In this document: positions 1 through 64,000 of the stretch, piece after piece
Numbering within the stretch: the first letter of the stretch is position 1
Layout: every line of letters begins with the position of its first letter
Position numbers and translations under genes: made by a program
Assembly (NCBI GenBank): GCA_027621295.1
Contig: JAQCBR010000002.1
Location: forward strand, 1 to 64,000
Length of the DNA stretch: 64,000 nucleotides
Direction of reading: 5' to 3'
Source of the DNA: Planctomycetota bacterium
GTDB taxonomy: Bacteria > Planctomycetota > UBA1135 > UBA2386
Notes under the pieces: generated by a model
Databases searched by the model: none
What the model was told of the DNA's origin: nothing
Seen by the model: the letters and a program-made list of their open reading frames with translations, nothing else

Positions 1-1034
1 TCGTCGATGCTGCCCGCCTCCCAGCGTGGCGGCTTGGCGACGATCAGGTCGGCCTGCGTCTTCAGGATCGGCTGCTCGTCGGGCTTCTGGCCGAGCAGGA
101 AGCGCGCGAACATCCCCGAGCCGGTCATCGCCTCGTTCGCGTCCTGCGGGAAGCGCTGGGCGTGGTCGCCAGCGATCCGCGAGCTCATGCTGCCGCGGCG
201 CGCGTAGCCGGTGCGGCCCGTCTCGGGGTCGGTCATCTGGTCGAGCCAGACGCCTGCGAGCTTCAGCGCCTGCTCGTTGACCTCGAGACCGAAGTCGAGG
301 CCCGAGCGGTAGCACATCACACACCAGCCGGTAACGGACGTGTCGTTGTCACCGTCCCGCGGCTGGTAGCGCCAGACCTGGTACGGGTTGCGGTGCCGTT
401 CGAGGTAGTTGATCGCCGCCTGGGCTGCGGGCTTCCGCTTCGCGTCCTCGGTCAGGCCGAACGCCTCGACGAGGGCCAGCGTCGCGATCGCGTGGTCGTA
501 GATGAACGTCTGGCTCGACGTCGTGCCGATGAGGCCGGTCTTCGGATCCTGCTGGCCCATCAGCCAGGCCAAACCCTTCTCGACTGCCCCGGCGCGCGGC
601 CCGGCTTTCGGCGTGTTGCCCTCACCCAGGAGTGCGAGGAGTGCGAGTCCGGTCACGCCTACGTCGTGCACGGCGGCGCCGCCCGCATCGGCCGAGTCGG
701 CATCCCAGCGGCCGTCCTCGGACTGGTTCTCGGCGATCCATCGGAACCCGGCCTCGAGGGTGGCCTGGACGTCCTTCGGGGAGATCGCAGCGTCCTGGAT
801 CTCGACCGTGGCGGTCGCCGTCGCGCCGACGGTAGCCGCTGCCGGTCGGTCCGCGCCGAGTGGCGCTGGCAGCTGCACGCGGTTCAGGAGCTGGAGCGAG
901 CTCGCGCTGTACTGGAGCAGCTCGTCGCCGCGGACGATGAACACGAACTTGCCGTTCGACGTGATCCTCGTTTCCTGGGCTGGAGCGTGGATCGCGGCGA
1001 AGGCGAGTGCGGAGGAAAGCAGGGCGATTCGCAT
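1..1034 (-). CDS. Prenyltransferase/squalene oxidase repeat protein, exported, 3' end off window
   Basis: The frame is open from the ATG at 1034 to the left edge, giving 344 residues with no stop, so the C-terminus is missing. A Sec signal peptide is visible (MRIALLSSALAFAAIHAPAQ), and GGAGA sits five bases before the ATG. After a spacer of about 60 residues come alpha/alpha-barrel-type repeats with family hallmarks: WIAENQSEDGRWD, GLALLALLG, KGLAWLMGQQDPKTG, YDHAIATLALVEAFG and DTSVTGWCVMCYRSG. These match the prenyltransferase/squalene-oxidase repeat fold common in planctomycete exported proteins. Family knowledge gives a toroid repeat fold; most such exported proteins have no assigned reaction, and a true cyclase role is unlikely with a signal peptide and no DxDD motif in the visible part. 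It is the gene after opcA on the same strand, with a 56-base gap. Confidence 0.85.
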   Translation of the reverse strand, partial: MRIALLSSALAFAAIHAPAQETRITSNGKFVFIVRGDELLQYSASSLQLLNRVQLPAPLGADRPAAATVGATATATVEIQDAAISPKDVQATLEAGFRWIAENQSEDGRWDADSADAGGAAVHDVGVTGLALLALLGEGNTPKAGPRAGAVEKGLAWLMGQQDPKTGLIGTTSSQTFIYDHAIATLALVEAFGLTEDAKRKPAAQAAINYLERHRNPYQVWRYQPRDGDNDTSVTGWCVMCYRSGLDFGLEVNEQALKLAGVWLDQMTDPETGRTGYARRGSMSSRIAGDHAQRFPQDANEAMTGSGMFARFLLGQKPDEQPILKTQADLIVAKPPRWEAGSID

Positions 1035-1090
1035 GGGATTCTCCGGGCTCGGTCCAGGGTTCGAGCGAACTGCAGGCAGCGACTTCCGGT

Positions 1091-2074
1091 TCAGCGGCGG
1101 AGCAGATCGTTCCGACCGGGTGCCGCGCGGGCGCCTTCCATGCCCGCTGCGGCCGACGCGAGCAGGTCGCCGCGCGCATCGCAGCGGGACACCGCCGAGA
1201 ACGGCATCAGGCACCGGTCGCGGAGCGTCGTCGAGACCTTCAGGTCGGACTGCGGCCACAGGTGATCGACGCGGACGTGGGCGTCGCCGCAGGTGACCTC
1301 GAGCGTGCAGGGTTCGAAGCTGGGTGCGTTGCCGCGCGGGGCACCCTCGATCTCGACCGACGCGCCGAGGCGTGTCTCGAGCCACTTCGCGAGGTGGACG
1401 GAGGCAGCTCGGGTGCCGGCGGCTGCGGTGTCACGGATCCGTGCCCGGACTTCCATCCCGTCCCGCCATTCGACGTGTTCGAACGCCTCGGCGAGCGCGC
1501 GGCGCCACGGCCGGACACGGAGCGAAGTCAGGTCCATGGTCGGGAGCCCGAGGGCTTCGATCCGCTGGGTGTCCCCCGCGGGATCGCGGAACAGCGCTGA
1601 GTCGTAGACGATCTGATCGGCCAGTCCGCCGAGCGCGCGCAGCATTCCCAGGTCACGGGGGGCCGAGCCGCACCAGAACAGCTGGGTCGGCAGATCGTCG
1701 AGCAGCAGCGGACGGATCACGCTCGGCACGCGGCGCTGGTCGGCCTGGGAGGTCAGCAGCGTCACCAGCTCGAGCAGCACGGTCCGCGACTTGCGCGACT
1801 TGCGGACGTGGGTTGCGAAGCTCGCCGAGAACGGCACCTCTCGCGGGGCGAGCAGCACGAGGAACCCGAGGCACGGATGCGTGCGCAGCACCCGGTGGAA
1901 CGTCGCGCGCAGCAGCGATTCGTCGTCCGCCGCGGCGACGGTGATGAGGTTCATCGTCAGCGCGCGGTACAGTGGCCGCTCGTCGTCCACGTCCTCGTCC
2001 TCCCACGCCTGCCGCACGCAGCGCTCCAGGTCCTGGATGGCGATCGGGTGCTCGCGTTCGACGATCTCTTGCAT
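1091..2074 (-). CDS. opcA: OpcA-like glucose-6-phosphate dehydrogenase assembly protein
   Basis: This 327-residue protein starts at the ATG at 2074; longer versions run into the divergent stress-protein gene and were not used. It looks like the OpcA family, known in actinobacteria and cyanobacteria as an assembly/redox activator of glucose-6-phosphate dehydrogenase. Family-like blocks are RALTMNLITVA near the N-terminus, a central RPLLLDDLPTQLFWCG, and a C-terminal segment around CTLEVTCGDAHVRVDH. The zwf gene lies only 0.6 kb away on the same strand, separated by one opposite-strand gene, which supports the call. No signal peptide or membrane segment is seen, so it is cytoplasmic. The C-terminal tail after about residue 300 is Ala/Gly/Arg-rich and probably unstructured. 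The assignment rests on motif recognition and neighbourhood. Confidence 0.72.
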   Translation of the reverse strand: MQEIVEREHPIAIQDLERCVRQAWEDEDVDDERPLYRALTMNLITVAAADDESLLRATFHRVLRTHPCLGFLVLLAPREVPFSASFATHVRKSRKSRTVLLELVTLLTSQADQRRVPSVIRPLLLDDLPTQLFWCGSAPRDLGMLRALGGLADQIVYDSALFRDPAGDTQRIEALGLPTMDLTSLRVRPWRRALAEAFEHVEWRDGMEVRARIRDTAAAGTRAASVHLAKWLETRLGASVEIEGAPRGNAPSFEPCTLEVTCGDAHVRVDHLWPQSDLKVSTTLRDRCLMPFSAVSRCDARGDLLASAAAGMEGARAAPGRNDLLRR

Positions 2075-2098
2075 GGCGGACGGACGCCGAAAGATAGC

Positions 2099-2115
2099 GG
2101 GGTCCGGGGTGGACC
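2099..2115. promoter_or_regulatory. Inverted repeat in divergent opcA/usp control region
   Basis: The 109-base gap between the divergent starts of opcA (2074) and the stress-protein gene (2184) holds the inverted repeat GGGTCC-GGGGT-GGACCC. It may be an operator or an RNA hairpin at the 5' end of the opcA transcript. No confident -35/-10 pair was recognised. Function is inferred only from position and symmetry. Confidence 0.3.
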
Positions 2116-2183
2116 CCCGCACCAATCGGCCCGGGTCACGGGATTCGGTGCAAGCCCACCTCGAGCCGGGGCGTTGGGTCCGC

Positions 2184-2630
2184 ATGGAACCGACGTTCGG
2201 GCACATCGTCCTCGCGACGGACTTCTCGGAGGAGTCCCTGGCGGCGTTCGGCGCGGTGCGCGAGCTGGTCGACCGGAACGCCGCGCGGCTGACCGTCCTG
2301 CACGTGGTGCCGGCGCTCGACAAGCACCCGGTCGGAACCCCCTTCGTGTCCCCGGTCGACCTCCCGACCGACGCCGAGCAGATCGACGAGGCGCGGGCCG
2401 ATCTCCGCGAGTTGAGACACCGTTTCCCCGGCGTCCGCGTGTCGTTCGACGCCTGCGCGGGCAACGACACGGCCGAGGCGATCTGCCGCTACACGGAAGA
2501 GCAGGGTGCGGACCTGATCGTCGTGACCACCCACGGGCGCCGGGGTCTCAGGCGTCTGGTCCTCGGCAGCGTGGCCGAGGAGGTCCTGCGCAGCACGCCG
2601 GTGCCGGTCCTCGTCGTCCCGGCGAGCTGA
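2184..2630 (+). CDS. Universal stress protein (UspA family)
   Basis: This 148-residue single-domain Usp has the typical family length. The N-terminus HIVLATDFSEESLAA is the first beta strand and loop of the nucleotide-binding Rossmann-like fold. The C-terminal signature THGRRGLRRLVLGS followed by VAEEVLRSTPVPVLVV matches the ATP-binding G-x9-G-S motif; the first glycine of the longer G-x2-G-x9-GS form is a threonine here. Such proteins bind ATP or act as stress-responsive adaptors in the cytosol. The ATG at 2184 was chosen because the fold begins a few residues later. The gene sits alone between opcA and zwf on the opposite strand and converges on zwf with a 27-base gap. No partner is indicated. 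Confidence 0.9.
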   Translation: MEPTFGHIVLATDFSEESLAAFGAVRELVDRNAARLTVLHVVPALDKHPVGTPFVSPVDLPTDAEQIDEARADLRELRHRFPGVRVSFDACAGNDTAEAICRYTEEQGADLIVVTTHGRRGLRRLVLGSVAEEVLRSTPVPVLVVPAS

Positions 2631-2639
2631 AGCTTCAGC
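2626..2639. repeat. Perfect 14-base palindrome at usp stop codon
   Basis: GCTGAAGCTTCAGC spans the TGA of the stress-protein gene in the narrow gap between two convergent genes. It may act as a short transcription-ending hairpin or be chance. A second inverted repeat, CGGCCGT...ACGGCCG, follows at about 2645-2666 and overlaps the end of zwf. There is no T tract. Confidence 0.35.
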
Positions 2640-2657
2640 GCCTGCGGCCGTCGTTCT

Positions 2658-4172
2658 TCACGGCCGACGCCAGACGCGGCCCTCGCCGAGGAGCGCGTCG
2701 GCGGCTTCGGGCCCCCACGTACCAGACTCGTAGGACGGCAGCGGATCGGTCTGCTCGCGCCAGCCAGCGACGATCGCGTCGGTGATGCGCCACGCCTCCT
2801 CCACCTCGTCGCGGCGGGCGAAGAGCGTCGAGTCGCCGAGCATCGCGTCGAGGAGCAGGCGCTCGTAGGCGTCCGCCGTCGAGCTGGCGAACGTCGAGCC
2901 GTAGTTGAAGTCCATCCGCACGCCGCGGACCAGGAAGTCGGGGCCCGGGACCTTGGCGCCGAACCGGAGGCTGACCCCCTCGTCGGGCTGGATGCGGAGC
3001 AGCAGCACGTTCTCGTGCAGGTGCTTGCGGTGCAGGCCGCCGTAGAGGAGGTGCGGCGGACGACGGAAGTGGATCGCGACCTCGGTCACGCGGCGCGCGA
3101 GGCGCTTGCCGGCGCGAAGGATGAACGGCGTGCCCGCCCACCGCCAGCTGTCGACGTAGAGCTTCACCGCCGCGTACGTCTCGGTGCGCGAGTCGGGGGC
3201 GACGTCCTCTTCGTCGAGGTAGGCGTTGCGCTCCTGGCCCTGGACGAAACCGCGCCCGTACTGGCCACGCACAGTCCGCTCGCGGACCTGGGCCGGCGTC
3301 ATCGAGCGGATCGCGCGCAGGACCTTGACCTTCTCGTCGCGGATGGCGTTCGCGTCGCTCGAGACCGGCGGCTCCATCGCGACGAGCGTCATCACCTGGA
3401 GCAGGTGGTTCTGGATCATGTCGCGGATGATCCCGGCCTCTTCGAAGTAGCCGCCTCGACCCTCGACGCCGATCGACTCGGCGACGGTGATCTGGACGTG
3501 GTCGATGTACTTCTCGTTCCACAGCGGCTCGAAGATCGAGTTCGCGAACCGCAGCGCGACGATGTTCTGGACCGTTTCCTTGCCGAGGTAGTGGTCGATC
3601 CGGAACACCTGGTGTTCGCGGAAGCTCCGCGCGACCTGGGCGTTGAGCGCGCTCGCGGTCTCGAGGTCGCGGCCGAACGGCTTCTCGACGATGACGCGCG
3701 AGAACGTGTCGTCCTTCTCCTTCGACAGGCCGGCGGCCTTCAGGTTGTCGAGGATCGTCGCGTAGGCGCTCGGGGGTGTCGCCAGGTAGAAGACGCGGTT
3801 GCCGGCGGTGCCGCGCTGCTCGTCCAGCTCGCGCAGGCGCGCGGCCAGTCGGGCGTAGGCGTTCGGGTCGTCGAACGAGCCCTGCAGGTACTCGAAGTGC
3901 CCCTGCTGCAGCGAGTAGGCCCGCGAAGCCCCTTCGCGTCCGTGCTGCTCGACGCCCTCGGAGAGCTCGCGGCGGAACTCGTCGTGGGACTTCGCGCGTC
4001 GCGCGAGGCCGATCACCGAGAACCCGGGTGGGAGCAGGCCGTCGTGTGCCAGGCCCATCAGCGAAGGCACCAGCTTGCGCTGGGTCAGGTCGCCACTCGC
4101 GCCGAAGATCACCAGCACGCAGGGTCGCGTCCGGCGTGCCGACGTCAGTTCGTCCGCGAGGGGGTTCGCCAT
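2658..4172 (-). CDS. zwf: Glucose-6-phosphate 1-dehydrogenase
   Basis: This 504-residue enzyme catalyses the first oxidative pentose-phosphate step, glucose 6-phosphate plus NADP to 6-phosphogluconolactone. The dinucleotide-binding fingerprint is FGASGDLTQRKL at residues 24-35. The active-site signature RIDHYLGKE and the substrate-binding IVEKPFGRDLE are intact, and the length matches the family. The ATG at 4172 (MANPLADEL) is used; an in-frame extension of 92 residues is Arg/Ala-rich and overlaps an upstream gene. It is last in a same-strand run nadA, two small membrane genes, zwf. OpcA is encoded just beyond the stress protein. It supplies NADPH, which links it to the transhydrogenase and bacillithiol genes elsewhere in the window. 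Confidence 0.96.
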   Translation of the reverse strand: MANPLADELTSARRTRPCVLVIFGASGDLTQRKLVPSLMGLAHDGLLPPGFSVIGLARRAKSHDEFRRELSEGVEQHGREGASRAYSLQQGHFEYLQGSFDDPNAYARLAARLRELDEQRGTAGNRVFYLATPPSAYATILDNLKAAGLSKEKDDTFSRVIVEKPFGRDLETASALNAQVARSFREHQVFRIDHYLGKETVQNIVALRFANSIFEPLWNEKYIDHVQITVAESIGVEGRGGYFEEAGIIRDMIQNHLLQVMTLVAMEPPVSSDANAIRDEKVKVLRAIRSMTPAQVRERTVRGQYGRGFVQGQERNAYLDEEDVAPDSRTETYAAVKLYVDSWRWAGTPFILRAGKRLARRVTEVAIHFRRPPHLLYGGLHRKHLHENVLLLRIQPDEGVSLRFGAKVPGPDFLVRGVRMDFNYGSTFASSTADAYERLLLDAMLGDSTLFARRDEVEEAWRITDAIVAGWREQTDPLPSYESGTWGPEAADALLGEGRVWRRP

Positions 4173-4228
4173 CGGCTGGGAGGATAGCGGTGCGGCGGGG
4201 CGACTGCCCGGGATGGGTTCGATGGCGG

Positions 4229-4537
4229 TCACGTGCCTGGAGTGCCGTTCTTGGTGACGAAGAGTGCCATGGCCATCGCGCCGATCGCGCAGAGCGGCAG
4301 GGCGACCGCGAGCGCACGGACGGCGCGGCTGCTGCGGTGCAGTTCGATCTGGACCAGGAAGAAGCCCGCCATCGTCGCGAGCGCGAGCCCGTGCCAGGGG
4401 TGGCCCCTCGGCGACGTGTCGCGACTCGATGCGTCGACGTAGGTCCACACCAGGAACCCGACCGCGGCGGCAGCAGCGGCACGGAGCGCCCAGACCTTGG
4501 CTCGGGTCGGGGGGGTCATGCGGGCCTCGGGGTTCAT
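4229..4537 (-). CDS. Small three-helix membrane protein, unknown function
   Basis: The product is 102 residues with three predicted membrane segments at about 15-36, 49-66 and 73-95 and a short polar C-terminus. The start is the ATG at 4537, whose first four bases (ATGA) overlap the stop of the preceding gene, so translation is probably coupled. An internal ATG at 4519 would give 96 residues. I do not recognise a family. It lies between the equally small preceding membrane gene and zwf. The equal length and same helix count as its upstream partner suggest two subunits of one small membrane complex, but that is inference. Confidence 0.65.
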   Translation of the reverse strand: MNPEARMTPPTRAKVWALRAAAAAAVGFLVWTYVDASSRDTSPRGHPWHGLALATMAGFFLVQIELHRSSRAVRALAVALPLCAIGAMAMALFVTKNGTPGT

Positions 4538-4842
4538 GCAGGCCGGGGGCCGAGGTGGCCTGCGCTGTACATCCAAAGCAGACCGAGCGAGATCAGGATC
4601 AGCGCGATCGAGGCGGACAGGAACTTCGAGCTTCGCTGCTTGGCGAAGAACTGGACCACCATGCTCGCCGCGAGGAACAGCGAGATCACGTGTGGCCAGG
4701 GGTTCACGGACCCCTCCGGGGCCTCGGGTGCCGCGGCCCACGTGCGCAGCGTCGTGCTGATGATCACGATCCCGAACATCAGGATCGCGCCGCGCACCAC
4801 GACCGGTCGCTCGGTCCTCGCCGAGGACAGCGGGTGGCTCAC
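4534..4842 (-). CDS. Small three-helix membrane protein coupled to nadA
   Basis: The product is 102 residues from a GTG at 4842 whose GTGA overlaps the nadA stop. Its own stop overlaps the ATG of the next gene in an ATGA, so three genes are chained by four-base overlaps. Hydrophobic segments lie at about 17-36 (AILMFGIVIIST), 51-67 (HVISLFLAASMVVQFFA) and 74-93 (FLSASIALILISLGLLWMY). The loop after helix 1 is acidic and proline-rich. No family was recognised. A role tied to NAD synthesis is possible only from the tight coupling with nadA. Confidence 0.65.
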   Translation of the reverse strand: MSHPLSSARTERPVVVRGAILMFGIVIISTTLRTWAAAPEAPEGSVNPWPHVISLFLAASMVVQFFAKQRSSKFLSASIALILISLGLLWMYSAGHLGPRPA

Positions 4843-5813
4843 GAGACCTCCAGCATCCGCAGGAGCGGGAGCTCGGCGCGCTTGCGCATCTCCTCGTCCA
4901 TCTCGAGCGCGGGCTGCATGTCGCGCAGCGCGAGGTAGACCTTCTCGACGGTGTTGAGCTTCATGTGCGGGCACTCGCTGCAGGCCGTGCAGCCGCCGCG
5001 GCTCTCGACCGGTGCTTCGATCAGCTCCTTGTCCGGAGCCGCCTTCTGCATCGTGTGCAGGATCCCCGACTCGGTGCCGACGATGAACCGCGTCTTCGGG
5101 CTGGTCGCGACGTGGTCGAGCAGCCTCTTGGTCGAGCCGATGAAGTCCGCGTGGCGCAGCACGTGGTCCTCGCACTCGGGGTGGGCGATGAACTCGGCGT
5201 CGGGGTGACGCGTCTTGAGCTCGATGATCTTCCGCTCGCTGAACGTGATGTGGACCATGCACGAGCCGGGCCACAGATCCATCTCGCGGCCGGTCTCGCG
5301 GATCAGCCAGCGACCGAGGTTCTGGTCGGGCGCGAACAGGATCGGGCGGTCGGTCGGCACCGCGTCGAGGATCTTCCGCGCGTTGCTCGACGTGCAGATG
5401 ATGTCGGACTCGGCCTTGGTCGCCGCCGTGCAGTTGATGTAGGTGACGACGAAGTGGTCGGGGTGCTTCGCCTTCCACGCTCGCAGCTGGTCGGCGGGGC
5501 ACGCCTCGGCGAGCGAGCAGCCCGCGTCCATGTCCGGCACGAGGACCGTCTTCTGCGGGTTCAGGATCTTCGCGGTCTCCGCCATGAAGTGGACGCCACA
5601 GAACAGGATCACCTCGGCGTCGCGCTCGGCCTGGGCCTTCCGCGCGAGGTCCAGCGAGTCCCCGAGGTGGTCGGCGAGGTCCTGGATGTCCGGATCCTGG
5701 TAGTAGTGCGCCAGGATCACTGCCTTCCGCTTCCGCTTGAGGCGCTCGATCTCGGCGAACAGGTCGAGGGTCGGGTCGATCGGGGCGGTCGCTGCAGGGT
5801 GGGCTGCGGTCAT
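4839..5813 (-). CDS. nadA: Quinolinate synthase
   Basis: The 324-residue protein condenses iminoaspartate with dihydroxyacetone phosphate to quinolinate in de novo NAD synthesis, using an oxygen-sensitive 4Fe-4S cluster. Visible family features are AHYYQDPDIQDLADHLGDSL near residue 35, CGVHFMAETAKIL, the first cluster cysteine in AGCSLAEACPA, and the C-terminal pair in RGGCTACSECPHMKLNT. The length fits the NadA type. It begins at the ATG at 5813. nadB and nadC are not in the window. It heads a coupled run with two small membrane genes and zwf downstream. Confidence 0.95.
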   Translation of the reverse strand: MTAAHPAATAPIDPTLDLFAEIERLKRKRKAVILAHYYQDPDIQDLADHLGDSLDLARKAQAERDAEVILFCGVHFMAETAKILNPQKTVLVPDMDAGCSLAEACPADQLRAWKAKHPDHFVVTYINCTAATKAESDIICTSSNARKILDAVPTDRPILFAPDQNLGRWLIRETGREMDLWPGSCMVHITFSERKIIELKTRHPDAEFIAHPECEDHVLRHADFIGSTKRLLDHVATSPKTRFIVGTESGILHTMQKAAPDKELIEAPVESRGGCTACSECPHMKLNTVEKVYLALRDMQPALEMDEEMRKRAELPLLRMLEVS

Positions 5814-5895
5814 CGGTTCTCGTCCTCGGGGGAACCGCGCATTCTCGCCCGGCCGCGGGCTGCGGCCAAGGTTCGCGGACCAGGATCGGCCCGGG

Positions 5896-6987
5896 TCAGC
5901 CGATCTGCCGGGTTTCGTCCGGCGAGGTGCCGCGCCGTTCGGCGCGCGAGCGCTCGTAGATCCGGAGCGCGCTCGAGCTCTGGAAGGCCCTCTCCCGGAC
6001 GAAGACCCGGATCACGTGGCGGAGCGCGGCCGGGACGGCCGCCATCGGGCCGCGCGCGTCGACGAACTCGGAGCGGATCGCCCGGAACAGCACGGCTCGG
6101 ATCGCATACGCCAGCTCGACCAACTCGACCGGCTCTTCGCCGAGCTGGTCCCAGAACGCCCGGAGGTCGGTCGGCGGGAGGACCCTCTCGCTCGGTGCCG
6201 CGCGGACCTGCTCGTCGACGAACTGGGCGAGCGTCAGCGGCGTCAGGATGACGAGGGTCTCACGGCGACGGATGCCGGCGAGGCGTTCCTCGTGGATGGC
6301 TGGGTTCGCGGTCGACTTGATCTGCACGCGGGCCCCGCGCTCCCGATCGAGGTCCGGGTAGCGAATCCGCAGGTCGGTCTTCTGGCAGAAGTCCTCGATC
6401 AGGCGGGCGGCATGGGCGCAGAGCTCGTCCTCGACCAGGATGTCGAGCATCAGCTGCTCGAAACGCCTGTCCTCGTGCGAGGGAATGCGGATGCCGACGC
6501 CCTGCGGCGGGTTGCGGAGGATCCGGCCGACGTCGCGCAGGTCGCGCGCGAAGCGCACCACGCCGCGCCGCACCGAACGGCGGGCGAGGGAGTCGGTCGC
6601 GTCGACGTCCGCCTCATGCACGAAGCCGAGGCCCCAGAACCGGCGGGCGGCGACCTGGTCGAGCCGCTGTGGGATCGGATCGCCGTGATCGAGCACGGTG
6701 TCCATCGGGTCGGCGCCGACGCGCAGCGGGCCGCGGACCTCGCCCCAGGTCTCGACGCTGAAGACCTCGTCGCACAACTGACGCAGCAGGGTCAGCACCG
6801 CCTGCTGGCGTCGGACCGGGTCCTGCGGAGGGCGGCCCCCGGCGAGGTCCGCGTAGACGGCGAACAGGTCGGGCCCCAGCACGCGCGAGAGACCGGGATC
6901 CTCCAGCCGCCGCGCCAGGGTTCCGCGCTCGAACGCACGCTCGAGGTCGAGGATGTTCGCGCGGAGCGTCCGGTAGAGCCCGGTCAT
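5896..6987 (-). CDS. Uncharacterised protein with possible PD-(D/E)XK nuclease-like core
   Basis: I do not recognise this 363-residue protein. Starts at GTG 7059 or ATG 7050 are also in frame, but the added residues are Arg-rich and unlike a folded domain, so the ATG at 6987 (MTGLYRTLRAN) is preferred. It appears soluble and mainly helical. Residues 172-255 hold a pattern reminiscent of Mrr-like restriction-endonuclease folds: RRFEQLM with Glu177, then RYPDLD with Asp212, then VQIKST with Gln222 and Lys224, followed by a hydrophobic strand (TLVILTPLTLAQFV). Mrr-type enzymes use a D...QxK arrangement. This is a motif-level inference; no methylase or specificity subunit is adjacent. nadA follows 82 bases downstream on the same strand. 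Confidence 0.6.
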   Translation of the reverse strand: MTGLYRTLRANILDLERAFERGTLARRLEDPGLSRVLGPDLFAVYADLAGGRPPQDPVRRQQAVLTLLRQLCDEVFSVETWGEVRGPLRVGADPMDTVLDHGDPIPQRLDQVAARRFWGLGFVHEADVDATDSLARRSVRRGVVRFARDLRDVGRILRNPPQGVGIRIPSHEDRRFEQLMLDILVEDELCAHAARLIEDFCQKTDLRIRYPDLDRERGARVQIKSTANPAIHEERLAGIRRRETLVILTPLTLAQFVDEQVRAAPSERVLPPTDLRAFWDQLGEEPVELVELAYAIRAVLFRAIRSEFVDARGPMAAVPAALRHVIRVFVRERAFQSSSALRIYERSRAERRGTSPDETRQIG

Positions 6988-8044
6988 GTCCCACGCCCCG
7001 CAGAACGGCCAGCGGCGTCGGACCCGACGCGAAACGCGGTCTCGGACCATGGCAGCCACTTCGGCGGGGAAGAACGAGTCCGGGGCGGAGCCGCACGGCG
7101 CCGGAGACCCCGGATCGAAGGCGCCATCCTAGGCCGGTCGCCGGAGGTTGCGAGTACGGTCCGGCGAACTTTCCACCCGGCGGGCGCAAGCCACTTCTGA
7201 GCAATTGCTTGTGACGAACTTGTTTTGTGGACAGGGCGCGATGGAAACCGAGGGCGCGACCCCGGCTCCCGCAGCCAGGGGCCTCCTTGAACGCCCTGGC
7301 GAACGATATCTCCCTCCCCGGTCGATGGGGCAACCGGCAAGAGGCCACCGCCACACACGGGTGCGCTACACGATCTAGCCGGATCGCGCAGCGATGACGT
7401 GGACGCCACTCCGCTCGCGCCACGCGGCGCAGTCACCACGTGGCCGAGCCATTCAGCAGCCGGGGAGGACGCATGCACGGACCGATGCCCGCGGACCACA
7501 TCCGCGCGGTGGGCGACCGACTCGCTGCCCGAGCCCCGGACGGGGACCCCGCGAGTTCCGCCCTGGGGGTCGTCCGAGGACTGACGGGAAGGCCGCGGAT
7601 CTACGCCCGCTGCCGCTGCAATGCTTGGTCGCCCGATGGGCGTCGCAAGCCAGGGACCCAAGGGCTGGCGCGCGAGCCGCCCGCAGACTGGCAGGATGTG
7701 CGAATGACGACGGGGGTATGAAACAACCGGTTCGGGAGCCCGCGGTGCCACTGCGCTCGGCCAAGCAGTGTGCCGCGACCGGCCAGCAATCGAATCGGGT
7801 CGACCGCAACGATCCCTCTCGGGCGAGAGCTCCGGGAGCCGAGCGCGCTCGTCCGGCGTTCCCTCCCGAGCAGATTCGTGTTCCAATCCTCTCCGCTGTG
7901 GCTCGGCGCATCTACTGCCGGTTCGAACCGCAGCGGCGCCCGAACCGAGGGAAGCCGACGCAGCGGTGGTGCTGCGCCTGTTTTCTTCCGACCCGTCGAC
8001 GAAGCCCGGCAGCTGGGCGCAAGATTCCTGGAGGATGAGCTCGA
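6988..8044. other. Gene-poor kilobase before glycan block
   Basis: No convincing conserved gene was found over about 1 kb, unusual for this dense window. The codon bias of neighbouring genes is absent for most of it. An AT-richer patch lies at about 7196-7232, including GCAATTGC and TTTTGTGGACA, and a CTTTCCACC motif is at 7169-7177. One short open frame with a good Shine-Dalgarno sequence is listed separately. The segment marks the left edge of the glycosyltransferase/sulfotransferase block and may carry its promoter or be a decayed insertion boundary. No tRNA, terminal repeat or integrase was seen. Confidence 0.5.
7473..7721 (+). CDS. Possible small protein, unknown
   Basis: An 82-residue frame starts at an ATG preceded by GGGGAGGA, one of the better ribosome-binding sequences in the window. 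Its first 50 codons favour G/C in the third position, as real genes here do. The product (MHGPMPADHIRAVGDRLAAR at its start) shows no recognised domain, and the second half has a poorer codon pattern and a Cys/Arg-rich composition. It could be a real small gene, a decayed remnant, or chance. Confidence 0.25.
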   Translation: MHGPMPADHIRAVGDRLAARAPDGDPASSALGVVRGLTGRPRIYARCRCNAWSPDGRRKPGTQGLAREPPADWQDVRMTTGV

Positions 8045-9334
8045 ATGTCCGATTCCAATGAGAGAGATACCCGATCCGATACCGAGCTCTCCATCCAGGA
8101 ATATCGAGAACGGACCCAACCGATATTCATACTAGGCAGCGTCAGGTCCGGAACGAGCGCACTGGGCAATGCCTTGCGCGAGGGAGCTGGTATCGAAGGG
8201 GCGCTCGAGGGCCACAGTTCGACCCTGATGGGCTCGCTGTTCCAGACCCTGGACAGGGTCACCGGCAACTTCCCCCCCGAGTCGAATTACCTGATCAACT
8301 CGCTGGATGCCGACGATCTCCGGAGTCACATCACGGATTACTTCCTCGCGTTCTATGCGCGCCAATGCCCGGCGGGTATGTGGGCCGACAAGTCGCCCGA
8401 CGACTTCGAAGGGGCCCCATCTATCCGGTCGGCCCCGACCCTCCTGAGCATGTTCCCGAATGCCAGGTTCATCTACTGCAAGCGTCGTGGGATAGAGAAC
8501 GTGCTCTCCCGCCTGGCCAAGTTCCCGCAGGTGCCGTTCTGGTATCACTGCCAGTCGTGGGCAGGAACGATCGTGGCGTGGCACGAGGTCAGGGAAGTGC
8601 TCGGCGATCGATGGATGGAAGTCACGCAGGAGGACATGGCGCTCGAGCCCGGGCGGGTCGCCGATGACCTCGGCACCTTCCTCGCCCTGAGCGAGACACA
8701 GGTCTCCGGCATCCAAGAGACTCTCTCGGGCCGTCGGCCCGAGCAGACCCGACCAGCCCAGGAGGTCCGACAACTGGGACTCGACGAGACGGGCTGGAGT
8801 CAGGACAACCAGGCGAACTTCATACAGACCTGTGGCCACGCCATGGAGCTCGCGGGATATCGCCTCGCTGGGAGTGGACAGAGCGAGGACCAGAAGGTCA
8901 TTCGTCTCTTCCATATCTCGAAATCGGCCAACCCCGGTACGCCGTCCATCAACGTCGAACCCAACAGACACCGGTTTCTCAGCGAGGCCGAATTCGCGCT
9001 GGCGCCGCTTCCTGACGGAGAGAGGGCCGAGGCGACCTACCCGCAGATCGAACTGAGGGCCGGAGCATTGTTCAGAGCCGTGGTGTCGCTCATCTCCGCG
9101 GTGAAGCAAGACGTCTGGTTCGGCGTGGAAGTACGAGACTCCCTCGGTTCGTGCGTGGCCGAGACGAGCCACCGGCTGACGAGCGGTGAGGTCAAATCGC
9201 TGGATCTCGCGATGCCAGACCTGGAGGAGGGCCTCTTCACCGTCACGCTGTGGACGAGGACCGACGTCGGTGTGACGGTCGGTCCCGTCGACGCGATCTG
9301 GAACTCGCCTACCTTCTTCCTCCCGACCGCGTAG
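8045..9334 (+). CDS. Sulfotransferase with C-terminal Wzt-like beta-sandwich domain
   Basis: The 429-residue protein has a PAPS-dependent sulfotransferase fold at about residues 26-275. The 5'-phosphosulfate loop is FILGSVRSGTSALGNAL at 28-44, the ADKSP motif is at 114-118, and the 3'-phosphate site is RFIYCKRRGIENVLSRL at 141-157. After a linker, about 285-429 is a predicted all-beta domain with GALFRAVVSL, WFGVEVRDSLGSCVAET and LPDLEEGLFTVTLWTRT-like strands. That segment resembles the C-terminal polysaccharide-binding domain of Wzt-type ABC transporters. It likely sulfates a surface glycan in the cytosol, with the extra domain holding the glycan chain; the second part is inference. The ATG at 8045 is clear. 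Glycosyltransferases follow, the next one 37 bases downstream on the same strand. Confidence 0.82.
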   Translation: MSDSNERDTRSDTELSIQEYRERTQPIFILGSVRSGTSALGNALREGAGIEGALEGHSSTLMGSLFQTLDRVTGNFPPESNYLINSLDADDLRSHITDYFLAFYARQCPAGMWADKSPDDFEGAPSIRSAPTLLSMFPNARFIYCKRRGIENVLSRLAKFPQVPFWYHCQSWAGTIVAWHEVREVLGDRWMEVTQEDMALEPGRVADDLGTFLALSETQVSGIQETLSGRRPEQTRPAQEVRQLGLDETGWSQDNQANFIQTCGHAMELAGYRLAGSGQSEDQKVIRLFHISKSANPGTPSINVEPNRHRFLSEAEFALAPLPDGERAEATYPQIELRAGALFRAVVSLISAVKQDVWFGVEVRDSLGSCVAETSHRLTSGEVKSLDLAMPDLEEGLFTVTLWTRTDVGVTVGPVDAIWNSPTFFLPTA

Positions 9335-9371
9335 CTTTGGCCGGCCGCCCTCCACCCATCGCTGCAGAACC

Positions 9372-10865
9372 ATGAGAATCCTGCATGTGTGTCCAGGACT
9401 GGCCCCGGTCGAATCCTCGGATCGTGCTCGCTACGTCTGGCGGCTCGCTCGGCAGCACGCCGAGATCCAGAGTGCCGCGATCTTCACCACGCGCGTCGAC
9501 CCGGAGGCGCCCACCGGCCGCCCCGTCATCGAACGGCGAGAGGGTGTCACGATCTGTTGGGTCAACGTCCCCGAGACCTCGTTCGAGCGCCTCGAGGATT
9601 CCTACATCAATGAACAGATCGAGGCCGCGTTCCGGCAGTTCATACATGAGATGCGGTCCGACGTCGTCCATATCCATGGGCTCGAGAGGCTGAGCGTCGG
9701 GCTCGTCGACATCGTCCACTCCAAGGACATCCGAAGCATCTTCACGCCGCACACGAGCTGGGAGACCTGTCCGATCGAGAGTCGCCGTTGTCGTACCGAC
9801 GGTCTGATCTGTTCCAGCGTGGACACATCCAAGTGCGGTCAGTGCGTCTACGGGTCCCGTTGGTCCGACCTGTTGGAAGGGGAGGAGCAGGAGCGCGCTG
9901 CGGCACGGGGTGCGAGGAGCTGGGAATCGGCGTACCAGAGCCTCTACGCCGACAGGTTCGAGAGTACTCGCGGATGGTTCGCGCGGAGACCGCGCGCGAA
10001 GGCCTTCGCCCTGCGGAAGCTGCCGGCGGAAGTTCGGCGTCGATGGCGGGAGCAGACGGACGAGTTGCGATGGGATCCGGTCGAGCGGAGGAAGCGGCGG
10101 ATCGGCGAGCGGCTGCGGACGATGGATCTGATCACCGCTCCCTCGAGTCTCATGAGGGACGACTGGATCGCGCACTTCGGCCTGGATGCCAGAAGAGTGG
10201 TCACGCGACCTCTCCCGTCACCGACGAGTCCGTCCGACGTGCCGCCCGCCTCGCGCGGTCCGGTGACCCGGATCGCTTCGTGGGGCACGATCGATGATGA
10301 CCCCGGTCTGCGGACACTCGTCGCCAGCTGCTGTGAGGTCCTGGGTCGCGGGATCCAGCTGGAGCTTCACCTCATCGGGAGCGTGACGAGTGAGGACGCC
10401 GTCGCCTGGATCCTCGCCCAGTTCGACCAGTGCGGGCATCCCTCGAACGTGATCGTGGGCGCGCAGCCCGCGGACGTCGACCTGGAGACGACGCTGGGCG
10501 CCTTCGACCTCGTCGTCGAGCCTCGGGTGACCTTCGATGCGCCGAGCGCTGCGTTGCTCCATGCCGCCGAGCGCGGGACGGCAGTCCTCGTGGCGCGCGG
10601 AGCGGTCGCTCCCGACTTCACGACCGAGTTCGGATTCGGCGCCTCGTTCCGCGCAGATGGAGCAGATGACCTGACGCAAGCGATCGAGGTCTTCTGCCGG
10701 GTAGATGATGGGGAGCCCGGTCGTCCTCGCGGCGCGCGCCGCCGCCTCCGCTCGATCGAACACGAGGCGCTCGACTTCGTGCGCATCTATCACGAGTTGC
10801 TCTACAAGAAGCTCGACGTGGAGTCCGAGGCCGCGCAGGGCCTGTCGCCGGAGACCTGGAAGTAG
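9372..10865 (+). CDS. GT4-like glycosyltransferase with cysteine cluster
   Basis: The 497-residue protein begins with the GT-B opening strand MRILHVCPGLAPVESSDRARY and has the N-domain HIHGLERLSVGLVDIV strand. A cysteine-rich insertion at about 137-163 (TCPIESRRC, LICSSVDTSKCGQCV) resembles the metal-binding cysteine group that follows the TPH/TLHD motif in some GT4 enzymes. The C-domain is divergent: RIASWGTIDDD...LELHLIGSV is the expected strand-turn, and FDLVVEPRVTFDAPSAALLHAAERGTAVL sits where the donor-binding E-x7-E motif would be, here weakly conserved. The donor and acceptor cannot be read from sequence. It probably acts with the preceding sulfotransferase on a surface glycan. Confidence 0.75.
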   Translation: MRILHVCPGLAPVESSDRARYVWRLARQHAEIQSAAIFTTRVDPEAPTGRPVIERREGVTICWVNVPETSFERLEDSYINEQIEAAFRQFIHEMRSDVVHIHGLERLSVGLVDIVHSKDIRSIFTPHTSWETCPIESRRCRTDGLICSSVDTSKCGQCVYGSRWSDLLEGEEQERAAARGARSWESAYQSLYADRFESTRGWFARRPRAKAFALRKLPAEVRRRWREQTDELRWDPVERRKRRIGERLRTMDLITAPSSLMRDDWIAHFGLDARRVVTRPLPSPTSPSDVPPASRGPVTRIASWGTIDDDPGLRTLVASCCEVLGRGIQLELHLIGSVTSEDAVAWILAQFDQCGHPSNVIVGAQPADVDLETTLGAFDLVVEPRVTFDAPSAALLHAAERGTAVLVARGAVAPDFTTEFGFGASFRADGADDLTQAIEVFCRVDDGEPGRPRGARRRLRSIEHEALDFVRIYHELLYKKLDVESEAAQGLSPETWK

Positions 10866-10891
10866 GGCTGCGGGCTCGGACCCGGAAGCCG

Positions 10892-12922
10892 TCAGGGCAG
10901 TGATGCGTTCGCTTCTCTGGGTCCGTGCATCCGTTCACGTAGGGGCAGGCTCGAGTGCGGTGCGTCGTGCTTCATCCAGCTCCAGCGGATCATCAACTCC
11001 CGCTCCAGCGCCTTGTTGGCTTCCTCGCCGACGATCCGGGTCCGGGCGAACGACTCGGATCGCATGACGGACTGGAGGGTCTCCAGGACCATCGAGCCGG
11101 TGCGCACGTAGTCATGGTTGGTGCGTGCATAGCTCAGAGCCTCGCCACGCATCTCCTCGAGGACGTGAGCCGATTCCCGGCGGGTCCGAACGAACCACGT
11201 GAGCATCTCCTCGATGTTCGCATCGTCCTCGGGCTCGACGAGCCGGCCTCTGACGCCCTCGAGCACGACTTCGGGGATGCCGTGCACTCGCGAAGAGATG
11301 ACCGACGTCTCGAGCAGCATGGACTCGATGTTCACCAGCGGCGAACACTCGTTCGTGGAGATCAGGACATGACAATCCGCCGCCGCCATGAACGGGGCGC
11401 CACTCGGCTGCGGTCCGACGATGTGGACCTGATCGGCGAAGTCATCCTGCAACGCGCCGAGGATCTCGTGGTAGTAGCTCTCGGGTCCGGCGTTGTCGGG
11501 GTCGAGTCGGCCGACCAGGGCGAGTGCGTGCTTCTTCGCCTCGTCGGTCGGCATCTTGCCCAGCATCGACTGGAACGCGCTGACGAGTCGCTTCTGGTTC
11601 TTGCGCCTCTCCAGGCTGCCGACGCAGACGAAGAGCGTGCCATCGTCGGGTACCCGAAGCTCGTTCCTGATCTCGATCCGAACGTCCCCGAGGTCTTGAC
11701 CCGCGGCGATGAGCGCATCGACGTCAAAGCCATAGGGGACGACTCCAACCGGCTTGGAGATGGGCGGACAGAACGTCTCGAGCTGCTCGGCAGTGTCGCG
11801 GGAAGCCGTCAGCACGACGTCCGCGCTCGCCAAGGCGTAGCGGTGCATGGCCTCGAGCGACCTCATGCTGAAGAGATGTCCGTCTCGCTTCTCGACGTTG
11901 ATGCCGTCGTGGAACCACCAGACCAGTGGTATGCCCTTCCAGCGAATCAGCGGAGCAAGTGCGTAGACGGGTGACGCGTTGAGGAACAGGATGTCGGGAT
12001 CGATCCGGTCCACGGCGTCCAGGAACGTCCGGTAGTGCGGCCACGCTTCGTCATGTTCGACGACCTGGAAGCGATCGGGCCCGACCAGACTGCGGAAGTC
12101 GTCCGCCATCGGCCCATCGCCAATGCCGATGCACCAGAGCTCGAAGTCGACCTCGAGTTCGAGGAGCCCCTTCATGGCCCACAACATGCCGGTGGGCGCT
12201 CCCGTCTTCGAAAGCTCGTGCGAGACGAAGAGGACGCGCTGGACGGCTCTGCCCCGCTCTGACGGCGCGAGTCTCGTGGAGCTGTAGATCGCCCCCCCCG
12301 CTCGGGTCTTCAGATCCAGCAGGCATCGATCGCGGATCAGCTGCGATTCCTCGTCGAGGCGGTCCGCCCGGCAGGCCCTCCAGATCGCCAGCTCGTCCTG
12401 CGCATGCCAGAACATCGAGGCCTTCACGGGCGGTGCATGGGCAGCGTCCCGCTGACTCTCCGCCATCTGCACGACGTGACTCAGGTCCAGATCGCCCAGG
12501 TCTCGGACGACGTATTGCGCGCCCCATCCCAGACCATCTTCGCCATCGTGGTAGGTCGGCCACGCGTCGCCGATCAATACGACGAGGTGAGAGAAGAACG
12601 GCGCTGCCACGACTGGCTCTCGCCAGTCTCCCAAGTGCCATGCCTCCTGCTCCTGATCGTCGATGGCGAGGATCACGCGCATTCCCGACAATCGCGCCAT
12701 CACGACCGCTTCCGGCATCGTATTGCCGAGGAATATGACGGTCCTGGCCGCCTCGCGCACCAGGAAGCGGAGCAGCGATTCAGTGGTGTCCGTGTCGGTC
12801 AGTTCGAGGTCGACGAGCCGGTGATGGGGTGGGCTGTGCCGATACCACGCGTGGATCACGGTCTGCTCGACGGGAATCGAAGTCGACCGGACGACGACGA
12901 CGGAGGGTTCTTGGGTTGGCAT
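10892..12922 (-). CDS. GT4 glycosyltransferase with long N-terminal domain
   Basis: The protein is 676 residues from the ATG at 12922; an in-frame 24-residue upstream extension is possible. Residues 1-228 form an extra domain with alternating strands (TVIFLGNTMPEAVVMARLSG, RVILAIDDQEQEAWHLGDW) that may be a second, non-catalytic GT-B half. From residue 229 a standard GT4 enzyme follows: VLFVSHELSKTGAPTGMLW opens the N-domain, and FVCVGSLERRKNQKRLVSAF is the C-domain opening with the donor-contact Arg/Lys. The EX7E region is STNECSPLVNIESMLLETSVI, then GIPEVVLEGVRGRLVEP. It is therefore a retaining glycosyltransferase, of unknown sugar. It converges with the preceding gene with a 26-base gap. 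Confidence 0.85.
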   Translation of the reverse strand: MPTQEPSVVVVRSTSIPVEQTVIHAWYRHSPPHHRLVDLELTDTDTTESLLRFLVREAARTVIFLGNTMPEAVVMARLSGMRVILAIDDQEQEAWHLGDWREPVVAAPFFSHLVVLIGDAWPTYHDGEDGLGWGAQYVVRDLGDLDLSHVVQMAESQRDAAHAPPVKASMFWHAQDELAIWRACRADRLDEESQLIRDRCLLDLKTRAGGAIYSSTRLAPSERGRAVQRVLFVSHELSKTGAPTGMLWAMKGLLELEVDFELWCIGIGDGPMADDFRSLVGPDRFQVVEHDEAWPHYRTFLDAVDRIDPDILFLNASPVYALAPLIRWKGIPLVWWFHDGINVEKRDGHLFSMRSLEAMHRYALASADVVLTASRDTAEQLETFCPPISKPVGVVPYGFDVDALIAAGQDLGDVRIEIRNELRVPDDGTLFVCVGSLERRKNQKRLVSAFQSMLGKMPTDEAKKHALALVGRLDPDNAGPESYYHEILGALQDDFADQVHIVGPQPSGAPFMAAADCHVLISTNECSPLVNIESMLLETSVISSRVHGIPEVVLEGVRGRLVEPEDDANIEEMLTWFVRTRRESAHVLEEMRGEALSYARTNHDYVRTGSMVLETLQSVMRSESFARTRIVGEEANKALERELMIRWSWMKHDAPHSSLPLRERMHGPREANASLP

Positions 12923-13072
12923 TGGTCGCAGCGCGCTGGGAGGGTCAGCGGTTCGGACTTGGGGCGACGCAGGCGAGTGTAGTGATCGCATCACCTCGGT
13001 CCATCCGGATTCGGCGGCGCGTCGGACTGCCTCCTCGGGGGACGGTGGGTGCCAGTCCGCGGACGCGCGGCG

Positions 13073-14332
13073 TCACTCGCCTTCGGAGGCGCTGCGCTCA
13101 GCTCGGCCGAGCCGTCGGCGGACCTTGCCCGAGAAGCGGATGCAACGACCCCAAAGAGTGATCGGCGTCGGGGGGGGAGCACCACAGCGCCTCGGCGGCA
13201 TCAGCGGGCGGTCGTCCGGCCATGTTCGAGGGGACCGTTGCCACGCTTCCTGCACCAGCCCCTCGAACCAGTCCACGTAGTCCCGGATCGAGTGGCGTTG
13301 CAGGACGAAGCTGTGGGCCCTGAGTCCCATCTCCGACAGCCGATCCCGGGATGCCGCCAATTCCGCAATGCGCTCGGCCATGGAGCGCATGTCGCCCACA
13401 GGAACGGTGAAGCCGTTCCGGCCATCCTCGATCGTCGCGCGCGTGCCGCTCACGTCGGTGACGATCGGGACACACCCGTTCGCCATGGCCTCGAGCATGG
13501 AGATGGACGTGCCTTCGTAGTCTGAGACGAGGATCGAGACGTCAGCCTCTCGCCAGAACTGCGACATCTTCTCCTGCGCGATCCTGCCGACGAATTCGAC
13601 CTTGTCGAGTGCTTCCGGGCCGAGTTCGGCCAGCCCCTCCCGCAGGGCGGCTTCGTCGCTCCCCGACCCGGCAATCGTCAGCCGGAAGTCGAGGGATCGA
13701 TCGAGCAGATCTCGGACGAGTGGCACGATTCGGACAATGTTCTTCTGCTCCTGGACGAGTCTGCCCGCAAACGCGACATGCAGCGGATCAGCCGGGGCGC
13801 TCCAGGCCCTGGCGAGCGCTTCCGGGACATCGACTCCATAGGGCTTCACACGGATGTCCTTCGCGCGGTGCGGGAGTCTCGCCGCGAGTGAAGCGGCCAC
13901 CTCGTCGCTCACGGCGACGAGCAGGCTGATCAGAGGGTCGTAGTGTTCGACGAGGTCGTAGTAGTAAGGCTGATCGGTGTGGACGAAACCCAGCACACGC
14001 ATGTCTGCGGCGGCTTCCCGAGAGGCGCGTGCGCAGGCCGCGTAGGTCCCTTCGGTGTAGTTCGGGACGAAAGTGGCGGGCAACGCCTGCTGATAGGTCA
14101 GGAAGTAGTGCTCGACGTCCTGGGGCTCGGCCCAGCCCGGATGTCGCCCATCGCATTGGATGTGCCGGATGCAGCCCTCGACATGTTGATCCCAGGCCAC
14201 ATCCGGGTTGACGTGCTCGATCAGCACGGGCTCGAGCTGTCGCGCCGCGGTCATCCGGGCCATGTCGATCGACCAGCCGGTGACTCCACCGAGGCCGTGC
14301 CCGTCAGGCAGTACGAAGCATACTGGGCGCAT
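13073..14332 (-). CDS. GT4 family glycosyltransferase
   Basis: The 419-residue GT-B enzyme starts at the ATG at 14332. The N-domain has MRPVCFVLPDGHGLGGVTGW, with the glycine-rich acceptor/donor loop. The C-domain has HVAFAGRLVQEQKNIVRIVPLV, TIAGSGSDEAALREGL and the catalytic EX7E block SDYEGTSISMLEAMANGCVPIVTDVSGT, followed by the usual DGRNGFTVPVGD. It is a complete, canonical retaining GT4 enzyme. The last 45 residues are basic and Pro/Arg-rich, perhaps membrane-associating. It probably belongs to the same surface-glycan block as the neighbouring minus-strand transferase, lying 150 bases upstream of it. Confidence 0.9.
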   Translation of the reverse strand: MRPVCFVLPDGHGLGGVTGWSIDMARMTAARQLEPVLIEHVNPDVAWDQHVEGCIRHIQCDGRHPGWAEPQDVEHYFLTYQQALPATFVPNYTEGTYAACARASREAAADMRVLGFVHTDQPYYYDLVEHYDPLISLLVAVSDEVAASLAARLPHRAKDIRVKPYGVDVPEALARAWSAPADPLHVAFAGRLVQEQKNIVRIVPLVRDLLDRSLDFRLTIAGSGSDEAALREGLAELGPEALDKVEFVGRIAQEKMSQFWREADVSILVSDYEGTSISMLEAMANGCVPIVTDVSGTRATIEDGRNGFTVPVGDMRSMAERIAELAASRDRLSEMGLRAHSFVLQRHSIRDYVDWFEGLVQEAWQRSPRTWPDDRPLMPPRRCGAPPPTPITLWGRCIRFSGKVRRRLGRAERSASEGE

Positions 14333-15136
14333 GTGTTGGCTGGTGTGCTGGTGATCCCGCGGTGCGATCCGTGTCGCGCTTCACCCGAGTCGTCGAGTCC
14401 GCATGGAATCCCTGGGCTCGGGCGGAACTCACTCTAGGGGTGCCGGGCTCTACTCGTCCCGTGGTCCGACGGTAGTCAGCACGCTGACGGGGACAACCGG
14501 GGTGCGGGACCGGCGTCGGGCCCACGGCGGCGGCGGGCCGTTGCGTGTCAGCGTGCAGCCCTCGGGGCGCGGGTTCGGTGCCCGATGCTGTGGAGGCGTG
14601 TGCATCCACCGGGTTCGTCCTGCGGTGCACCGAGCCGTCCATGCCATGGGGCCAAGGATGGCATCGTCCTTGGTGCGAGTCTTCTCGGGCGGCCCACGTG
14701 CGCGCCGTGCTCGAGCGGTGCGGACCCGGTCTGGAGAGAGTCGGGGAGGTCGTCTCGTTTCGAGATCAGTCGGTGCCAGCACCCCGCCGCGCGGGACATG
14801 GCGGACTTGCGTGTCGACGGACTCGAGAGCGTTCGCTCAGGGCAGGCATTACCCAGGCCCGGATGGGAGCCCCGGGAGCTCGGCGAACGGTGCGTGCCGA
14901 CCGGAACGTGCTCGTCTGCCGGCGTTGGCCGGGCTCTGGGGTCGCGTCCGAAGTGTGCGCAGGGCTTGGGCGGACAGAGGTTTGGGTGGGTTGGACGCCT
15001 GCGAACTGGGGCTCTGGAGCAGGGCGCGGCGGATTTCTCCGGCCGCCCTGTCAGTTCTCGAGTGCGTCCTGCGGAGCAGAGGGACCCGGCCGTGCTGTGC
15101 GCGCGGCCCACTCCCCCGGGTCTTCGAGGACTCCTG
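14333..15136. other. 800-base noncoding stretch upstream of FG-GAP gene
   Basis: Several overlapping open frames exist in all phases, but none shows a conserved motif, a signal peptide or the codon pattern of real genes here. The FG-GAP frame is open upstream to 14585, yet that part is Arg/Ser/Cys-rich and precedes a clear signal peptide. The stretch probably holds the divergent promoters of the glycosyltransferase at 14332 and the secreted protein at 15137. No tRNA or mobile-element feature was seen. Confidence 0.5.
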
Positions 15137-16696
15137 ATGAAACCCAACCTCGTCCCCCTCTCGCTCGCGCTCCTCGTCGGAGCCGCCCAGGCCCAGACCG
15201 AAGACCAGTTCGAGCCCTGGCAGACGATCGGCTACACGAGTGCCGGTCCGCGGGACTTCACGGACGGGATCGACATCGCGCCGGCCGACCTCGACGGGGA
15301 CGGCCTGATGGACGTGGTGTTCAGCGGCAAGCTCCAGGGGTCGGTGTTCAGCGCGATCTGGAAGGGGATCAACGACGGCAACGGCGGCTTCTCGCTGAGC
15401 CTCGCGCACGTCCTGGGCTCCCAGGCCGGTGCCTCGGTCAAGACGTGGGACATGGACTCGGACGGTGACATGGACGTGGTCGTGGCCCGCACCAGTGCTG
15501 GGGACGATCGGCTCCTGTGGCTGGAGAACCAGGGTGACGGGACCTTCGGGACCCAGCACGTTCTCGCGGCGTCGACCAACCCGGCGACCGACTGGGATCT
15601 CCACGAGGTCCACATCGGTGACCTCGACGGAGATGGGGAGATCGACGACCTCTTGCGCGTGCACGGCAACTACGCCGGATTGGTCGCCCTGGAGCTCTTT
15701 GTCGAAGGCGCGCCCGGACAGTGGTCCTCGGCTGGCGCGATCCAGGCTCCGCAGGAGCTGCCGAAGCGGATCTGGCCCCACACCGATTGGAACCAGGACG
15801 GCCTTCCCGACCCGATTTGTTCGGAAGGGCAGAGCGTGTGGGTGGCCTATGGGACTTTCACCTCGTCGCATTACGGGCCCTGGTTCCGTGAGGTCGCGTT
15901 CGATGCCCGTGACTTCGTTCCCTACGATTGGAACGGCGACGGGAAGTGGGACCTCGTCATGGGTAGCGGGCGGTTGTGGCATCTGTACGAGACGGACCCG
16001 ACCCAGCCTGCGGGTTCCAGGTTCAGCTCGACCTCGGTGGTGTGGCAGACCGGTGAACCCGATTCCGGCTTCGGGATCGGGATCGCGGACCTGGACAACG
16101 ACGGGCAGCCGGATTGCACGTATCGGGACAGCACCAAGCTGGGCCTGGGTCTCCACACGCCCAGCTCCGGCCTCTCGGCAGGTTCCATATCACCGCTGCC
16201 GCTGGCGTTTCCGACGATCCCGTACGGCTTCCAACAGATCCTCGCCGTCGACTACGACGGCGACGGCGACCGCGACATATTCGTTGGTGGCGACAAGCCC
16301 GGCTTCATTCGCAATCAGCGCGACGCGGTCGAGGTCCTGGGTACGGGGTGCGCCGGGGCCAGCCTCGCGAGCTCCTATGCACACCAGGGTGGGACCTGGG
16401 AGCTGACCATGGACGGTGTCCCCGCGACCTCGTCGGTCGGCGTGTTCATCTTCGGCAACCTGCCGGTGACCCCTGCGTTCCCGCTCGGCAACAGCGGCTG
16501 CTCGGTCCACACCAACGGCGTGTTCCAGTCGTTGACCGCTCCCCGGGTCGGTACGGGGGCCGTCCTGAATATGACCGTGCCGATCCACCCTGCGGTCCTG
16601 GGTTACTCGTTCACCGCGCAGGCCGTGACGGCTGCGCCGGGGACTCCCCTGGGCTTCGCGCTGACCAACGGCATCACCGCGACCGTGATCCGCTAG
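15137..16696 (+). CDS. Secreted FG-GAP/VCBS repeat protein
   Basis: The 519-residue protein starts at the ATG at 15137, directly before a Sec signal peptide (MKPNLVPLSLALLVGAAQAQ). It carries at least seven calcium-loop-like repeats of the form D-x-D-x-D-G-x-x-D: DLDGDGLMDVVFSG, DMDSDGDMDVVVA, DLDGDGEIDDLL, DWNQDGLPDPIC, DWNGDGKWDLVMG, DLDNDGQPDCTY and DYDGDGDRDIFVGG. These fit a seven-bladed FG-GAP beta-propeller. From about residue 400 a separate C-terminal beta domain follows (GTGCAGASLASSYAHQGGTW, GNSGCSVHTNGVFQSL) with a conserved cysteine pair. Such tails are common on planctomycete exported proteins. A role in adhesion or extracellular matrix is likely but not shown. Confidence 0.88.
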   Translation: MKPNLVPLSLALLVGAAQAQTEDQFEPWQTIGYTSAGPRDFTDGIDIAPADLDGDGLMDVVFSGKLQGSVFSAIWKGINDGNGGFSLSLAHVLGSQAGASVKTWDMDSDGDMDVVVARTSAGDDRLLWLENQGDGTFGTQHVLAASTNPATDWDLHEVHIGDLDGDGEIDDLLRVHGNYAGLVALELFVEGAPGQWSSAGAIQAPQELPKRIWPHTDWNQDGLPDPICSEGQSVWVAYGTFTSSHYGPWFREVAFDARDFVPYDWNGDGKWDLVMGSGRLWHLYETDPTQPAGSRFSSTSVVWQTGEPDSGFGIGIADLDNDGQPDCTYRDSTKLGLGLHTPSSGLSAGSISPLPLAFPTIPYGFQQILAVDYDGDGDRDIFVGGDKPGFIRNQRDAVEVLGTGCAGASLASSYAHQGGTWELTMDGVPATSSVGVFIFGNLPVTPAFPLGNSGCSVHTNGVFQSLTAPRVGTGAVLNMTVPIHPAVLGYSFTAQAVTAAPGTPLGFALTNGITATVIR

Positions 16697-16746
16697 GGTG
16701 GTCGTGCCCCCGGCGCCCTCTCAGGGACACCAAGAGGCTGACGCGC

Positions 16747-19700
16747 ATGACACGAATGCGAGATCCAGCGGAGATCGGCGCGGTCGTCGATCGCTTTCTC
16801 GCCGCCCATCCGGACGGCGGGATCGCCGAGATCAGCGCCTGGGTGAAGTCCGATCCGGACCTCTCGAGTGATCCTGACTTCGCGTCGGACATCGAGGAGG
16901 CCGTCCGCGCGGTGCTCGCCGAGGCACCTTGCATCGGCGACGCAGCGACTGTGCGCGCCCCCGATCCAGCGTCCGTCGCCCTGCCGCGCGATGTCTCGCC
17001 GGGTGAGGTGCTCGGGCGCTTCGAACTCGAGGAGCGCGTCGCGCGTGGCGGCATGGGAGAGGTCTGGAAGGCTCTGGACCTCGGGCTCGGACGACGCGTC
17101 GCGCTCAAACTCGTCCTGCCCGAGCGCGTCGGACCGCGCAGCGCGGACCTGTTCCAACGTGAGGCCCGTGCCGGCGGGAGGTTGGCGCATCCCCACGTCG
17201 TCGCGACCTACGACCACGGTGTCGACGGCGGGATCGCGTGGATCGCACAGGAGTTCGTGGCCGATGCGTGCACGCTGAGGGACTTCCTGTCGGCGTCGGC
17301 AGCACAGCCGACCGTGCCCTCTGGCCATGACCGTGCGGTCGCCGAGCTCGTCGCGAAGATCGCGGACGGTCTCGAAGCGACGCATGCCGCCGGCATCGTC
17401 CACCGCGACCTCAAGCCGTCGAACATCCTCATCTGCCGCGGCGACTTCCCGAAGATCACCGACTTCGGCCTGGCGCGCATCGAGGAGGAGGCGGCGCTGT
17501 CCCAGAGCGGTGAGGTCGCCGGGACCTGGGCATACATGTCGCCCGAGCAGATCCGCGGTCGCCGGGACGAGGTCGATCACCGGACGGACATCTTCAGCCT
17601 GGGTGCGCTGCTCTACGAGCTGATCGCGAGGCAGCGGCCGTTCCGCGGCGACACGTCGGCGCAGATCGCGTCGCAGATCCTCTACGAGGACCCGCAGGCG
17701 ATCCGTTCGGTGCGGCCCCAGTGCCCGGTCGACCTGGCGCTGATCTGCGAGAAGGCGCTCGAGAAGAAGGCCGTGGATCGATACCCGTCGGCTGCGGCCT
17801 TCGCCGCCGACCTGCGTCGTTTCCTCGCGCACGAGCCGATCGAGGCGAAGGCGCCGGGACGACTCAGGCGGGCCACCAAGTGGGTGCGGCGCCATCCAAC
17901 GGCGAGTCTGTCGACCGTCGTGGGGCTGATCGCGTTCTCGATCACCGCGTGGTTCGCGTTCGACAACGCGCGCCTGCTCGAGGAGTCCGAGCGCCAGGAG
18001 GGCATCGCGCGCACCAGGGCTGCGGAGGCCGTCGAAGCCGCGGCGGATGCGCGCGCACAGACGACCCGGGCAGAGGCTGCCCTGGCACGCGCCGAGGAGC
18101 TTCTCGGGGAACGCGACGCCGCCCTCACCGCCGAACGGGAGCGCGCCGAGGAGCTGGCCCTGGTCGTCGGGTTCCAGCAGGAGCAGCTCGGTTCGATCGA
18201 CCCGGCGGCGATGGGCGTGTTCCTGCGGGAGCGCCAGCTCGAGCTGCACCGGCAGCTGCCGGACCGGCCGAGCCCGGGTGGAGTCGATCCCGCCGAGGCT
18301 CTCGCGGACCAGCTCCGTGGTCTGGACTTCACGGGTCTGTCGCTCGACGTCATCGGCGACGCGCTCTTCGCGGGCGCGGTCGAAGCGATCGACGCGCAGA
18401 TGGAGGGCTCCCCGCTGATCCAGGCGCGGCTCCTGGAGTCGGTCGCCGATTCGATGAGCAGGGTCGGCTTGCTCCAGATGGCCGTGGAGACCCAGAGCCG
18501 CGTGCTGCAGATCCTGGAGCGCACGCCGGACGTCGACGCGCAGCGAACCCTCGCATCCCGGGTCAAGCTGGCGGGCTTCCACTACGACCTCGGGGACTAC
18601 GCGGTGGCAGCCGAGCGCGCCCGCGAGGTGCTCGACTCCTGGCGTGGCTCGGGCGGCGAGGACACGGAGCAGACGCGCGCGGCCGAGAGGATCGCCGCAC
18701 TCGCCGAGATCGGCGAAGGGAGGGTTTCCGAGGCGCTGCCTGCACTTCGCGGGCTCCGTGGCCGGCTGATGGACGCCTACGGGCCCTTCCACGCGGCGAC
18801 GCTCGCGGTCACGAACGACCTCGCGATCGCGCTGCGTCGAACGGGGTCCTTCCCGGAAGCCGAGGAGTTCGCTCGCGAGGTCGTGGAGGGAACCCCTGAC
18901 GAGGGCCGTGAACGTGCCACCGCGATGCACAACCTCGCTTCGACCCTGGTGGACTCGAAGCGGACCGGCGAGGCCATCCCGCTCTTCGAGGACGTGCTCG
19001 AGTCCCGACGCAGGGCACTCGGCAATCGCCATCCGGACACGTTGGCCACCGCACAGAACCTCGGTTCCGCATACCTGGACACCGGGCGCTTCGACCTGGC
19101 CCATGACCTGCTCCAGGAGGTCCGAGCCGCGTACTCGGAGACGTTCGGCCTCCAGCACGAACGCGCCTATCTGGCGGCGAACACCCTGGGCGCGATCCTC
19201 AAGCAGCAGGGCCGGCTCGACGACGCCGAAGGGCTCTACCGGGACGCGCTCCTCGGAATGCGCAGAGCGCTCGGGGACGACCATCCCCAGACGATCTCCG
19301 TGATGAGCAACCTCGGCCTGCTCCTGGTCTCGCTCGGGCGCCCGGCCGAGGCCGTGGAGCTTCTTCGTGACGCGCGTCGGGGATTCCTCACCGTCGGGGG
19401 CGAACAGAACCCTGCGGTCCTGGTTGCCTCCAACAACCTCGCGATGGCACTCAAGGCGAGCGGGGAACTCGAAGAAGCGGAACTCCTCTATCGCGAGGTC
19501 GCCGAAGCGAGCCGCAATCGACTGGGTTCGGAACACCGCTCGACGCTGGCCGCGATGCACAACCTCGCGGTCCTGCTGGTGGCGCGCGACCTCGCCGAAG
19601 AGGCCGAAGGGCTGATGCGCGCCTCGCTCGACATCAAGCGGCGCACGCTCGCACCCGGCCACCCGTCGACGCTGACCTCCGTGAATGGTCTCGCCGGCCT

Positions 19701-19965
19701 GCTCGCGCGAGGTGGTCGGAACGACGAGGCGGACGCACTCTTCGATGAGGCCTACCGGGGCCGGTCCCAGGCGCTCGGCGTGGACCATCCGGTCACCGTG
19801 AAGACGCTGATGTCGTTCGCCGCCTACCTCGCCGCGACCGGGCGATCTGCCGATGCCCGATCGCTCCTCGAGAGCTGGCTCGGAGTCACGGAGCGCCCCG
19901 AAGACGACGAGTTCGTGCGCTCTGCGCGTGCGCAGCTCGACGGACTCGAGGTTCCCGTACGGTGA
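16747..19965 (+). CDS. Membrane Ser/Thr protein kinase with kinesin-light-chain TPR repeats
   Basis: This 1072-residue Hanks-type kinase starts at the ATG at 16747. Residues 1-88 are a helical leader. The kinase domain spans about 90-365 with the G-loop ARGGMGEVWKA, catalytic Lys121 in VALKLVL, the HRDLKPSN loop at 219-226, DFG at 239-241 and MSPEQ near 264, so all key residues are present. One membrane helix lies at about 385-406 (TVVGLIAFSITAWFAF), followed by an Ala/Glu-rich coiled coil at about 407-480. The rest, to about 1060, is a run of 42-residue TPRs of the GxxHPxTL kind, giving a long exported or periplasmic protein-binding solenoid. The architecture is typical of planctomycete receptor kinases. 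It converges on an ECF-type sigma gene 46 bases away, a recurrent pairing. Confidence 0.95.
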   Translation: MTRMRDPAEIGAVVDRFLAAHPDGGIAEISAWVKSDPDLSSDPDFASDIEEAVRAVLAEAPCIGDAATVRAPDPASVALPRDVSPGEVLGRFELEERVARGGMGEVWKALDLGLGRRVALKLVLPERVGPRSADLFQREARAGGRLAHPHVVATYDHGVDGGIAWIAQEFVADACTLRDFLSASAAQPTVPSGHDRAVAELVAKIADGLEATHAAGIVHRDLKPSNILICRGDFPKITDFGLARIEEEAALSQSGEVAGTWAYMSPEQIRGRRDEVDHRTDIFSLGALLYELIARQRPFRGDTSAQIASQILYEDPQAIRSVRPQCPVDLALICEKALEKKAVDRYPSAAAFAADLRRFLAHEPIEAKAPGRLRRATKWVRRHPTASLSTVVGLIAFSITAWFAFDNARLLEESERQEGIARTRAAEAVEAAADARAQTTRAEAALARAEELLGERDAALTAERERAEELALVVGFQQEQLGSIDPAAMGVFLRERQLELHRQLPDRPSPGGVDPAEALADQLRGLDFTGLSLDVIGDALFAGAVEAIDAQMEGSPLIQARLLESVADSMSRVGLLQMAVETQSRVLQILERTPDVDAQRTLASRVKLAGFHYDLGDYAVAAERAREVLDSWRGSGGEDTEQTRAAERIAALAEIGEGRVSEALPALRGLRGRLMDAYGPFHAATLAVTNDLAIALRRTGSFPEAEEFAREVVEGTPDEGRERATAMHNLASTLVDSKRTGEAIPLFEDVLESRRRALGNRHPDTLATAQNLGSAYLDTGRFDLAHDLLQEVRAAYSETFGLQHERAYLAANTLGAILKQQGRLDDAEGLYRDALLGMRRALGDDHPQTISVMSNLGLLLVSLGRPAEAVELLRDARRGFLTVGGEQNPAVLVASNNLAMALKASGELEEAELLYREVAEASRNRLGSEHRSTLAAMHNLAVLLVARDLAEEAEGLMRASLDIKRRTLAPGHPSTLTSVNGLAGLLARGGRNDEADALFDEAYRGRSQALGVDHPVTVKTLMSFAAYLAATGRSADARSLLESWLGVTERPEDDEFVRSARAQLDGLEVPVR

Positions 19966-20011
19966 CCCCGCGCCTGCGCGACGGCGGCCGCGCTGCGTGC
20001 GGCGGTTCCGA

Positions 20012-20635
20012 TCAGCGCAGCCGCTGACGGAGCCACGCGACCGCGATGGTCCAGCGCCGCGCGATCGTGCGGCTCGACACCCCGAAGAGCGCCGCGCACT
20101 CCTCGATCGACAGCATGCCGAACACCCGTGCTTCGACGAGCTGCGCGAGCTCTTCGTCCTGGTTCTCGAGGTGTTCCAGGACCTCGTGGACGAAGAGGAC
20201 CTGATGAGGGCCCGTCCCCGGGACTTCGATGTCGGGCAGCAGTTCGACGTGCTGTTGGTCGCCGCCCCGCTTCAGCGCGGCGTCACGGCGCAGCAGGTCG
20301 ATCAGCACATCCCGGCAGGCGGCCCCGACGCAGCCCTTGAAGACTTCCTCGGGCTTGTGCCCGATCGCGGAGAGGCCCTGCTCCTGGCGGCGCTCGTGCT
20401 CCTGGCGCAGCTTGACGAAGGCGTCGTGCAGAAGGTCACTCGCTGCATCTCCGTCCTGCGCCTGTTGCTGGCCGAGAACACGCTCTGCGATGTCCCGCAG
20501 CTCCGCGTAGAGGCCAGCGAACCGCACCCGAATCCCGGAGTCGGACCGCGATGCCACGCCCGACGATCTCGGTTCCCCCGGCTCCGCCTCGAGACGGCGG
20601 TGGAAGTAGTCGGATTTGCTGGCGCCCATGGTCAT
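20012..20635 (-). CDS. ECF-type RNA polymerase sigma factor
   Basis: The 207-residue protein begins at the ATG at 20635; a GTG at 20656 and an ATG at 20629 are alternatives. The region-2-like part is LYAELRDIAERVLGQQQ...ASDLLHDAFVKLRQEH. The region-4 helix-turn-helix is ARVFGMLSIEECAALFGVSSRTIARRWTIAVAWLRQRL, which would bind the -35 element. The layout, with a long linker rich in charged residues, resembles the planctomycete ECF group encoded next to TPR kinases. No anti-sigma gene is adjacent, so activity may depend on the neighbouring kinase, which is encoded on the opposite strand end to end with it. That regulatory link is inferred from family precedent. Confidence 0.88.
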   Translation of the reverse strand: MTMGASKSDYFHRRLEAEPGEPRSSGVASRSDSGIRVRFAGLYAELRDIAERVLGQQQAQDGDAASDLLHDAFVKLRQEHERRQEQGLSAIGHKPEEVFKGCVGAACRDVLIDLLRRDAALKRGGDQQHVELLPDIEVPGTGPHQVLFVHEVLEHLENQDEELAQLVEARVFGMLSIEECAALFGVSSRTIARRWTIAVAWLRQRLR

Positions 20636-20713
20636 CGCAGTGACCAACCTAGCCACTGCGGTCAGATCATCCAGTCCGCGCCCGCGCTGCGGCCCGGGCG
20701 CGCACGAGTTGCC

Positions 20714-22075
20714 TCAGCGCCGCCGCCGGGACCTCCCATGGTTGCGGCGCACGACGTTGTCGACCCCGAGGTCCAAGACGGCGTCGTCGCCCTGCTCCAG
20801 CGGTGTCCTCAGATAGTTGAAGAAGACACCATTGGAGGTCGTGTCCGCCCCCAGCTCGACCGCAGGGAAGCCGAGCGAATCCACGCGATTACCGATGATG
20901 AGGTTGTTGCTCGCGTCGCCTTCGACGCTCACCCCTCGGAGAGAGTCGACGATCACGTTGTCAGCAATGTAGGAGTTGATCGGCCCGAGTCCGTTGTACT
21001 CAAACGTTCCGCTGGGCGTGGTATGGAGACCGCCGCGGAGGCGAATTCCGCTCACGGCAGGCGCGGGGATACCTTCCCCTGTGAAGCCGCTGATGTAGTT
21101 GTTCTCCACTCTGACGCCGTCCATGAAGCCCCAGAGCGTGATGGCGATGTATCCGCCGGTCCCCAGGAGGACGTTGTCTTCCACTCGGACGCCCAATTCA
21201 ACGGCGGTCGCGTCCTCGGCTCCGTTGACGATGTTGATACCACGGTGGCCGGGCTTCACGTCGAAGATCAGATTGCGTTCGATCCGGACGTCGCTGAAAC
21301 CTCCTGCGACGCCGTTCGGCCAGCCCGCGACGACAGCTGTGCCCGAAGCAAACAGTGGAGCTCCATCGCCGCCTGCATCGATGGCGTTCCGGTAGATTCG
21401 CTGGCGTGTGCTCACATGAACGCCGTCGCCGCTGCTGAGCCAAATGGCGTCATCGGTGCCCCCGACGCTCACGGCCGTGAAGTTCTCCGCGATGGTCGTG
21501 GGGCCCGTGTGGTTCTGGATGCTGATGCCGGTGGAGCCGGTCTCGCTGACCTGATTGCGGCTCAGGATCAGATGCTCGCGCCCGCCCAAGGACAGGATTC
21601 CGAAGTCGGCGCTACCGCTGAAGTAGTCGCGGCTCGGGTCGTTCGTCCCCGTTACCTGATTGTGGTGGATCGAGTAGGTGACGTCTGCGGTCGGAGATTC
21701 GGCGTAGATGCCAGCGCTGTTCGACGGGGTTCCTGGCTGACCCGGGTTGATGATGCTGAAACCCGAGAATTCGATGTCGCCAGCGGCGACCAGCCGGACT
21801 TGGCCGATGCTGGGGAGATCGGTCCGGTTCTCGCCGTCGATGATGGTGCGCCCCCGCCCGGCGCCCTCCAGTCGGATCGGGACGTCGACGACGACCTGTT
21901 CCCTGTACACCCCCCGATCGACCCGCACCGTGTCACCGGCACTCGCTGCGGAAATCGCGGCCGAGATCGTCGGGTAATGGCGAGGCACGCGAAGGACGCG
22001 GTGCTGGGCCTGGCAGGTCAGCGCGGTGGCACTGACCGAAATCAAGACGAGCGGAAGGAGGCGAGGGAGCTGCAT
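20714..22075 (-). CDS. Exported right-handed beta-helix protein
   Basis: The 453-residue protein has a signal peptide (MQLPRLLPLVLISVSATALT, cleavage near CQAQ). The mature part opens with the pectate-lyase-like/NosD signature YPTISAAISAASAGDTVRVD and GVYREQVVVDVPIRLEGAG. Repeating coils of about 22-25 residues follow, such as IEFSGFSIINP, TYSIHHNQVTG, LILSRNQVSETGSTGISIQN, VRVENNYISGFTGEGI and NNLIIGNRVDSLG. This is the parallel beta-helix of polysaccharide lyases and of periplasmic carbohydrate-binding proteins. No catalytic residue set could be assigned. The tail ends in an Arg run. It heads the secreted-protein block and may process a glycan with the adjacent sulfatase. Confidence 0.85.
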   Translation of the reverse strand: MQLPRLLPLVLISVSATALTCQAQHRVLRVPRHYPTISAAISAASAGDTVRVDRGVYREQVVVDVPIRLEGAGRGRTIIDGENRTDLPSIGQVRLVAAGDIEFSGFSIINPGQPGTPSNSAGIYAESPTADVTYSIHHNQVTGTNDPSRDYFSGSADFGILSLGGREHLILSRNQVSETGSTGISIQNHTGPTTIAENFTAVSVGGTDDAIWLSSGDGVHVSTRQRIYRNAIDAGGDGAPLFASGTAVVAGWPNGVAGGFSDVRIERNLIFDVKPGHRGINIVNGAEDATAVELGVRVEDNVLLGTGGYIAITLWGFMDGVRVENNYISGFTGEGIPAPAVSGIRLRGGLHTTPSGTFEYNGLGPINSYIADNVIVDSLRGVSVEGDASNNLIIGNRVDSLGFPAVELGADTTSNGVFFNYLRTPLEQGDDAVLDLGVDNVVRRNHGRSRRRR

Positions 22076-22271
22076 TTTCTATCAACAGGAACGAGCGGAG
22101 AGCACCGTTGGGTGGGTGCGGAGGACCGGGCGGCCTCGGTGGAGAAGCACGCTTGTTCGGACAGCTAATGTTGTCGATGGCCGTTGGCAAGGGGGCCTCG
22201 AAGGCCAACCGCCCGCCGAAAGGAACACGGGGCCGGCACGGCAGCGAAGTCCGGTGCCTCGACCTGACGAT

Positions 22272-23738
22272 TCAGCGACGTCGCCGGTTGCTCTCGGCGT
22301 CGTCGAACGCCCAGTAACCGCTGCTCGCCTCGGCCCCGTCCCTGATTGCGGCATCTCGCCGCGGAAGGAAACTCCGCAGCACGTCAACGGTCGCCCGTAT
22401 GGCCTGCGGTCTGGAGTCGCCATCGACATTGCCTGCGAGCAGGTTGTGCCACTCGTGTCTGTCTGCTCCGTGGTCGTAGAGCTCCTCGCTGCCGTCCGCG
22501 TAGCGGATGTAGCGCCAGCGTTCGGTGCGCACCGCGTGGTTGCCGGGTCCGAAGGTGGTCACCGCGGCGTTGGGCCAGCTGGCGTCCTCGGGGTCGTCGA
22601 GCAGGGGCACGAGGCTGTGCCCGTCGAGGTCGGGTTCGGGCGCGAGGCCGCACAGCCCGACGAGCGTCGGGTAGAGGTCGACGAGTCCGACGGGCTGCGC
22701 GCACCGGCCCGCCGCGAGCCCTGGTGCGGACACGATCAGGGGCACGTGCGTCGATCGCTCCCACAGCGAGCGCTTGGCCCAGCGCTGCTTCTCGCCGAGG
22801 TGGAAGCCGTGGTCGGAGAACAGCACGACGATCGTGTCGTCGGCGTGTGGGCTCTCGTCCAGCGCGTCCAGGACCCGCCCGACGCACGCGTCGACGAACG
22901 AGGAGGTGGCGAGGTAGGCCTGGACGGCCGCGTTCCACTGGTCGTTCTCGACGAACCACTCGTGGCGCGGCGCCGGGTGGCCGATCGTCAGCCGCTTCGC
23001 GTACTCCGGAAGGTCGAGCCGGTCGTCGTCGAGGACGGGCGGGAGTTGGACCCGGTCGATGGGGTGGAGATCGAACCAGCGCGCCGGCGCGTACATCGGC
23101 ACGTGGGGTCGGTAGAAGCCGACCGCGAGGAAGAAGGGCTCGTCGTGCTCCTTCTCGAGCTGCTCGATCGCCCAGTCCGCGACGCGCGTGTCGGGCATCT
23201 CCGCGTCGGTCGCCGGGTGCGGACCCCAGTCCCAGAGCCTCGGCTCGAGCGGGTAGACGAGCTTGTCCTCGGGGAGGGGACCGAAGCCGCCCATCCCCCC
23301 GCCGTAGTCCTGGAAGAACGGCTTCTCGTTGCCGTGGTGGAGCTTGCCGACCCCCATCGTCCGGTAGCCCTCGGCCGCGAATCGCTGCACGAGCGTCGTC
23401 GTCTCCTGCAGCGAGGGCTCGGCGGCCAACGCCGGCGTCAGGAAGTACATCCCCGTCGTCGACGGCAGGCGTCCCGTGGCAAGGCTGGCGCGCGACGGCG
23501 CGCAGACCGGGGCCTGGCAGTGGGCGTTGGTGAACAGCACCCCGCGCGCGGCCAGGCGATCGATGTTCGGCGTCCTGGCCTGCGGGTGTCCGCCGAGCAC
23601 GCCGACCCAGTCGTTGAGGTCGTCGACGGCGATCATCAGCACGTTGGGACGCACCCCGGTCGGGCTGTCCGACTGCGCGACTGCGGGCGTCGTGAGACTG
23701 GCGGCGAGTGCGAGGGCAGGAGTCAGGATCTGGCGCAT
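22272..23738 (-). CDS. Secreted sulfatase, iduronate-2-sulfatase-like
   Basis: The 488-residue protein starts at the ATG at 23738 with a signal peptide (MRQILTPALALAASLTTPAV). The N-terminal metal site is NVLMIAVDDLNDWVG. The formylglycine motif C-x-P-x-R is intact in CAPSRASLATG, so a maturase must act on the cysteine. Other family blocks are TMGVGKLHHGNEK, GFYRPHVPMYAP and VVLFSDHGFHLGEKQRW, the latter with the Asp-His metal ligands. The spacing and DLND motif resemble iduronate/choline-type sulfatases; the true substrate is unknown. It should release sulfate from a glycan in the periplasm or outside. It diverges from the lipoprotein gene with only 29 bases between start codons. Confidence 0.93.
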   Translation of the reverse strand: MRQILTPALALAASLTTPAVAQSDSPTGVRPNVLMIAVDDLNDWVGVLGGHPQARTPNIDRLAARGVLFTNAHCQAPVCAPSRASLATGRLPSTTGMYFLTPALAAEPSLQETTTLVQRFAAEGYRTMGVGKLHHGNEKPFFQDYGGGMGGFGPLPEDKLVYPLEPRLWDWGPHPATDAEMPDTRVADWAIEQLEKEHDEPFFLAVGFYRPHVPMYAPARWFDLHPIDRVQLPPVLDDDRLDLPEYAKRLTIGHPAPRHEWFVENDQWNAAVQAYLATSSFVDACVGRVLDALDESPHADDTIVVLFSDHGFHLGEKQRWAKRSLWERSTHVPLIVSAPGLAAGRCAQPVGLVDLYPTLVGLCGLAPEPDLDGHSLVPLLDDPEDASWPNAAVTTFGPGNHAVRTERWRYIRYADGSEELYDHGADRHEWHNLLAGNVDGDSRPQAIRATVDVLRSFLPRRDAAIRDGAEASSGYWAFDDAESNRRRR

Positions 23739-23767
23739 GGGTCCCCGATTGGATGCGATCACCCATC

Positions 23768-24310
23768 ATGCATCGTTCCGTCGTCCTCGCCCTGCTCTTC
23801 GCGCTGTCCGCGTGCGTGTCTCCGTCGAACTCACCGTCGATCCCGCCAGGGATGGAAGGCGGACCGGAGATCACCTCGATCCGTACCGTCGTCGACGACG
23901 TCTACGCGATCGTGTCGGGGGACAAGGGCGAGACGCGGCCCTGGGACAGGCTCGAGAGCCACTTCATCGCCGGCGCGCAGCTGACCGCCTCGCGGACCAC
24001 CGCGGCTGGAACCCACGAGGTTCGCAGCTTCACGCCAGGGGACTTCGTCGCGAACGCCCGCCAGTCCTCCGAGCGGCGTGCATTCCACGAGAGCCCGCTC
24101 GTCACGCGCATCCTCCAGTTCCAGGGCGTGGCCGTTGCGATCAGCAGCTACGAGGCGCGCGTGGGCGAGGCGGTCGAGCCCACCTTCCGCGGCGTCAACG
24201 TGTTCCAGCTGGTGCGGACGCCCGAGGGTTGGAAGATCGCGTCGATCGCGTGGTCCGACGAGGACGCGCAGATCCAGCTCCCCGATGGATGGTCCCGTCG
24301 CGGTCGTTGA
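23768..24310 (+). CDS. NTF2/SnoaL-like lipoprotein
   Basis: The 180-residue product has a lipoprotein signal MHRSVVLALLFALSAC with the lipobox LSAC and Cys16 as the acylated residue. The mature part, from ITSIRTVVDDVYAIVSG through FRGVNVFQLVRTPEGWKIASIAWSDE, has the helix-then-curved-sheet pattern of the SnoaL/DUF4440 part of the NTF2-like superfamily. Members may be enzymes or ligand binders; no catalytic residue is assigned. The start at 23768 places the lipobox at a normal distance; a further in-frame ATG at 23753 is possible. It is followed by the lyase gene 70 bases downstream on the same strand. Confidence 0.8.
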   Translation: MHRSVVLALLFALSACVSPSNSPSIPPGMEGGPEITSIRTVVDDVYAIVSGDKGETRPWDRLESHFIAGAQLTASRTTAAGTHEVRSFTPGDFVANARQSSERRAFHESPLVTRILQFQGVAVAISSYEARVGEAVEPTFRGVNVFQLVRTPEGWKIASIAWSDEDAQIQLPDGWSRRGR

Positions 24311-24380
24311 ACCGAGTGCCCTGATTCCTGCCGACGAACCGATGGCCTGGCCCTCGGGCCGTGCTTACAAAGCGAAGTCC

Positions 24381-25322
24381 ATGAGCGATTCCGTGTTCAC
24401 CGGCTGCATCCCTGCCCTGATGACCCCGTGCGTGGAGCGCAGTGGCTCCAGGGCCCCGGACTTCGACGCGCTCGTCGAGAAGGGCACCGAGCTCGTCGCC
24501 GCCGGCATGAGCGGCGTCGTCTACTGCGGGTCGATGGGCGACTGGCCGCTGCTCGACGACAGCCAGCGCCAGGAGGGCGTCGCACGGCTCGTGAAGGCGG
24601 GCCTCCGCGTCATCGTCGGGACGGGTGCCGTCAACACGCGCTCGGCGGTCGCGCACGCGCGGCATGCGGCCGAGGTCGGTGCAGCGGGCCTGATGGTCAT
24701 CCCGCGCGTGCTGTCGCGGGGCACCTCGCCGGCCGCCCAGAAGGCGCACTTCGAGGCGATCCTCGGCGCTGCCCCCGCGCTGCCGGCGGTGATCTACAAC
24801 AGTCCGTACTACGGCTTCGAGACGCGTGCGCCGCTGTTCAACGCGCTGCGCGCAGAGCACAAGAACCTGATCGGCTTCAAGGAGTTCGGCGGCGGGCCTG
24901 CGCTGAGCTACGCGGCTGAGCACATCACCGCCGGCGACTCGGAGCTGACGCTGATGGTCGGCGTCGACACGCAGGTCGTGCACGGCTTCCTCAACTGCGG
25001 CGCGACCGGCGCGATCACCGGCATCGGCAACGCGCTGCCGGGCCCGGTGCTGAAGCTGGTGGAACTCTGCCAGGCGGCGCAGGGCGGCGATCCGACCGCG
25101 CGGCGGCGCGCGATCGAGCTCGGCGAGGCGCTGACCGTGCTGTCGACCTACGACGAGGGCCCGGACCTGGTCCTCTACTACAAGTTCTTCCTCGAGCTGC
25201 TCGGCGACGCGCGCTACCAGCTGCACTTCAACGAGACGGACGCGCTGAGCCCGACGCAGCGGGCGTTCGCGAAGGCGCAGTTCGAGCAGTTCTGCACCTG
25301 GTACGAGTCCTGGTCCGAGTGA
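24381..25322 (+). CDS. DapA-family lyase, resembling pyrroline-4-hydroxy-2-carboxylate deaminase
   Basis: This 313-residue (beta/alpha)8 barrel starts at the ATG at 24381. The Schiff-base Lys lies in LIGFKEFGG, the catalytic-triad Tyr in VIYNSPYYGF, and the substrate-binding loop is YCGSMGDWPLL. The CGSMGDWPLL loop, PRVLSRGTSPAAQKAHF and LHFNETDALS blocks closely recall the hydroxyproline-catabolism deaminase branch rather than true dihydrodipicolinate synthase. That assignment is from memory of family motifs and is moderate. The other hydroxyproline genes are not nearby, so a related keto-acid sugar aldolase role in glycan breakdown is an alternative. It is cytoplasmic. The next gene begins four bases after its stop. 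Confidence 0.83.
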   Translation: MSDSVFTGCIPALMTPCVERSGSRAPDFDALVEKGTELVAAGMSGVVYCGSMGDWPLLDDSQRQEGVARLVKAGLRVIVGTGAVNTRSAVAHARHAAEVGAAGLMVIPRVLSRGTSPAAQKAHFEAILGAAPALPAVIYNSPYYGFETRAPLFNALRAEHKNLIGFKEFGGGPALSYAAEHITAGDSELTLMVGVDTQVVHGFLNCGATGAITGIGNALPGPVLKLVELCQAAQGGDPTARRRAIELGEALTVLSTYDEGPDLVLYYKFFLELLGDARYQLHFNETDALSPTQRAFAKAQFEQFCTWYESWSE

Positions 25323-25326
25323 TGCC

Positions 25327-26649
25327 GTGAACGTCCGCCTGCTCGCCTGTCTTCTCCTCTCCACGGCCGGACTCGCCCGCGCGCAGGGCGAGGAGGCTGT
25401 CGGGATCGAGTTCCTCGACAACGGCGTGATCCGCGTCGGGCTCTCGAAGGACCACGGCGGGGCCCTCGCCTACCTGAGCCGGTCGGGCGAGGACGACAAC
25501 CTGATCAACGTGCACGACCTTGGTCGCTACGTGCAGCAGTCGTACTACTCGGGCCCGAAGCCCTTCCTGCCGGATGGCGCGAAGATGCACGAGGGCTGGC
25601 CGGGCTGGGGTTGGAACCCGATCCAGGCGGGCGACGTCTACGAGAACCGACCCGAGCTCTTCGAGGTCGAGCGGGACCGCGACAGCATCCGTGTGCGGAG
25701 CGTGCCGATGCAGTGGGCGCTGGACGGGGTTCCGGGTGAGTGTGTGTTCGAGACCCGCGTGCGGCTCGACGCGAACCGGGTCCACCTCGAGGTCCGGCTC
25801 GAGAACGCGCGTGCCGACGAGACCCGCTACCCGGGGCAGCACCAGGAGCTGCCTGCGGTCTACACGATCGGGCGTCTGCACCGGCTCTTCACCTACAGCG
25901 GCGATCGGCCGTTCCAGGGCGACGATCTGACCGAGATCGTCAACCAGGGTCCGCCCTGGGAGTACTGGACCAGCACCGAGTGTTGGTCGGCGCTCGTCGA
26001 CGACGAGGGGTTCGGGGTCGGCGTCTTCCACCCGGGTGCCCTGCTCACCGTGGGCGGGTTCCACGGGCCGAAGGGGCGCGGCGGGCCGCGCGACGGGTCG
26101 ACCGGCTACATCGCCCCGCTCCACACCGAGGTTCTCGACCACGACATCGTCTACGAATCGCGGGCGATCCTGATCGTCGGCGATCTGGAGAAGGACATCC
26201 GCGCCTACGCGAAGGCCAACCGCGTGGACCCTCGCCCGGACCTCGACTTCACGAAGGACCGCGCGCACTGCGTGCCGTTCCGGTTGACGGACGAGGCGCC
26301 GCCCTACCGCGGTTCGTGGCGACTGACGCTCGACCAGGACGACCCGCACATCGTGACGGCGCCTGTGCACTACGAGGCCAAGCGGGTGCCGAAGCTGTAC
26401 CTGCGCGCGGCGTACCGCACGAAGGGTCGGGAGGGCGAGCTGTTCTTCGCTCCGCCGGGCGGGGGCTTCGGCGAGGAGCGCCGCGTGACCTTCCGGATCA
26501 AGCCGGACGGTCGTGTGAGGGTCTACGAGATCGACCTGTCGCGGCACCCGCTGTACGAGGGCGTGATCGGCCACCTCAGGCTCGACCCGATCATCGAGCG
26601 TGCCGAAGGCGACACGGTCGAACTCGTGTCGCTGCGCGGCCGGAAGTGA
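25327..26649 (+). CDS. Exported protein of unknown function, beta-rich
   Basis: The 440-residue protein begins at a GTG four bases after the lyase stop. It has a signal peptide (MNVRLLACLLLSTAGLARAQ). The mature part is all-beta in pattern with many aromatic and acidic motifs: GGALAYLSRSGEDDNLINVH, GRYVQQSYYSGP, HEGWPGWGWNPIQAGD, WEYWTSTECWSALVDDEGFG and GVGVFHPGALLTVGG. I do not recognise a named family; the aromatic-rich strands look like a carbohydrate-active or sugar-binding beta-sandwich. The position between the lyase and the tandem sulfatase suggests a part in glycan processing. This is inference. Confidence 0.75.
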   Translation: MNVRLLACLLLSTAGLARAQGEEAVGIEFLDNGVIRVGLSKDHGGALAYLSRSGEDDNLINVHDLGRYVQQSYYSGPKPFLPDGAKMHEGWPGWGWNPIQAGDVYENRPELFEVERDRDSIRVRSVPMQWALDGVPGECVFETRVRLDANRVHLEVRLENARADETRYPGQHQELPAVYTIGRLHRLFTYSGDRPFQGDDLTEIVNQGPPWEYWTSTECWSALVDDEGFGVGVFHPGALLTVGGFHGPKGRGGPRDGSTGYIAPLHTEVLDHDIVYESRAILIVGDLEKDIRAYAKANRVDPRPDLDFTKDRAHCVPFRLTDEAPPYRGSWRLTLDQDDPHIVTAPVHYEAKRVPKLYLRAAYRTKGREGELFFAPPGGGFGEERRVTFRIKPDGRVRVYEIDLSRHPLYEGVIGHLRLDPIIERAEGDTVELVSLRGRK

Positions 26650-26655
26650 CTGCGG

Positions 26656-27165
26656 CTACCGGACGAAGCGCAGCCCGGTGAACGCGTCCTGCACAGGCTC
26701 GGGCTCGCCGAGGCGTTCGGTCAGCGCGCGGAGGATCTCCGAGCGGCCCTCGTACATCTCGAGCTTGATCGACCGACTGCGCCCGTCCTTCGTCTCGAAG
26801 AGCGCTGTGCTGTGTCGGCGGCCGCGGTTCCGTTCGACTCCGTGCCCCCAGCGCCGGATGTCACGGAAGGCGAGTCTGCGCTGACGGCCCAGGAGACCGA
26901 AGCCGAGCGCCGAGATGCGGTCCTCGTCGATCGTCAGGAACGCGTTGCGGAGGCAGGTCCCTCCGAACGGCAGCGCGAAGAGGGCGACCGCCATGACCAC
27001 CCACCGCTCCACGTCGCTCGCATCGTCGAGGAGGGCGCCTCGTTCCACGAGGCCGCTGAGTTCGGCTATGGCCGCCGCTCCGGTTCCCCCAGCGACCGCG
27101 AGGAGCAGGACGAACGCGAGCTTCCAGGACCACAGCATGCGGTGGACGGTCGGCTTCGTCGGCAC
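26656..27165 (-). CDS. Two-helix membrane protein with PH-like cytoplasmic part
   Basis: The 169-residue protein starts at GTG 27165; an ATG at 27138 gives 160 residues. Two membrane segments are visible at about 14-35 (AFVLLLAVAGGTGAAAIAEL) and 51-68 (WVVMAVALFALPFGG). The C-terminal half LTIDEDRISALGFGLLGRQRRLAFRDIRRWGHGV has the strand pattern seen in bacterial PH-like/YdbT-type domains that follow two helices. No function is known. It is on the strand opposite to both neighbours and converges with the preceding exported protein with a six-base gap. Confidence 0.65.
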   Translation of the reverse strand: MPTKPTVHRMLWSWKLAFVLLLAVAGGTGAAAIAELSGLVERGALLDDASDVERWVVMAVALFALPFGGTCLRNAFLTIDEDRISALGFGLLGRQRRLAFRDIRRWGHGVERNRGRRHSTALFETKDGRSRSIKLEMYEGRSEILRALTERLGEPEPVQDAFTGLRFVR

Positions 27166-27232
27166 GGCCCGAGGTTAGCCGCACCGGGAGGCGGGTGAAG
27201 CGGGTGCGCGCCGTGCGTGCGATGATCCCGCC

Positions 27233-30200
27233 ATGCGCGCGATCCTCCCTGCTCTCGTCGCGACCCTGCTCTCGATCCAGTCGGCTCCCGGGCAGCGCGA
27301 GTCGAACGCGGCTCCCCGCCCGAACGTCGTGTTGGTGCTCGTCGACGACATGGGGTTCTCGGACATCGGTTGCTACGGCAGCGAGATCGAGACGCCGAAC
27401 CTCGATGCGCTCGCGGCGGGCGGCGTGCGGTTCTCTCAGTTCCGCAACACGTCCCGCTGCTGTCCGACGCGGGCGATGCTGATGACGGGGCTGCACCCCC
27501 ACCAGGCGGGCATCGGGCACATGACGCTCGGGCCGAACCAACAGCCGGACCCGAAGCGCCCGCCCGCCTACCAGGGCTACCTCAACGAGCACTGCGTGAC
27601 GATCGCGGACGTCCTCGGGTCGGCGGGATACGCGACGTTCATGACCGGCAAGTGGCACCTCGGTCGCCACGACGAGAGCCTCTGGCCGCTGCAGCAGGGC
27701 TTCGACCGGTTCTGGGGGTCGATCTCGGGAGCGTTCAACTACTTCCTGCCGAAGCACCCGCGCGGCATCCACGCCGACAACACGCCGATCGAACGGCCGG
27801 AATCGACGACCGATCGCCGCTTCTACACGACCGACGCGTTCACCGACCATGCGATGCGCTTCGTCGGGGATCACCTCGACGGCGCAGCCCAGGCGGACCC
27901 CTTCTTCCTCTACCTCGCCTACAACGCGCCGCACTGGCCGATGCAGGCGCACGACGAGGACATCGCGAAGTACCGCGGGCGCTACAAGATCGGCTGGGAC
28001 GAGCGGCGGAAGCGTCGGCACCAGAAGCAGGTCGAACTCGGGCTGATCGACCCGGACTGGCCGCTGTCGCCGCGCGACCCGTCGGCGCCCGCCTGGGACA
28101 CGCTGGATGAGCAGAAGCAGGACGAGATGGACCTGCGGATGGCGATCTACGCGGCGATGGTCGATCGCATCGACCAGAACATGGGGCGACTCGTCGCCTT
28201 CCTGAAGGAGCGTGGGGTCTTCGAGGACACGCTGATCCTGTTCCTCTCGGACAACGGCGGCTGCGCCGAGGGCGGTGTCCTCGGCAACCAGGACATCTAC
28301 GACGTCGAGGCCCGCAACGCCGCCTACGACATCGCGTACGGCCTCGCGTGGGCGAACGCGTCGAACACGCCGTTCTCGCTCTACAAGCACTGGTCCCACG
28401 AGGGGGGCGTCGCAACGCCCTTCTTCGCCCACTGGCCGAAGGGCATCGAGGCGCGCGGCGCCTGGTGCGACGAGCCGGGCCAGCTGCTCGACGTGATGCC
28501 GACCCTGGTGGAGCTCTCGGGCGCCGAGTATCCGACGGAGTTCGAGGGTCAGCCGATCCACCCGCTCGTCGGCGTGTCGCTGACGCCGGCGCTCGCGGGT
28601 CGGGAGATCCAGCGGACGCGTCCGATGTTCAACGAGCACGAGAGCAACGGCTCGATGCAGGAGGGCCGGTACAAGCTCGTCGGTCGGCGCGTCGCCCAGC
28701 AGGACGGCTACCACCCCGAGAACTGGGAGCTCTACGACCTCGAAGCGGACCGGACCGAGCAGCGGAACCTCGCGGCCGAGATGCCGGAGCGGGTCGAGGA
28801 CATGTCCAGGCGCTACGAGCGTTGGGCGCACGACGTCGGCGTGTTCCCGAAGCGGAAGCCCAAGAAGGACGCGCCCAACGTGCTGGTGATCCTCGCGGAT
28901 GACCTCGGGTTCTCGGACCTGGGCGCCTACGGCGGCGAGATCCCGACCCCGAATCTGGATCGGATCGCGGCGGAGGGAGTGCGGTTCTCGCAGTTCACGA
29001 ACTCCGCGCGCTGCTGCCCGTCGCGCGCTTCGCTGCTGACCGGGCTCCATCCCCACGAGACCGGCGTCGGCTCGTTCGCGACCGCGCGGCCGCGCGAAGG
29101 CGGCGGCCCGGCCTACACCGGCCACCTGTCGTCGGACTGCGTGACCTTGGCCGAGGCCCTCGGGAGCGCGGGCTACTCGACATGGATGGTCGGCAAGTGG
29201 CACCTCGGCGTGCCGGGGCCGATCGACCGTGGCTTCCAGAACTACTACGGCTACCGGAACTTCCTCGCCCACTCGGAGAACCAGTGGGATCCGAGCCACT
29301 ACGTGCGGCTCCCCGAGGGGCGTACGGAGGAGATCCCGGCGGGCGAGGGCTTCTACGTGACCGACCAGTTCACCGCGTACGCGCGGGAGTTCCTGCGGCA
29401 GGCGCGCGGGCAGGATCGGCCCTGGTTCCTCTACCTCGCGCACTCGTCGCCGCACTTCCCGATCCAGGCGCCGAAGGAGTCGATCGAACGGCACCTCGAC
29501 ACCTACCGCCGCGGTTGGGACGAGCTCAGAGCCGAGCGCCTCGCGCGGATGAAGGAGCTCGGGCTGATCGATCCGACCCTCCCCCTGCCGCCGCGGAGCA
29601 TGGTGCCCGTCGATCGCGAGGACATCGCCAACGGACATCCGGGCGTGCCCAACCCCGCGTGGGCGGACCTCGAGCCGGCGCGTCGCGAGGATCTTGCGCG
29701 GCGGATGGCGACGTTCGCGGCCATGGTCGAGCACGTCGACCGGGGCGTTGGGCTGATCCTCGACGACCTCCGGGACAGCGGCGAACTCGACAACACGCTC
29801 GTGCTGTTCCTGTCCGACAACGGCGCCTGCTACGAGTGGGGCCCGTTCGGCTTCGACGGGCCGTCGCGTCGGGGTTTGACGACGCTGCACGAGGGCGAGG
29901 AGCTCGAGCGCATCGGCCAGGACGGCACCCACCAGAGCTACGGCTCCGGCTGGGCGATGCTCGGCAACACCCCGCTGAACCTCTACAAGCACTTCGCGCA
30001 CGAGGGAGGCATCAGCAGTCCTCTGCTCGCGCGCTGGCCCGCGGGCCTGGCCGCGCGGTCGGACTTCGTGACGACGCCCGCCCACATCATGGACGTCGCG
30101 CCGACCGTCCTCGAGGCCGCGGGCGTCGCGTACCCGAGCGCGCTCCGGGGCACCGCGACCAAGCCCCTCTCGGGGATCTCGCTCCTGCCCGCGATGCGCG

Positions 30201-30877
30201 GCGAGCCGACGGCCGAGCGTTCGATCGCCTACGAACACCAGCTGGCTCGCGGGCTGCGCCGCGGCCGCTGGAAGATCGTCTGGGGCAAGCGCATGCCGAA
30301 GGAGCCCGCTTGGGAGCTCTACGACCTGGAGAACGACCGCGCCGAGCAGCAAGACCTGGCCGCCGAACGACCGGGGCTCGTCGAGGAGTTGGTGCGCGAG
30401 TGGGAGGCCTGGGCGAAGCGCGTCGGCGCGGACCCGTTCCCGCTGCCGGACGCGCCCGCGGACCCGTCCCTCCGGATCGACGGCGTCGAGATCATCGTGC
30501 GCGCCGAGGTCGAGATCGGGGCCGGCACGCAGGGCGTGGTGATCGCCCAGGGTGGACGGGTGCACGGCTTCAGCCTGCACGTCGACCGGGGCACGCCGGT
30601 CTTCGAGGTCCGCCGCGACGGCGTCGTGCAGACGGTCCGCGCTCCGGGCCCGATTCGCGGGGTGCACCAGCTGCGCGGCCGACTGACCAGGGCCTCCCTG
30701 GACCTGTCGGTCGACGGCAAGGTCGTGTCCGCGGTCCCGTCGCCCGGGCTGCTCCCGGGCCAGCCCACCGATGCGCGCGAAGTGGGAGTCGACTCGCAGA
30801 CCGCGGCGGGGAGCTACGAGTCACCGAACCGGTTCGGCGATGGCCGCATCCTGTCGACGAACGTCAGGACGCGCTGA
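27233..30877 (+). CDS. Tandem double-sulfatase with C-terminal LamG-like domain
   Basis: The 1214-residue exported protein has a signal peptide (MRAILPALVATLLSIQSAPG). Sulfatase domain 1 spans about 29-545 with NVVLVLVDDMGFSDIGCYGS, the formylglycine motif CCPTR at 76-80, FMTGKWHLGRHDES and LFLSDNGGCAEGG. Domain 2 spans about 547-1070 with NVLVILADDLGFSDLGAYGG, CCPSR at 594-598, MVGKWHLG and LFLSDNGACYEWG. Both active sites look complete, so both may be matured. From about 1080 a beta-rich domain (LRIDGVEIIVRAEVEIG, GRLTRASLDLSVDGKVVSAV) resembles a concanavalin/LamG jelly roll and may bind the substrate. Each half is closest in style to planctomycete arylsulfatase A-like enzymes. No stop or frameshift lies between the halves, and the linker (KRKPKKDAPNV) is short. 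Confidence 0.93.
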   Translation: MRAILPALVATLLSIQSAPGQRESNAAPRPNVVLVLVDDMGFSDIGCYGSEIETPNLDALAAGGVRFSQFRNTSRCCPTRAMLMTGLHPHQAGIGHMTLGPNQQPDPKRPPAYQGYLNEHCVTIADVLGSAGYATFMTGKWHLGRHDESLWPLQQGFDRFWGSISGAFNYFLPKHPRGIHADNTPIERPESTTDRRFYTTDAFTDHAMRFVGDHLDGAAQADPFFLYLAYNAPHWPMQAHDEDIAKYRGRYKIGWDERRKRRHQKQVELGLIDPDWPLSPRDPSAPAWDTLDEQKQDEMDLRMAIYAAMVDRIDQNMGRLVAFLKERGVFEDTLILFLSDNGGCAEGGVLGNQDIYDVEARNAAYDIAYGLAWANASNTPFSLYKHWSHEGGVATPFFAHWPKGIEARGAWCDEPGQLLDVMPTLVELSGAEYPTEFEGQPIHPLVGVSLTPALAGREIQRTRPMFNEHESNGSMQEGRYKLVGRRVAQQDGYHPENWELYDLEADRTEQRNLAAEMPERVEDMSRRYERWAHDVGVFPKRKPKKDAPNVLVILADDLGFSDLGAYGGEIPTPNLDRIAAEGVRFSQFTNSARCCPSRASLLTGLHPHETGVGSFATARPREGGGPAYTGHLSSDCVTLAEALGSAGYSTWMVGKWHLGVPGPIDRGFQNYYGYRNFLAHSENQWDPSHYVRLPEGRTEEIPAGEGFYVTDQFTAYAREFLRQARGQDRPWFLYLAHSSPHFPIQAPKESIERHLDTYRRGWDELRAERLARMKELGLIDPTLPLPPRSMVPVDREDIANGHPGVPNPAWADLEPARREDLARRMATFAAMVEHVDRGVGLILDDLRDSGELDNTLVLFLSDNGACYEWGPFGFDGPSRRGLTTLHEGEELERIGQDGTHQSYGSGWAMLGNTPLNLYKHFAHEGGISSPLLARWPAGLAARSDFVTTPAHIMDVAPTVLEAAGVAYPSALRGTATKPLSGISLLPAMRGEPTAERSIAYEHQLARGLRRGRWKIVWGKRMPKEPAWELYDLENDRAEQQDLAAERPGLVEELVREWEAWAKRVGADPFPLPDAPADPSLRIDGVEIIVRAEVEIGAGTQGVVIAQGGRVHGFSLHVDRGTPVFEVRRDGVVQTVRAPGPIRGVHQLRGRLTRASLDLSVDGKVVSAVPSPGLLPGQPTDAREVGVDSQTAAGSYESPNRFGDGRILSTNVRTR

Positions 30878-30956
30878 ACGTCCGAGCCGTCGCGGGCAGC
30901 TCGAGGCTCGAGTCTGTCCGAGCCAGTGACCCGATGGGGACGCGGCCGCTGTGGGG

Positions 30957-30995
30957 CCGCCAAGCCGGCCCGCCAAGCCGGCCCGCCAAGCCGGC
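30957..30995. repeat. 13-base tandem repeat, three copies, between convergent genes
   Basis: The unit CCGCCAAGCCGGC recurs with a period of 13 (AA pairs at 30962, 30975 and 30988). It lies between the end of the tandem sulfatase and the end of dnaA. A short inverted repeat GCAGG-TCAGC-CCTGC follows at the dnaA stop. Together they may end transcription from both sides; no T tract is present. Confidence 0.55.
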
Positions 30996-31003
30996 AATGC
31001 AGG

Positions 31004-32650
31004 TCAGCCCTGCAGGCGTGTCGTGAGCGTCGACACCAGCTCGCGGAACATCTTGTCGTCCTTCACGCGCTTCTCGATCTTCTTGACCGCGTAGAGGACC
31101 GTCGTGTGGTCGCGACCGCCGAAGTAGCGGCCGACTTCCTCGAGCGACTGGTCCGTCAGCTGGCGGCACAGATACATCGAGATCTGCCGCGGGAGGCTGA
31201 TCGCCTGGGTCCGCGACTTGCCGATCATGTCGCGGGCGGAGATCGAGAACTCCTCGGTGACGAGCCCCATGATCTCGGAGACCGAGACCTGGCGGCTGCG
31301 CTGGACGACGACGCCGCGGAGCGCTTCCTCGGCGAGCTCGACGCTCACTTCGCGGTCGGTGATCGACGCGACGCCGATGACCTTGACGACGGCTCCCTCG
31401 AGTTCACGGATGTTGGTGTCGATCCGCTCGGCGATGAAGTAGGCGACGTCCTCGGGCAGGTCGAGCTGCCGCAGGCGGGCCTTGCGTCGGACGATCGCGA
31501 CGCGCGTCTCGAAGCACGGGACCTCCATCTCGGCGACGAGACCCCAGCGGAACCGCGACACGAGGCGCTCCTCGATCGTCGGGATCTCCGTCGGCGAACG
31601 GTCGGACGAGATGATGATCTGCCGGTTCGTGTTGTAGAGCGCGTTGAACGTGTGGAAGAACTCGTCCTGCGTCTTGTCCTTGTTGGCCAGGAACTGGATG
31701 TCGTCCACGACGAGCACGTCGACGCTGCGGTGCAGCTCGCGGAACTCGTCGAGGCGGCCGGACTGGATCGCGTGGATGAACCGGTTGGTGAACTCCTCGC
31801 AGCTCAGGTAGAGCACGCGGGCGCGTTCGTTCTTCCGCCGGATCTCGTGGCAGATCGCCTGCAGCAGGTGCGTCTTGCCGAGGCCGACGTTGCCGTGGAT
31901 GAACAGCGGGTTGTAGGCGCGGCCCGGGTTCTCGGCGACGGCCAGCGCGGCGGCGTGCGACAGTCGGTTGCACGGGCCGACGACGAACTGGTCGAACGTG
32001 TAGCTGCGGTTGAGGTCGCCGAGGTCGGACAGACGATCCCAGTTGGAGCCGCTGTAGCGGCCTTCGCCGGCTGGGGGCGCTCCGTGCTGCAGGGGCCCGC
32101 GCTCGGTTCCCGGGCGCGGGATGCGCTGGAAACCGATCTCGGGGCCACGGTCCGCGGGCGCTGCCTGTGCCGACGGGGCTGCACTGCCCTGTGGCCGCGC
32201 CGTGCGCGCGCCCAGGTCGATCGAGTCAGGGTCGATCGAGTCAGGGTCGACGGCGTCCGGTTCGACGGCATCGATGACGGCATTCCTCAGCCCGGCTTGG
32301 CTGGTGACGCCTCGCTCTGCGAACTCGATTCCGGCGGCTGCTTCCGCCGTCAGGCCGAGCTCTTCGCCCTCCGCCCCGCGCGCCAGCTGCAGGGCGACCC
32401 CGCAGCGTCGACGACCCGTCGCGAGGCGCACTGCGTCCTCGATCATCGACAGGTAGTTCTTGCGCAGCCAGTCACGGACGAAGCCGCTCGGCACCCCGAA
32501 CACGTAGCGGTCGCCCTGGACCGCCCGAAGCGTCAGGCCGCGGAACCACGTTTCGTAGTGCTCCTTGCGGACCGAGTGCTTCAGCTCGCCGAGGACCTTC
32601 TCCAGAAGGCCTGCGGGCAGGGTCTCGTTCGAGTCGACTGGGCGCGTCAC
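31004..32650 (-). CDS. dnaA: Chromosomal replication initiator DnaA
   Basis: DnaA binds origin boxes and melts oriC. The 548-residue version starts at GTG 32650 (VTRPVDSNETLP); a TTG at 32674 would add eight residues. Domain I (about 8-85) holds LEKVLGELKHSVRKEHYETWF. A long, poorly conserved linker (about 95-215) is acidic and then Ala/Pro-rich. The AAA+ core has Walker A GNVGLGKTH at about 253-261, Walker B DVLVVDDIQFL and the arginine-finger region EERLVSRFRWGL. Domain IV ends with the box-recognition signature GGRDHTTVLYA. The gene lies at the edge of the candidate origin. dnaN, recF and gyrB are not adjacent. Confidence 0.97.
   Translation of the reverse strand: MTRPVDSNETLPAGLLEKVLGELKHSVRKEHYETWFRGLTLRAVQGDRYVFGVPSGFVRDWLRKNYLSMIEDAVRLATGRRRCGVALQLARGAEGEELGLTAEAAAGIEFAERGVTSQAGLRNAVIDAVEPDAVDPDSIDPDSIDLGARTARPQGSAAPSAQAAPADRGPEIGFQRIPRPGTERGPLQHGAPPAGEGRYSGSNWDRLSDLGDLNRSYTFDQFVVGPCNRLSHAAALAVAENPGRAYNPLFIHGNVGLGKTHLLQAICHEIRRKNERARVLYLSCEEFTNRFIHAIQSGRLDEFRELHRSVDVLVVDDIQFLANKDKTQDEFFHTFNALYNTNRQIIISSDRSPTEIPTIEERLVSRFRWGLVAEMEVPCFETRVAIVRRKARLRQLDLPEDVAYFIAERIDTNIRELEGAVVKVIGVASITDREVSVELAEEALRGVVVQRSRQVSVSEIMGLVTEEFSISARDMIGKSRTQAISLPRQISMYLCRQLTDQSLEEVGRYFGGRDHTTVLYAVKKIEKRVKDDKMFRELVSTLTTRLQG
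32215..32250. repeat. 15-base in-frame repeat in dnaA linker
   Basis: GGTCGATCGAGTCAG occurs twice in tandem (32215-32229 and 32230-32244) with the start of a third copy. In the protein it encodes repeated DPDSI units in the disordered linker of DnaA. It keeps the reading frame and is probably a neutral length-variable tract. Confidence 0.7.
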
Positions 32651-32953
32651 GCGAACCTGGGGGCAAGAAGACAAAGGGCACCCCAGGCTTCCGATTACGG
32701 CGAAACCGAATGCCCAGGACAGGAAAGGTTGGTCGGGAGGGCCGGTTCTCCACCGCGGTCCGGCTCACCGCAGCGACTCAGCGCCTCTCGACGGCCCGTT
32801 CTTAGCGACTTCCCACGGGCCATGCAAAGACCACGACAGGGAGAACGTGCGGCGAACCGGGGGTATCCATCCTAAGTCCTTTTCTCACATAGGTTCGATG
32901 CGATGGAGTTTTCCACGGTCCTGGACCGGACGGTGTGGAACGTTGAACCGTAA
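32651..32953. other. Candidate chromosomal origin (oriC)
   Basis: The 300-base gap upstream of dnaA holds several DnaA-box-like sites related to TTNTCCACA: TTCTCCACC at 32746-32754, TTTTCCAC at 32909-32916, and GTGTGGAAC (reverse of GTTCCACAC) at 32933-32941. TTTCCACC at 32976-32983 lies just inside the next gene. A locally AT-richer patch, unusual here, lies at about 32866-32912 and includes GGTATCCATCC, TTTTCTCACATAGG and the box. Position beside dnaA, box clustering and the AT-rich patch are the usual signs of a bacterial origin. The dnaA promoter should also be here. Confidence 0.6.
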
Positions 32954-34084
32954 TCAGGCTCTCCCCGGACCCGACTTTCCACCGCCCGCGGTGGAGCGGA
33001 GGCGGGACACGACGGCGGCCACCGCGCGGGCAGCTCGCCGGGCAGAATCGGTGTTGGTCCGAGGGCTGGTCGCAAAGCGAACGCACTGGCGGGCAGCATC
33101 CGGGTCGAATCCCATGGCCCGGAGCACGGCAGGTGGCTCGGGGCTACCCGACGAGCAGGCAGAACCCTGGGACGCGCGCACGCCCGCGAGGTCCAGGGCG
33201 GGCAGCAGAGCCCGCCCGTCGACGTCGGCGAAATGGATCGTCACCGTGTTCGGCAGTGCGTGCGGTGGGGTCACGCGGGTGCAGCGCACCAGTCCCAGGA
33301 GTTCCTCCTCGAAGGCCTGCCGAGCGGCCTCCATCCCGCGCGCCCGCTCGTCCGCCTCCTGGAGCGCCAGCTCGAACGCGAGCGCGGTCGCGGCGGCGAG
33401 CGATGTGCTGACGGTGCCCGGCCTGAGACCGGATTCCTGACCACCGCCGACCAGCAGCGGGCGGGGCGGGGTTCCCCGGACGATCCAGAGGCTCGCGCCG
33501 CGGAGGCCGCCGAACTTGTGGCTGGAGACGCTGACCGAATCGGCGACGGGCAGGACCTCGTCGAGCGGCACGCGCCCGACGGTCTGCGCGGCGTCGACGT
33601 GCAGGGGGACCCCGGCTTCCCGGGCGCATGCCGCGGCGGCAGCGATGGGCTGCAGCGTGCCGATCTCGCCCTGCGCGTGGGTCAGGCAGACGAGGCCGAT
33701 CGGCACCCCGGGTGAGCGGACGATGGCCGTGCCCATCGCGTCGACGTCCCACATGGACGTCCCTCGGCGCGCAGCCGGCTCGGCGACCGACTTGTGTTCG
33801 ACGGGAGCGAGCAGCACCGGGAGCCCGGGATCGCCGAGACCGGCGATGGCGATGTTGTTCGCCTCGCTGCAGGACGCGACGAAGACCACCTCGTCCGGGG
33901 CGACCCCAGCAGCGTCCGCTGCCGCTGCGCGCGCCTCCTCGAGCACCGCGCGCGCACGCCGTCCGCCCGCGTGCGGACTGCCCGGGTTGTGCGGGCACGC
34001 GGCCTCGACCTCGAGGAATCGCTCGAGCACGCGAGGGTCGACCGGCGTCGTCGCGTTGTGGTCGAGGTCGAACGGGCCTTCCAT
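32954..34084 (-). CDS. Cysteine desulfurase family (NifS/IscS-like) protein
   Basis: The 376-residue PLP enzyme starts at the ATG at 34084. Family features are LDHNATTPVDPRVLERF at the N-terminus, PVEHKSVAEPA with the cofactor-stacking His region, HVDAAQTVGRVPLD with the PLP Asp, and SVSSHKFGG with the Schiff-base Lys near residue 190. The catalytic cysteine loop is QGSACSSGSPEPP near 306. Its short SACSSG loop matches group I enzymes. It would transfer cysteine sulfur for Fe-S clusters or thiolation. It follows bshA with a six-base gap on the same strand, so it is probably co-transcribed with the bacillithiol genes. No iscU-like scaffold is next to it. Confidence 0.9.
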   Translation of the reverse strand: MEGPFDLDHNATTPVDPRVLERFLEVEAACPHNPGSPHAGGRRARAVLEEARAAAADAAGVAPDEVVFVASCSEANNIAIAGLGDPGLPVLLAPVEHKSVAEPAARRGTSMWDVDAMGTAIVRSPGVPIGLVCLTHAQGEIGTLQPIAAAAACAREAGVPLHVDAAQTVGRVPLDEVLPVADSVSVSSHKFGGLRGASLWIVRGTPPRPLLVGGGQESGLRPGTVSTSLAAATALAFELALQEADERARGMEAARQAFEEELLGLVRCTRVTPPHALPNTVTIHFADVDGRALLPALDLAGVRASQGSACSSGSPEPPAVLRAMGFDPDAARQCVRFATSPRTNTDSARRAARAVAAVVSRLRSTAGGGKSGPGRA

Positions 34085-34090
34085 CGTCGA

Positions 34091-35218
34091 TCAGTCGGTC
34101 GCTTCGAGCACGCGCCGGTACAGCGCCTCGTAGCGCCCCAGCACCTTCCCCTGCGCGAACTCGGAGACAGCACGCTCCCGGACTGCCTCCGACTGGACGC
34201 GATGGAGGTCGGCGTCCTCGAGGAGTTCGAGCGCGGCGGCTGCCATCGCATCGACGTCGCCGAACGGCACGAGCCGCCCCGTGTCTCCGAACACCTCGCT
34301 GACGCCCCCGACGTCGGTGCTGACGCAGGGCACGCCGCAGCTCATCGCCTCGAGCATCGACAGTCCGAAGCTCTCGGTCTCCGATGCAGAGAGGAACAGA
34401 TCGGCGTCGGCGAACGCCCGTGCCAGCTCCGTCTCCTCGCGGACGCCGGCAGCCTCGACCCGGTCGAGGACACCGAGGTCCGCGGCGACCGCCAGCGCGT
34501 GCTCGCGGTCCGGTCCGTCCCCGAGCAGGGTCAGGCGTGCGGGCACCCTCGCCGCGATCTGTGCGAACGCCCGCACGACGTCGGCCGCGCGCTTCACGGG
34601 GCGCAGGTTGCTCGCGTGGACGATGCGCCGCTCGCGGCTCGGCCGGGCCCAGAACCGCCCCTCTTGGCCGGGCTGGAAGCGCTCGGTGTCGACGAAGTTG
34701 GGGATCACGTCGATCTCGGCCGCGCAGCCGAACGTCCGGCGGGTCTCTTCCGCCAGGAAGCTGCTGACCGCAGTCACCGCGTGGGAGCGTTCGATCGCGA
34801 ACCTGGTCGGCCGCGTGTAGGCCCGATCGGCGCCGACGACGGTGATGTCCGTACCGTGCAGCGTCGTGATCCACCGCAGCGGCCGATTGCCCATCGCATC
34901 CGCCAGGAACGCGCTGATCGCGTGCGGGATCGCGTAGTGGACGTGGAACAGATCGACGCCGGCCTCTTCCTGGACCTCCAGCATCCGCGTGGCGAGCGCG
35001 AGGTCGTAGGGCGGGTAGCGGAACAGCGGGTAGGCCGAGACCTGGACCCCGTGGTAGTGCACTCCGGGCACGGAATGCTTGAGGCGCGCGGGGCGGTCGT
35101 AGCTCAGCAGGTGGACCTCGTGGCCCGCCCGCGCCAGCTGGATGGCGATCTCGGTGGCGACGACGCCGCTGCCGCCAACGGTCGGGTAGCAGACGATGCC
35201 GATCCGGAGCGGGTCCAT
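34091..35218 (-). CDS. bshA: N-acetylglucosaminyl L-malate synthase BshA
   Basis: This 375-residue GT4 enzyme joins UDP-GlcNAc to L-malate, the first step of bacillithiol synthesis. The N-terminus IGIVCYPTVGGSGVVATEIA is the hallmark BshA signature. FHVHYAIPHAISAFLA, TTLHGTDITVVG and NFVDTERF follow in family order. The C-domain has VHASNLRPVKRAADVVRAF, LTLLGDGPDRE and the catalytic SETESFGLSMLEAMSCGVPCVSTDVGGVSEV block. The start at the ATG at 35218 (MDPLRIGIV) fits family length. Identification is reinforced by bshB1 and bshC upstream on the same strand. Confidence 0.95.
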   Translation of the reverse strand: MDPLRIGIVCYPTVGGSGVVATEIAIQLARAGHEVHLLSYDRPARLKHSVPGVHYHGVQVSAYPLFRYPPYDLALATRMLEVQEEAGVDLFHVHYAIPHAISAFLADAMGNRPLRWITTLHGTDITVVGADRAYTRPTRFAIERSHAVTAVSSFLAEETRRTFGCAAEIDVIPNFVDTERFQPGQEGRFWARPSRERRIVHASNLRPVKRAADVVRAFAQIAARVPARLTLLGDGPDREHALAVAADLGVLDRVEAAGVREETELARAFADADLFLSASETESFGLSMLEAMSCGVPCVSTDVGGVSEVFGDTGRLVPFGDVDAMAAAALELLEDADLHRVQSEAVRERAVSEFAQGKVLGRYEALYRRVLEATD

Positions 35219-35253
35219 GGGAGCCGCATCCTACTGCGCTCGGCCCGCGGTGC

Positions 35254-35889
35254 TCAGGCTCGTGCGGCGACGGCCGGCAGGTCGAGCCGCATCGTCACCG
35301 TGCCGTCGCTGGCCGCCGGCATCAGCTCGAAGTGTGCGCCCAGGTCCGACGCGAAGTCGTCGAGGCACTCGGCCCGGAACAGGAACTCGGCGTGGGCGCG
35401 GTGGGCCGCCGACGATGGGAACGCCGGCACGATGCCGATCTCGACGACTGCGCGCTCGTCGCTCTCGCGGGTCGAACGCACGCGGACCATGTCGCCGATC
35501 GTCGCGAAGCGTGCGACGAGTCCGAGCAGGCGCTGGAGCAGGGACTCGAACGGCTCGGCGTCACCCGGCGTGACCTGGATGCCGCGGTCCCAGCTGCACT
35601 GCAGGACGAGCGGCTTCTCGCCCTCGACGAGCGCGCGGTCGAGCGCTCTCGACGCGAGCTGCCGCAGATCCACGCCCGCCTCCTCGGCCGACGTTTCGGT
35701 CACGCGTTCGACGTCCGAGGCCACGCGTCCCGCCAGCGACTCGAGCTGCATCAGCGCGTCGTCCTCGCCGTAGACATCGGCCTCGAGTGCGCGTGCGACC
35801 GCGGACTCGACGGCCCGGAGGTCGCGGATCAGGTCCCGCTCGGCCTCGTGGCGATCCGGTCGGAAACCGTTCTGGTCGTGCCGTTCCAC
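35254..35889 (-). CDS. Degenerate histidine-kinase-like protein, unknown function
   Basis: The 211-residue product starts at a GTG at 35889 and lies between parA and bshA on the same strand. No clear family was recognised. The first 110 residues are a charged helical hairpin (YGEDDALMQLESLAGRVASD). The second part, from LLQRLLGLVARFATIGDMVRVRST to FASDLGAHFELMPAASDGTVTMRLDLP, follows the strand-helix order of a GHKL/HATPase domain. The N-box Asn and the DxGxG loop are missing, so it would not bind ATP normally. No phosphorylatable His motif is clear. It may be a scaffolding relative of histidine kinases or phosphotransferases (inference). Confidence 0.65.
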   Translation of the reverse strand: MERHDQNGFRPDRHEAERDLIRDLRAVESAVARALEADVYGEDDALMQLESLAGRVASDVERVTETSAEEAGVDLRQLASRALDRALVEGEKPLVLQCSWDRGIQVTPGDAEPFESLLQRLLGLVARFATIGDMVRVRSTRESDERAVVEIGIVPAFPSSAAHRAHAEFLFRAECLDDFASDLGAHFELMPAASDGTVTMRLDLPAVAARA

Positions 35890-35937
35890 ACCGGGTGGAT
35901 CGGCTGGCGCTCGCGAAACCCCCGAATCCGGGCCGGC

Positions 35938-36861
35938 TCAGGCGGTCCCGTCGGGGGACGGCTGGCCCTCTTCCGCCGTGGCGACCGGGGGATTCGGATC
36001 GGGTGCGGCTTCTTGCCCGGCCCCGACCTCGGTCTCGGCCTCCGCTTCGACTTCGTAGCCCGCCGCGGCGTAGAGCTCGGCGTCGGAGATCGTCTCGCCG
36101 TGCCGCTCCAGGAACTCCCGCGCGAACTCCCAGTAGTCCTCGGCGCCGTTCGAATCGGGAGCGTGTTCGAAGATCGTCAGCCCGAAGCTCGGCGCCTCGG
36201 CCAGCTTGACGTTGTTGCGGATCAGGTTCCGGGCGAGGCGATCGCCGAAGTAGGCGCTGATGTTCTCCAGCACCTCGGTCGTCAGTCGGGTCCGGAGGTC
36301 GACCATGCACGGCAGTACACAGAGGACGTCGAGCGACGGGTTGAGGCGGCGCTTCACGAGGTCGATCACCTCGGTCAGCTTGGCCATGCCCTGCAGCGAG
36401 AAGTACTCGGTCTGCATCGGGATCAGCACCTCGTTCGCCGCGACGAGTGCGTTCGCGGACAGCACTCCGAGGGACGGCGGGCAGTCGACGAGCACGTAGT
36501 CGAACTTCACGTCGCCGTCGTAGGCGTCGAAGGCCTCGCGGAGGATGGTCTCGCGTCCGATGCGGTTGGCGAGCACCTGCTCGACGCCGCCGAGCGTCGA
36601 GTCGGTCGGCACGACGAAGAGTCCCTCGGTCCGCGTCGCCAGCACCAGATCGCGCAGCGGACGGTCCTCGACGAGGAGCTGGGTCAGGGTCGCGCTCTCC
36701 AGTTCGGGGCGCTGGTCGACGTGCAGCGTCAGGTTGGACTGCGGGTCGAGGTCGAGGAGCAGGACCTTCCGGCCCAGGCGGGCGAGCGCGGCTCCGACGT
36801 TGACGGTGGTCGTCGTCTTGCCGACTCCGCCCTTCTGGTTGATGACGGCGACGATCTTCAT
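35938..36861 (-). CDS. parA: ParA/Soj family partition ATPase
   Basis: The 307-residue protein starts at the ATG at 36861, which shares one base with the bshB1 stop (TGATG), so translation is probably coupled. The deviant Walker A is NQKGGVGKTTTTVN at about residues 8-21, Walker A' lies in LLLDLDPQSNLTLHV, and Walker B is DYVLVDCPPSLGVLSANAL, all intact. The membrane/DNA-dimer part IPMQTEYFSLQGMAKL is typical of chromosomal Soj. After about residue 255 an acidic tail (EVEAEAETEVGAGQE) replaces the usual end. No parB follows; the next gene is the degenerate kinase-like gene. The location 3 kb from the candidate origin fits chromosome segregation. Confidence 0.92.
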   Translation of the reverse strand: MKIVAVINQKGGVGKTTTTVNVGAALARLGRKVLLLDLDPQSNLTLHVDQRPELESATLTQLLVEDRPLRDLVLATRTEGLFVVPTDSTLGGVEQVLANRIGRETILREAFDAYDGDVKFDYVLVDCPPSLGVLSANALVAANEVLIPMQTEYFSLQGMAKLTEVIDLVKRRLNPSLDVLCVLPCMVDLRTRLTTEVLENISAYFGDRLARNLIRNNVKLAEAPSFGLTIFEHAPDSNGAEDYWEFAREFLERHGETISDAELYAAAGYEVEAEAETEVGAGQEAAPDPNPPVATAEEGQPSPDGTA

Positions 36862-37604
36862 CACGGGATCAGGAACGCGAGTTCGTCGAGGGATGCGGGG
36901 CCGTCGAGTGCGAAGGGTTCGGCGGCGGCGACCCCGCTCTGCATGCCGAACCAGCGGTCGCGCGCCTCGACGCGCTCGATCGGGTCGAGGGCACGGACGA
37001 AGTGTGTCCGCTCCTCCCCGGGTCCCGGAATCTGGGACGCGAAGCACGCGATGACGCTGCGCTTGCGCTCCCGCACCGCGGTGATGTCGACGCAGAACCC
37101 GGCGGGCACCGCGTCGTTGCCCAGGAAACGCGCGACGAGACGCGGCCGGTGGGGCGCGAGGCCGTGCTCCGCGTCGAAGCGGGTGAGCCCCGACAAGAAG
37201 AAGGCCCTGGTCACCAGATCGGCGACCGCGACGTGGTCGGGATGGACGTCGGGCTTCGCGTGTGTCAGCAGGACGCGGGGACGGAAGCGTCTCAGGGCCC
37301 GGACGACCGCGCGGACCGCGTCCTCGGTGACAGCGACCCCCGTGTCCGGAAGCCCGAGGTTCTCGCGTGCGCAGAGGCCCAGGAGGGACGTCGCCCGAGC
37401 CGCCTCGTCGGCGCGGTTCTCGGGCGTTCCCCGTGATCCGGCTTCACCGCGCGTCGCGTCGACCACGGCGACGCGTCGGCCAGCGTCCGTCTGGCGGAGC
37501 ATCGTCCCCCCGCAGCCGAGTTCGGCGTCGTCCGGATGTGCTGCGAGGACGAGGACGTCGACCGGCTGGCCGTCGTGGGCCGGGAACGTCGACCCGCTGG
37601 TCAC
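36861..37604 (-). CDS. bshB1: N-acetylglucosaminyl-malate deacetylase BshB1
   Basis: This 247-residue LmbE/PIG-L family zinc deacetylase removes acetate from GlcNAc-malate. The start is a GTG at 37604 whose GTGA overlaps the bshC stop. Zinc-site motif AAHPDDAELGCGGT (His and two Asp) lies near residue 20, and HPDHVAVADLV supplies the later His. The conserved PENRADEAARAT, LGLPDTGVAV and RVLLTHAKPDVHPDH blocks fit the BshB1 branch. It sits between bshC and parA, coupled to both by overlapping codons. Confidence 0.93.
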   Translation of the reverse strand: MTSGSTFPAHDGQPVDVLVLAAHPDDAELGCGGTMLRQTDAGRRVAVVDATRGEAGSRGTPENRADEAARATSLLGLCARENLGLPDTGVAVTEDAVRAVVRALRRFRPRVLLTHAKPDVHPDHVAVADLVTRAFFLSGLTRFDAEHGLAPHRPRLVARFLGNDAVPAGFCVDITAVRERKRSVIACFASQIPGPGEERTHFVRALDPIERVEARDRWFGMQSGVAAAEPFALDGPASLDELAFLIP

Positions 37605-39157
37605 AGCTGCAGGACCCCGTGGTCGATCTGGAACGGATCGGCGGCGGCGATCAGCCTCTCGATCGCCGCGGGGCCGTGTGCGACCAGCGAGGGAACGATG
37701 GTCAGCACGCGCTCCTGCATCCTTCCACGGGGCCGCAGGTGGGCGCACAGGCGCCTGATCTGACGGAGGCCGGTGCCCTGTCGGTTCTGCCGCGAGTTGC
37801 GGACGCGCACCATCAGCTTGTCGAGCTCGTCCGTGACCTTCCCGCGCGTCCGTTCGAGCTGCCCGACCATCTGTGGGTCGGATTCACGCAGCAGGTCGCT
37901 GACCGTGGCGAGCCGTTGCCGGACGTCCGAGATCGCGTCCTCGAGCGCCAACTCTGCCGGGCCCTGCCCGTCTTCGGGCAGCACGCGGGCGAGCACTTCG
38001 GGGCCCTCGACGAGGTCGGGCAGGTCCCAGCCGAAGCGGTCGAGGTGCTTGACCATCGACGCTTCGACGAGCGTCAGGCTCGCACGGGGCACGAATGCTG
38101 GCCGTGGCACGCCGAGCGCCTTGTAGAGCGGAGCGATGATCGCCAGGTAGGAGAGTTCTCCGGGCCCGACGACGAAGCCGAGGCTCGGGAGCACCGCGTC
38201 CTGCCAGAGCGGGCGCAGGAGGACGCCGGGGCTCAGCGTTTCCGGCCCCTCGAACTCCTCGCCGTCGGCGAGCGCCTGACGACGCCCGTTCGCGTGCAGC
38301 GCGAACATCAGCGTCGTGCCCGGATCGAGCGTCACGTCGAAGCCGAGATCCGACAGGTGCTCCGAAGCGATGCGGATCCGGTCGCGGATCTCGTCGGCCC
38401 GTGTGAACCAGCCCGGAAGAGGGTCGAACGCCGAGCGGGGCAGGTCGCGCGGTTCGATGACGAGAAGGCCGTCGTCCGCGAAGAGACGGAACAAGAGCCG
38501 TGCCATCTGGTCGCCCAGCGTCTCGTCGTCCGAGCGCTTCTCGAACAGCGCGAGCATCTCGTCGCGGAACTCCGTCTGCGGCAGCAGATCGGACACTGCG
38601 GCCATCGCGTGCTCGATCTTGGCGCCGATCGGGATGTGCCGGACCGCGCGTCCGTTGTGCTCGACGTCCACCCGGACCCTCTGCAGGTCCATGTTCGGGT
38701 TCACGAAGAACGCGCGGTTGACCTCGTCGAGGTCGTGGTCGTCCGAGTGGTTCCAGAACACCGGGACCACGCGCGGCGCTCCGGGGCGCGCCGACAGCTC
38801 GCGTGCGAGCCGGACCGCCGTGGCGACCTTGAACACCGTGTAGAGCGGTCCCCCGAACAGCCCCGGCTGCTGGCCGGTGACGACCACCTGGGCCTCTCCG
38901 GCGCCGATGGCCCGCGCCGCGTCGATCGACTTCTCCGACGCGCCGTGCCGCGCGGCGTACGCCTCGAGCGCGGCGCCCAGCTCGGCGGGCGGGACCAGCC
39001 GCTCGGCGCCGATCGGGGCCAGCTTCAGCAGGTGGTCGGCATCCTTGGGTCGTGGGCCGAGGAGGCTGCGCAGGTCGGGGTCGTCCTCCAAGTAGCGGAG
39101 GTGGACCTCGGAAGTGCCGATCCGACGGAAGGAAATGTGACGGAGGCTCTGGTTCAC
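37601..39157 (-). CDS. bshC: Bacillithiol synthase BshC (cysteine-adding enzyme)
   Basis: The 518-residue protein adds L-cysteine to GlcN-malate to finish bacillithiol. The GTG at 39157 is chosen because GGAGAG sits a few bases upstream and family homology begins at about residue 10. Signature blocks are VVTGQQPGLFGGPLYTVFK near 90, PVFWNHSDDHDLDEVN (the family W-x-x-S-D-D/E-D-H-D-like motif), GFVVGPGELSYLA and FVPRASLTLVE, with a coiled-coil C-terminal arm (MVGQLERTRGKVTDELDKL). The longer upstream frame is Arg/Gly-rich and overlaps pyrF territory. It is the first gene of the bsh run, 74 bases after pyrF. Confidence 0.94.
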   Translation of the reverse strand: MNQSLRHISFRRIGTSEVHLRYLEDDPDLRSLLGPRPKDADHLLKLAPIGAERLVPPAELGAALEAYAARHGASEKSIDAARAIGAGEAQVVVTGQQPGLFGGPLYTVFKVATAVRLARELSARPGAPRVVPVFWNHSDDHDLDEVNRAFFVNPNMDLQRVRVDVEHNGRAVRHIPIGAKIEHAMAAVSDLLPQTEFRDEMLALFEKRSDDETLGDQMARLLFRLFADDGLLVIEPRDLPRSAFDPLPGWFTRADEIRDRIRIASEHLSDLGFDVTLDPGTTLMFALHANGRRQALADGEEFEGPETLSPGVLLRPLWQDAVLPSLGFVVGPGELSYLAIIAPLYKALGVPRPAFVPRASLTLVEASMVKHLDRFGWDLPDLVEGPEVLARVLPEDGQGPAELALEDAISDVRQRLATVSDLLRESDPQMVGQLERTRGKVTDELDKLMVRVRNSRQNRQGTGLRQIRRLCAHLRPRGRMQERVLTIVPSLVAHGPAAIERLIAAADPFQIDHGVLQL

Positions 39158-39231
39158 GGACTCTCCGCGACGACCGCGGCCGTCGCCTGACAGGCAGTTG
39201 CGAGCCTGGATGAAGTCGTCATCGCGGGCTC

Positions 39232-40098
39232 TCAGGAATTCGGGACCGCGACCGCCCTGACCTGGGCCGCGAAGGTGGCGACGGCCTGTTCGACCGCGTC
39301 TCGCCAGTTTGGGTCGCTCGGCAGGAAGCACTCCATCACGCCGCGACTCTGGTTCACGAGACCGCCGAGGCCACGGCCATCGAAGGCCGGGGCCAGGTCC
39401 TCGACGCGTCCGCCCTGGGCGCCGACGCCCGGGATCAGGAGCCACGCGCGTGGCATCGCCGCGCGGAGGCTCGCGAGCTGCGTCGCCTGCGTCGCGCCGA
39501 CGACGGCGCCGACGGACGAGAAGCCGTACTCGTCCGCCATGTCCTCGCCCCATCGGTCCACCGCGCGTGCCACGACCTCGGCGACCGTCTGGCCCTTCTC
39601 GGTGCGGAGATCCTGCAGCGTCGCCGAGCCGGGGTTGCTCGTCCGCACGAGGATGAAGACACCCTTGCCTTCCCGCCGGCAGCGGGCGAGGAACGGCTCG
39701 TTCGAGTCCTTCCCGAGGTAGGGGTGGAGGGTGACGGCGTCGGCCAGGTCGAGGTGGACGCGGGCGTAGGCCTCGGCCGTGCTCCCGATATCGCCCCGCT
39801 TGATGTCCCCCACCACGAGCAGGCCGTGCTCTCGGGCGAGCTTGCAGGTCCTCTCGTAGGCGGCGAACCCGGCCGAGCCGAACGCCTCGAAGAACGCGAT
39901 GTTCGGCTTCACCGCCGGCAGGTGCCGCGCGATGACCGGCAGGACTTCGTGGTAGAACGCGAAGACCCGCTCGGCAGGAGGAGCGCCGGGGGCGACCCGC
40001 TCCGGCAGCGCCGGGAGCCTGGGATCGAGTCCGGCGCAGGCAGGCGCGCCGCCGGCCTCGACGGCGCGGCCCAGGCGTTCAACGAACGGGCTGTCCAT
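39232..40098 (-). CDS. pyrF: Orotidine 5'-phosphate decarboxylase, type 2
   Basis: The 288-residue enzyme makes UMP from OMP. The ATG at 40098 (MDSPFVERLG) is used; one at 40137 is also in frame. The catalytic charged network appears as VVGDIKRGDIGSTAEAYA with the D-x-K-x-x-D pattern. CAGLDPRLPALPE, KPNIAFFEAFG, LHPYLGKDSNEPFL, ILVRTSNPGSA and LLIPGVGAQGG are type-2 hallmarks, and the length fits the longer type-2 group. It lies upstream of bshC on the same strand and may be the first gene of the run toward dnaA. Confidence 0.95.
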   Translation of the reverse strand: MDSPFVERLGRAVEAGGAPACAGLDPRLPALPERVAPGAPPAERVFAFYHEVLPVIARHLPAVKPNIAFFEAFGSAGFAAYERTCKLAREHGLLVVGDIKRGDIGSTAEAYARVHLDLADAVTLHPYLGKDSNEPFLARCRREGKGVFILVRTSNPGSATLQDLRTEKGQTVAEVVARAVDRWGEDMADEYGFSSVGAVVGATQATQLASLRAAMPRAWLLIPGVGAQGGRVEDLAPAFDGRGLGGLVNQSRGVMECFLPSDPNWRDAVEQAVATFAAQVRAVAVPNS

Positions 40099-40266
40099 GG
40101 GGGGGCCGAGGGTAGCCACCGCACGATGCTGCGTCATCAGCGCGGTTCGAGCACCGTCGGCCGTGTTCCGACCGTCTCCGGAAATCCTTGTCCGGTTCCG
40201 GTCGATCGGGTCACCTCAGCAAGTCCCCGACCGCGTCCGCCGCCCTAGCCCGAGAGGTCCGCTCCG

Positions 40267-41394
40267 ATGGCGTTGATCTTCGTCCCGAGAGAAACCGAGC
40301 CCGGGGAGTCCCGGGTCGCCGCCACGCCCGAGACCGTCAAGGGCTACACGAAGCTCGGCCTACAGGTCGCGGTCGAATCCGGCGCCGGTCTGGCGTCTGG
40401 CTTCCGAGATGCCGACTACGAGGCGGCAGGTGCTCGCATCGGCGGCTCGCTCGGTGAGGCCGACCTCGTGCTGATGGTCCGGACGCCACAGCCGGGCGCC
40501 ATCGCCGGCATGAAGCGGGGTGCCGTGCTCGCGTCGGGTCTGGTGCCGAACGGCCAGGCGGAAGCGATCGTTGCGCTGCGTGACGCGGGCGTCACTTCGT
40601 TCGGGATGGAGCTGATCCCCCGCATCACCCGCGCCCAGAAGATGGACGTCCTGTCGAGCCAGGCGACGTGCGCCGGCTACCAGGCCGTGCTGTTGGCCGC
40701 CGCGAGCCTGCCGCGCTTCTTCCCGCTGCTGATGACTGCGGCAGGCACGATCAAGCCGGCCAAGGTCTTCATCCTCGGTGCTGGCGTCGCCGGCCTCCAG
40801 GCGATCTCGACGGCGCGCCGGCTCGGTGCCGTGGTCGAGGCCAACGACGTGCGCCCTGCCGTGAAGGAGCAGGTCGAGAGCCTCGGCGCGAAGTTCGTCG
40901 ACACCGGGACACCGCCGGACGCAGAGACCTCGGGCGGATACGCGAAGGAGGCGACGACCGAGTATCTGGACAAACAGCGTCAGATCCTGACCGAGCACGT
41001 CGCCGAAGCGGACGTGGTCATCACGACGGCGCTGATCCCCGGCCGCCCCGCCCCTCGCATCGTCACCGACGCGATGGTCCAGGGGATGCGGCCCGGCTCG
41101 GTGATCGTCGACCTCGCGGCCCCGAACGGGGGCAACGTCGAGGGCACGGTCCCCGGCGAGGTCGTCGATCGCCACGGCGTGAAGATCCTCGGTGAGACCA
41201 ACCTGCCCGCGCTGTGCGCGGCCGACGCGAGCCGCATGTGGGCGCGCAACGTGCTCGGCTTCGCCGAGCTCCTCGTGAACGAAGGGGCGATCGCCCCGCA
41301 CTGGGACGATGAGATCGTCAAGGCCTGCTGTGTGACCCGCGATGGCGAGGTCGTACACGAAGGCGCCCGCACCGCCGTGGGAGGGGGCAACTGA
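40267..41394 (+). CDS. pntAA: NAD(P) transhydrogenase subunit alpha part 1
   Basis: The 375-residue cytosolic NAD(H)-binding domain I of the proton-translocating transhydrogenase. VPRETEPGESRVAATPETV is the N-terminal signature and RITRAQKMDVLSSQATCAGYQAVL the interdomain motif. ILGAGVAGLQAISTARRLGA is the NAD fingerprint, and NDVRPAVKEQVESLGAKF and the mobile loop follow. The enzyme couples hydride transfer between NADH and NADP to proton entry. It begins a three-gene + strand operon; pntAB starts six bases after its stop. The + strand promoter probably lies in the gap shared with divergent pyrF (40099-40266). Confidence 0.95.
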   Translation: MALIFVPRETEPGESRVAATPETVKGYTKLGLQVAVESGAGLASGFRDADYEAAGARIGGSLGEADLVLMVRTPQPGAIAGMKRGAVLASGLVPNGQAEAIVALRDAGVTSFGMELIPRITRAQKMDVLSSQATCAGYQAVLLAAASLPRFFPLLMTAAGTIKPAKVFILGAGVAGLQAISTARRLGAVVEANDVRPAVKEQVESLGAKFVDTGTPPDAETSGGYAKEATTEYLDKQRQILTEHVAEADVVITTALIPGRPAPRIVTDAMVQGMRPGSVIVDLAAPNGGNVEGTVPGEVVDRHGVKILGETNLPALCAADASRMWARNVLGFAELLVNEGAIAPHWDDEIVKACCVTRDGEVVHEGARTAVGGGN

Positions 41395-41399
41395 TCACC

Positions 41400-41687
41400 A
41401 TGGACGCAGCGACCCTGTTGTTCGTCTTCGTGCTCGCGGCCTTCGTCGGCCTCGAGATCATCACGAAGGTTCCTCCCACCCTGCACACCCCGCTGATGTC
41501 GGGCTCGAACGCGATCTCCGGGATCGCGATCGTCGGCGCGATCCTCGCGTTGCAGGGTGAGTACAGCACCACCGCACAGGTCCTCGGCTTCGTCGCCGTG
41601 ATCTTCGCGATGGTCAATGTCGTCGGCGGCTTCATGGTCACCGACCGGATGCTGTCGATGTTCGGTTCCAAGAAGAAGAAGGTCTGA
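41400..41687 (+). CDS. pntAB: NAD(P) transhydrogenase subunit alpha part 2
   Basis: This 95-residue protein with three to four membrane helices is the first membrane part of domain II. It contains FVLAAFVGLEIITKVPPTLHTPLMSGSN, the conserved motif at the start of the proton channel, then ISGIAIVGAILAL and AMVNVVGGFMVTDRMLSMF. It ends in a Lys cluster. The ATG at 41400 follows the pntAA stop closely, and pntB starts three bases after its own stop. The split-subunit form with three genes is common in bacteria. Confidence 0.93.
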   Translation: MDAATLLFVFVLAAFVGLEIITKVPPTLHTPLMSGSNAISGIAIVGAILALQGEYSTTAQVLGFVAVIFAMVNVVGGFMVTDRMLSMFGSKKKKV

Positions 41688-41690
41688 TCC

Positions 41691-43073
41691 GTGTCGACCT
41701 ACCTCTACATCGCGGCCGCGGTCCTCTTCATCCTCGGCATCAAGCGCCTCGGCAAGGTCAAGACCGCGCGGTCCGGCAACCAGGTCGCCGCGCTCGGCAT
41801 GCTGGTCGCTCTCATCGGCGTGCTGGTCGAAGCGAAGGTCCTCGACTGGACCATGGCGTCGATCGCGCTCGGCATCGGCACGGTGATCGGCGTGCTGCTC
41901 GCGACCCGCGTGCAGATGACGTCGATGCCGGAGCTGGTGGCGGCGTTCAACGGCCTCGGCGGCGCGGCGTCGGCACTGGTCGCCGCAGTCGAGCTCTACG
42001 ACAAGTCGAAGGAGTCGACCCTCGCCAGCCAGGACACGATGGTGGCGACGACCGTCCCGCTGTCGATCCTGATCGGCACGGCCACGCTGTCGGGGAGTGC
42101 GGTCGCCTACTTCAAGCTCGCCGGCAAGCCCTTCCCCCACCCGTTCAAGGGCGCGCTCCGCAACCTCTCGCACGTGGCGCTCGTGCTCGGGATCGTCTAC
42201 GCGAGCTACTGGTCGGCGACGAGCATGGGCGCCGAAGCCGATACGGCGATGATCGTGCTGCTGGTGCTGTCGACGATCGCAGGCGTCTTCCTCGTCACGC
42301 CGATCGGCGGCGCGGACATGCCGGTCGTCGTGGCTCTCCTCAACTCGCTGTCGGGTGTGGCGGCTGCCGCGAGCGGCTTCGTGATCGCGAACCAGATGCT
42401 GATCGTTGCCGGCGCTCTGGTCGGGGCGTCGGGCCTGATCCTGACGCAGATCATGTGCAAGGCGATGAACCGCTCGCTGGGGAACGTGCTGATCGGCGGG
42501 GTCGGCGACGGCGCGGTCGCTGCGGACGCACGCGAGTACCACAACATCAAGAAGACGTCCTCCGAGGAGGTCGCGATGCTGCTGGACGGCGCGACGTCCT
42601 GCGTGATCGTCCCCGGCTACGGGCTCGCGGTCGCGCAGGCCCAGCACACCTGCGCGAACCTCGCGAAGGAGCTCGAGAGCCGCGGCGTCGACGTCCGCTA
42701 CGCGATCCACCCGGTCGCGGGCCGCATGCCGGGCCACATGAACGTGCTGCTCGCCGAGGCCGACGTCCCCTACGACAAGCTCTGGGAGATGGAGCGGATC
42801 AACTCGGAGTTCGAGAACACCGACGTGGTCGTCATCGTTGGCGCGAACGACGTCGTGAACCCGCTCGCGCGCGAGAAGACCGGCAGCCCGATCGACGGGA
42901 TGCCGATCCTCGACGTCGACAAGGCGCGCACCGTCGTGATGATCAAGCGCTCGCTGAGCCCCGGCTACGCGGGCTGCCGCAACCCGCTCTTCGACCATGA
43001 GAACACGCTGATGGTGTTCGAAGACGCGAAGGCGGCGCTGCAGGGCATGCTCGACGAACTGAAGGAGATGTGA
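41691..43073 (+). CDS. pntB: NAD(P) transhydrogenase subunit beta
   Basis: The 460-residue subunit starts at a GTG at 41691. The first 270 residues are membrane helices of domain II, with MPELVAAFNGLGGAASALVA and GADMPVVVALLNSLSGVAAAASGF as channel signatures. The NADP-binding domain III is the C-terminal 190 residues: PGYGLAVAQAQH, HPVAGRMPGHMNVLLAEADVPYD, NTDVVVIVGANDVVNP and VIKRSLSPGYAGCRNPLF. All family blocks are present, so the enzyme should be functional and supply NADPH. Confidence 0.95.
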   Translation: MSTYLYIAAAVLFILGIKRLGKVKTARSGNQVAALGMLVALIGVLVEAKVLDWTMASIALGIGTVIGVLLATRVQMTSMPELVAAFNGLGGAASALVAAVELYDKSKESTLASQDTMVATTVPLSILIGTATLSGSAVAYFKLAGKPFPHPFKGALRNLSHVALVLGIVYASYWSATSMGAEADTAMIVLLVLSTIAGVFLVTPIGGADMPVVVALLNSLSGVAAAASGFVIANQMLIVAGALVGASGLILTQIMCKAMNRSLGNVLIGGVGDGAVAADAREYHNIKKTSSEEVAMLLDGATSCVIVPGYGLAVAQAQHTCANLAKELESRGVDVRYAIHPVAGRMPGHMNVLLAEADVPYDKLWEMERINSEFENTDVVVIVGANDVVNPLAREKTGSPIDGMPILDVDKARTVVMIKRSLSPGYAGCRNPLFDHENTLMVFEDAKAALQGMLDELKEM

Positions 43074-43146
43074 GCCCGGTCGCGCGGCTCCGTTGCGAGC
43101 TCGGTCGCGGGGCTCCGTTGTTGGCTCGGTCGCGGGGCTCCGTGCC
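43074..43146. repeat. 25-base tandem repeat after pntB
   Basis: Nearly three copies with a 25-base period follow the pntB stop directly; the core CGGTCGCG recurs at 43077, 43102 and 43127, each followed by a GGCTCCGT-type segment. Each unit can fold as a small hairpin, such as GAGCC...GGCTC in the first. It lies between convergent pntB and the XRE gene and may serve as a terminator or mRNA-end structure. It does not look like CRISPR because the spacers are not unique. Confidence 0.7.
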
Positions 43147-43160
43147 GCGCCCGCGCCTCC

Positions 43161-43688
43161 TCAACCCCGCGGCCGGAACAGCCGGTCGGCGTAGCGCGAC
43201 TTCGGGAAGCGCTTGGCGACGTCCTTCGTGCGTCGCAGCGCTTCCGAGAGCGGAACGAGCACCGCGCCCGCCGGCACCTCGACCCAGATCGCCTGGTCAC
43301 CGAGCTCACCGACGAGTCGGTCGAACTCGCGCGTGTCGCGCGCGGCGCCCAGTCTCTCGAGCAGGGCCCGGTCCAGCAGGGCCGACTCGCGTCGCGTCGG
43401 CTGGTCCTTGCGGCCGAGGAGCTCGTCGACGGAGACGCGGAAGAGCTCGGCCAACGCGAGAACGTCGGTGCAGGGTGGCATCCGGGATGCGGACTCCCAC
43501 CGAGACACCGCCGACTCGTGACAGCCCAGGGCCGCGGCGACGTCCTCCTGGGTCAGTCCACGCAGTGCGCGGAGTTCGCGGATGCGCTCCGCAAGGGTCT
43601 GCGAGAGCTGGCGGCGGTCGGGCTTCTCGGTCACGTCGGCGGGGTGTCTGCTCGGCTCGGGGGCGGAGATCCTACGGCTGGGCGACAT
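43161..43688 (-). CDS. XRE-family helix-turn-helix regulator
   Basis: The 175-residue protein is taken from the ATG at 43688; an in-frame ATG at 43712 is possible, and the longer frame upstream is not protein-like. The HTH is LAERIRELRALRGLTQEDVAAALGCHESAVSRWESASRMPP at about residues 32-74 (Cro/C1 type), followed by LALAELFRVSVDELLG. The C-terminal 80 residues are a small uncharacterised domain (FDRLVGELGDQAIWVEVPAG). It is divergent from the metallo-beta-lactamase gene with a 102-base gap, which it may control. Its ligand is not known. Confidence 0.8.
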   Translation of the reverse strand: MSPSRRISAPEPSRHPADVTEKPDRRQLSQTLAERIRELRALRGLTQEDVAAALGCHESAVSRWESASRMPPCTDVLALAELFRVSVDELLGRKDQPTRRESALLDRALLERLGAARDTREFDRLVGELGDQAIWVEVPAGAVLVPLSEALRRTKDVAKRFPKSRYADRLFRPRG

Positions 43689-43790
43689 CGCATGGCAGTG
43701 CACAGCACACATGTCGGGAGTCTCTCCCGGTGAACGGCGAAACCAGCGTCGGCGCGTGGACGTTCTCGTTGCCACCGACAAGATGGCGCC

Positions 43791-45182
43791 ATGAGAGTCG
43801 AACTGCAGTTCTTCGGGGCTGCGCGCCACGTCACCGGCAGCAAGCATCTGCTCACCGTGGACGGCAAGCGCATCCTCCTGGATTGCGGGCTGGTCCAAGG
43901 TCCGCGGGCGATGGCGAACGCCGCGAACCGGGAGCTGCCCTTCGATGCGAAGTCGGTCGACGCCGTGGTGCTGAGCCACGCGCACATCGATCACAGCGGC
44001 TCGCTGCCTCGCATGCTGCGTGACGGCTACCGGGGCGCGATCCACTGCACGGCTCCGACGCGCGATCTGGCCGAGATCCTGCTCGCCGACTCGGCACACC
44101 TGCAGGCGCAGGACCTGCTCTATCTGAAGAAGAAGGGCCGCGTCGATCGTGATGCCGAGCCTCCGTACGACAACGAGGACGTGGGTGCGACGATCCGTGC
44201 GATGCGCTGCCACAGCTACGGCAGCCGATTCGACGTGGTGCCCGGAGTCCGCGGCGAGTTCTTCGAGGCCGGCCACATCCTCGGCTCGGCGATGGTCGTG
44301 CTGCACATCAGCGGCCGGGAACGGGAGATCAGGATCGGATTCACCGGCGACCACGGCCGGAAGGGCACGCCGATCCTCCGCGACCCTGCCCGACTTCCGC
44401 CGGTCGACTACCTGATCACCGAGTCGACCTACGGCGACCGGCTCCACGAGTCATCCGAGGAGCTCGAGGACGCGCTCTGTCGCGTGGTGCTCGACGAGAT
44501 CCGCGACGGTGGGCGGCTCCTCGTCCCCGCGTTCTCGGTCGGGCGGACCCAGAACCTGCTCTACACGCTGGGCAACCTGACCGCCGCGGGACGCATCCCC
44601 CGCCAGCGCATCTGGGTGGACTCACCGCTGAGCACGAAGGCCACCAAGGTCATCGCGTCCCACCGCGAACAGTTCGACGACGAGACGCGTGCGATCCTCG
44701 ACCAGGGCCGCGACCCGTTCTTCTTCGAAGGCGTGCGCTTCGTCCAGGACGTCCAGGAGAGCATGTCCCTGAACGGCGCGCGCGACGGGATCATCATCTC
44801 CGCGGCTGGCATGATGGAAGCCGGGCGCATCCTCCACCACCTCAAGCACTCGATCACACGCCCCGAGGACTGCGTCCTCGCGGTCGGCTTCATGGCCGAA
44901 GGGACCCTCGGCCGCAAACTCGTCGAAGGCTTCGAACACGTTCCGATCTTCGGCGAGCGCTACCGCGTCCGCTGCAAGGTCCGCCAGATCCGCGGCCTGT
45001 CCGCCCACGCCGACTGGCGCGAGCTCATCTCGGCCCTCCGCCCGCTCGCCCCCACCTGCAAGCACGCCTTCGTCGTCCACGGCGAAGAGACCCCTGCCCT
45101 CAAGTTCTGCGACCGCCTTCGCGACGTCGGCTTCGAGCAGGTGACCGCCCCGGTGCAGCGGCAGAAGTTCGAGCTTGTCTGA
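43791..45182 (+). CDS. Metallo-beta-lactamase/beta-CASP ribonuclease-like protein
   Basis: The 463-residue protein contains the metal motif SHAHIDHSGSLPRM near residue 62 and the later ligands GHILGSAMV and FTGDHGRKGTPIL. The beta-CASP insert follows with EST (TESTYGDRLHE), LVPAFSVGRTQNLLY and the C-terminal SAAGMMEAGRILHHL and GLSAHADWREL motifs. This is the RNA 3'-processing/exonuclease family related to CPSF-73-like and YSH1-like bacterial proteins. It should act on RNA in the cytosol. It converges with the SWIM gene across a hairpin at 45196-45225. Confidence 0.9.
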   Translation: MRVELQFFGAARHVTGSKHLLTVDGKRILLDCGLVQGPRAMANAANRELPFDAKSVDAVVLSHAHIDHSGSLPRMLRDGYRGAIHCTAPTRDLAEILLADSAHLQAQDLLYLKKKGRVDRDAEPPYDNEDVGATIRAMRCHSYGSRFDVVPGVRGEFFEAGHILGSAMVVLHISGREREIRIGFTGDHGRKGTPILRDPARLPPVDYLITESTYGDRLHESSEELEDALCRVVLDEIRDGGRLLVPAFSVGRTQNLLYTLGNLTAAGRIPRQRIWVDSPLSTKATKVIASHREQFDDETRAILDQGRDPFFFEGVRFVQDVQESMSLNGARDGIIISAAGMMEAGRILHHLKHSITRPEDCVLAVGFMAEGTLGRKLVEGFEHVPIFGERYRVRCKVRQIRGLSAHADWRELISALRPLAPTCKHAFVVHGEETPALKFCDRLRDVGFEQVTAPVQRQKFELV

Positions 45183-45195
45183 GGCGGGCGCGCGG

Positions 45196-45225
45196 CGGCT
45201 GGTCGGAGCGCAGGCGCTCCAGCCG
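45196..45225. terminator. Hairpin between convergent genes
   Basis: CGGCT-ggtc-GGAGCG-CAGG-CGCTCC-AGCCG can form an interrupted 11-pair stem with a four-base loop and a one-sided bulge. It occupies most of the 43-base gap between the beta-CASP gene and the SWIM gene and could stop transcription from both sides. No T tract is present on either strand. Confidence 0.55.
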
Positions 45226-45960
45226 TCAGACCAGCGGCTCGGTGGGTTCGCTCGGCTCCTCGCGGCGCAGCGCGTCGATCGCCGCGGCGATCGCCTGGAC
45301 CTTGTTCGCCTGGTGGGAGCCGAGGAGGTTGCGGACCTGGCCGATGGCGAGGGCGACGTCGAGATCGACGTCTTCGCAGTCGGGGAACAGGATCGGTTCC
45401 TCGCGAGCTCCGAACGAGAGTGGAGGGTGCTCACCCGGCTCGGCGGGCCGGGAGGCCTCGTCGAGGAGCTGGCGGAGGTCGATGCCGCGGAGGACGAGGA
45501 GTTCGTACGGGCGTTCCTCGATCCTGCGGGCGAAGAGCTCGTGGAGGGCGAGGATGTGGCGGCAGGGGCGCTCCTGCTCGCTGCAGGTGCAGGCGGATGT
45601 GACGCGTCGCGGCTCGGGGAAGACCGGCTCGCCGGCGATGCGGGCGATCAGGCGGTCGAAGGAGCGGGGCACGAGGCCCTGCGTCATCTGCTCGAGCATG
45701 CTGGCCGAGCGCCTCATCACGCGCACGACCTGCGGCCAGATCTTCGAGGACAGCATCGGGACGTGGACGCTGACTTCGTGGAGCGCGCCCATCGAGCCCT
45801 CCATCTCGGCCATGATGGAGCCGGGCTGGATGCGTAGGCGCGGGTTGCGGATCGCGGGAAGCGAGACGAGCGCGCGCTCGAGCTCGTTCGTGTCGACGCC
45901 CTGGCTGGTGATACGACGCCAGCGCTCGCCCATCGACGGGGGTCGCTTGTCCCGGGTCAT
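45226..45960 (-). CDS. SWIM zinc-finger protein partner of SNF2 helicase
   Basis: The 244-residue protein carries the SWIM zinc motif C-x-C-x(n)-C-x-H as CTCSEQERPCRHI at about residues 124-136. Its first 110 residues (MGERWRRITSQGVDTNELER) and last 90 residues are helical with acidic stretches. SWIM domains bind DNA or proteins and are often encoded beside SNF2 helicases. Its ATG at 45960 overlaps the helicase stop in ATGA, so they are translated together and likely act in one complex. Confidence 0.88.
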   Translation of the reverse strand: MTRDKRPPSMGERWRRITSQGVDTNELERALVSLPAIRNPRLRIQPGSIMAEMEGSMGALHEVSVHVPMLSSKIWPQVVRVMRRSASMLEQMTQGLVPRSFDRLIARIAGEPVFPEPRRVTSACTCSEQERPCRHILALHELFARRIEERPYELLVLRGIDLRQLLDEASRPAEPGEHPPLSFGAREEPILFPDCEDVDLDVALAIGQVRNLLGSHQANKVQAIAAAIDALRREEPSEPTEPLV

Positions 45961-48839
45961 GCGAGCGCCTCCTTTCGGTCGAGGACGAGGAGCCGGCGCA
46001 GCTCGTCGTTGGTCAGTTCGGTGAGCCAGTTCTCACCCGCACCGAGCAGCGTGTTGGCGACGTCGCGCTTGCGCTCGAGCATCGTCTGGATGCGCTCCTC
46101 GAGCGTGCCGATGCAGACGAACTTGTGGACGAAGACGTTGCGCTGCTGGCCGATGCGGAACGCGCGGTCGGTCGCCTGGTCCTCGACCGCGGGGTTCCAC
46201 CAGCGGTCGAAGTGGAACACGCGATTCGCGGCGGTGAGGTTGAGACCGGTGCCACCCGCCTTGAGGGAGAGCACGAACACCTTCGGTCCGTCTGGTTCCT
46301 CGGCCTGGAACGTCGCGACCATCTCCTCGCGGTCCTTCTGCGGGACGCCGCCGTGGAGGAACAGCACCTTGCCGCCGAGGACTTCCTCGACGTGCGTCTT
46401 CAGCAGGCCGCCCATCTCGCGGAACTGCGTGAAGATCAGGCAGCGGTCCCCCTCCTCCAGCGCCTCCTCGAGCATCTCGGTCAGGAGGTCGAGCTTGCCG
46501 GAGCGTCCAGCCAGCGTGGACCCGTCGGACAGGTAGTGTGCGGGGTGGTTGCAGACCTGCTTCAGGCGGAGCAGCGTCGTCAGGATCGCGCCGCGGCGCT
46601 GGATGCCCTCGCCAGCCTTCTCGACCTCGTCGAGCCCCTTGCGGACCACCGCCTCGTAGAGGATCGCCTGTTCGCGGCTCAGGCTCGAAGACACCACCTG
46701 CTCCGACTTCTCCGGCAGGTCCGTGATGATGTCCGGGTCGGTCTTGAGGCGACGCAGCACGAACGGCCTCACCAGCCGTCCGAGCGTCGAGGCGCGGCTG
46801 CGGCTCCTCTGCTTGACGATCGGGTGCTCGAGCGTCTGCATGAACTGCGTCCGCGTGCCCAGCAGTCCCTCGTTGAGGAAGTCCATGATCGACCAGAGAT
46901 CGAGCGGACGGTTCTCGAGCGGCGTGCCGGTCAGCGCGATGCGGAACTTGCCGCTGAGTGCGCGCGCCGCCTTCGACTGGCGCGTGGCGGGGTTCTTGAT
47001 GTTCTGGGCTTCGTCGAGGATCACGCCGTCCCAGACGCGGCCGAGCAGCAGGTCCTGGTCGCGCTGCAGCAGGTTGTAGCTCGTCAGGACGATCGCGTTC
47101 TCGTCGGTCATCGCCTGGAACGCCTCGGGCTCCCGCGGCCGAAGCTTGCCGTGGTGCAGCTCGACCTTGAGTTCCGGCGCGAAGCGCTTGAGCTCACGAC
47201 GCCAGTTGCCGAGCACGCTGACCGGGCAGACCAGAAGGATCGGGCCCGGGTTCTCACGCTGCAGCCGCCAGTCGAGGATCACCGTGATCGCCTGGATCGT
47301 CTTGCCGAGACCCATGTCGTCGGCGAGGCACGCTCCGAAGCCCTGGTCGATCAGGAAGTAGAGCCACGCGTGTCCGCGCTCCTGGTAGGGACGCAGCTCG
47401 CCGATGAAGCCCTCGGGGAGCTTGCGGTCCTCGACCTTGCGCGCGTTGTCGAGGTTCTTCACGAGCTCGTCGAGGCGCGGACCCCCGTCGAGGGTCTCCA
47501 TCGCCAAGCCGTGCAGGTGGGTTGCGCCACCGAGCTTCAGGCGGAGCGCCTCGAAGAAGCTGATCCGGTCGCCCTCTTCGCTGCTGCGCTTCTGGAACGC
47601 GAGGATCGCCTCACGGTCCTTCGGCGTGATCAGCACCGGGCCGCGCTCGAGGAACACGAGCGGCGAGCGCGCGTGGACGAGCGTGTCGAACTCCTTCTGG
47701 TTGAGCTCTTCGCCACCCAGCGCGAGCGCCCACCGGAACTCGAACCACGGGCGCGGTCCGTCGCCGTCTGCGGTCTCGGTGAGTGAGACCCTCGCGGAGA
47801 GCCTCTGCATGCTCTCGAGACCGGGCAGCGTGATCGCGAAGCCTTCGTTCTCGAGCAGGGTGAGGTGATCCAGGACCTGATCGAGCTCGTCGCGGTTCAG
47901 GGAGGCCTTGCCGTCCTCCATGTTCATCGCGCGGTGCAGGGCCGGGATGCGGTGCGCGACCTCGTCGAGGTGCTCCTCGAGTGCCTCGATCCCCTCACGT
48001 GCGAGGGGGTCCGGGAACAGGTCCTGCGCGAGCCGCTCCTTCAGCGTCTCGAGCGAGTAGATGACGTCGAGTCCGTGGACCGGGCGGAAGCACAGCTCGA
48101 TGCCCCAGGGAACGCCCTCCTCCAGCTCCTCGGTCGGCGCCAGGACCTGGAGCACCGGCTCCGGGCGGATCGTCTGGAACGAAGGCGGCAGCCGCTCGGC
48201 AGACTCGTGGGCGGGTTCCACCTCGTCCGCGCAGACGTTGAGCGCGTGGCCGACGAAGCTGTAGGCGAGGTTCTTCGCAGTGACCGCGTGCACCGGGTGG
48301 TCGTCGGCGGCGAACCGCGCGGTGCGCAGCGTGCCCGGAACCAGCTCGGCGATCGCGCCGAGACAGCGCAGCGTGTCCTGCTCCCAGAACGGCACGAAAC
48401 GCATCAGCGTCGGGTTCGACGCCGGCGCGAAGGCCCGCCTCGCCAGGAGGGCCTGCACGAGGCGGGCCGCCTGGGTGAGGAAGCAGAGTCCGGGCGCACG
48501 CAGGTCGATCTCGAGGCCGGCGAGGTAGGGCACGGCTTCGACGAGCGGGAGCGCGCGGGCGTGCAGGCGCCACAGACCGGGAACGACCCGCTGCCCGCCC
48601 TCGCCCTTCGCAGCGAGGCGGTGCGGCGTGACCGGGCGGAGACTCGACTCCTCGGTGGGAATCAGGAGTTCGAGCTCACACTCCTCGCTGCGCGCGAGCA
48701 GGTCCGCTGGCATGTGCTGGTCTACGTCCTCGAGGCCACCTTCCGACAGGAAGGCGACCCGGGCGTCCGCCGGAGAGCGGGCGTGGAGGTAGACGGCGTC
48801 GAAGTAGGGTGCGCGCGTCACGGAGTAGAGGGTATGCAC
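45957..48839 (-). CDS. SNF2-family DNA translocase/helicase
   Basis: The 960-residue protein starts at a GTG at 48839 (or a GTG further in at the VTRAPYF residues). The N-terminal 450 residues are an uncharacterised region typical of bacterial SNF2 proteins. The ATPase core has motif I DDMGLGKTIQAITVILDW, motif II DEAQNIKNPATRQSKA, motif III LTGTPLENRPLDLWSIMDFL and motifs V/VI SLKAGGTGLNLTAANRV...DRAFRIGQQRNV, all intact. It is an ATP-driven double-strand DNA translocase related to RapA/HepA and Rad54-type proteins. It is encoded just upstream of, and overlaps, the SWIM gene. Confidence 0.93.
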   Translation of the reverse strand: MHTLYSVTRAPYFDAVYLHARSPADARVAFLSEGGLEDVDQHMPADLLARSEECELELLIPTEESSLRPVTPHRLAAKGEGGQRVVPGLWRLHARALPLVEAVPYLAGLEIDLRAPGLCFLTQAARLVQALLARRAFAPASNPTLMRFVPFWEQDTLRCLGAIAELVPGTLRTARFAADDHPVHAVTAKNLAYSFVGHALNVCADEVEPAHESAERLPPSFQTIRPEPVLQVLAPTEELEEGVPWGIELCFRPVHGLDVIYSLETLKERLAQDLFPDPLAREGIEALEEHLDEVAHRIPALHRAMNMEDGKASLNRDELDQVLDHLTLLENEGFAITLPGLESMQRLSARVSLTETADGDGPRPWFEFRWALALGGEELNQKEFDTLVHARSPLVFLERGPVLITPKDREAILAFQKRSSEEGDRISFFEALRLKLGGATHLHGLAMETLDGGPRLDELVKNLDNARKVEDRKLPEGFIGELRPYQERGHAWLYFLIDQGFGACLADDMGLGKTIQAITVILDWRLQRENPGPILLVCPVSVLGNWRRELKRFAPELKVELHHGKLRPREPEAFQAMTDENAIVLTSYNLLQRDQDLLLGRVWDGVILDEAQNIKNPATRQSKAARALSGKFRIALTGTPLENRPLDLWSIMDFLNEGLLGTRTQFMQTLEHPIVKQRSRSRASTLGRLVRPFVLRRLKTDPDIITDLPEKSEQVVSSSLSREQAILYEAVVRKGLDEVEKAGEGIQRRGAILTTLLRLKQVCNHPAHYLSDGSTLAGRSGKLDLLTEMLEEALEEGDRCLIFTQFREMGGLLKTHVEEVLGGKVLFLHGGVPQKDREEMVATFQAEEPDGPKVFVLSLKAGGTGLNLTAANRVFHFDRWWNPAVEDQATDRAFRIGQQRNVFVHKFVCIGTLEERIQTMLERKRDVANTLLGAGENWLTELTNDELRRLLVLDRKEALA

Positions 48840-49021
48840 CGAGGCGCAGCCCCGGAGGTACGAGGATGCGCCCGGGCGATCAGCCCTGAGAGGGAGTTGA
48901 GGAGGGAGCGGACGGAGGGGCGCCCTGGCGAGCAGGGCGTGGCGGGGAAGGCGGGCGCGCGGTGCGCCGGGTCCCGCGGCCGCCGGACCGAAGTCCGACG
49001 TCCCAGGCTCCCCCCGCGTCG

Positions 49022-49047
49022 CGCCCGACCCAGCCCCGGGTCGGGCG
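49022..49047 (-). terminator. Terminator hairpin at end of respiratory operon
   Basis: A perfect 10-base stem, CGCCCGACCC / GGGTCGGGCG with a six-base loop, lies four bases after the ctaF stop on the minus strand. It ends the 12-gene respiratory operon. There is no run of T after the stem; it may rely on hairpin strength alone, as in other GC-rich genomes. The remaining 48840-49021 stretch has further GC-rich inverted repeats but no gene. Confidence 0.7.
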
Positions 49048-49050
49048 AGT

Positions 49051-49452
49051 TCAGTCTTGGCCGAAGCGCTTGACCTCGACCGGCGTGCCGCCGATCGGGT
49101 CGGCGACCTGGCGGGTCGAGTGGTCGGCCAGCGTGAACAGGAACAGCAGGGACAGGAAGATCAGCGACCCCAGGAAGGCCAGGTTGTTCATGGCCGTGTC
49201 CCAGCGGAGGTGCATGAACACCGTCATGACCAGCGCCGCCTTGACGGCGGCGACAGCCATCGCGACCAGCATGCTCGCGCTGCCGAGGTGCAGTCCGGAG
49301 ACCGGCTCGGCGATGGCGACCGTGACGAAGGTCAGGAAGAGGAGCGTCACGTAGATCCCGAAGAACGCCTGGAACGAGCAGACGTGGGCGTGGTGCGAGT
49401 GGTCGACGACCGTGTCGCCGTGACCGTGCGAAGTGTCGGTTCCGTGTGCCAT
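49051..49452 (-). CDS. ctaF: Cytochrome c oxidase subunit IV
   Basis: The 133-residue protein has three membrane helices at about 31-50, 57-80 and 88-107 (FFGIYVTLLFLTFVTVAIAEP, MLVAMAVAAVKAALVMTVFM, LAFLGSLIFLSLLFLFTLAD). MTVFMHLRWD is the conserved prokaryotic COX IV motif. The N-terminus is His-rich (HGTDTSHGHGDTVVDHSHHAH). It is last in the operon, 13 bases after ctaE. Confidence 0.88.
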   Translation of the reverse strand: MAHGTDTSHGHGDTVVDHSHHAHVCSFQAFFGIYVTLLFLTFVTVAIAEPVSGLHLGSASMLVAMAVAAVKAALVMTVFMHLRWDTAMNNLAFLGSLIFLSLLFLFTLADHSTRQVADPIGGTPVEVKRFGQD

Positions 49453-49465
49453 GGCGGGACTTCGG

Positions 49466-50161
49466 TCAGGGGACGAGGTAGAGGAGCGGGAACAGGAAGA
49501 TCCAGATCAGGTCGACCACGTGCCAGTAGAGCCCGACGAGCTCGACCGGGGTGTACCAACCCGAGTGGAACCGACCCTGCGCTCCGCGCCAGATCAGCCA
49601 CGCGATGGCGATCATCCCGATCAGCACGTGCAGACCGTGGATACCCGTCATCGTGAAGTAGAGGTTGAAGTAGAGCTGCGGGTAGGCGAGCCCCTGCAGG
49701 TCCGGCGCGTAGTGATCGTCCGGCGAGAACAGGCCGGTGAACGCGAAGATGCCGTGGTGGTACTTCGTCGAGTACTCGATGTACTTGACCACCATGAAGC
49801 CGGCCGCGCAGACCACCGTCGCGACCAGCCACCAGACGAGCTGCTTGCGCTGGCTGAGCTGCGAAGCGCGGACACCCATCGCCATCGTCCACGAGCTGGT
49901 CAGGAGCAGGCCGGTGTTGAGCGCACCGAGCTTCCAGTCGAGCAGCGCGCCGCCCTTCTGGAACGTCTCCGGATAGACGTCGTGGTAGTAGATGTAGGCG
50001 GCGAACAGCCCACCGAAGAGCATCACTTCGGTCGCGAGGAACAGCCAGAAGGCGAGCTTCGCCGACTGGAACTCCTGCTCCGCGGTCTTGAAGTGGTGCG
50101 CGACCGTGTGGGTCTGGAAGCCGCCCTGCGGGGTCGGCGTGACGATCGTCGAATGGCCCAT
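49466..50161 (-). CDS. ctaE: Cytochrome c oxidase subunit III
   Basis: The 231-residue protein with about seven helices stabilises subunit I. FWLFLATEVMLFGGLFAAYIYY is the family N-terminal signature, TGIHGLHVLIGMIAI the helix with the conserved GxHxxHV, and VELVGLYWHVVDLIWIFLFPLLYL the C-terminal signature. It starts at the ATG at 50161, one base after the ctaD stop, so the two are probably translationally coupled. Confidence 0.95.
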   Translation of the reverse strand: MGHSTIVTPTPQGGFQTHTVAHHFKTAEQEFQSAKLAFWLFLATEVMLFGGLFAAYIYYHDVYPETFQKGGALLDWKLGALNTGLLLTSSWTMAMGVRASQLSQRKQLVWWLVATVVCAAGFMVVKYIEYSTKYHHGIFAFTGLFSPDDHYAPDLQGLAYPQLYFNLYFTMTGIHGLHVLIGMIAIAWLIWRGAQGRFHSGWYTPVELVGLYWHVVDLIWIFLFPLLYLVP

Positions 50162-50162
50162 C

Positions 50163-51800
50163 TCAGTGCTTGGCGCCGTGGCCGTAGTCGTAGAGCTCCC
50201 CGGTCACGACCGGCTCTTCGTCGAAGTTGTAGAGGTTCGGCGGAGTCGGCGACTCCCAGTCCATCGTGACGCCGCCCCACTCGTTGGCGGCGGCCTTGCG
50301 GCCTGCGAACAGCGAGTGGATCAGGTAGCCGAGCATCAGCGCGAAGCCGATGCCGAGGATCACGGCGCCGACCGTCGACCACTGGTGGTAGATCTGCCAC
50401 TCAGGGATGTAGGTGGCGTAGCGACGCGGCATGCCCTGGCTTCCCATCGCGAACTGCGGGAGGAAGGTCACGTTGAAGCCGACGAGGATCAGGATCGCCG
50501 AGATCTTGGCGAGCGTCTCGTTGTACATCCGCCCGAACATCTTCGGCCACCAGTGGTGGACACCGGCGAAGAACGCCAGAGCGGTCGAGCCCATCATCAC
50601 CGCGTGGAAGTGCGCGACGACGAAGTAGGTGTCGTGCAGGTGGATGTCGACCGACAGCGTGCCGAGGAAGACACCGGTCAGGCCGCCGATCGCGAAGATG
50701 ATCAGGAACGCGATCGCGTAGAGCATCGGCGCGGTCAGCGCGACCGAGCCACCCCAGATCGTCGCGACCCAGCTGAACTCCTTGATGGCGGTCGGGATCG
50801 CGACCAGCATCGTCAGGAAGGAGAACGCGAGCATCACGAACTCCGACTCGCCGCTGGTGAACATGTGGTGTCCCCAGACGAGGAAGCTGATCACCGCGAT
50901 CGAGATCGAGGAGAAGGCGAGCAGCTTGTAGCCGAACAGCGGCTTGCGCGAGTGGACGGTGACCACCTCGCTGATCACACCCATCGCCGGCAGGATCATG
51001 ATGTAGACCGCCGGGTGGGAGTAGAACCAGAAGAAGTGCTGGAAGAGCACCGGGTCACCACCGTGCGCCGGGTCGAAGATCCCGATGTGGTAGAGGTGCT
51101 CGAAGGCCAGCAGCAGGACCGTGATGCCGAGCACCGGCGTCGCGAGGACCTGCAGGACGCTGGTCGCGTAGATCGCCCAGCAGAACAGCGGCAGCTTGAA
51201 CCACGTCTGCCCGCGGGCGCGCATCTTGTGGATCGTCACGATGAAGTTCAGCCCGGTGAAGATCGAGCTGAAGCCCAGCGTGAAGACGGCGAGACCCATC
51301 GACACGACCGCCTGCTGCGTCTGCAGCGAGTAGGGCGTGTAGAACGTCCAGCCCGTGTCGACCGCACCCGACAGGATCGAGTAGATCGCCATGATCGTCC
51401 CGGTGAGCCACAGGTAGAAGCTCGCCAGGTTGAGGCGCGGTAGGGCCACGTCCGGCGCGCCGAGCATCAGCGGCAACACGAAGTTGCCGAGTGACGCCGG
51501 GATCGCCGGGATGATGAAGATGAACACCATGAACACGCCGTGCAGCGTGAACACCTGGTTGTAGACGGCGTTCTCGAAGATCGCGCCGTCCGGCGTCCAG
51601 AGGTGCAGGCGGATCAGCAGGGCCAGGATGCCGCCGCACAGGAAGGCGGCGGTCACACCGACCAGATACATCAGGCCGATGCGCTTGTGGTCGAGCGTGC
51701 CAGCCCAGGACCAGAAGCCCTTGGTGACGTCGAGGTAGCTAGGCTCCTTGCGCGAGCCGGCCTCGGGCGCCTTTTCGATGTCGGGAACGTAGGTCGTCAT
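50163..51800 (-). CDS. ctaD: Cytochrome c oxidase subunit I, A2-type
   Basis: This 545-residue 12-helix catalytic subunit holds heme a, heme a3 and CuB. The low-spin heme and CuB histidines are in family blocks [42 protein letters not shown] and [14 protein letters not shown]. The motif YSHPAVY, with Ala in place of the HPEVY glutamate, is the mark of A2-type oxygen reductases such as the Rhodothermus caa3 enzyme. It reduces oxygen to water and pumps protons. It is encoded in the order ctaC-D-E-F with alternative complex III upstream. Confidence 0.96.
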
Positions 51801-51819
51801 CGGTGCTTGTCCTCGTGTG

Positions 51820-52827
51820 TCACTTCAGGGTCTTGAGCCACTCGAGGATGTCGCCGACGGCTTCGTCGGAGAGCTGCGCCTCGGTGAATTCCGGCATCAC
51901 GGGCGCGTAGCCCTCGACGACCTTGGCCATCGGCTTCCGGATCGACTCGCGGATGTAGGCTTCGTCCGCGGTGTAGGCATTGCCGTCGGTGTGGCGTCCC
52001 TCGCGGCCGACGAGGCCGAGGAAGCTGGGGCCGACGAGGCGCGAGCCATCCACCGAGTGGCAGGCCACGCAGTTGAGCTTGTAGTAGAACTCGCCGCGGC
52101 CGACCGGGTCCTCCGGCAGCAGGTCCCACGGCTTCTCGTCGAACTGCTCCTGCGAGACGACGTAGACCTTCCGGTGCATGACCGAGTGGCCGTCGCCGCA
52201 GTATTCGGAGCAGAACAGGTCGAAGCCGCCGATCAGGTTGCCGAACGCGTCGGTCTGCGGCTGTCCGGCGGCGTCGAGGAGCGGACCGTTCTCGACGGTC
52301 GGCTGGAACCACACGATCTGCTTCACCCCCGGGACGACGTCGCGCTTGGCGCGCATCGCCGGCACGTAGAACGAGTGCAGGACGTCGCGGGACGTCATCG
52401 TGAACTTCACCGGCTTGTCCACGGGCACGTAGATGTGCTCGGACGCCGTGGTGGCGCCGGGGTGGTAGAAGTTCCAACCCCACTTGAACGCCTCGACGCG
52501 GTACTGGAGCGCGTCGGCGGGCGCGACCTGCTGGTCGAGGTTGCCCTTGAGGCCCCAGGCGAACGCCAGCATGACGACGACGGTCGGGATCAGCGTCCAG
52601 ACCACTTCGAGCGTCGTGTTGTGCGTCGTGTTCGAGAGCGCCGGCTGGTCCGGGGTCTTCCGCCGGTGGGCGATCGACGAGTAGACGAGGAGCGCCAGGA
52701 TCAGGCCGAACGAGGCGAGGCTGACCCAGACGAGGAAGTAGAACAGCTCATCGACGTCGCCGGCGAAGGTCGAAGCCTGCGGCGGCAGCTGTCCGAGCGG
52801 ATCTTGGAACGCGATCACGGGCTGCAC
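51820..52827 (-). CDS. ctaC: Cytochrome c oxidase subunit II with fused cytochrome c (caa3 type)
   Basis: The product is 335 residues from GTG 52827; a TTG immediately before it is also possible. Two membrane helices ([41 protein letters not shown]) precede the CuA domain. CuA ligands lie in [12 protein letters not shown] (His) and [15 protein letters not shown] (C-E-C-H-M). The C-terminal cytochrome c domain has CVACHSVDG and the axial Met likely in [13 protein letters not shown]. The fusion makes this a caa3-type oxidase. It lies 14 bases after the SCO gene. Confidence 0.94.
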
Positions 52828-52841
52828 CAAGGGGTTGGAGC

Positions 52842-53675
52842 TCAGGTCGTCGCGAGGCGGGGCTTCGCCCGCTCCCGGCGCCAGAGGACATAGATCATGG
52901 CCGAGAGGCCGAAGATGGTGAGGACCCCGCCGACGCGCATCACGGTCATGGCCGTGACGCGGTAGGCGCCGGTGTCGGGATCGAACGTGTAGCAGGTGAC
53001 AAGCAGGCTCTCGAGGAAGCCGCCGACCTTGCCGTCGCCGGCCTCGATGATCGCCCGGCGGAGCGTCTTCGGGGTCAGCTGCCTGGTGTCCAGGTAGCGG
53101 ACCACCTTGCCGCCCGGCGACAGGAGCACGACCGTGAACGGGTGGTCGATGTCCTTCGCGACGTCGTCGAAGCGGAAGCGCCAGCCGACGCTGCCGCTGA
53201 GCTTGCGGATCTGGTCCTCGGCGCCGGTCAGGAAGCTCCAGTCATCGGTCCAGGCCGGGGCCTCGAGGGCGGCGACGTAGGTCGCCTTCTTCTGTGCCGC
53301 GAGTTCGGGTCCCTCGTCGTGATGGACGCTGACGGTGAAGAACTGGAAGTCCTGCCCCGGGGTGAGGCCGCTGTCCGGGAGGTTCTGCAGGAGCTGGTTC
53401 AGCACGAACCCGCACATGCCCGGACAGTTGAAGTAGCCGAAGTTCAGAACGACCGGCAGGTCGCCGCGAACCGCCTCGGCGAGGTGGATCGGCGTGCCCG
53501 ACTCGTCGACGAAGCGGACGTCGAGATCGGCTTCCTGGCCGAGCTTGTCCTCCATCGTCGCCGCCTCGTCGACGACGGGCGGCAGTCCGTGGCCCCACTG
53601 CGCACACAGCGGGCTCAGACCGGCAGCCAGGGCTGCCAGCGAGACGCTGCGGATGAGTCGGGTGAGGGGTGCCAT
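52842..53675 (-). CDS. SCO1/SenC copper chaperone with C-terminal membrane anchor
   Basis: The 277-residue protein starts at the ATG at 53675 with a signal peptide (LIRSVSLAALAAGLSPLCAQ). The thioredoxin-like domain has the copper motif NCPGMCGFVLNQ (C-x3-C) and the later ligand His in DIDHPFTVVLLSPGGKV. A membrane helix near the C-terminus (LTIFGLSAMIYVLWRRERAK) anchors it. It delivers copper to CuA of the subunit II encoded just downstream. Longer frames upstream are Arg/Ser-rich and were not used. Confidence 0.93.
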   Translation of the reverse strand: MAPLTRLIRSVSLAALAAGLSPLCAQWGHGLPPVVDEAATMEDKLGQEADLDVRFVDESGTPIHLAEAVRGDLPVVLNFGYFNCPGMCGFVLNQLLQNLPDSGLTPGQDFQFFTVSVHHDEGPELAAQKKATYVAALEAPAWTDDWSFLTGAEDQIRKLSGSVGWRFRFDDVAKDIDHPFTVVLLSPGGKVVRYLDTRQLTPKTLRRAIIEAGDGKVGGFLESLLVTCYTFDPDTGAYRVTAMTVMRVGGVLTIFGLSAMIYVLWRRERAKPRLATT

Positions 53676-53742
53676 GGAGGTGGGGGTTCGAGCCAGTATC
53701 TCTCTTCGATGCGAGAGCGGGGGCTGTTGTCCGGGTCGTGGA

Positions 53743-54054
53743 CTACTTGCCTTGCTGCTTCTCGATGTACTTCTGGATCGCATCGTTGATGCCGATGCGA
53801 CCCTCACCGGCGGCGAGGCTCTCGGCCTCTCGCGCGCGGATCGCGTCGAGATCCTTGGTCGGCGTGAGCTCGATCACGCGCACACGCTGGTTGTGCGTGA
53901 CTTCGTTGAAGAACACAGCGAGGAGCCAGAAGGTCACGAACACACCGACGGTCGCGCCGAGGAGCCAGGTCCAGGTCAGCTTGCCGTTGATGTCGTTGGC
54001 CGGGTCCTGCTCGGGGATCTCCGGGTGGGGCTTGTTCGACGCGTGCGTGTCCAT
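53743..54054 (-). CDS. Small single-helix membrane protein in respiratory operon, unknown
   Basis: The 103-residue protein has one helix at about 27-49 (WTWLLGATVGVFVTFWLLAVFF) and a soluble charged C-terminus rich in Ala, Glu and Lys. I do not recognise its family. It lies between actF and the SCO gene, and gene order plus spacing make it part of the operon. It could be an assembly factor or a small subunit linking complex III and the oxidase (inference). Confidence 0.75.
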   Translation of the reverse strand: MDTHASNKPHPEIPEQDPANDINGKLTWTWLLGATVGVFVTFWLLAVFFNEVTHNQRVRVIELTPTKDLDAIRAREAESLAAGEGRIGINDAIQKYIEKQQGK

Positions 54055-54103
54055 GGTGGGCTGCGTTCGTCCGATGGGGTTGGGTTCGTGCGGCCGACGT
54101 CGA

Positions 54104-55360
54104 TCAGACGTTGTGGAAGTGCAGCGACTCGGCGAGGCGCGGGTCGCGCTCGGGGATCAGCGGCGTCGCGATGATGTTCTTGAGGGACATCGCCACGAAC
54201 AGCCCGAAGACTCCGACCACCGCGGTGATGTCGGTCCACGTCAGGTGGAAGCCGTGGTGATCGATGTTCGGCAGGATCTGGTAGGCCATGTCGCACCAGT
54301 GCATGACGAGCATGAACACGGCGGCGAAGGCCAGCGTCTTGGTGTTGCGCTTGATGTGGCGCGACATCAGGAAGCCGAACGGCACGAGGAAGTGACCGAC
54401 GCAGAGGGTCACGAACATCGCGTTCCACGTGCCTTCCGAACGGTGCGCGAACCAGATCGTCTCCTCGGGGAGGTTCGCGTACCAGATCAGCATGAACTGC
54501 GAGAAGCTCGTGTAGGCCCAGAACACCATGAAGGCGAACATGAGCTTGCCGATGTCGTGGTAGTGCTCGGTGTTGATGACATCACCGAGGTAGCCCTTCT
54601 TCGCGAGGTAGAGCGCGGTCAGGCCCATCGTGGCCATGACGCCGAGCACGCCGCCCGCGAAGTAGATGACGCCGAACATGGTCGAGAACCAGTGCGGGTC
54701 GAGGGACATGATCCAGTCGAACGCCGCGAACGTCGTCGTCAGACCGAAGAGCAGCAGGCCGGGGGCGGCCATGCGGGCCATCTTCAGCGAGCGCTGCGGG
54801 TCACCGTCCTGGTCCTGCGCGAGGCTCGCGCCGCGGAAGTAGCGGGCGAGGCCAGCCCAGATCACGAAGTAGAGAACGGCCCGGACGAAGAAGAACGGGA
54901 CGTTCAGGTAACCGCTCTTGCCGGCGATCACCGAGTCGTAGTCGGCGGCGGTCGGGTCGGTGATCTGCGCGTCGATCCAGTGGTGCCAGAGGTCGTGGTA
55001 CCAGAGGGCGACCGGCGCGAAGAGGATCGCCATCCACGGGAACAGCGTGCCTGCCATGTTCTCCGCGATGCGACGCACCACCACGCTCCAGCCGGCGCGG
55101 GTGATGTGCTGGATCATCACGAAGAACAGCGCGCCGAGCGCGACGCTCAGCGCGAACATGTAGGCCGTCAGGTAGGAGAACATCACCCGGTGACGGGCGT
55201 GGTCATCCTCTCCGAGGAAGGCCGGAACGATGCTGGCGACCAGGGCCACGGCGGAGACGCCGAGGATGCCCTTCTGGGTGCCGACGAGTTCGCCGGGGCG
55301 GACGCGCGTGACGACGCCGGGGGCGACCTGGTCGACAGTGGGTGCGGTGAGTGCGGTCAT
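54104..55360 (-). CDS. actF: Alternative complex III quinol:cytochrome c oxidoreductase subunit ActF
   Basis: The 418-residue protein with about ten membrane helices starts at the ATG at 55360; an upstream in-frame extension is not hydrophobic or conserved. Membrane blocks LTAYMFALSVALGALFFVMIQH, ARMAAPGLLLFGLTTTFAAFDW and SLDPHWFSTMFGVIYFAGG match the ActF subunit, a half-length relative of ActC. It probably contributes to quinol binding or proton movement. It is the sixth gene of the actABCDEF set, 84 bases after actE. Confidence 0.88.
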   Translation of the reverse strand: MTALTAPTVDQVAPGVVTRVRPGELVGTQKGILGVSAVALVASIVPAFLGEDDHARHRVMFSYLTAYMFALSVALGALFFVMIQHITRAGWSVVVRRIAENMAGTLFPWMAILFAPVALWYHDLWHHWIDAQITDPTAADYDSVIAGKSGYLNVPFFFVRAVLYFVIWAGLARYFRGASLAQDQDGDPQRSLKMARMAAPGLLLFGLTTTFAAFDWIMSLDPHWFSTMFGVIYFAGGVLGVMATMGLTALYLAKKGYLGDVINTEHYHDIGKLMFAFMVFWAYTSFSQFMLIWYANLPEETIWFAHRSEGTWNAMFVTLCVGHFLVPFGFLMSRHIKRNTKTLAFAAVFMLVMHWCDMAYQILPNIDHHGFHLTWTDITAVVGVFGLFVAMSLKNIIATPLIPERDPRLAESLHFHNV

Positions 55361-55444
55361 CGGCAGATGGGTCGCAGGAGAGCGGGCCGGTTCTGGGTGG
55401 TCCGGATCGGGCTCACTCGAAGACAGGGTCACTCGAAGACAGGA

Positions 55445-56047
55445 TCACTGGAAGCGCGTCTGCAGGGCGCGCACGTAGTGCACGATCGCCCAGCGATCCG
55501 CGACGGGGATCTGATGGCCGTAGGCCGGCATCGTGCCCTGGCCGTTGGCGATCACCTGGTAGAGGTAGCCGTCACCGGCTTCGACGAGGCGCTGTTCCTT
55601 GCCGAGGTCGGGCAGCGCGTAGTTGAAGGCCGCGGGGCTCGCGGTCTTCGCACGGAGCAGGACGGCGCCCTGTCCCGAGCCGCTGCGGTCGTGGCAGACA
55701 GCGCAGTAGATGTTGAACCGCTCCTGACCGCGGGCGAGGACCTCGGCGCTGGCGGGGACCGGGTTGGCGACGTAGCCGCCGTTCGCGTTCTGGTAGACCT
55801 CGAGCGGATCGTCGTCCATCGAACCACGAGCCACCGTGCCGGCCGGCGGCGTGCGCATCGCGCGGCCGTCGGTCCAGAACTCGAAGTCGACCCCCATCTG
55901 GGCCTTCAGCTTCTGCTGGAAGTCCATGTCGAGGACCGGGTGGATCGGCGGGGCCTTCTTGATGCCGCCGCGGCAGGCACCGAGGGAGGTGACGCCGAGC
56001 AGGGCGAGGGCGATGGCACCGATCTTGAGAATGCGGAGGTTGGTCAT
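55445..56047 (-). CDS. actE: Alternative complex III monoheme cytochrome c lipoprotein ActE
   Basis: The 200-residue protein has a lipoprotein signal ending LGVTSLGAC, then a proline-rich segment, then one cytochrome c domain with CAVCHDRSGSGQGAVL and a likely axial Met in GQGTMPAYGHQIP. This matches ActE, the membrane-anchored cytochrome that takes electrons from the pentaheme ActA. It follows actD by four bases. Confidence 0.92.
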   Translation of the reverse strand: MTNLRILKIGAIALALLGVTSLGACRGGIKKAPPIHPVLDMDFQQKLKAQMGVDFEFWTDGRAMRTPPAGTVARGSMDDDPLEVYQNANGGYVANPVPASAEVLARGQERFNIYCAVCHDRSGSGQGAVLLRAKTASPAAFNYALPDLGKEQRLVEAGDGYLYQVIANGQGTMPAYGHQIPVADRWAIVHYVRALQTRFQ

Positions 56048-56051
56048 CGGA

Positions 56052-56591
56052 TCAGTCCTCCAGGAGCTCCACGTTCTTGCCGCCGATCGACTCGAGGAAC
56101 TTCGCGGTGGCGCTGCGGTCGAACTTCGGGTCGGTCGCTTCCACCGACAGGAAGAACCGGTCGTCCGTCACGCGGTGGATCGAGCTGTGCTTGAAGATCG
56201 GGTGGTAGTGACGGGGCAGCTTGTTCAGCGCGAACATGCCGAACACGGCCGTCAGCGCCGACAGCAGGACCATCAGCTCGAAGGTGATCGGGATGGTCGC
56301 CGGCCACGCGTAGGGCAGCTTGCCCGACACGTAGATCGGGTAGTCGACCGCGTTCATCCACCACATCATCAGCTGCGCAGCCGTGATGCCGGTGATGCCG
56401 CCACCGATCACGAACCAGCCGAGGTGGCTCGGTCCGTGGCGGAGCGCCTTCTCGATCCCGTGGATCGGGAACGGCGTGTGGCTGTCGACCTGGACGTATC
56501 CGGCGTCGGTGGTCGCCTCGGCCGCCGCGTAGATGGCGGCGGGCGAATCGAACTCAGCGACGACGCCCCAGACGTTGGCTTCGGAGCTCAT
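56052..56591 (-). CDS. actD: Alternative complex III subunit ActD (DUF3341)
   Basis: The 179-residue protein carries the DUF3341 pattern: an N-terminal soluble part ([36 protein letters not shown]) followed by two membrane helices ([44 protein letters not shown]). Its ATG at 56591 overlaps the actC stop in ATGA. It is a structural subunit of alternative complex III. Confidence 0.92.
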
Positions 56592-58012
56592 GCGTGGCCC
56601 TCCGCGTGGCTGTCGCCGTGGTGGCCGTGGTGGGGGTTGGCCTCGGGCATCACGCCCTTGACTTCACTGATCGCGATGACCGGGAGGAACTTCGCGAAGA
56701 GCAGGAACATCGTGAAGAACAGACCGAAGCTGCCCAGGTAGGTCAGCACGTCGATGATCGTCGGCGAGAAGTAGCCCCAGCTCGACGGCAGGAAGTCGCG
56801 GTGGAGCGACGTGACCGTGATCACGAAGCGCTCGAACCACATCCCGATGTTCACGAAGATCGAGACGATGAAGAGCACCACCGGGTTGCGGCGGAAGCTG
56901 CGCACCCAGAACAGCTGCGGGCTGATGACGTTGCAGCTGATCATCGTCCAGTAGGCCCACCAGTACGGCCCGAAGGCGCGGTTGGTGAACGCGTACTGCT
57001 CGTATTCCACACCGCCGTACCAGGCGATGAAGAACTCCATGCCGTAGGCGTAGCCGACGAGAGTGCCGGTCAGCAGGAGGATCTTCGCGATGTTGTCGAG
57101 GTGGTTGAGCGTGATGAGGTTGTGCAGCCCGAGCCACGAACGGGCCGGGATCATCAGCGTCAGCACCATCCCGAAGCCGGAGAAGATCGCGCCCGCGACG
57201 AAGTAGGGCGGGAAGATCGTCGTGTGCCAGCCGGGGAGGAGGGAGACCGCGAAGTCGAAGGACACGATCGAGTGCACGGAGAGCACGAGCGGCGTGCTGA
57301 GTCCGGCCAGGATCAGGTAGGCCTTCTCGTAGTTGATCCAGTGGCGGTTGCTGCCGTGCCAGCCGAACGCGAAGAAGCCGTAGATCCGCGCGGCGATGTC
57401 GCGGCCCTGCGCGTAGGCGCGGTCACGGAACGTCGCGAGGTCGGGGATCAGGCCGACGAACCAGAACAGCGCCGACACCGTGAAGTAGGTCGACACCGCG
57501 AACACGTCCCAGAGGAGCGGGCTCTTGAAGTTCGGCCACATGGCCATCTGGTTCGGCACCGGGAAGACCCAGTAGATGACCCAGATGCGTCCGACGTGGA
57601 TCGCGGGGAAGATGCCCGCCGCCATGACGGCGAAGATCGTCATGGCCTCGGACGCGCGGTTGATCGACGTGCGCCACTTCTGCCGGAACAGGCAGAGGAT
57701 CGCCGAGATCAGGGTTCCGGCGTGGCCGATACCGATCCAGAACACGAAGTTCACGATCGGCCAACCCCAGCCCACCGGGACGTTGTTGCCCCAGACGCCG
57801 ACGCCGGTCCACACGAGGTAGCCGATCATCGCGAACAGGTTGAGCATGATCGCGATGCTCACCCCGAGGCCGAGGAACCACGCGCGCGGCGTGGTGGACT
57901 CGGTCGGGCGCGCGACGAGGGCCGTGACTTCCGCGAAGTTCTTGCCCCCTTCGACGAGGGGGGCCCGGAACAGCGGATTCTCGGGCTCGTCAATGACGGT
58001 GATCGAGGTCAT
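56588..58012 (-). CDS. actC: Alternative complex III NrfD-like membrane subunit ActC
   Basis: The 474-residue NrfD/PsrC-like protein has about ten helices and holds the likely quinol site. Blocks such as [45 protein letters not shown] and [23 protein letters not shown] are typical. The C-terminus is His-rich ([16 protein letters not shown]). The ATG at 58012 follows actB by four bases, and actD overlaps its stop. Confidence 0.94.
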
Positions 58013-58016
58013 CGGC

Positions 58017-61000
58017 TCAGCTCAGCTCCGGGTTGGGGTTGCGGATCTTCGCGAGGTAGGTCGTTCGGGGCTTCACGTTGAGCTCGGAGAGCATCGCGTA
58101 GTGGAGCGGCGAGCCGGCGGTCACCTGATCGCCGGTCTTGCGGTCGACGATGCCGCGGAGCTTGGTCACCGCGGCTTCGGGATCGTTGATGTTGCCGAAC
58201 GTGATCGCGTCGGCCGGGCACGCCTGCTGGCACGCCGTGCGGATCTCACCGTCGCGAACCGCGCGGCCATCGACCTTGGCGGCCAGCTTGCCGGCGTTGA
58301 TGCGCTGCACGCAGTAGGTGCACTTCTCCATCACGCCGCGAGCACGGATGGTGACGTCCGGGTTGAACGCCATCTGCCGCTGCGGGGTGTGGTCCTTGTT
58401 GAAGTTGAACCAGTTGAAGCGGCGCACCTTGTAGGGGCAGTTGTTGCTGCAGTAGCGGGTGCCGATGCAGCGGTTGTAGGCCATGTCGTTCAGGCCTTCG
58501 GGGCTGTGCACCGTGGCCGCGACCGGGCACACGCTCTCGCAGGGCGCGTTCTCGCACTGCATGCATGGCACCATCTGGTGCACGACCTGCGGGTCGTCCT
58601 CGAGCGGCACCCCATCCTGGGTGGCAGGACCCGTGAAGTAGCGGTCCATGCGGTTCCAGAACATCTCGCGGCCGTTCGCGATCTGCTCCTTGCCGACCAT
58701 CGGGATGTTGTTCTCCGACACGCATGCGGTGACGCACGCGTTGCAGCCGGTGCAGGTGTTGAGGTCGATGACCATCGCCCACTGGTAGCCCTGGCTGTAG
58801 TCCCGTTCGGTCCACAGCGAGTGCATCAGCTGGCTCTCGACCTTGCCCTGGAGCTTGGCCGCCTTGGCGAGCGGCGACGCGTCGACCGCGGTCCAGTCCT
58901 TGTCGGCCTTGAACGCGGCGAGGTCGTTCTCGCGGACGAGCGGGCGGCCTTCCATGACCCCGTGCTCCTGCGAGGAGACGAGGGTGTGGGTGCGGCCCGT
59001 CTTGGTCACCGAGGCGCCAGCGGCGTAGTGCGGGGCGTCGGAGCCGCGCAGCGGGTAGGCGTCGAAGCCCGGCAGCTCGGCCACCGTGCAGTCGGAGGCC
59101 ATCTTGCGGCCGTATCCGAACCAGACGGTGACCGCGTTCTCGGCGTGACCCGGCTGGATCCAGACGGGGCCTTCGATCGTGCGGCCGCCGACCTTCACCT
59201 GGACGACGTCCGAGTTGTAGACGCCCAGCGCGTCAGCCGTGCTGCGGCACATCAGGACCGCGTTGTCCCAGACCAGCTTCTCGATCGGCGACGGCAGCTC
59301 CTGCTGCCACGGGTTGTTCGAGTAGCGGCCGTCGAGCAGCGTCGGACAGGCGCGGAAGCCGACCTCGATCGCCTGCGCGGTGGGCGCCTGGGCAACCGGG
59401 GCGGCGGTCACGGCCGCGGCGATCGCGGCGGCCGCGAGCGTCGGGGTGGCAGCGTCCTGCGCGGTGCCCGCGATCACGCCGTCGTGGAGCGCCTTCTGCC
59501 AGAAAGCCTCGAAGGCCATGCCCGACGGCTTGCGCGCCTGCCAGGTGGCCCGGACCAGCGCATCGCCTTCCTTGGGCTCGGTGAGCAGCTCGGAGAGGAT
59601 CTCCGCGGTCGACCGACTGTTCGGGTAGAGGCGATCGATCAGCGGTTGGACGATCGCTGCCGTGCCGTCCAGGGCGACCGTGTCGCTCCACTGCTCGAGC
59701 GAGTGCGACATCGGGATGTGCCAGCTCGAGACCTTCGCGGTCTCGTCGATCCACATGCCGCAGTGCACGCGGTGCGAGACCTTGGCGTAGGCGCCCGCGA
59801 ATCCGAGGTCGGCCGGCGCGTCGAGGACGGGGTTCGTCCCGAGGCAGACCAGCGTGTCGACCTGTCCCGCGTTCATCGCTTCGACCAGCGCGCGCACGTC
59901 CGCGAGCGTGTCGCCGGCGAGTGCTGCGGGCGTCCGCGTGTAGGCGATCGTCTTGCCGTTGGCGCCGAGGTGCGCGTTGATCGCGTGTGCGGCGGCGTGG
60001 ACCGCGGCGGACTGGCGGGGGCCGACCACCACGCATGCTTCGCCGTTCGCCGCGCGGAGGTCCTGGGCGACCGCAGCGATCCAGTTCTTGCCGTTCTTCT
60101 CGAACTTGCGGGCGGCGTGCGCCTTGGCTGCGGCTTCCATGCCCGGGACGCCGAGGGCGGCCGCCAGGGCGAACACGGCCGAGCTGATCTCCGCACCCGA
60201 CAGGCGGAAGCGGTGGTCGGCGTTGCTGCCGGTCAGCGTGTAGGTCGGCTCGACGACGTAGAGGCGCGAGACGCTGCCGTCACGGTCAACGATCTTGCGG
60301 CCTTCTGCCCAGCTCCGCGTCGCGGCGAGCGAGTTGGCATCGGTGCCCAGGAAGTCGCTGTCGAAAGCGGCGACGACCTTGGCCTTCGCGAAGTCGTAGT
60401 GCGCGTCGAAGGCCTCACCGAAGGCGAGCTTGCTGCCCGCGACCTGGTGATCGCGGACCAGCGGGCTCCACGTGTGGACCTGCATCTTGGGGAGCGCCGA
60501 GCGGGCCTCGGCGACCATCCGCGCCACGGTCGGCGACGCGGTCGGCTGCATCAGCACGCGGAGACCGGCGCCCTCGTCGCCGGCGAGCTTCAGCGCGTGC
60601 TCGCCCCAGAAGCTGCGGAAGTCGGCGAGCGTGTGGTGGTGCTCGTGGTCCCCACCATGACCGTGGTCACCATGGTCGTCGTGGCCTTCGCCCGCGGCAT
60701 CGTTCTCGGCCTCGTGCGGCGTCCGCACCCACTTGCTGCGCGCCGGGTCGAAGAGGTTGAGCACCTCGGCCTGCGCGAACGAGTCGACGCCGCCCTTCGA
60801 ACCCGGATGGTCCGGGTTGCCCTCGACCTTGGTCGGCCGCCCGTCGCTGCTGCGGACGAGCACACCCATGCCGTAGCCGTGGCGCTCGAGCGAGGTCGCG
60901 TAGAAGTTCGGGATGCCCGGCACCAGGCCTTCGGGCCGCTTGGCGTAAGGCAGGATCTCACGACCCGGCTTGCGGCAGCTGGTCATCCCAGCCATCGCGA

Positions 61001-61211
61001 CCGAGGCGGCGACCACGCCGAGGAACCGTCGACGCGAGACCGGGTCGGCGAGCGAGCCGTCCGCGAACGGACCCTCGTCGGCACCGACCGCGAACTCGCG
61101 GCGCAGCACGTCCTGGAACTCCGGGGTGTCTGCGAGCTGGTCGAGGCTGCGCCAGTAGACCTTGTCGCCAGCGGACCCCGAGGACCGCGGTTGGATCTGC
61201 ATGTCGGTCAT
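58017..61211 (-). CDS. actB: Alternative complex III iron-sulfur subunit ActB
   Basis: The 1064-residue protein is a molybdopterin-oxidoreductase-like domain fused to an iron-sulfur domain. The ATG at 61211 overlaps the actA stop (ATGA). A twin-arginine signal lies at residues 59-79 ([11 protein letters not shown]...GMTSC) with a lipobox Cys79. The first domain (about 90-790) lacks obvious cofactor cysteines, as expected for ActB. The ferredoxin-like part (about 815-1000) has [38 protein letters not shown] and [12 protein letters not shown], enough for several clusters. A His-rich insertion lies at 177-193 ([17 protein letters not shown]). It passes electrons from quinol toward cytochromes ActA/ActE. 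Confidence 0.95.
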
Positions 61212-61858
61212 CGGTGGCAAGCGGAGCAGTGCTCCGGCGGCTGGACTTCCTTGTTGGCGAGACGCTGGCGGGCGGCGGCGATGCTCGCCTCGTCAGCGGT
61301 CCACTGCATGTCGGTGGCCGCGACCCCCTCAGGCCGCAGGTGCGTCTCGGGGTTGCGGTGGCACTCGAGGCACCACCCCATGCTGAGCGGCTCGACCTGA
61401 CGGACGACCTCCATCTGGTCCATCCGCCCGTGGCAGCTCGCGCAGCCGACGTTCGCGTTCACGTGCGCCTGGTGGCTGAAATACGCGTAGTCAGGCAGCA
61501 GGTGCACCTTGGCCCAGCGGATCGGGTCGCCGGACTCGTGCGCGGCGGCGATCTTCTGGATCTCCGTGCTGTCGGTCCGCACGCCCTTGTGGCAGTTCAT
61601 GCAGACCTCCGAGCTCGGCACGTTGGCGTGCGGACCGTCCTCCACCGCCGTGTGGCAGTAGCGACAGTCCATGCCCATGAGGCCGGCGTGGAGCTTGTGG
61701 CTGTAGTTGACCGGCTGGTCGGGTGCGTAGCCGACGTCCGTGTTCTTCGGGGAGAAGAAGAACCAGACGACGGACACGACCACGAGGCCGGCGACCGTCG
61801 CCCCTGCGGCAACGATCGTCGGGAGGTGGTTCGTCCACTTCGGGAAGATGACGGACAA
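61208..61858 (-). CDS. actA: Alternative complex III pentaheme cytochrome ActA
   Basis: The 216-residue protein starts at a TTG at 61858 with GAGG seven bases upstream. An N-terminal membrane helix (TIVAAGATVAGLVVVSVVWFFF) anchors a periplasmic domain with five heme motifs: CRYCH, CMNCH, CASCH, CLECH and CSACH. The last lies two residues before the stop. This is the canonical ActA heme count. It is the first gene of the 12-gene respiratory operon. Confidence 0.94.
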   Translation of the reverse strand: MSVIFPKWTNHLPTIVAAGATVAGLVVVSVVWFFFSPKNTDVGYAPDQPVNYSHKLHAGLMGMDCRYCHTAVEDGPHANVPSSEVCMNCHKGVRTDSTEIQKIAAAHESGDPIRWAKVHLLPDYAYFSHQAHVNANVGCASCHGRMDQMEVVRQVEPLSMGWCLECHRNPETHLRPEGVAATDMQWTADEASIAAARQRLANKEVQPPEHCSACHR

Positions 61859-62273
61859 GGCAGAACCTCAGCGTCGAGCGGTGCATCGGCGCCGACACAC
61901 CACGGAACACGGACCGGCGGAACGAGGAGAAAAGAGGTGAGGATCTCCGTCGAACCCAGAGGACCCGGAGTCGGGGGAAACGCCGTAAGTCGTTGCAGGG
62001 TCGGACCCTGGATCGAAATTGCGGCGCGCTCCCGGATCTGGGGAACGGAAGGGAGTAAGGGAAAGCCGAACCGCGGTCAATTTCTGAGCCGGAAGAAAAA
62101 CGGGCCGGCTCGGCGCGGTCCGGGGGGTGCTTCGGCGAGACCGATGTAAGTGGCTCCGTTCGCGCTGTTTGCGGTCCCCCGGAGACCGGTTCTCAGCACG
62201 GACTTTCCACCGTCTGGACGCAGTTTTCCACCGTGGCTCGCACCGGCTCCGAACGGCCCTCGGCAGGGCTCGA
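61859..62273. promoter_or_regulatory. Upstream region of respiratory operon with paired CTTTCCACCGT-like sites
   Basis: This 415-base gene-free stretch separates actA from the SGNH gene and should contain the operon promoter. It has two near-identical direct repeats, CTTTCCACCGT at 62203-62213 and TTTTCCACCGT at 62224-62234. They are spaced 21 bases apart, about two helical turns, and resemble the DnaA-box-like sequences near dnaA. They could bind DnaA or a regulator. No confident -35/-10 pair was recognised. Confidence 0.45.
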
Positions 62274-63773
62274 TCAGCGTGCCAGCAGGTCCCGGACGAA
62301 GGCCGTCAGCTGGGGCTCCGCGTGCCTCTGGGCGACCTCGTTGCCGTGGTAGTCGGCCACGCAGACCCAGAGGTCGGAGGATCGCTCGACCGAACCTTCG
62401 AACGCGGGCAGCAGGTCGAGGAACGGGATGCCCTCGTTGCCACAGAAGTCCCCCACGGCGCGGTGCAGGGACCGGAACGGGTAGGTCTCCCCTGAACCCA
62501 GCCCCTGGAAGTAGGGCCAGATCACCACGCCGAACGGGATGTTCCGCTCGGCGCACCAGTCCCGCATCCGCCGGAGGCCGGTCTGCGGCCCCCCGCCGGG
62601 CCAGAGCGTGCTGCGGCCGACCGAATTCGGCGGTAACGCGGTCGCCCAAGCGGGGTAGCTCTCGTCCGGCAGATCCAAGAGGTCCTGGACCAGGTCACGG
62701 TCCGGGTCGATGTGCAGCGAGGCCGACAGCGCGTAGCCCTGGAGCAGGTCGCGCAGGATCCGAGATGACCGTAGCAGCAGCGGCGGGGGCTCGGCGTGGG
62801 CGAGCGAGTTGCTGCTCGGGATCAGGTCGTTCAGGCACAGCGAGACGACCACGGCGTCGGGCTGGTAGCGGCCGAAGCGGTGCTCGAGCGCCGACGCGTA
62901 CTCGTCGACGTAGATCGCCCCGGCCGCGCCGCAGTTGACGGTGCGGATGCCAGGGTCCTCGTTGCGGAGCTCCTGTTCGACGAGGCGCGGCCACGCGTCC
63001 TCGACGCGCACGCCCCACCCGAACGTGAACGAGTCGCCGATGCACACCACCCGCTTCTCGCCGTCGGGCTTCGGTCCGATGACCTCTTCCCGCTCGCGGA
63101 GACCCTCGCTGTTGATCTCACAGGGGACGCAGCCGTGCTCGTCGAAGTAGGCAGCGCGCTGACCGTCCTGCTCGAGCCCCGAGTAGCAGAGGTAGAAGGT
63201 CTGCGACGGAGCCCACGTCATCCGCGCGCGGTGGGTCGTGACGAGGACCTGGGCCCCGGGCTCCTCGTCGGTGACCGGAGGGACCACGCGCAGCACGCCC
63301 AGCTCCTCGCCGGTCTCGGGGTCGGTGACGAAGTCGAATCCGACCGCGGTCCGGAAGCCGTCATTGCGGGTCGAGCCGCGGACCTGCACACGTTCGCCCT
63401 GGATCACGGTGGGACCGGACCAGACGTAGGAACCAATGTCGGGCCTCGTCCACGCCGATTTGGGCGCGACGATCGTGGATACGGGCGGCGTCCCGGGTCG
63501 GTGTATGAATCCGACCGCAGCGGACTCGAGCACGACGGCAGTCTGGATTAGTTCCCGGTCGGCGACCGGCCGGATCAGTCCGCGCCGCGAAGCGGCGGCC
63601 GCGTCGATCGTCTCGCGCTCTTCGTCCTGGTAGTAGATCCGGAACCGGCTGTGCAGGTTCTTCTCGTCGATCTCCTCGGGCGCGAGCGCGCGGTAAGCGA
63701 ATTCGGCGACACCGAAGAACAGCGCCGTGCTGGCTGCCGACAGGACGAGCCGAGACAGGATGCGGTTCTTCAC
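62274..63773 (-). CDS. SGNH/GDSL-family hydrolase, membrane-anchored
   Basis: The 499-residue protein starts at the ATG at 63773 with one N-terminal membrane segment (LVLSAASTALFFGVAEFAY). The SGNH block I nucleophile is in VVCIGDSFTFGWGV (GDS at 246-248). Block II Gly is near NCGAAGAIYVDEYASAL, block III Asn in VSLCLNDLIPSSNSL, and block V D-x-H in VADYHGNEVAQRH (Asp474, His476). It resembles the SGNH proteins encoded beside carbamoyltransferases in polysaccharide and natural-product loci. It may deacetylate or esterify an exported glycan. It diverges from the carbamoyltransferase across 130 bases. Confidence 0.88.
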   Translation of the reverse strand: MKNRILSRLVLSAASTALFFGVAEFAYRALAPEEIDEKNLHSRFRIYYQDEERETIDAAAASRRGLIRPVADRELIQTAVVLESAAVGFIHRPGTPPVSTIVAPKSAWTRPDIGSYVWSGPTVIQGERVQVRGSTRNDGFRTAVGFDFVTDPETGEELGVLRVVPPVTDEEPGAQVLVTTHRARMTWAPSQTFYLCYSGLEQDGQRAAYFDEHGCVPCEINSEGLREREEVIGPKPDGEKRVVCIGDSFTFGWGVRVEDAWPRLVEQELRNEDPGIRTVNCGAAGAIYVDEYASALEHRFGRYQPDAVVVSLCLNDLIPSSNSLAHAEPPPLLLRSSRILRDLLQGYALSASLHIDPDRDLVQDLLDLPDESYPAWATALPPNSVGRSTLWPGGGPQTGLRRMRDWCAERNIPFGVVIWPYFQGLGSGETYPFRSLHRAVGDFCGNEGIPFLDLLPAFEGSVERSSDLWVCVADYHGNEVAQRHAEPQLTAFVRDLLAR

Positions 63774-63903
63774 GGAGACTTCCTGGGCAACCGGGGAGTG
63801 CGGACGAGTTCGGCGCCGATGCTAGTTTCGGTCTTTTCCTCGGGGTGGCCGAAGACCGATCTAACCTAGACCCACTCAGGCCAAGGCCCGTGACCTGACC
63901 CGC

Positions 63904-64000
63904 ATGCCGACCTACATCCTCGGAATCTCCGCGTTCTACCACGACTCCGCCGCAGCCCTGCTGTGCGACGGCGAGATCGTCGCGGCGGCGCAGGAAGAGC
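63904..64000 (+). CDS. Carbamoyltransferase (NodU/CmcH family), 5' end only
   Basis: Only the first 32 residues are in the window: MPTYILGISAFYHDSAAALL followed by CDGEIVAAAQEE. The motif GISAFYHDSAAAL and AAAQEE are the conserved N-terminal blocks of carbamoyltransferases that O-carbamoylate sugars or antibiotics. The ATG at 63904 is the family start. The rest lies beyond the right edge. The pairing with a divergent SGNH hydrolase is a recognised neighbourhood type. Confidence 0.85.
   Translation, partial: MPTYILGISAFYHDSAAALLCDGEIVAAAQEE

Follow-up and report, generated by a model that had tools for sequence, protein, structure and literature searches.

The window analysed here, a 64,000-nucleotide stretch from the draft genome (4.6 Mb) of a Planctomycetota bacterium, contains a gene that starts with ATG and occupies exactly 8045-9334 (+) as a single uninterrupted frame of 429 codons. 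Its product (429 aa) is assigned, from the open reading frame and Pfam, as a fusion of a PAPS sulfotransferase with a C-terminal jelly-roll domain. The catalytic domain spans residues 26-272 (8120..8860, +), as delimited by a Sulfotransfer_3 match and a fold like that of tyrosylprotein sulfotransferases (TPSTs), and the predicted β jelly-roll covers residues about 284-426 (8894..9322, +), as indicated by AlphaFold2 and by matches to carbohydrate-binding modules (CBMs). Neither a frameshift artefact nor a pair of adjacent genes accounts for the fusion: the reading frame is single and open, and eight other genomes carry the same arrangement. Three genes assigned by Pfam to GT4-type glycosyltransferases follow: one of 497 aa directly downstream (9372..10865, +), a convergent one of 700 aa (10892..12994, −) and one of 419 aa (13073..14332, −).

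The catalytic half matched the Pfam family Sulfotransfer_3 (PF13469) over residues 26-216, scoring 56.7 bits where the curated threshold is 27 (E 5.3e-15); NCBIfam gave no match to the whole 429-aa protein. Both the 5' and the 3' PAPS binding motifs of the sulfotransferase family are present. The 5'-phosphosulfate binding loop, GSVRSGTS, lies at residues 31-38 (8135..8158, +), with G31, R34, S35, G36 and T37 invariant in all 11 aligned sequences, and the 3'-phosphate binding motif, RRGIENVLS, at residues 147-155 (8483..8509, +), with R147, G149 and S155 invariant in the same set. An ADKSP motif at residues 114-118 (8384..8398, +) keeps D115, K116 and P118 throughout these sequences, bearing out the first-pass annotation, which had described the catalytic half as intact and carrying both PAPS motifs and ADKSP. 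Glu55 (8207..8209, +), likewise invariant in 11 of 11, is a candidate catalytic base: in the alignment with tyrosylprotein sulfotransferase its counterpart is the latter of the two Glu residues in the CGEE motif, the catalytic base of TPST2.

The AlphaFold2 model of the full protein, computed from 11 aligned sequences, had a mean pLDDT of 80.3. Its predicted catalytic fold resembles that of the tyrosylprotein sulfotransferases (VIA Z 19.6, 237 residues aligned, rmsd 3.7) and also that of heparan sulfate 3-O- and N-sulfotransferases (VIA Z about 13). These eukaryotic Golgi enzymes share the PAPS sulfotransferase fold and motifs with the present protein and, in the case of the TPSTs, the aligned acidic residue as well, but they are only 12-20% identical to it and the alignments span the catalytic part alone. 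No hydrophobic N-terminal segment or leader was found in the 429 residues, the best 19-mer (mean hydropathy 1.5) being located inside the C-terminal domain, and for lack of such a segment the protein is likely to be cytosolic. Judged from these motifs, the product very probably acts as a PAPS-dependent sulfotransferase.

The C-terminal extension is a genuine additional domain. The nearest paralogue encoded in this genome (L002), with 32-34% identity in the catalytic portion, ends where the catalytic domain ends, and so does a homologue from another genome (L064). The earlier proposal of an additional domain at residues 280-429 thus stands, with the bounds drawn in slightly. Modelled on its own with AlphaFold2 (window positions 8852-9331, nine aligned sequences), the domain gave a pLDDT of 82.8 and a pTM of 0.81 and consists mostly of strands arranged as an all-β sandwich, the fold anticipated in the first-pass annotation; the lack of such a fold, named there as grounds for rejection, was not observed. 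This predicted model served as the query for comparisons with the PDB by Foldseek and VIA (VIA-align), each listing 50 matches. Among the matches listed by Foldseek, the best were mostly CBMs or CBM-containing enzymes, with a probability of 1.00 for CBM16, CBM4, CBM6, CBM61 and CBM22. VIA aligned the domain with the alginate CBM 8zqf (Z 11.9, rmsd 4.0, 148 aligned), CBM4-2 (Z 11.4, rmsd 3.3, 138 aligned), CBM16 (Z 11.4, rmsd 3.0, 129 aligned) and CBM51 (Z 11.3, rmsd 2.7, 123 aligned); CBM61 was also among the VIA matches at Z 11-12. Residues 17-167 of the galactofuran polymerase GlfT2 (9nj1) aligned at Z 11.2, with an rmsd of 3.1 over 125 positions. On the strength of the predicted model the domain is almost certainly a jelly-roll β-sandwich, and its description as glycan-binding-like is supported.

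The jelly-roll fold alone is no proof of sugar binding, because domains with other roles share the same VIA listing at Z 10.6-12.0, among them those of meprin (12.0), an ephrin receptor (10.8), a toxin and cyclases. Eleven alignment columns are identical in all nine C-terminal domains and just two of them are aromatic (one Phe, one Tyr), so that no conserved sugar-stacking site is evident. By sequence, residues 282-429 matched no Pfam family. NPCBM/CBM51 (PF08305) in particular matched none of the nine domains at E up to 10, and both NPCBM and CBM4_9 were rejected as the sequence family of the domain, their profile probabilities of 4.6% and 0.3% being too low. DUF6212 was found in two of the nine, at a best E of 0.0023, which is under that family's cut-off. 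A profile of the nine domains also weakly picked NPCBM domains encoded by two further genomes, at E 2.6e-4 and 0.0018; these proteins belong to another family and carry their NPCBM at the C-terminus (L102 436-1749, +; L104 1495-2877, −). NPCBM/CBM51 therefore resembles the present domain in being a jelly-roll and in appearing among the weak matches outside the family, but differs from it in sitting on other proteins and in the low profile score.

The first-pass annotation had likened this region to the polysaccharide-binding C-terminal domain of Wzt, a family also marked by fusion to an ABC ATPase, a C-terminal strand-swapped dimer and binding of a terminal cap. The domain studied here is joined to a sulfotransferase instead. 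Its predicted model has a jelly-roll β-sandwich, a fold described for Wzt_C as well. Pfam Wzt_C (PF14524) matched none of the nine homologous domains at E up to 10, and membership of that family by Pfam was rejected. When the profile of the nine was compared by hhalign with one of 20 planctomycete Wzt C-terminal domains, from which one row with stops (L091) had been excluded, the probability was 45.6% (pairwise E 2e-4, 71 columns), above that for NPCBM or CBM4_9, and the score of 30.4 exceeded the maximum of 14.7 reached by 40 column-shuffled controls. With the two clades of the C-terminal domain taken apart, the probability fell to 12.0% and 0.3%. No Wzt chain appeared among the 50 matches listed by Foldseek or by VIA, which excludes nothing. 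The sequence profiles hint at an ancestry shared with Wzt_C, without family membership, and the label "Wzt-like" is only partly supported.

A search of the kind proposed in the first-pass annotation showed that the same fusion exists elsewhere. It is present in nine Planctomycetota genomes: the one studied here, six from the genus g45, which belongs to the same order but to a different family, and two from family f15, which is more distant. The individual searches found it in 7 of 154 genomes of the order, 4 of 392 of the phylum and 2 of 6 of f15. A scan of genome contigs with a single sequence returned no fusion. The same scan with an alignment returned six, identical to those of genomes G065-G067 and G069-G071, together with three distant loci that matched over the catalytic part alone. 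Viral contigs yielded no fusion. In a tree of 17 catalytic domains a single branch of modest support (82/84) separates the nine fusions from the rest. The rooting of this tree is unsure because of long branches outside the fusion group, and the fusion may have had one origin.

The C-terminal domain changes faster than the catalytic one. Its dN was 1.6 to 4.8-fold that of the catalytic domain in the eight diverged pairs of the nine compared, with dN below dS in all eight. The sequences of the ninth pair (L016, L017) barely differ and are uninformative for rates. Synonymous distances near or over 1 are saturated, and the ratios are rough in the pairs concerned. Between the window and other lineages the domain is 19-30% identical in two pairs. 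Fast yet constrained change of this kind is compatible with a specificity domain that tracks a changing glycan and likewise with a structural domain under loose constraint.

The gene neighbourhood is partly conserved. A homologue of the 497-aa glycosyltransferase (32-38% identical) directly follows the fusion gene in all six g45 loci, hence in seven with the window. The 700-aa glycosyltransferase has a homologue (51-54% identical) in four of the six, and the contigs of the other two end before this position. For the 419-aa glycosyltransferase tblastn gave no match in 11 related loci. The GT4 pair is absent from the analysed stretches of the two f15 loci, and no transporter was seen among the scanned near neighbours of the window's fusion gene. 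The block of four genes at 8045-14332, comprising the sulfotransferase and the three GT4 genes, has a third-position GC of 0.79-0.82; of 20 other window genes measured, one is at 0.81 and the rest at 0.83-0.96. The block may be a transferred glycan island. Further genes of the window include sulfatases at 22275-23762 (−) and 27233-30874 (+), no more than about 20 kb away from the sulfotransferase; the second is a 1214-aa frame with two sulfatase matches. For the 387-aa frame at 5899-7059 (−), whose coding bias is strong, Pfam gave no match at E 0.001.

In one f15 genome, G329, the 4 kb around the fusion gene include genes for an ABC ATPase of the Wzt type, which matches Wzt_C weakly, for a CysD-like protein and for a CysN-CysC protein of PAPS synthesis; the CysD and CysN names are our reading of Pfam matches and gene order. 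A 501-aa frame between this fusion gene and the ATPase gene (L066 8196-9698, −) has a faint match to the β-lactamase fold (E 0.014). Among the loci scanned, G329 is the only one with a Wzt-type gene near the fusion gene; in the genome of the window and in G069, the Wzt_C match sits on another contig. An APS kinase was found in all 10 genomes examined, including that of the window. The latter also carries frames resembling CysC, CysD and CysN-CysC side by side (L184 8455-12046, −), where two APS kinase domains come from a Pfam search and the remaining names from reading the sequence.

The reading we favour, with about even confidence, is that of a cytosolic glycan O-sulfotransferase with a CBM-like module that holds its substrate. 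Its acceptor would be a glycan assembled by the GT4 glycosyltransferases encoded next to it, and PAPS its sulfate donor. The C-terminal jelly-roll would act as a carbohydrate-binding module that keeps the enzyme attached to the polymer it modifies, and this hold would set which chain, or which part of a chain, receives the sulfate. Counting for this reading are the intact catalytic domain with its Sulfotransfer_3 match and PAPS motifs, the CBM-like matches of the predicted jelly-roll, the fusion retained in nine genomes, the conserved GT4 gene downstream, the G329 neighbourhood and the PAPS-making kinase encoded in the genome. Counting against it are a fold that is not specific to sugars, the poor conservation of the C-terminal domain and the lack of an evident stacking site, the TPSTs as closest catalytic relatives, the f15 loci without the GT4 pair and the lack of a transporter among the scanned near neighbours of the window's gene. 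We infer a glycan acceptor, bound by the module in a way that steers sulfation. Of these parts, a glycan acceptor is probable. The shape of the domain, like that of sugar-binding modules, and its retention in nine genomes suggest that it may hold the chain being modified, and we lean slightly towards glycan binding by the putative module.

An alternative that we regard as possible but rather unlikely is that the C-terminal domain binds no sugar and has a structural, dimerisation or docking role, for instance towards the partner GT4 glycosyltransferase. Jelly-rolls of this shape serve in many non-sugar roles, and those of meprin, the ephrin receptor and the toxin score as high in the VIA listing; a conserved aromatic patch is not evident, and one GT4 neighbour is conserved across seven loci. 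Yet most of the close structural matches listed are carbohydrate-binding modules, and the observed divergence is greater than one would expect of an interface used purely for dimerisation, a weak argument against this role. The jelly-roll could also recognise an acceptor other than a polysaccharide, such as a tyrosine in a protein, a small molecule or a lipid. Although the tyrosylprotein sulfotransferases, the closest relatives of the catalytic domain with solved structures, act on protein tyrosine and have an acidic residue that lines up with Glu55, the neighbours are glycosyltransferases, the likeness in fold extends to heparan sulfate sulfotransferases, and the sulfotransferase family is broad in its acceptors. 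We consider a non-polysaccharide acceptor improbable.

We consider it similarly improbable that the domain is distantly related to the Wzt C-terminal domain and reads a chain end or cap, with sulfation at a defined end or length. The profile probability above the shuffled controls, NPCBM and CBM4_9 points in this direction, as do the jelly-roll fold of Wzt domains described in PMC9445017 and the G329 gene near a Wzt-type ATPase. Against it stand the empty Pfam search of the nine domains, the weakening of the signal on splitting the clades, and the direct comparison of the G329 fusion domain with the Wzt of the same genome, which gave no match (E 0.57). The Wzt-type gene near the fusion gene in G329 only, among the loci scanned, and the Wzt_C matches on other contigs in the genome of the window and in G069 weigh on the same side. 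Reading of a chain end or chain length by the putative module, whatever its ancestry, is improbable. A more specific version, which the Wzt-type transporter ATPase in the G329 neighbourhood allows, is a sulfating chain terminator: the jelly-roll would read the end or length of the glycan as it grows in the cytosol, the catalytic half would cap the chain with sulfate, and the cap would serve as the export tag for a Wzt-type C-terminal domain. We regard this as very improbable, and we know of no sulfate export cap that has been described.

The favoured substrate-holding sulfotransferase can be compared with several known systems. WbdD-type O-antigen chain terminators act on the non-reducing end, where they halt growth of the chain, and are encoded with a Wzm-Wzt exporter; here, among the loci scanned, a Wzt-type ATPase lies near the gene in G329, and Wzt_C matches lie on other contigs in the genome of the window and in G069. 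GlfT2 likewise makes a glycan and carries a jelly-roll as an added domain, but it is a glycosyltransferase and has that domain at its N-terminus, and the likeness comes from structural comparison alone. The C-terminal domain of Wzt in O-antigen ABC transporters is a cytosolic C-terminal jelly-roll on a protein of a glycan pathway, as described in PMC9445017, and shows weak profile similarity, but it is carried by an ABC ATPase rather than a sulfotransferase, and PF14524 matches none of the domains studied here. PMC6286764 describes Wzt C-terminal domains as immunoglobulin-like.

The nearest published relative that we found is the chain terminator ORF6 of Klebsiella pneumoniae O7, a methyltransferase-kinase with a predicted CBM (PMC11231755). 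Like the protein proposed here, it acts in the cytosol on a glycan chain, and its predicted CBM is a β-sandwich. It differs in its methyltransferase-kinase activities, its coiled coil, its immunoglobulin-like CBM and its dedicated ABC-transporter cluster, with no sulfotransferase. According to that article, CBMs have not been identified in any other terminator enzyme. We recognised no sulfotransferase-CBM or sulfotransferase-Wzt fusion in the literature, as searched by title and start of abstract with few subscription journals covered. Glycosaminoglycan-active sulfotransferases were not known from prokaryotes at the time of writing of PMC7356697, according to that paper. Little is known about how bacterial sulfotransferases choose the position of sulfate on polysaccharides, and a sulfotransferase with a built-in glycan-binding module, if this protein is one, would offer a direct way to ask whether substrate binding directs the sulfation pattern.

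Follow-up and report, generated by a model that had tools for sequence, protein, structure and literature searches.

A probable bacillithiol biosynthesis operon in an uncultured planctomycete, with the three pathway genes present in about half of the sampled phylum

The window, i.e. the whole stretch of 64,000 nucleotides that was analysed, lies on one contig (C164) of a 4.59 Mb MAG that is 89.7% complete. Its minus strand carries genes assigned to the three enzymes of bacillithiol (BSH) synthesis together with the following neighbours, given in the order in which they are read.

39232-40137, minus strand: pyrF, conserved upstream flank outside the pathway (TIGR02127, 266 bits, cut-off 110.6)
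37601-39157, minus strand: bshC, cysteine-adding enzyme, 518 aa, GTG start (TIGR03998; PF10079 and PF24850; PDB 4wbd)
36861-37604, minus strand: bshB1, GlcNAc-malate deacetylase, GTG start (TIGR04001; alignment with 1uan, 6p2t and 2ixd)
35938-36861, minus strand: orphan ParA-family ATPase (PF13614, E 8.6e-54)
35254-35889, minus strand: 211-aa ORF, probably histidine-kinase-like without a sensor domain (model of the homologue in locus L035)
34091-35218, minus strand: bshA, N-acetylglucosaminyl malate synthase, 375 aa (TIGR03999; PDB 2jjm, 3mbo and 5d00)
32954-34084, minus strand: cysteine desulfurase family protein, conserved neighbour (PF00266, 1e-30)
31004-32674, minus strand: dnaA, conserved flank of the cluster outside the pathway (PF00308, 1.1e-69; PF08299; PF11638)

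The minus-strand order is thus pyrF, bshC, bshB1, parA, the 211-aa ORF, bshA, cysteine desulfurase and dnaA. The stop codon of bshC and the start codon of bshB1 overlap in GTGA, and those of bshB1 and parA in TGATG, and such overlaps suggest a single coupled operon. An earlier note on this DNA had placed the bsh trio on one strand, which is correct, but it overlooked the two genes (parA and the 211-aa ORF) that separate bshB1 from bshA. The end that it gave for the cluster, 39157, is exactly the GTG start of bshC, the cysteine desulfurase that it put directly downstream begins 6 bp past bshA, and the signatures CYPTVGGSGVV in BshA, AAHPDDAELG in BshB1 and VTGQQPGLFGG in BshC all occur at the place and on the strand claimed. 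The arrangement of the bsh genes is far above chance, because the same order recurs in relatives. Scans for Rfam families, tRNAs and consensus promoters and terminators gave no result above expectation. Elsewhere in the window, positions 50163-61858 encode cytochrome c oxidase subunits beside an alternative complex III set (ActD, NrfD-like, Fe-S and multihaem cytochrome proteins), and a 1214-aa ORF at 27233-30877 combines two sulfatase domains in a single protein. An operon for NAD(P) transhydrogenase (alanine dehydrogenase/PNT domains and PNTB) runs divergently from the bsh cluster at 40267-43073; it is also divergent and adjacent in locus L034, and in L035 it is ∼5.6 kb more distant. A role in NADPH supply is possible.

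Each of the three enzymes exceeds the cut-off of its own NCBIfam equivalog model, and none falls into an unrelated family. BshA, a GT4 GlcNAc-malate synthase, scores 442.7 bits against TIGR03999 (cut-off 273.7) and aligns end-to-end with PDB 2jjm (E 6e-99), 3mbo and 5d00. BshB1, a zinc deacetylase, scores 228.4 bits against TIGR04001 (cut-off 182.5) and only 39.5 bits against the BshB2 model, and retains the HPDD and HPDH motifs when aligned to 1uan, 6p2t and 2ixd. BshC reaches 326.1 bits against TIGR03998 (cut-off 265.8) and contains both Pfam BshC domains, PF10079 and PF24850, in line with a cysteine-adding enzyme that has Rossmann-like and coiled-coil domains; it is divergent, being 25–33% identical to other planctomycete families, and a profile built from 13 planctomycete BshC homologues matches the BshC structure 4wbd at E 9.9e-95. 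By the known biochemistry of these families, BshA would join UDP-GlcNAc and malate, BshB1 would remove the acetyl group, and BshC would add cysteine to give BSH, which would then serve as the main low-molecular-weight thiol. BshA, BshB and BshC are shared with the N-methyl-bacillithiol pathway of Chlorobaculum tepidum (BshA-C plus NmbA), in which the bsh genes have widely separated locus numbers, CT0548, CT1419 and CT1558 (PMC6282198). It is conceivable, if unlikely, that the product of the planctomycete cluster is likewise modified to N-methyl-bacillithiol, by an NmbA encoded elsewhere: two published studies describe NmbA alongside BSH genes in many phyla (PMC6282198, PMC12719100), whereas no methyltransferase is seen within the bsh cluster, and the BSH-encoding Deinococcota, Myxococcota and Acidobacteriota are mostly without NmbA.

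That the host is a planctomycete, as the earlier note had supposed, is supported by its relatives in the named collection, taken together with the kinship groups of the genomes. The nearest named BshA (67% identity) belongs to a Planctomycetota MAG, whose locus is also the only one in that collection with the same ParA insertion; pyrF-bshC-bshB1-bshA occurs in four more named Planctomycetota loci, so that pieces of the neighbourhood are found in five in all. In a BshA tree the window groups with its own family (SH-aLRT 99) and with other planctomycetes, and the tree neither shows nor rejects monophyly of the phylum. In the locus of the closest named relative, the kinase-like ORF and bshA are set apart by ∼3.4 kb of additional DNA that is repetitive in part (L053, 1474-4852).

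Among 199 genomes spread over the phylum, BshC was found in 107 and BshA above its cut-off in 103; the two occur together in 101 genomes and one without the other in 8. BshB1 exceeds its cut-off in 122 genomes, and the whole trio is present in 100 of the 199 if BshB1 proteins at or just under the cut-off are counted. The survey of planctomycete genomes that the earlier note had proposed thus finds the trio in roughly one sampled genome in two. BshA occurs in every one of the 23 members of the window's family. In 69 genomes the trio is clustered on the same strand within 9 kb, always in the order bshC-bshB1-bshA, and the median gap between bshB1 and bshA in clustered loci is 75 bp; gaps of >500 bp are confined to the window's own order and contain ParA. 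The flanks are conserved as well, with pyrF in the same position in L034-L042, L044, L051, L052, L054, L055, L057 and L067, cysteine desulfurase in L034-L042 and in the distant families of L051 and L052, and dnaA in many relatives, these two distant families included. BshB1 alone was ruled out as a marker of the pathway, as a PIG-L protein exceeds the BshB1 equivalog cut-off in 22 genomes that have neither BshA nor BshC; the TIGR04001 model over-calls in this phylum. Three families represented by genomes that are 99–100% complete (f6, f28 and f45) lack BshA and BshC. In one further genome, which belongs to the window's order (G155; L040, 13096-14001), the bshC-bshB1-parA-bshA-desulfurase layout is kept with a BshA-like gene that is 36% identical and below the BshA cut-off, a divergence that possibly reflects loss or change of function.

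Of the 109 genomes that have BshA or BshC, 90 also have bacilliredoxin (PF06491), as do 2 of the 90 that have neither; we report the counts and not a p-value, since shared ancestry inflates formal significance. The CGC motif is present in the bacilliredoxin copies checked. In relatives that have it, bacilliredoxin would be expected from the known biochemistry of its family to reverse protein S-bacillithiolation. No PF06491 protein was found in the 89.7%-complete MAG studied here, and one is present in another member of its family (G125). These distributions bear on the alternative that the enzymes are homologues recruited for some other sugar-malate or cell-envelope product, with no BSH being made. 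The PIG-L deacetylases that pass the BshB1 cut-off in 22 genomes without BshA or BshC make BshB1 alone non-diagnostic, and the below-cut-off BshA-like gene in the retained cluster of G155 also speaks for recruitment; however, the specific enzymes BshA and BshC score above equivalog cut-offs and are nearly always found together, and bacilliredoxin tracks both across the phylum, which leaves this alternative very improbable.

The genes inserted between bshB1 and bshA, and the desulfurase beside them, were examined for a connection to the pathway. The only ParB of the genome is encoded 35 kb away on the same contig, next to a second ParA that is ∼35% identical to the cluster ParA, so that a role of the latter as the chromosomal partition ATPase was ruled out, parAB forming a separate pair. 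In a deeper sample of the window's order (81 genomes, 52 with BshA), ParA lies directly upstream of bshA in 42 of the 52. One family (f3) has no BshA and yet keeps a close ParA homologue, and in another (f84) BshA is present and ParA is located elsewhere; the insertion is thus particular to some lineages and the pathway does not require it, and a link of ParA to bacillithiol chemistry was rejected as a likely explanation. The 211-aa ORF has no match in Pfam or NCBIfam and has homologues at the same place, after ParA, in L034, L035 and L053. The structure modelled for the L035 homologue, at a mean pLDDT of 76.9, resembles the cores of histidine kinases, among them ZraS and HK853 (E 2.4e-11 for the best match), which tentatively suggests a histidine-kinase-like protein without a sensor domain; for the copy in the window the assignment is tentative because it is only 21% identical to the modelled homologue. 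The desulfurase is of the NifS/IscS class and below every equivalog cut-off (best NCBIfam match NifS, 217.9 bits, under the cut-off of 530.75). Inspection of its sequence by eye located an SSHK lysine motif and a GSACSSG cysteine motif, which are those expected of an active enzyme, and it may draw on the same supply of cysteine and sulfur as BshC.

It might be argued that BSH synthesis belongs to one functional module with ParA, the kinase-like protein and the desulfurase, which could, for instance, regulate or localise it. The TGATG overlap of bshB1 and parA, the adjacency of ParA and bshA in most BshA-positive genomes of the order, and the desulfurase found alongside in distant families too would all fit such a module. 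Against it, f3 retains ParA in the absence of BshA, ParA is not beside bshA in f84, the gap between bshB1 and bshA is short outside the window's order, and the neighbours dnaA and pyrF are conserved to the same degree, so that position near dnaA may explain the linkage. A module of this kind is accordingly quite unlikely; ParA and the kinase-like gene are lineage-specific passengers and not parts of the pathway.

The same three enzyme families, BshA, BshB1 and BshC, are those of Bacillus subtilis, Bacillus anthracis and their relatives. The loci differ in layout: in this phylum the three genes commonly adjoin one another as bshC-bshB1-bshA, next to dnaA, whereas most of the loci compared from bacilli and paenibacilli have bshB1 directly upstream of bshA and, with the queries used, no bshC was found nearby. 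In Acidobacteriota, Zixiibacteriota, Aminicenantes and Hydrogenedentota the bsh genes are clustered in some loci (L063, L074, L076, L078 and L082), although the genes do not keep to one order (C-A-B in L063 and L074) and the pyrF, dnaA and desulfurase flanks were not found.

We conclude, with a probability of roughly 0.9, that the locus is a standard bacillithiol biosynthesis operon in an uncultured planctomycete. This reading is supported by the identities of the enzymes, the compact same-strand arrangement with overlapping genes, the conservation across the phylum and the co-occurrence with bacilliredoxin. Judged from its genes, the pathway is genuine, conserved and probably functional in this organism.

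The recycling of the oxidised thiol is less readily accounted for. In this genome, with all 28 candidates scored, the best match to YpdA/Bdr reaches 140.8 bits against a cut-off of 339.9. Among the best ten candidates per genome, YpdA/Bdr is above the cut-off in at least 7 of the 199 genomes, all of them positive for BSH genes, and counting matches with E ≤1e-70 gives at least 14 genomes, two of which are without the trio. In one genome (G064) ypdA adjoins bacilliredoxin. A conserved reductase next to bacilliredoxin was considered as a stand-in for YpdA and rejected, as only a ∼90-aa protein recurs in the 20 loci examined. This conserved protein directly adjoins bacilliredoxin in 8 of the 20 planctomycete loci, and one locus (L149, 6497-7204) has it as a fusion with an Fe-S carrier domain (PF01521). 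Glutathione synthetase GshB is above the cut-off in 2 of the 199 genomes, and this genome is not one of them. We tentatively propose, as a possibility that falls short of even odds, that bacillithiol and bacilliredoxin constitute the main thiol redox system in much of the uncultured Planctomycetota, and that the oxidised form is recycled by a reductase other than YpdA/Bdr. If this is true, another bacillithiol disulfide or bacilliredoxin reductase operates in these bacteria; the seeming lack of YpdA/Bdr in most planctomycetes with the synthesis genes and bacilliredoxin points to a particular gap in what is known of bacillithiol redox cycling.

A 2018 survey (Hiras et al., PMC6282198) listed the planctomycetes as a lineage without a documented or predicted low-molecular-weight thiol, a statement with which the occurrence of the trio in about half of the sampled planctomycetes clashes. 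The description of the host in the earlier note as a less studied user of bacillithiol agrees with that survey, but the gene set is not peculiar to this genome. A survey of RefSeq genomes from 43 phyla, published in 2025 (PMC12719100), gives 3842 species with the full pathway, and planctomycetes go unmentioned in its main text; text searches of the literature found no paper reporting bacillithiol in planctomycetes. If f6, f28 and f45, which lack BshA and BshC, are the cultured lineages, their lack of the genes would account for the failure of surveys based on finished or RefSeq genomes to pick up the pathway. The pathway at this locus is an established one and not a new system, but its hosts here belong to a group that is poorly documented, and the host range of bacillithiol is under-reported: the present survey predicts the thiol in about half of the sampled planctomycete species, mostly in lineages represented by MAGs.
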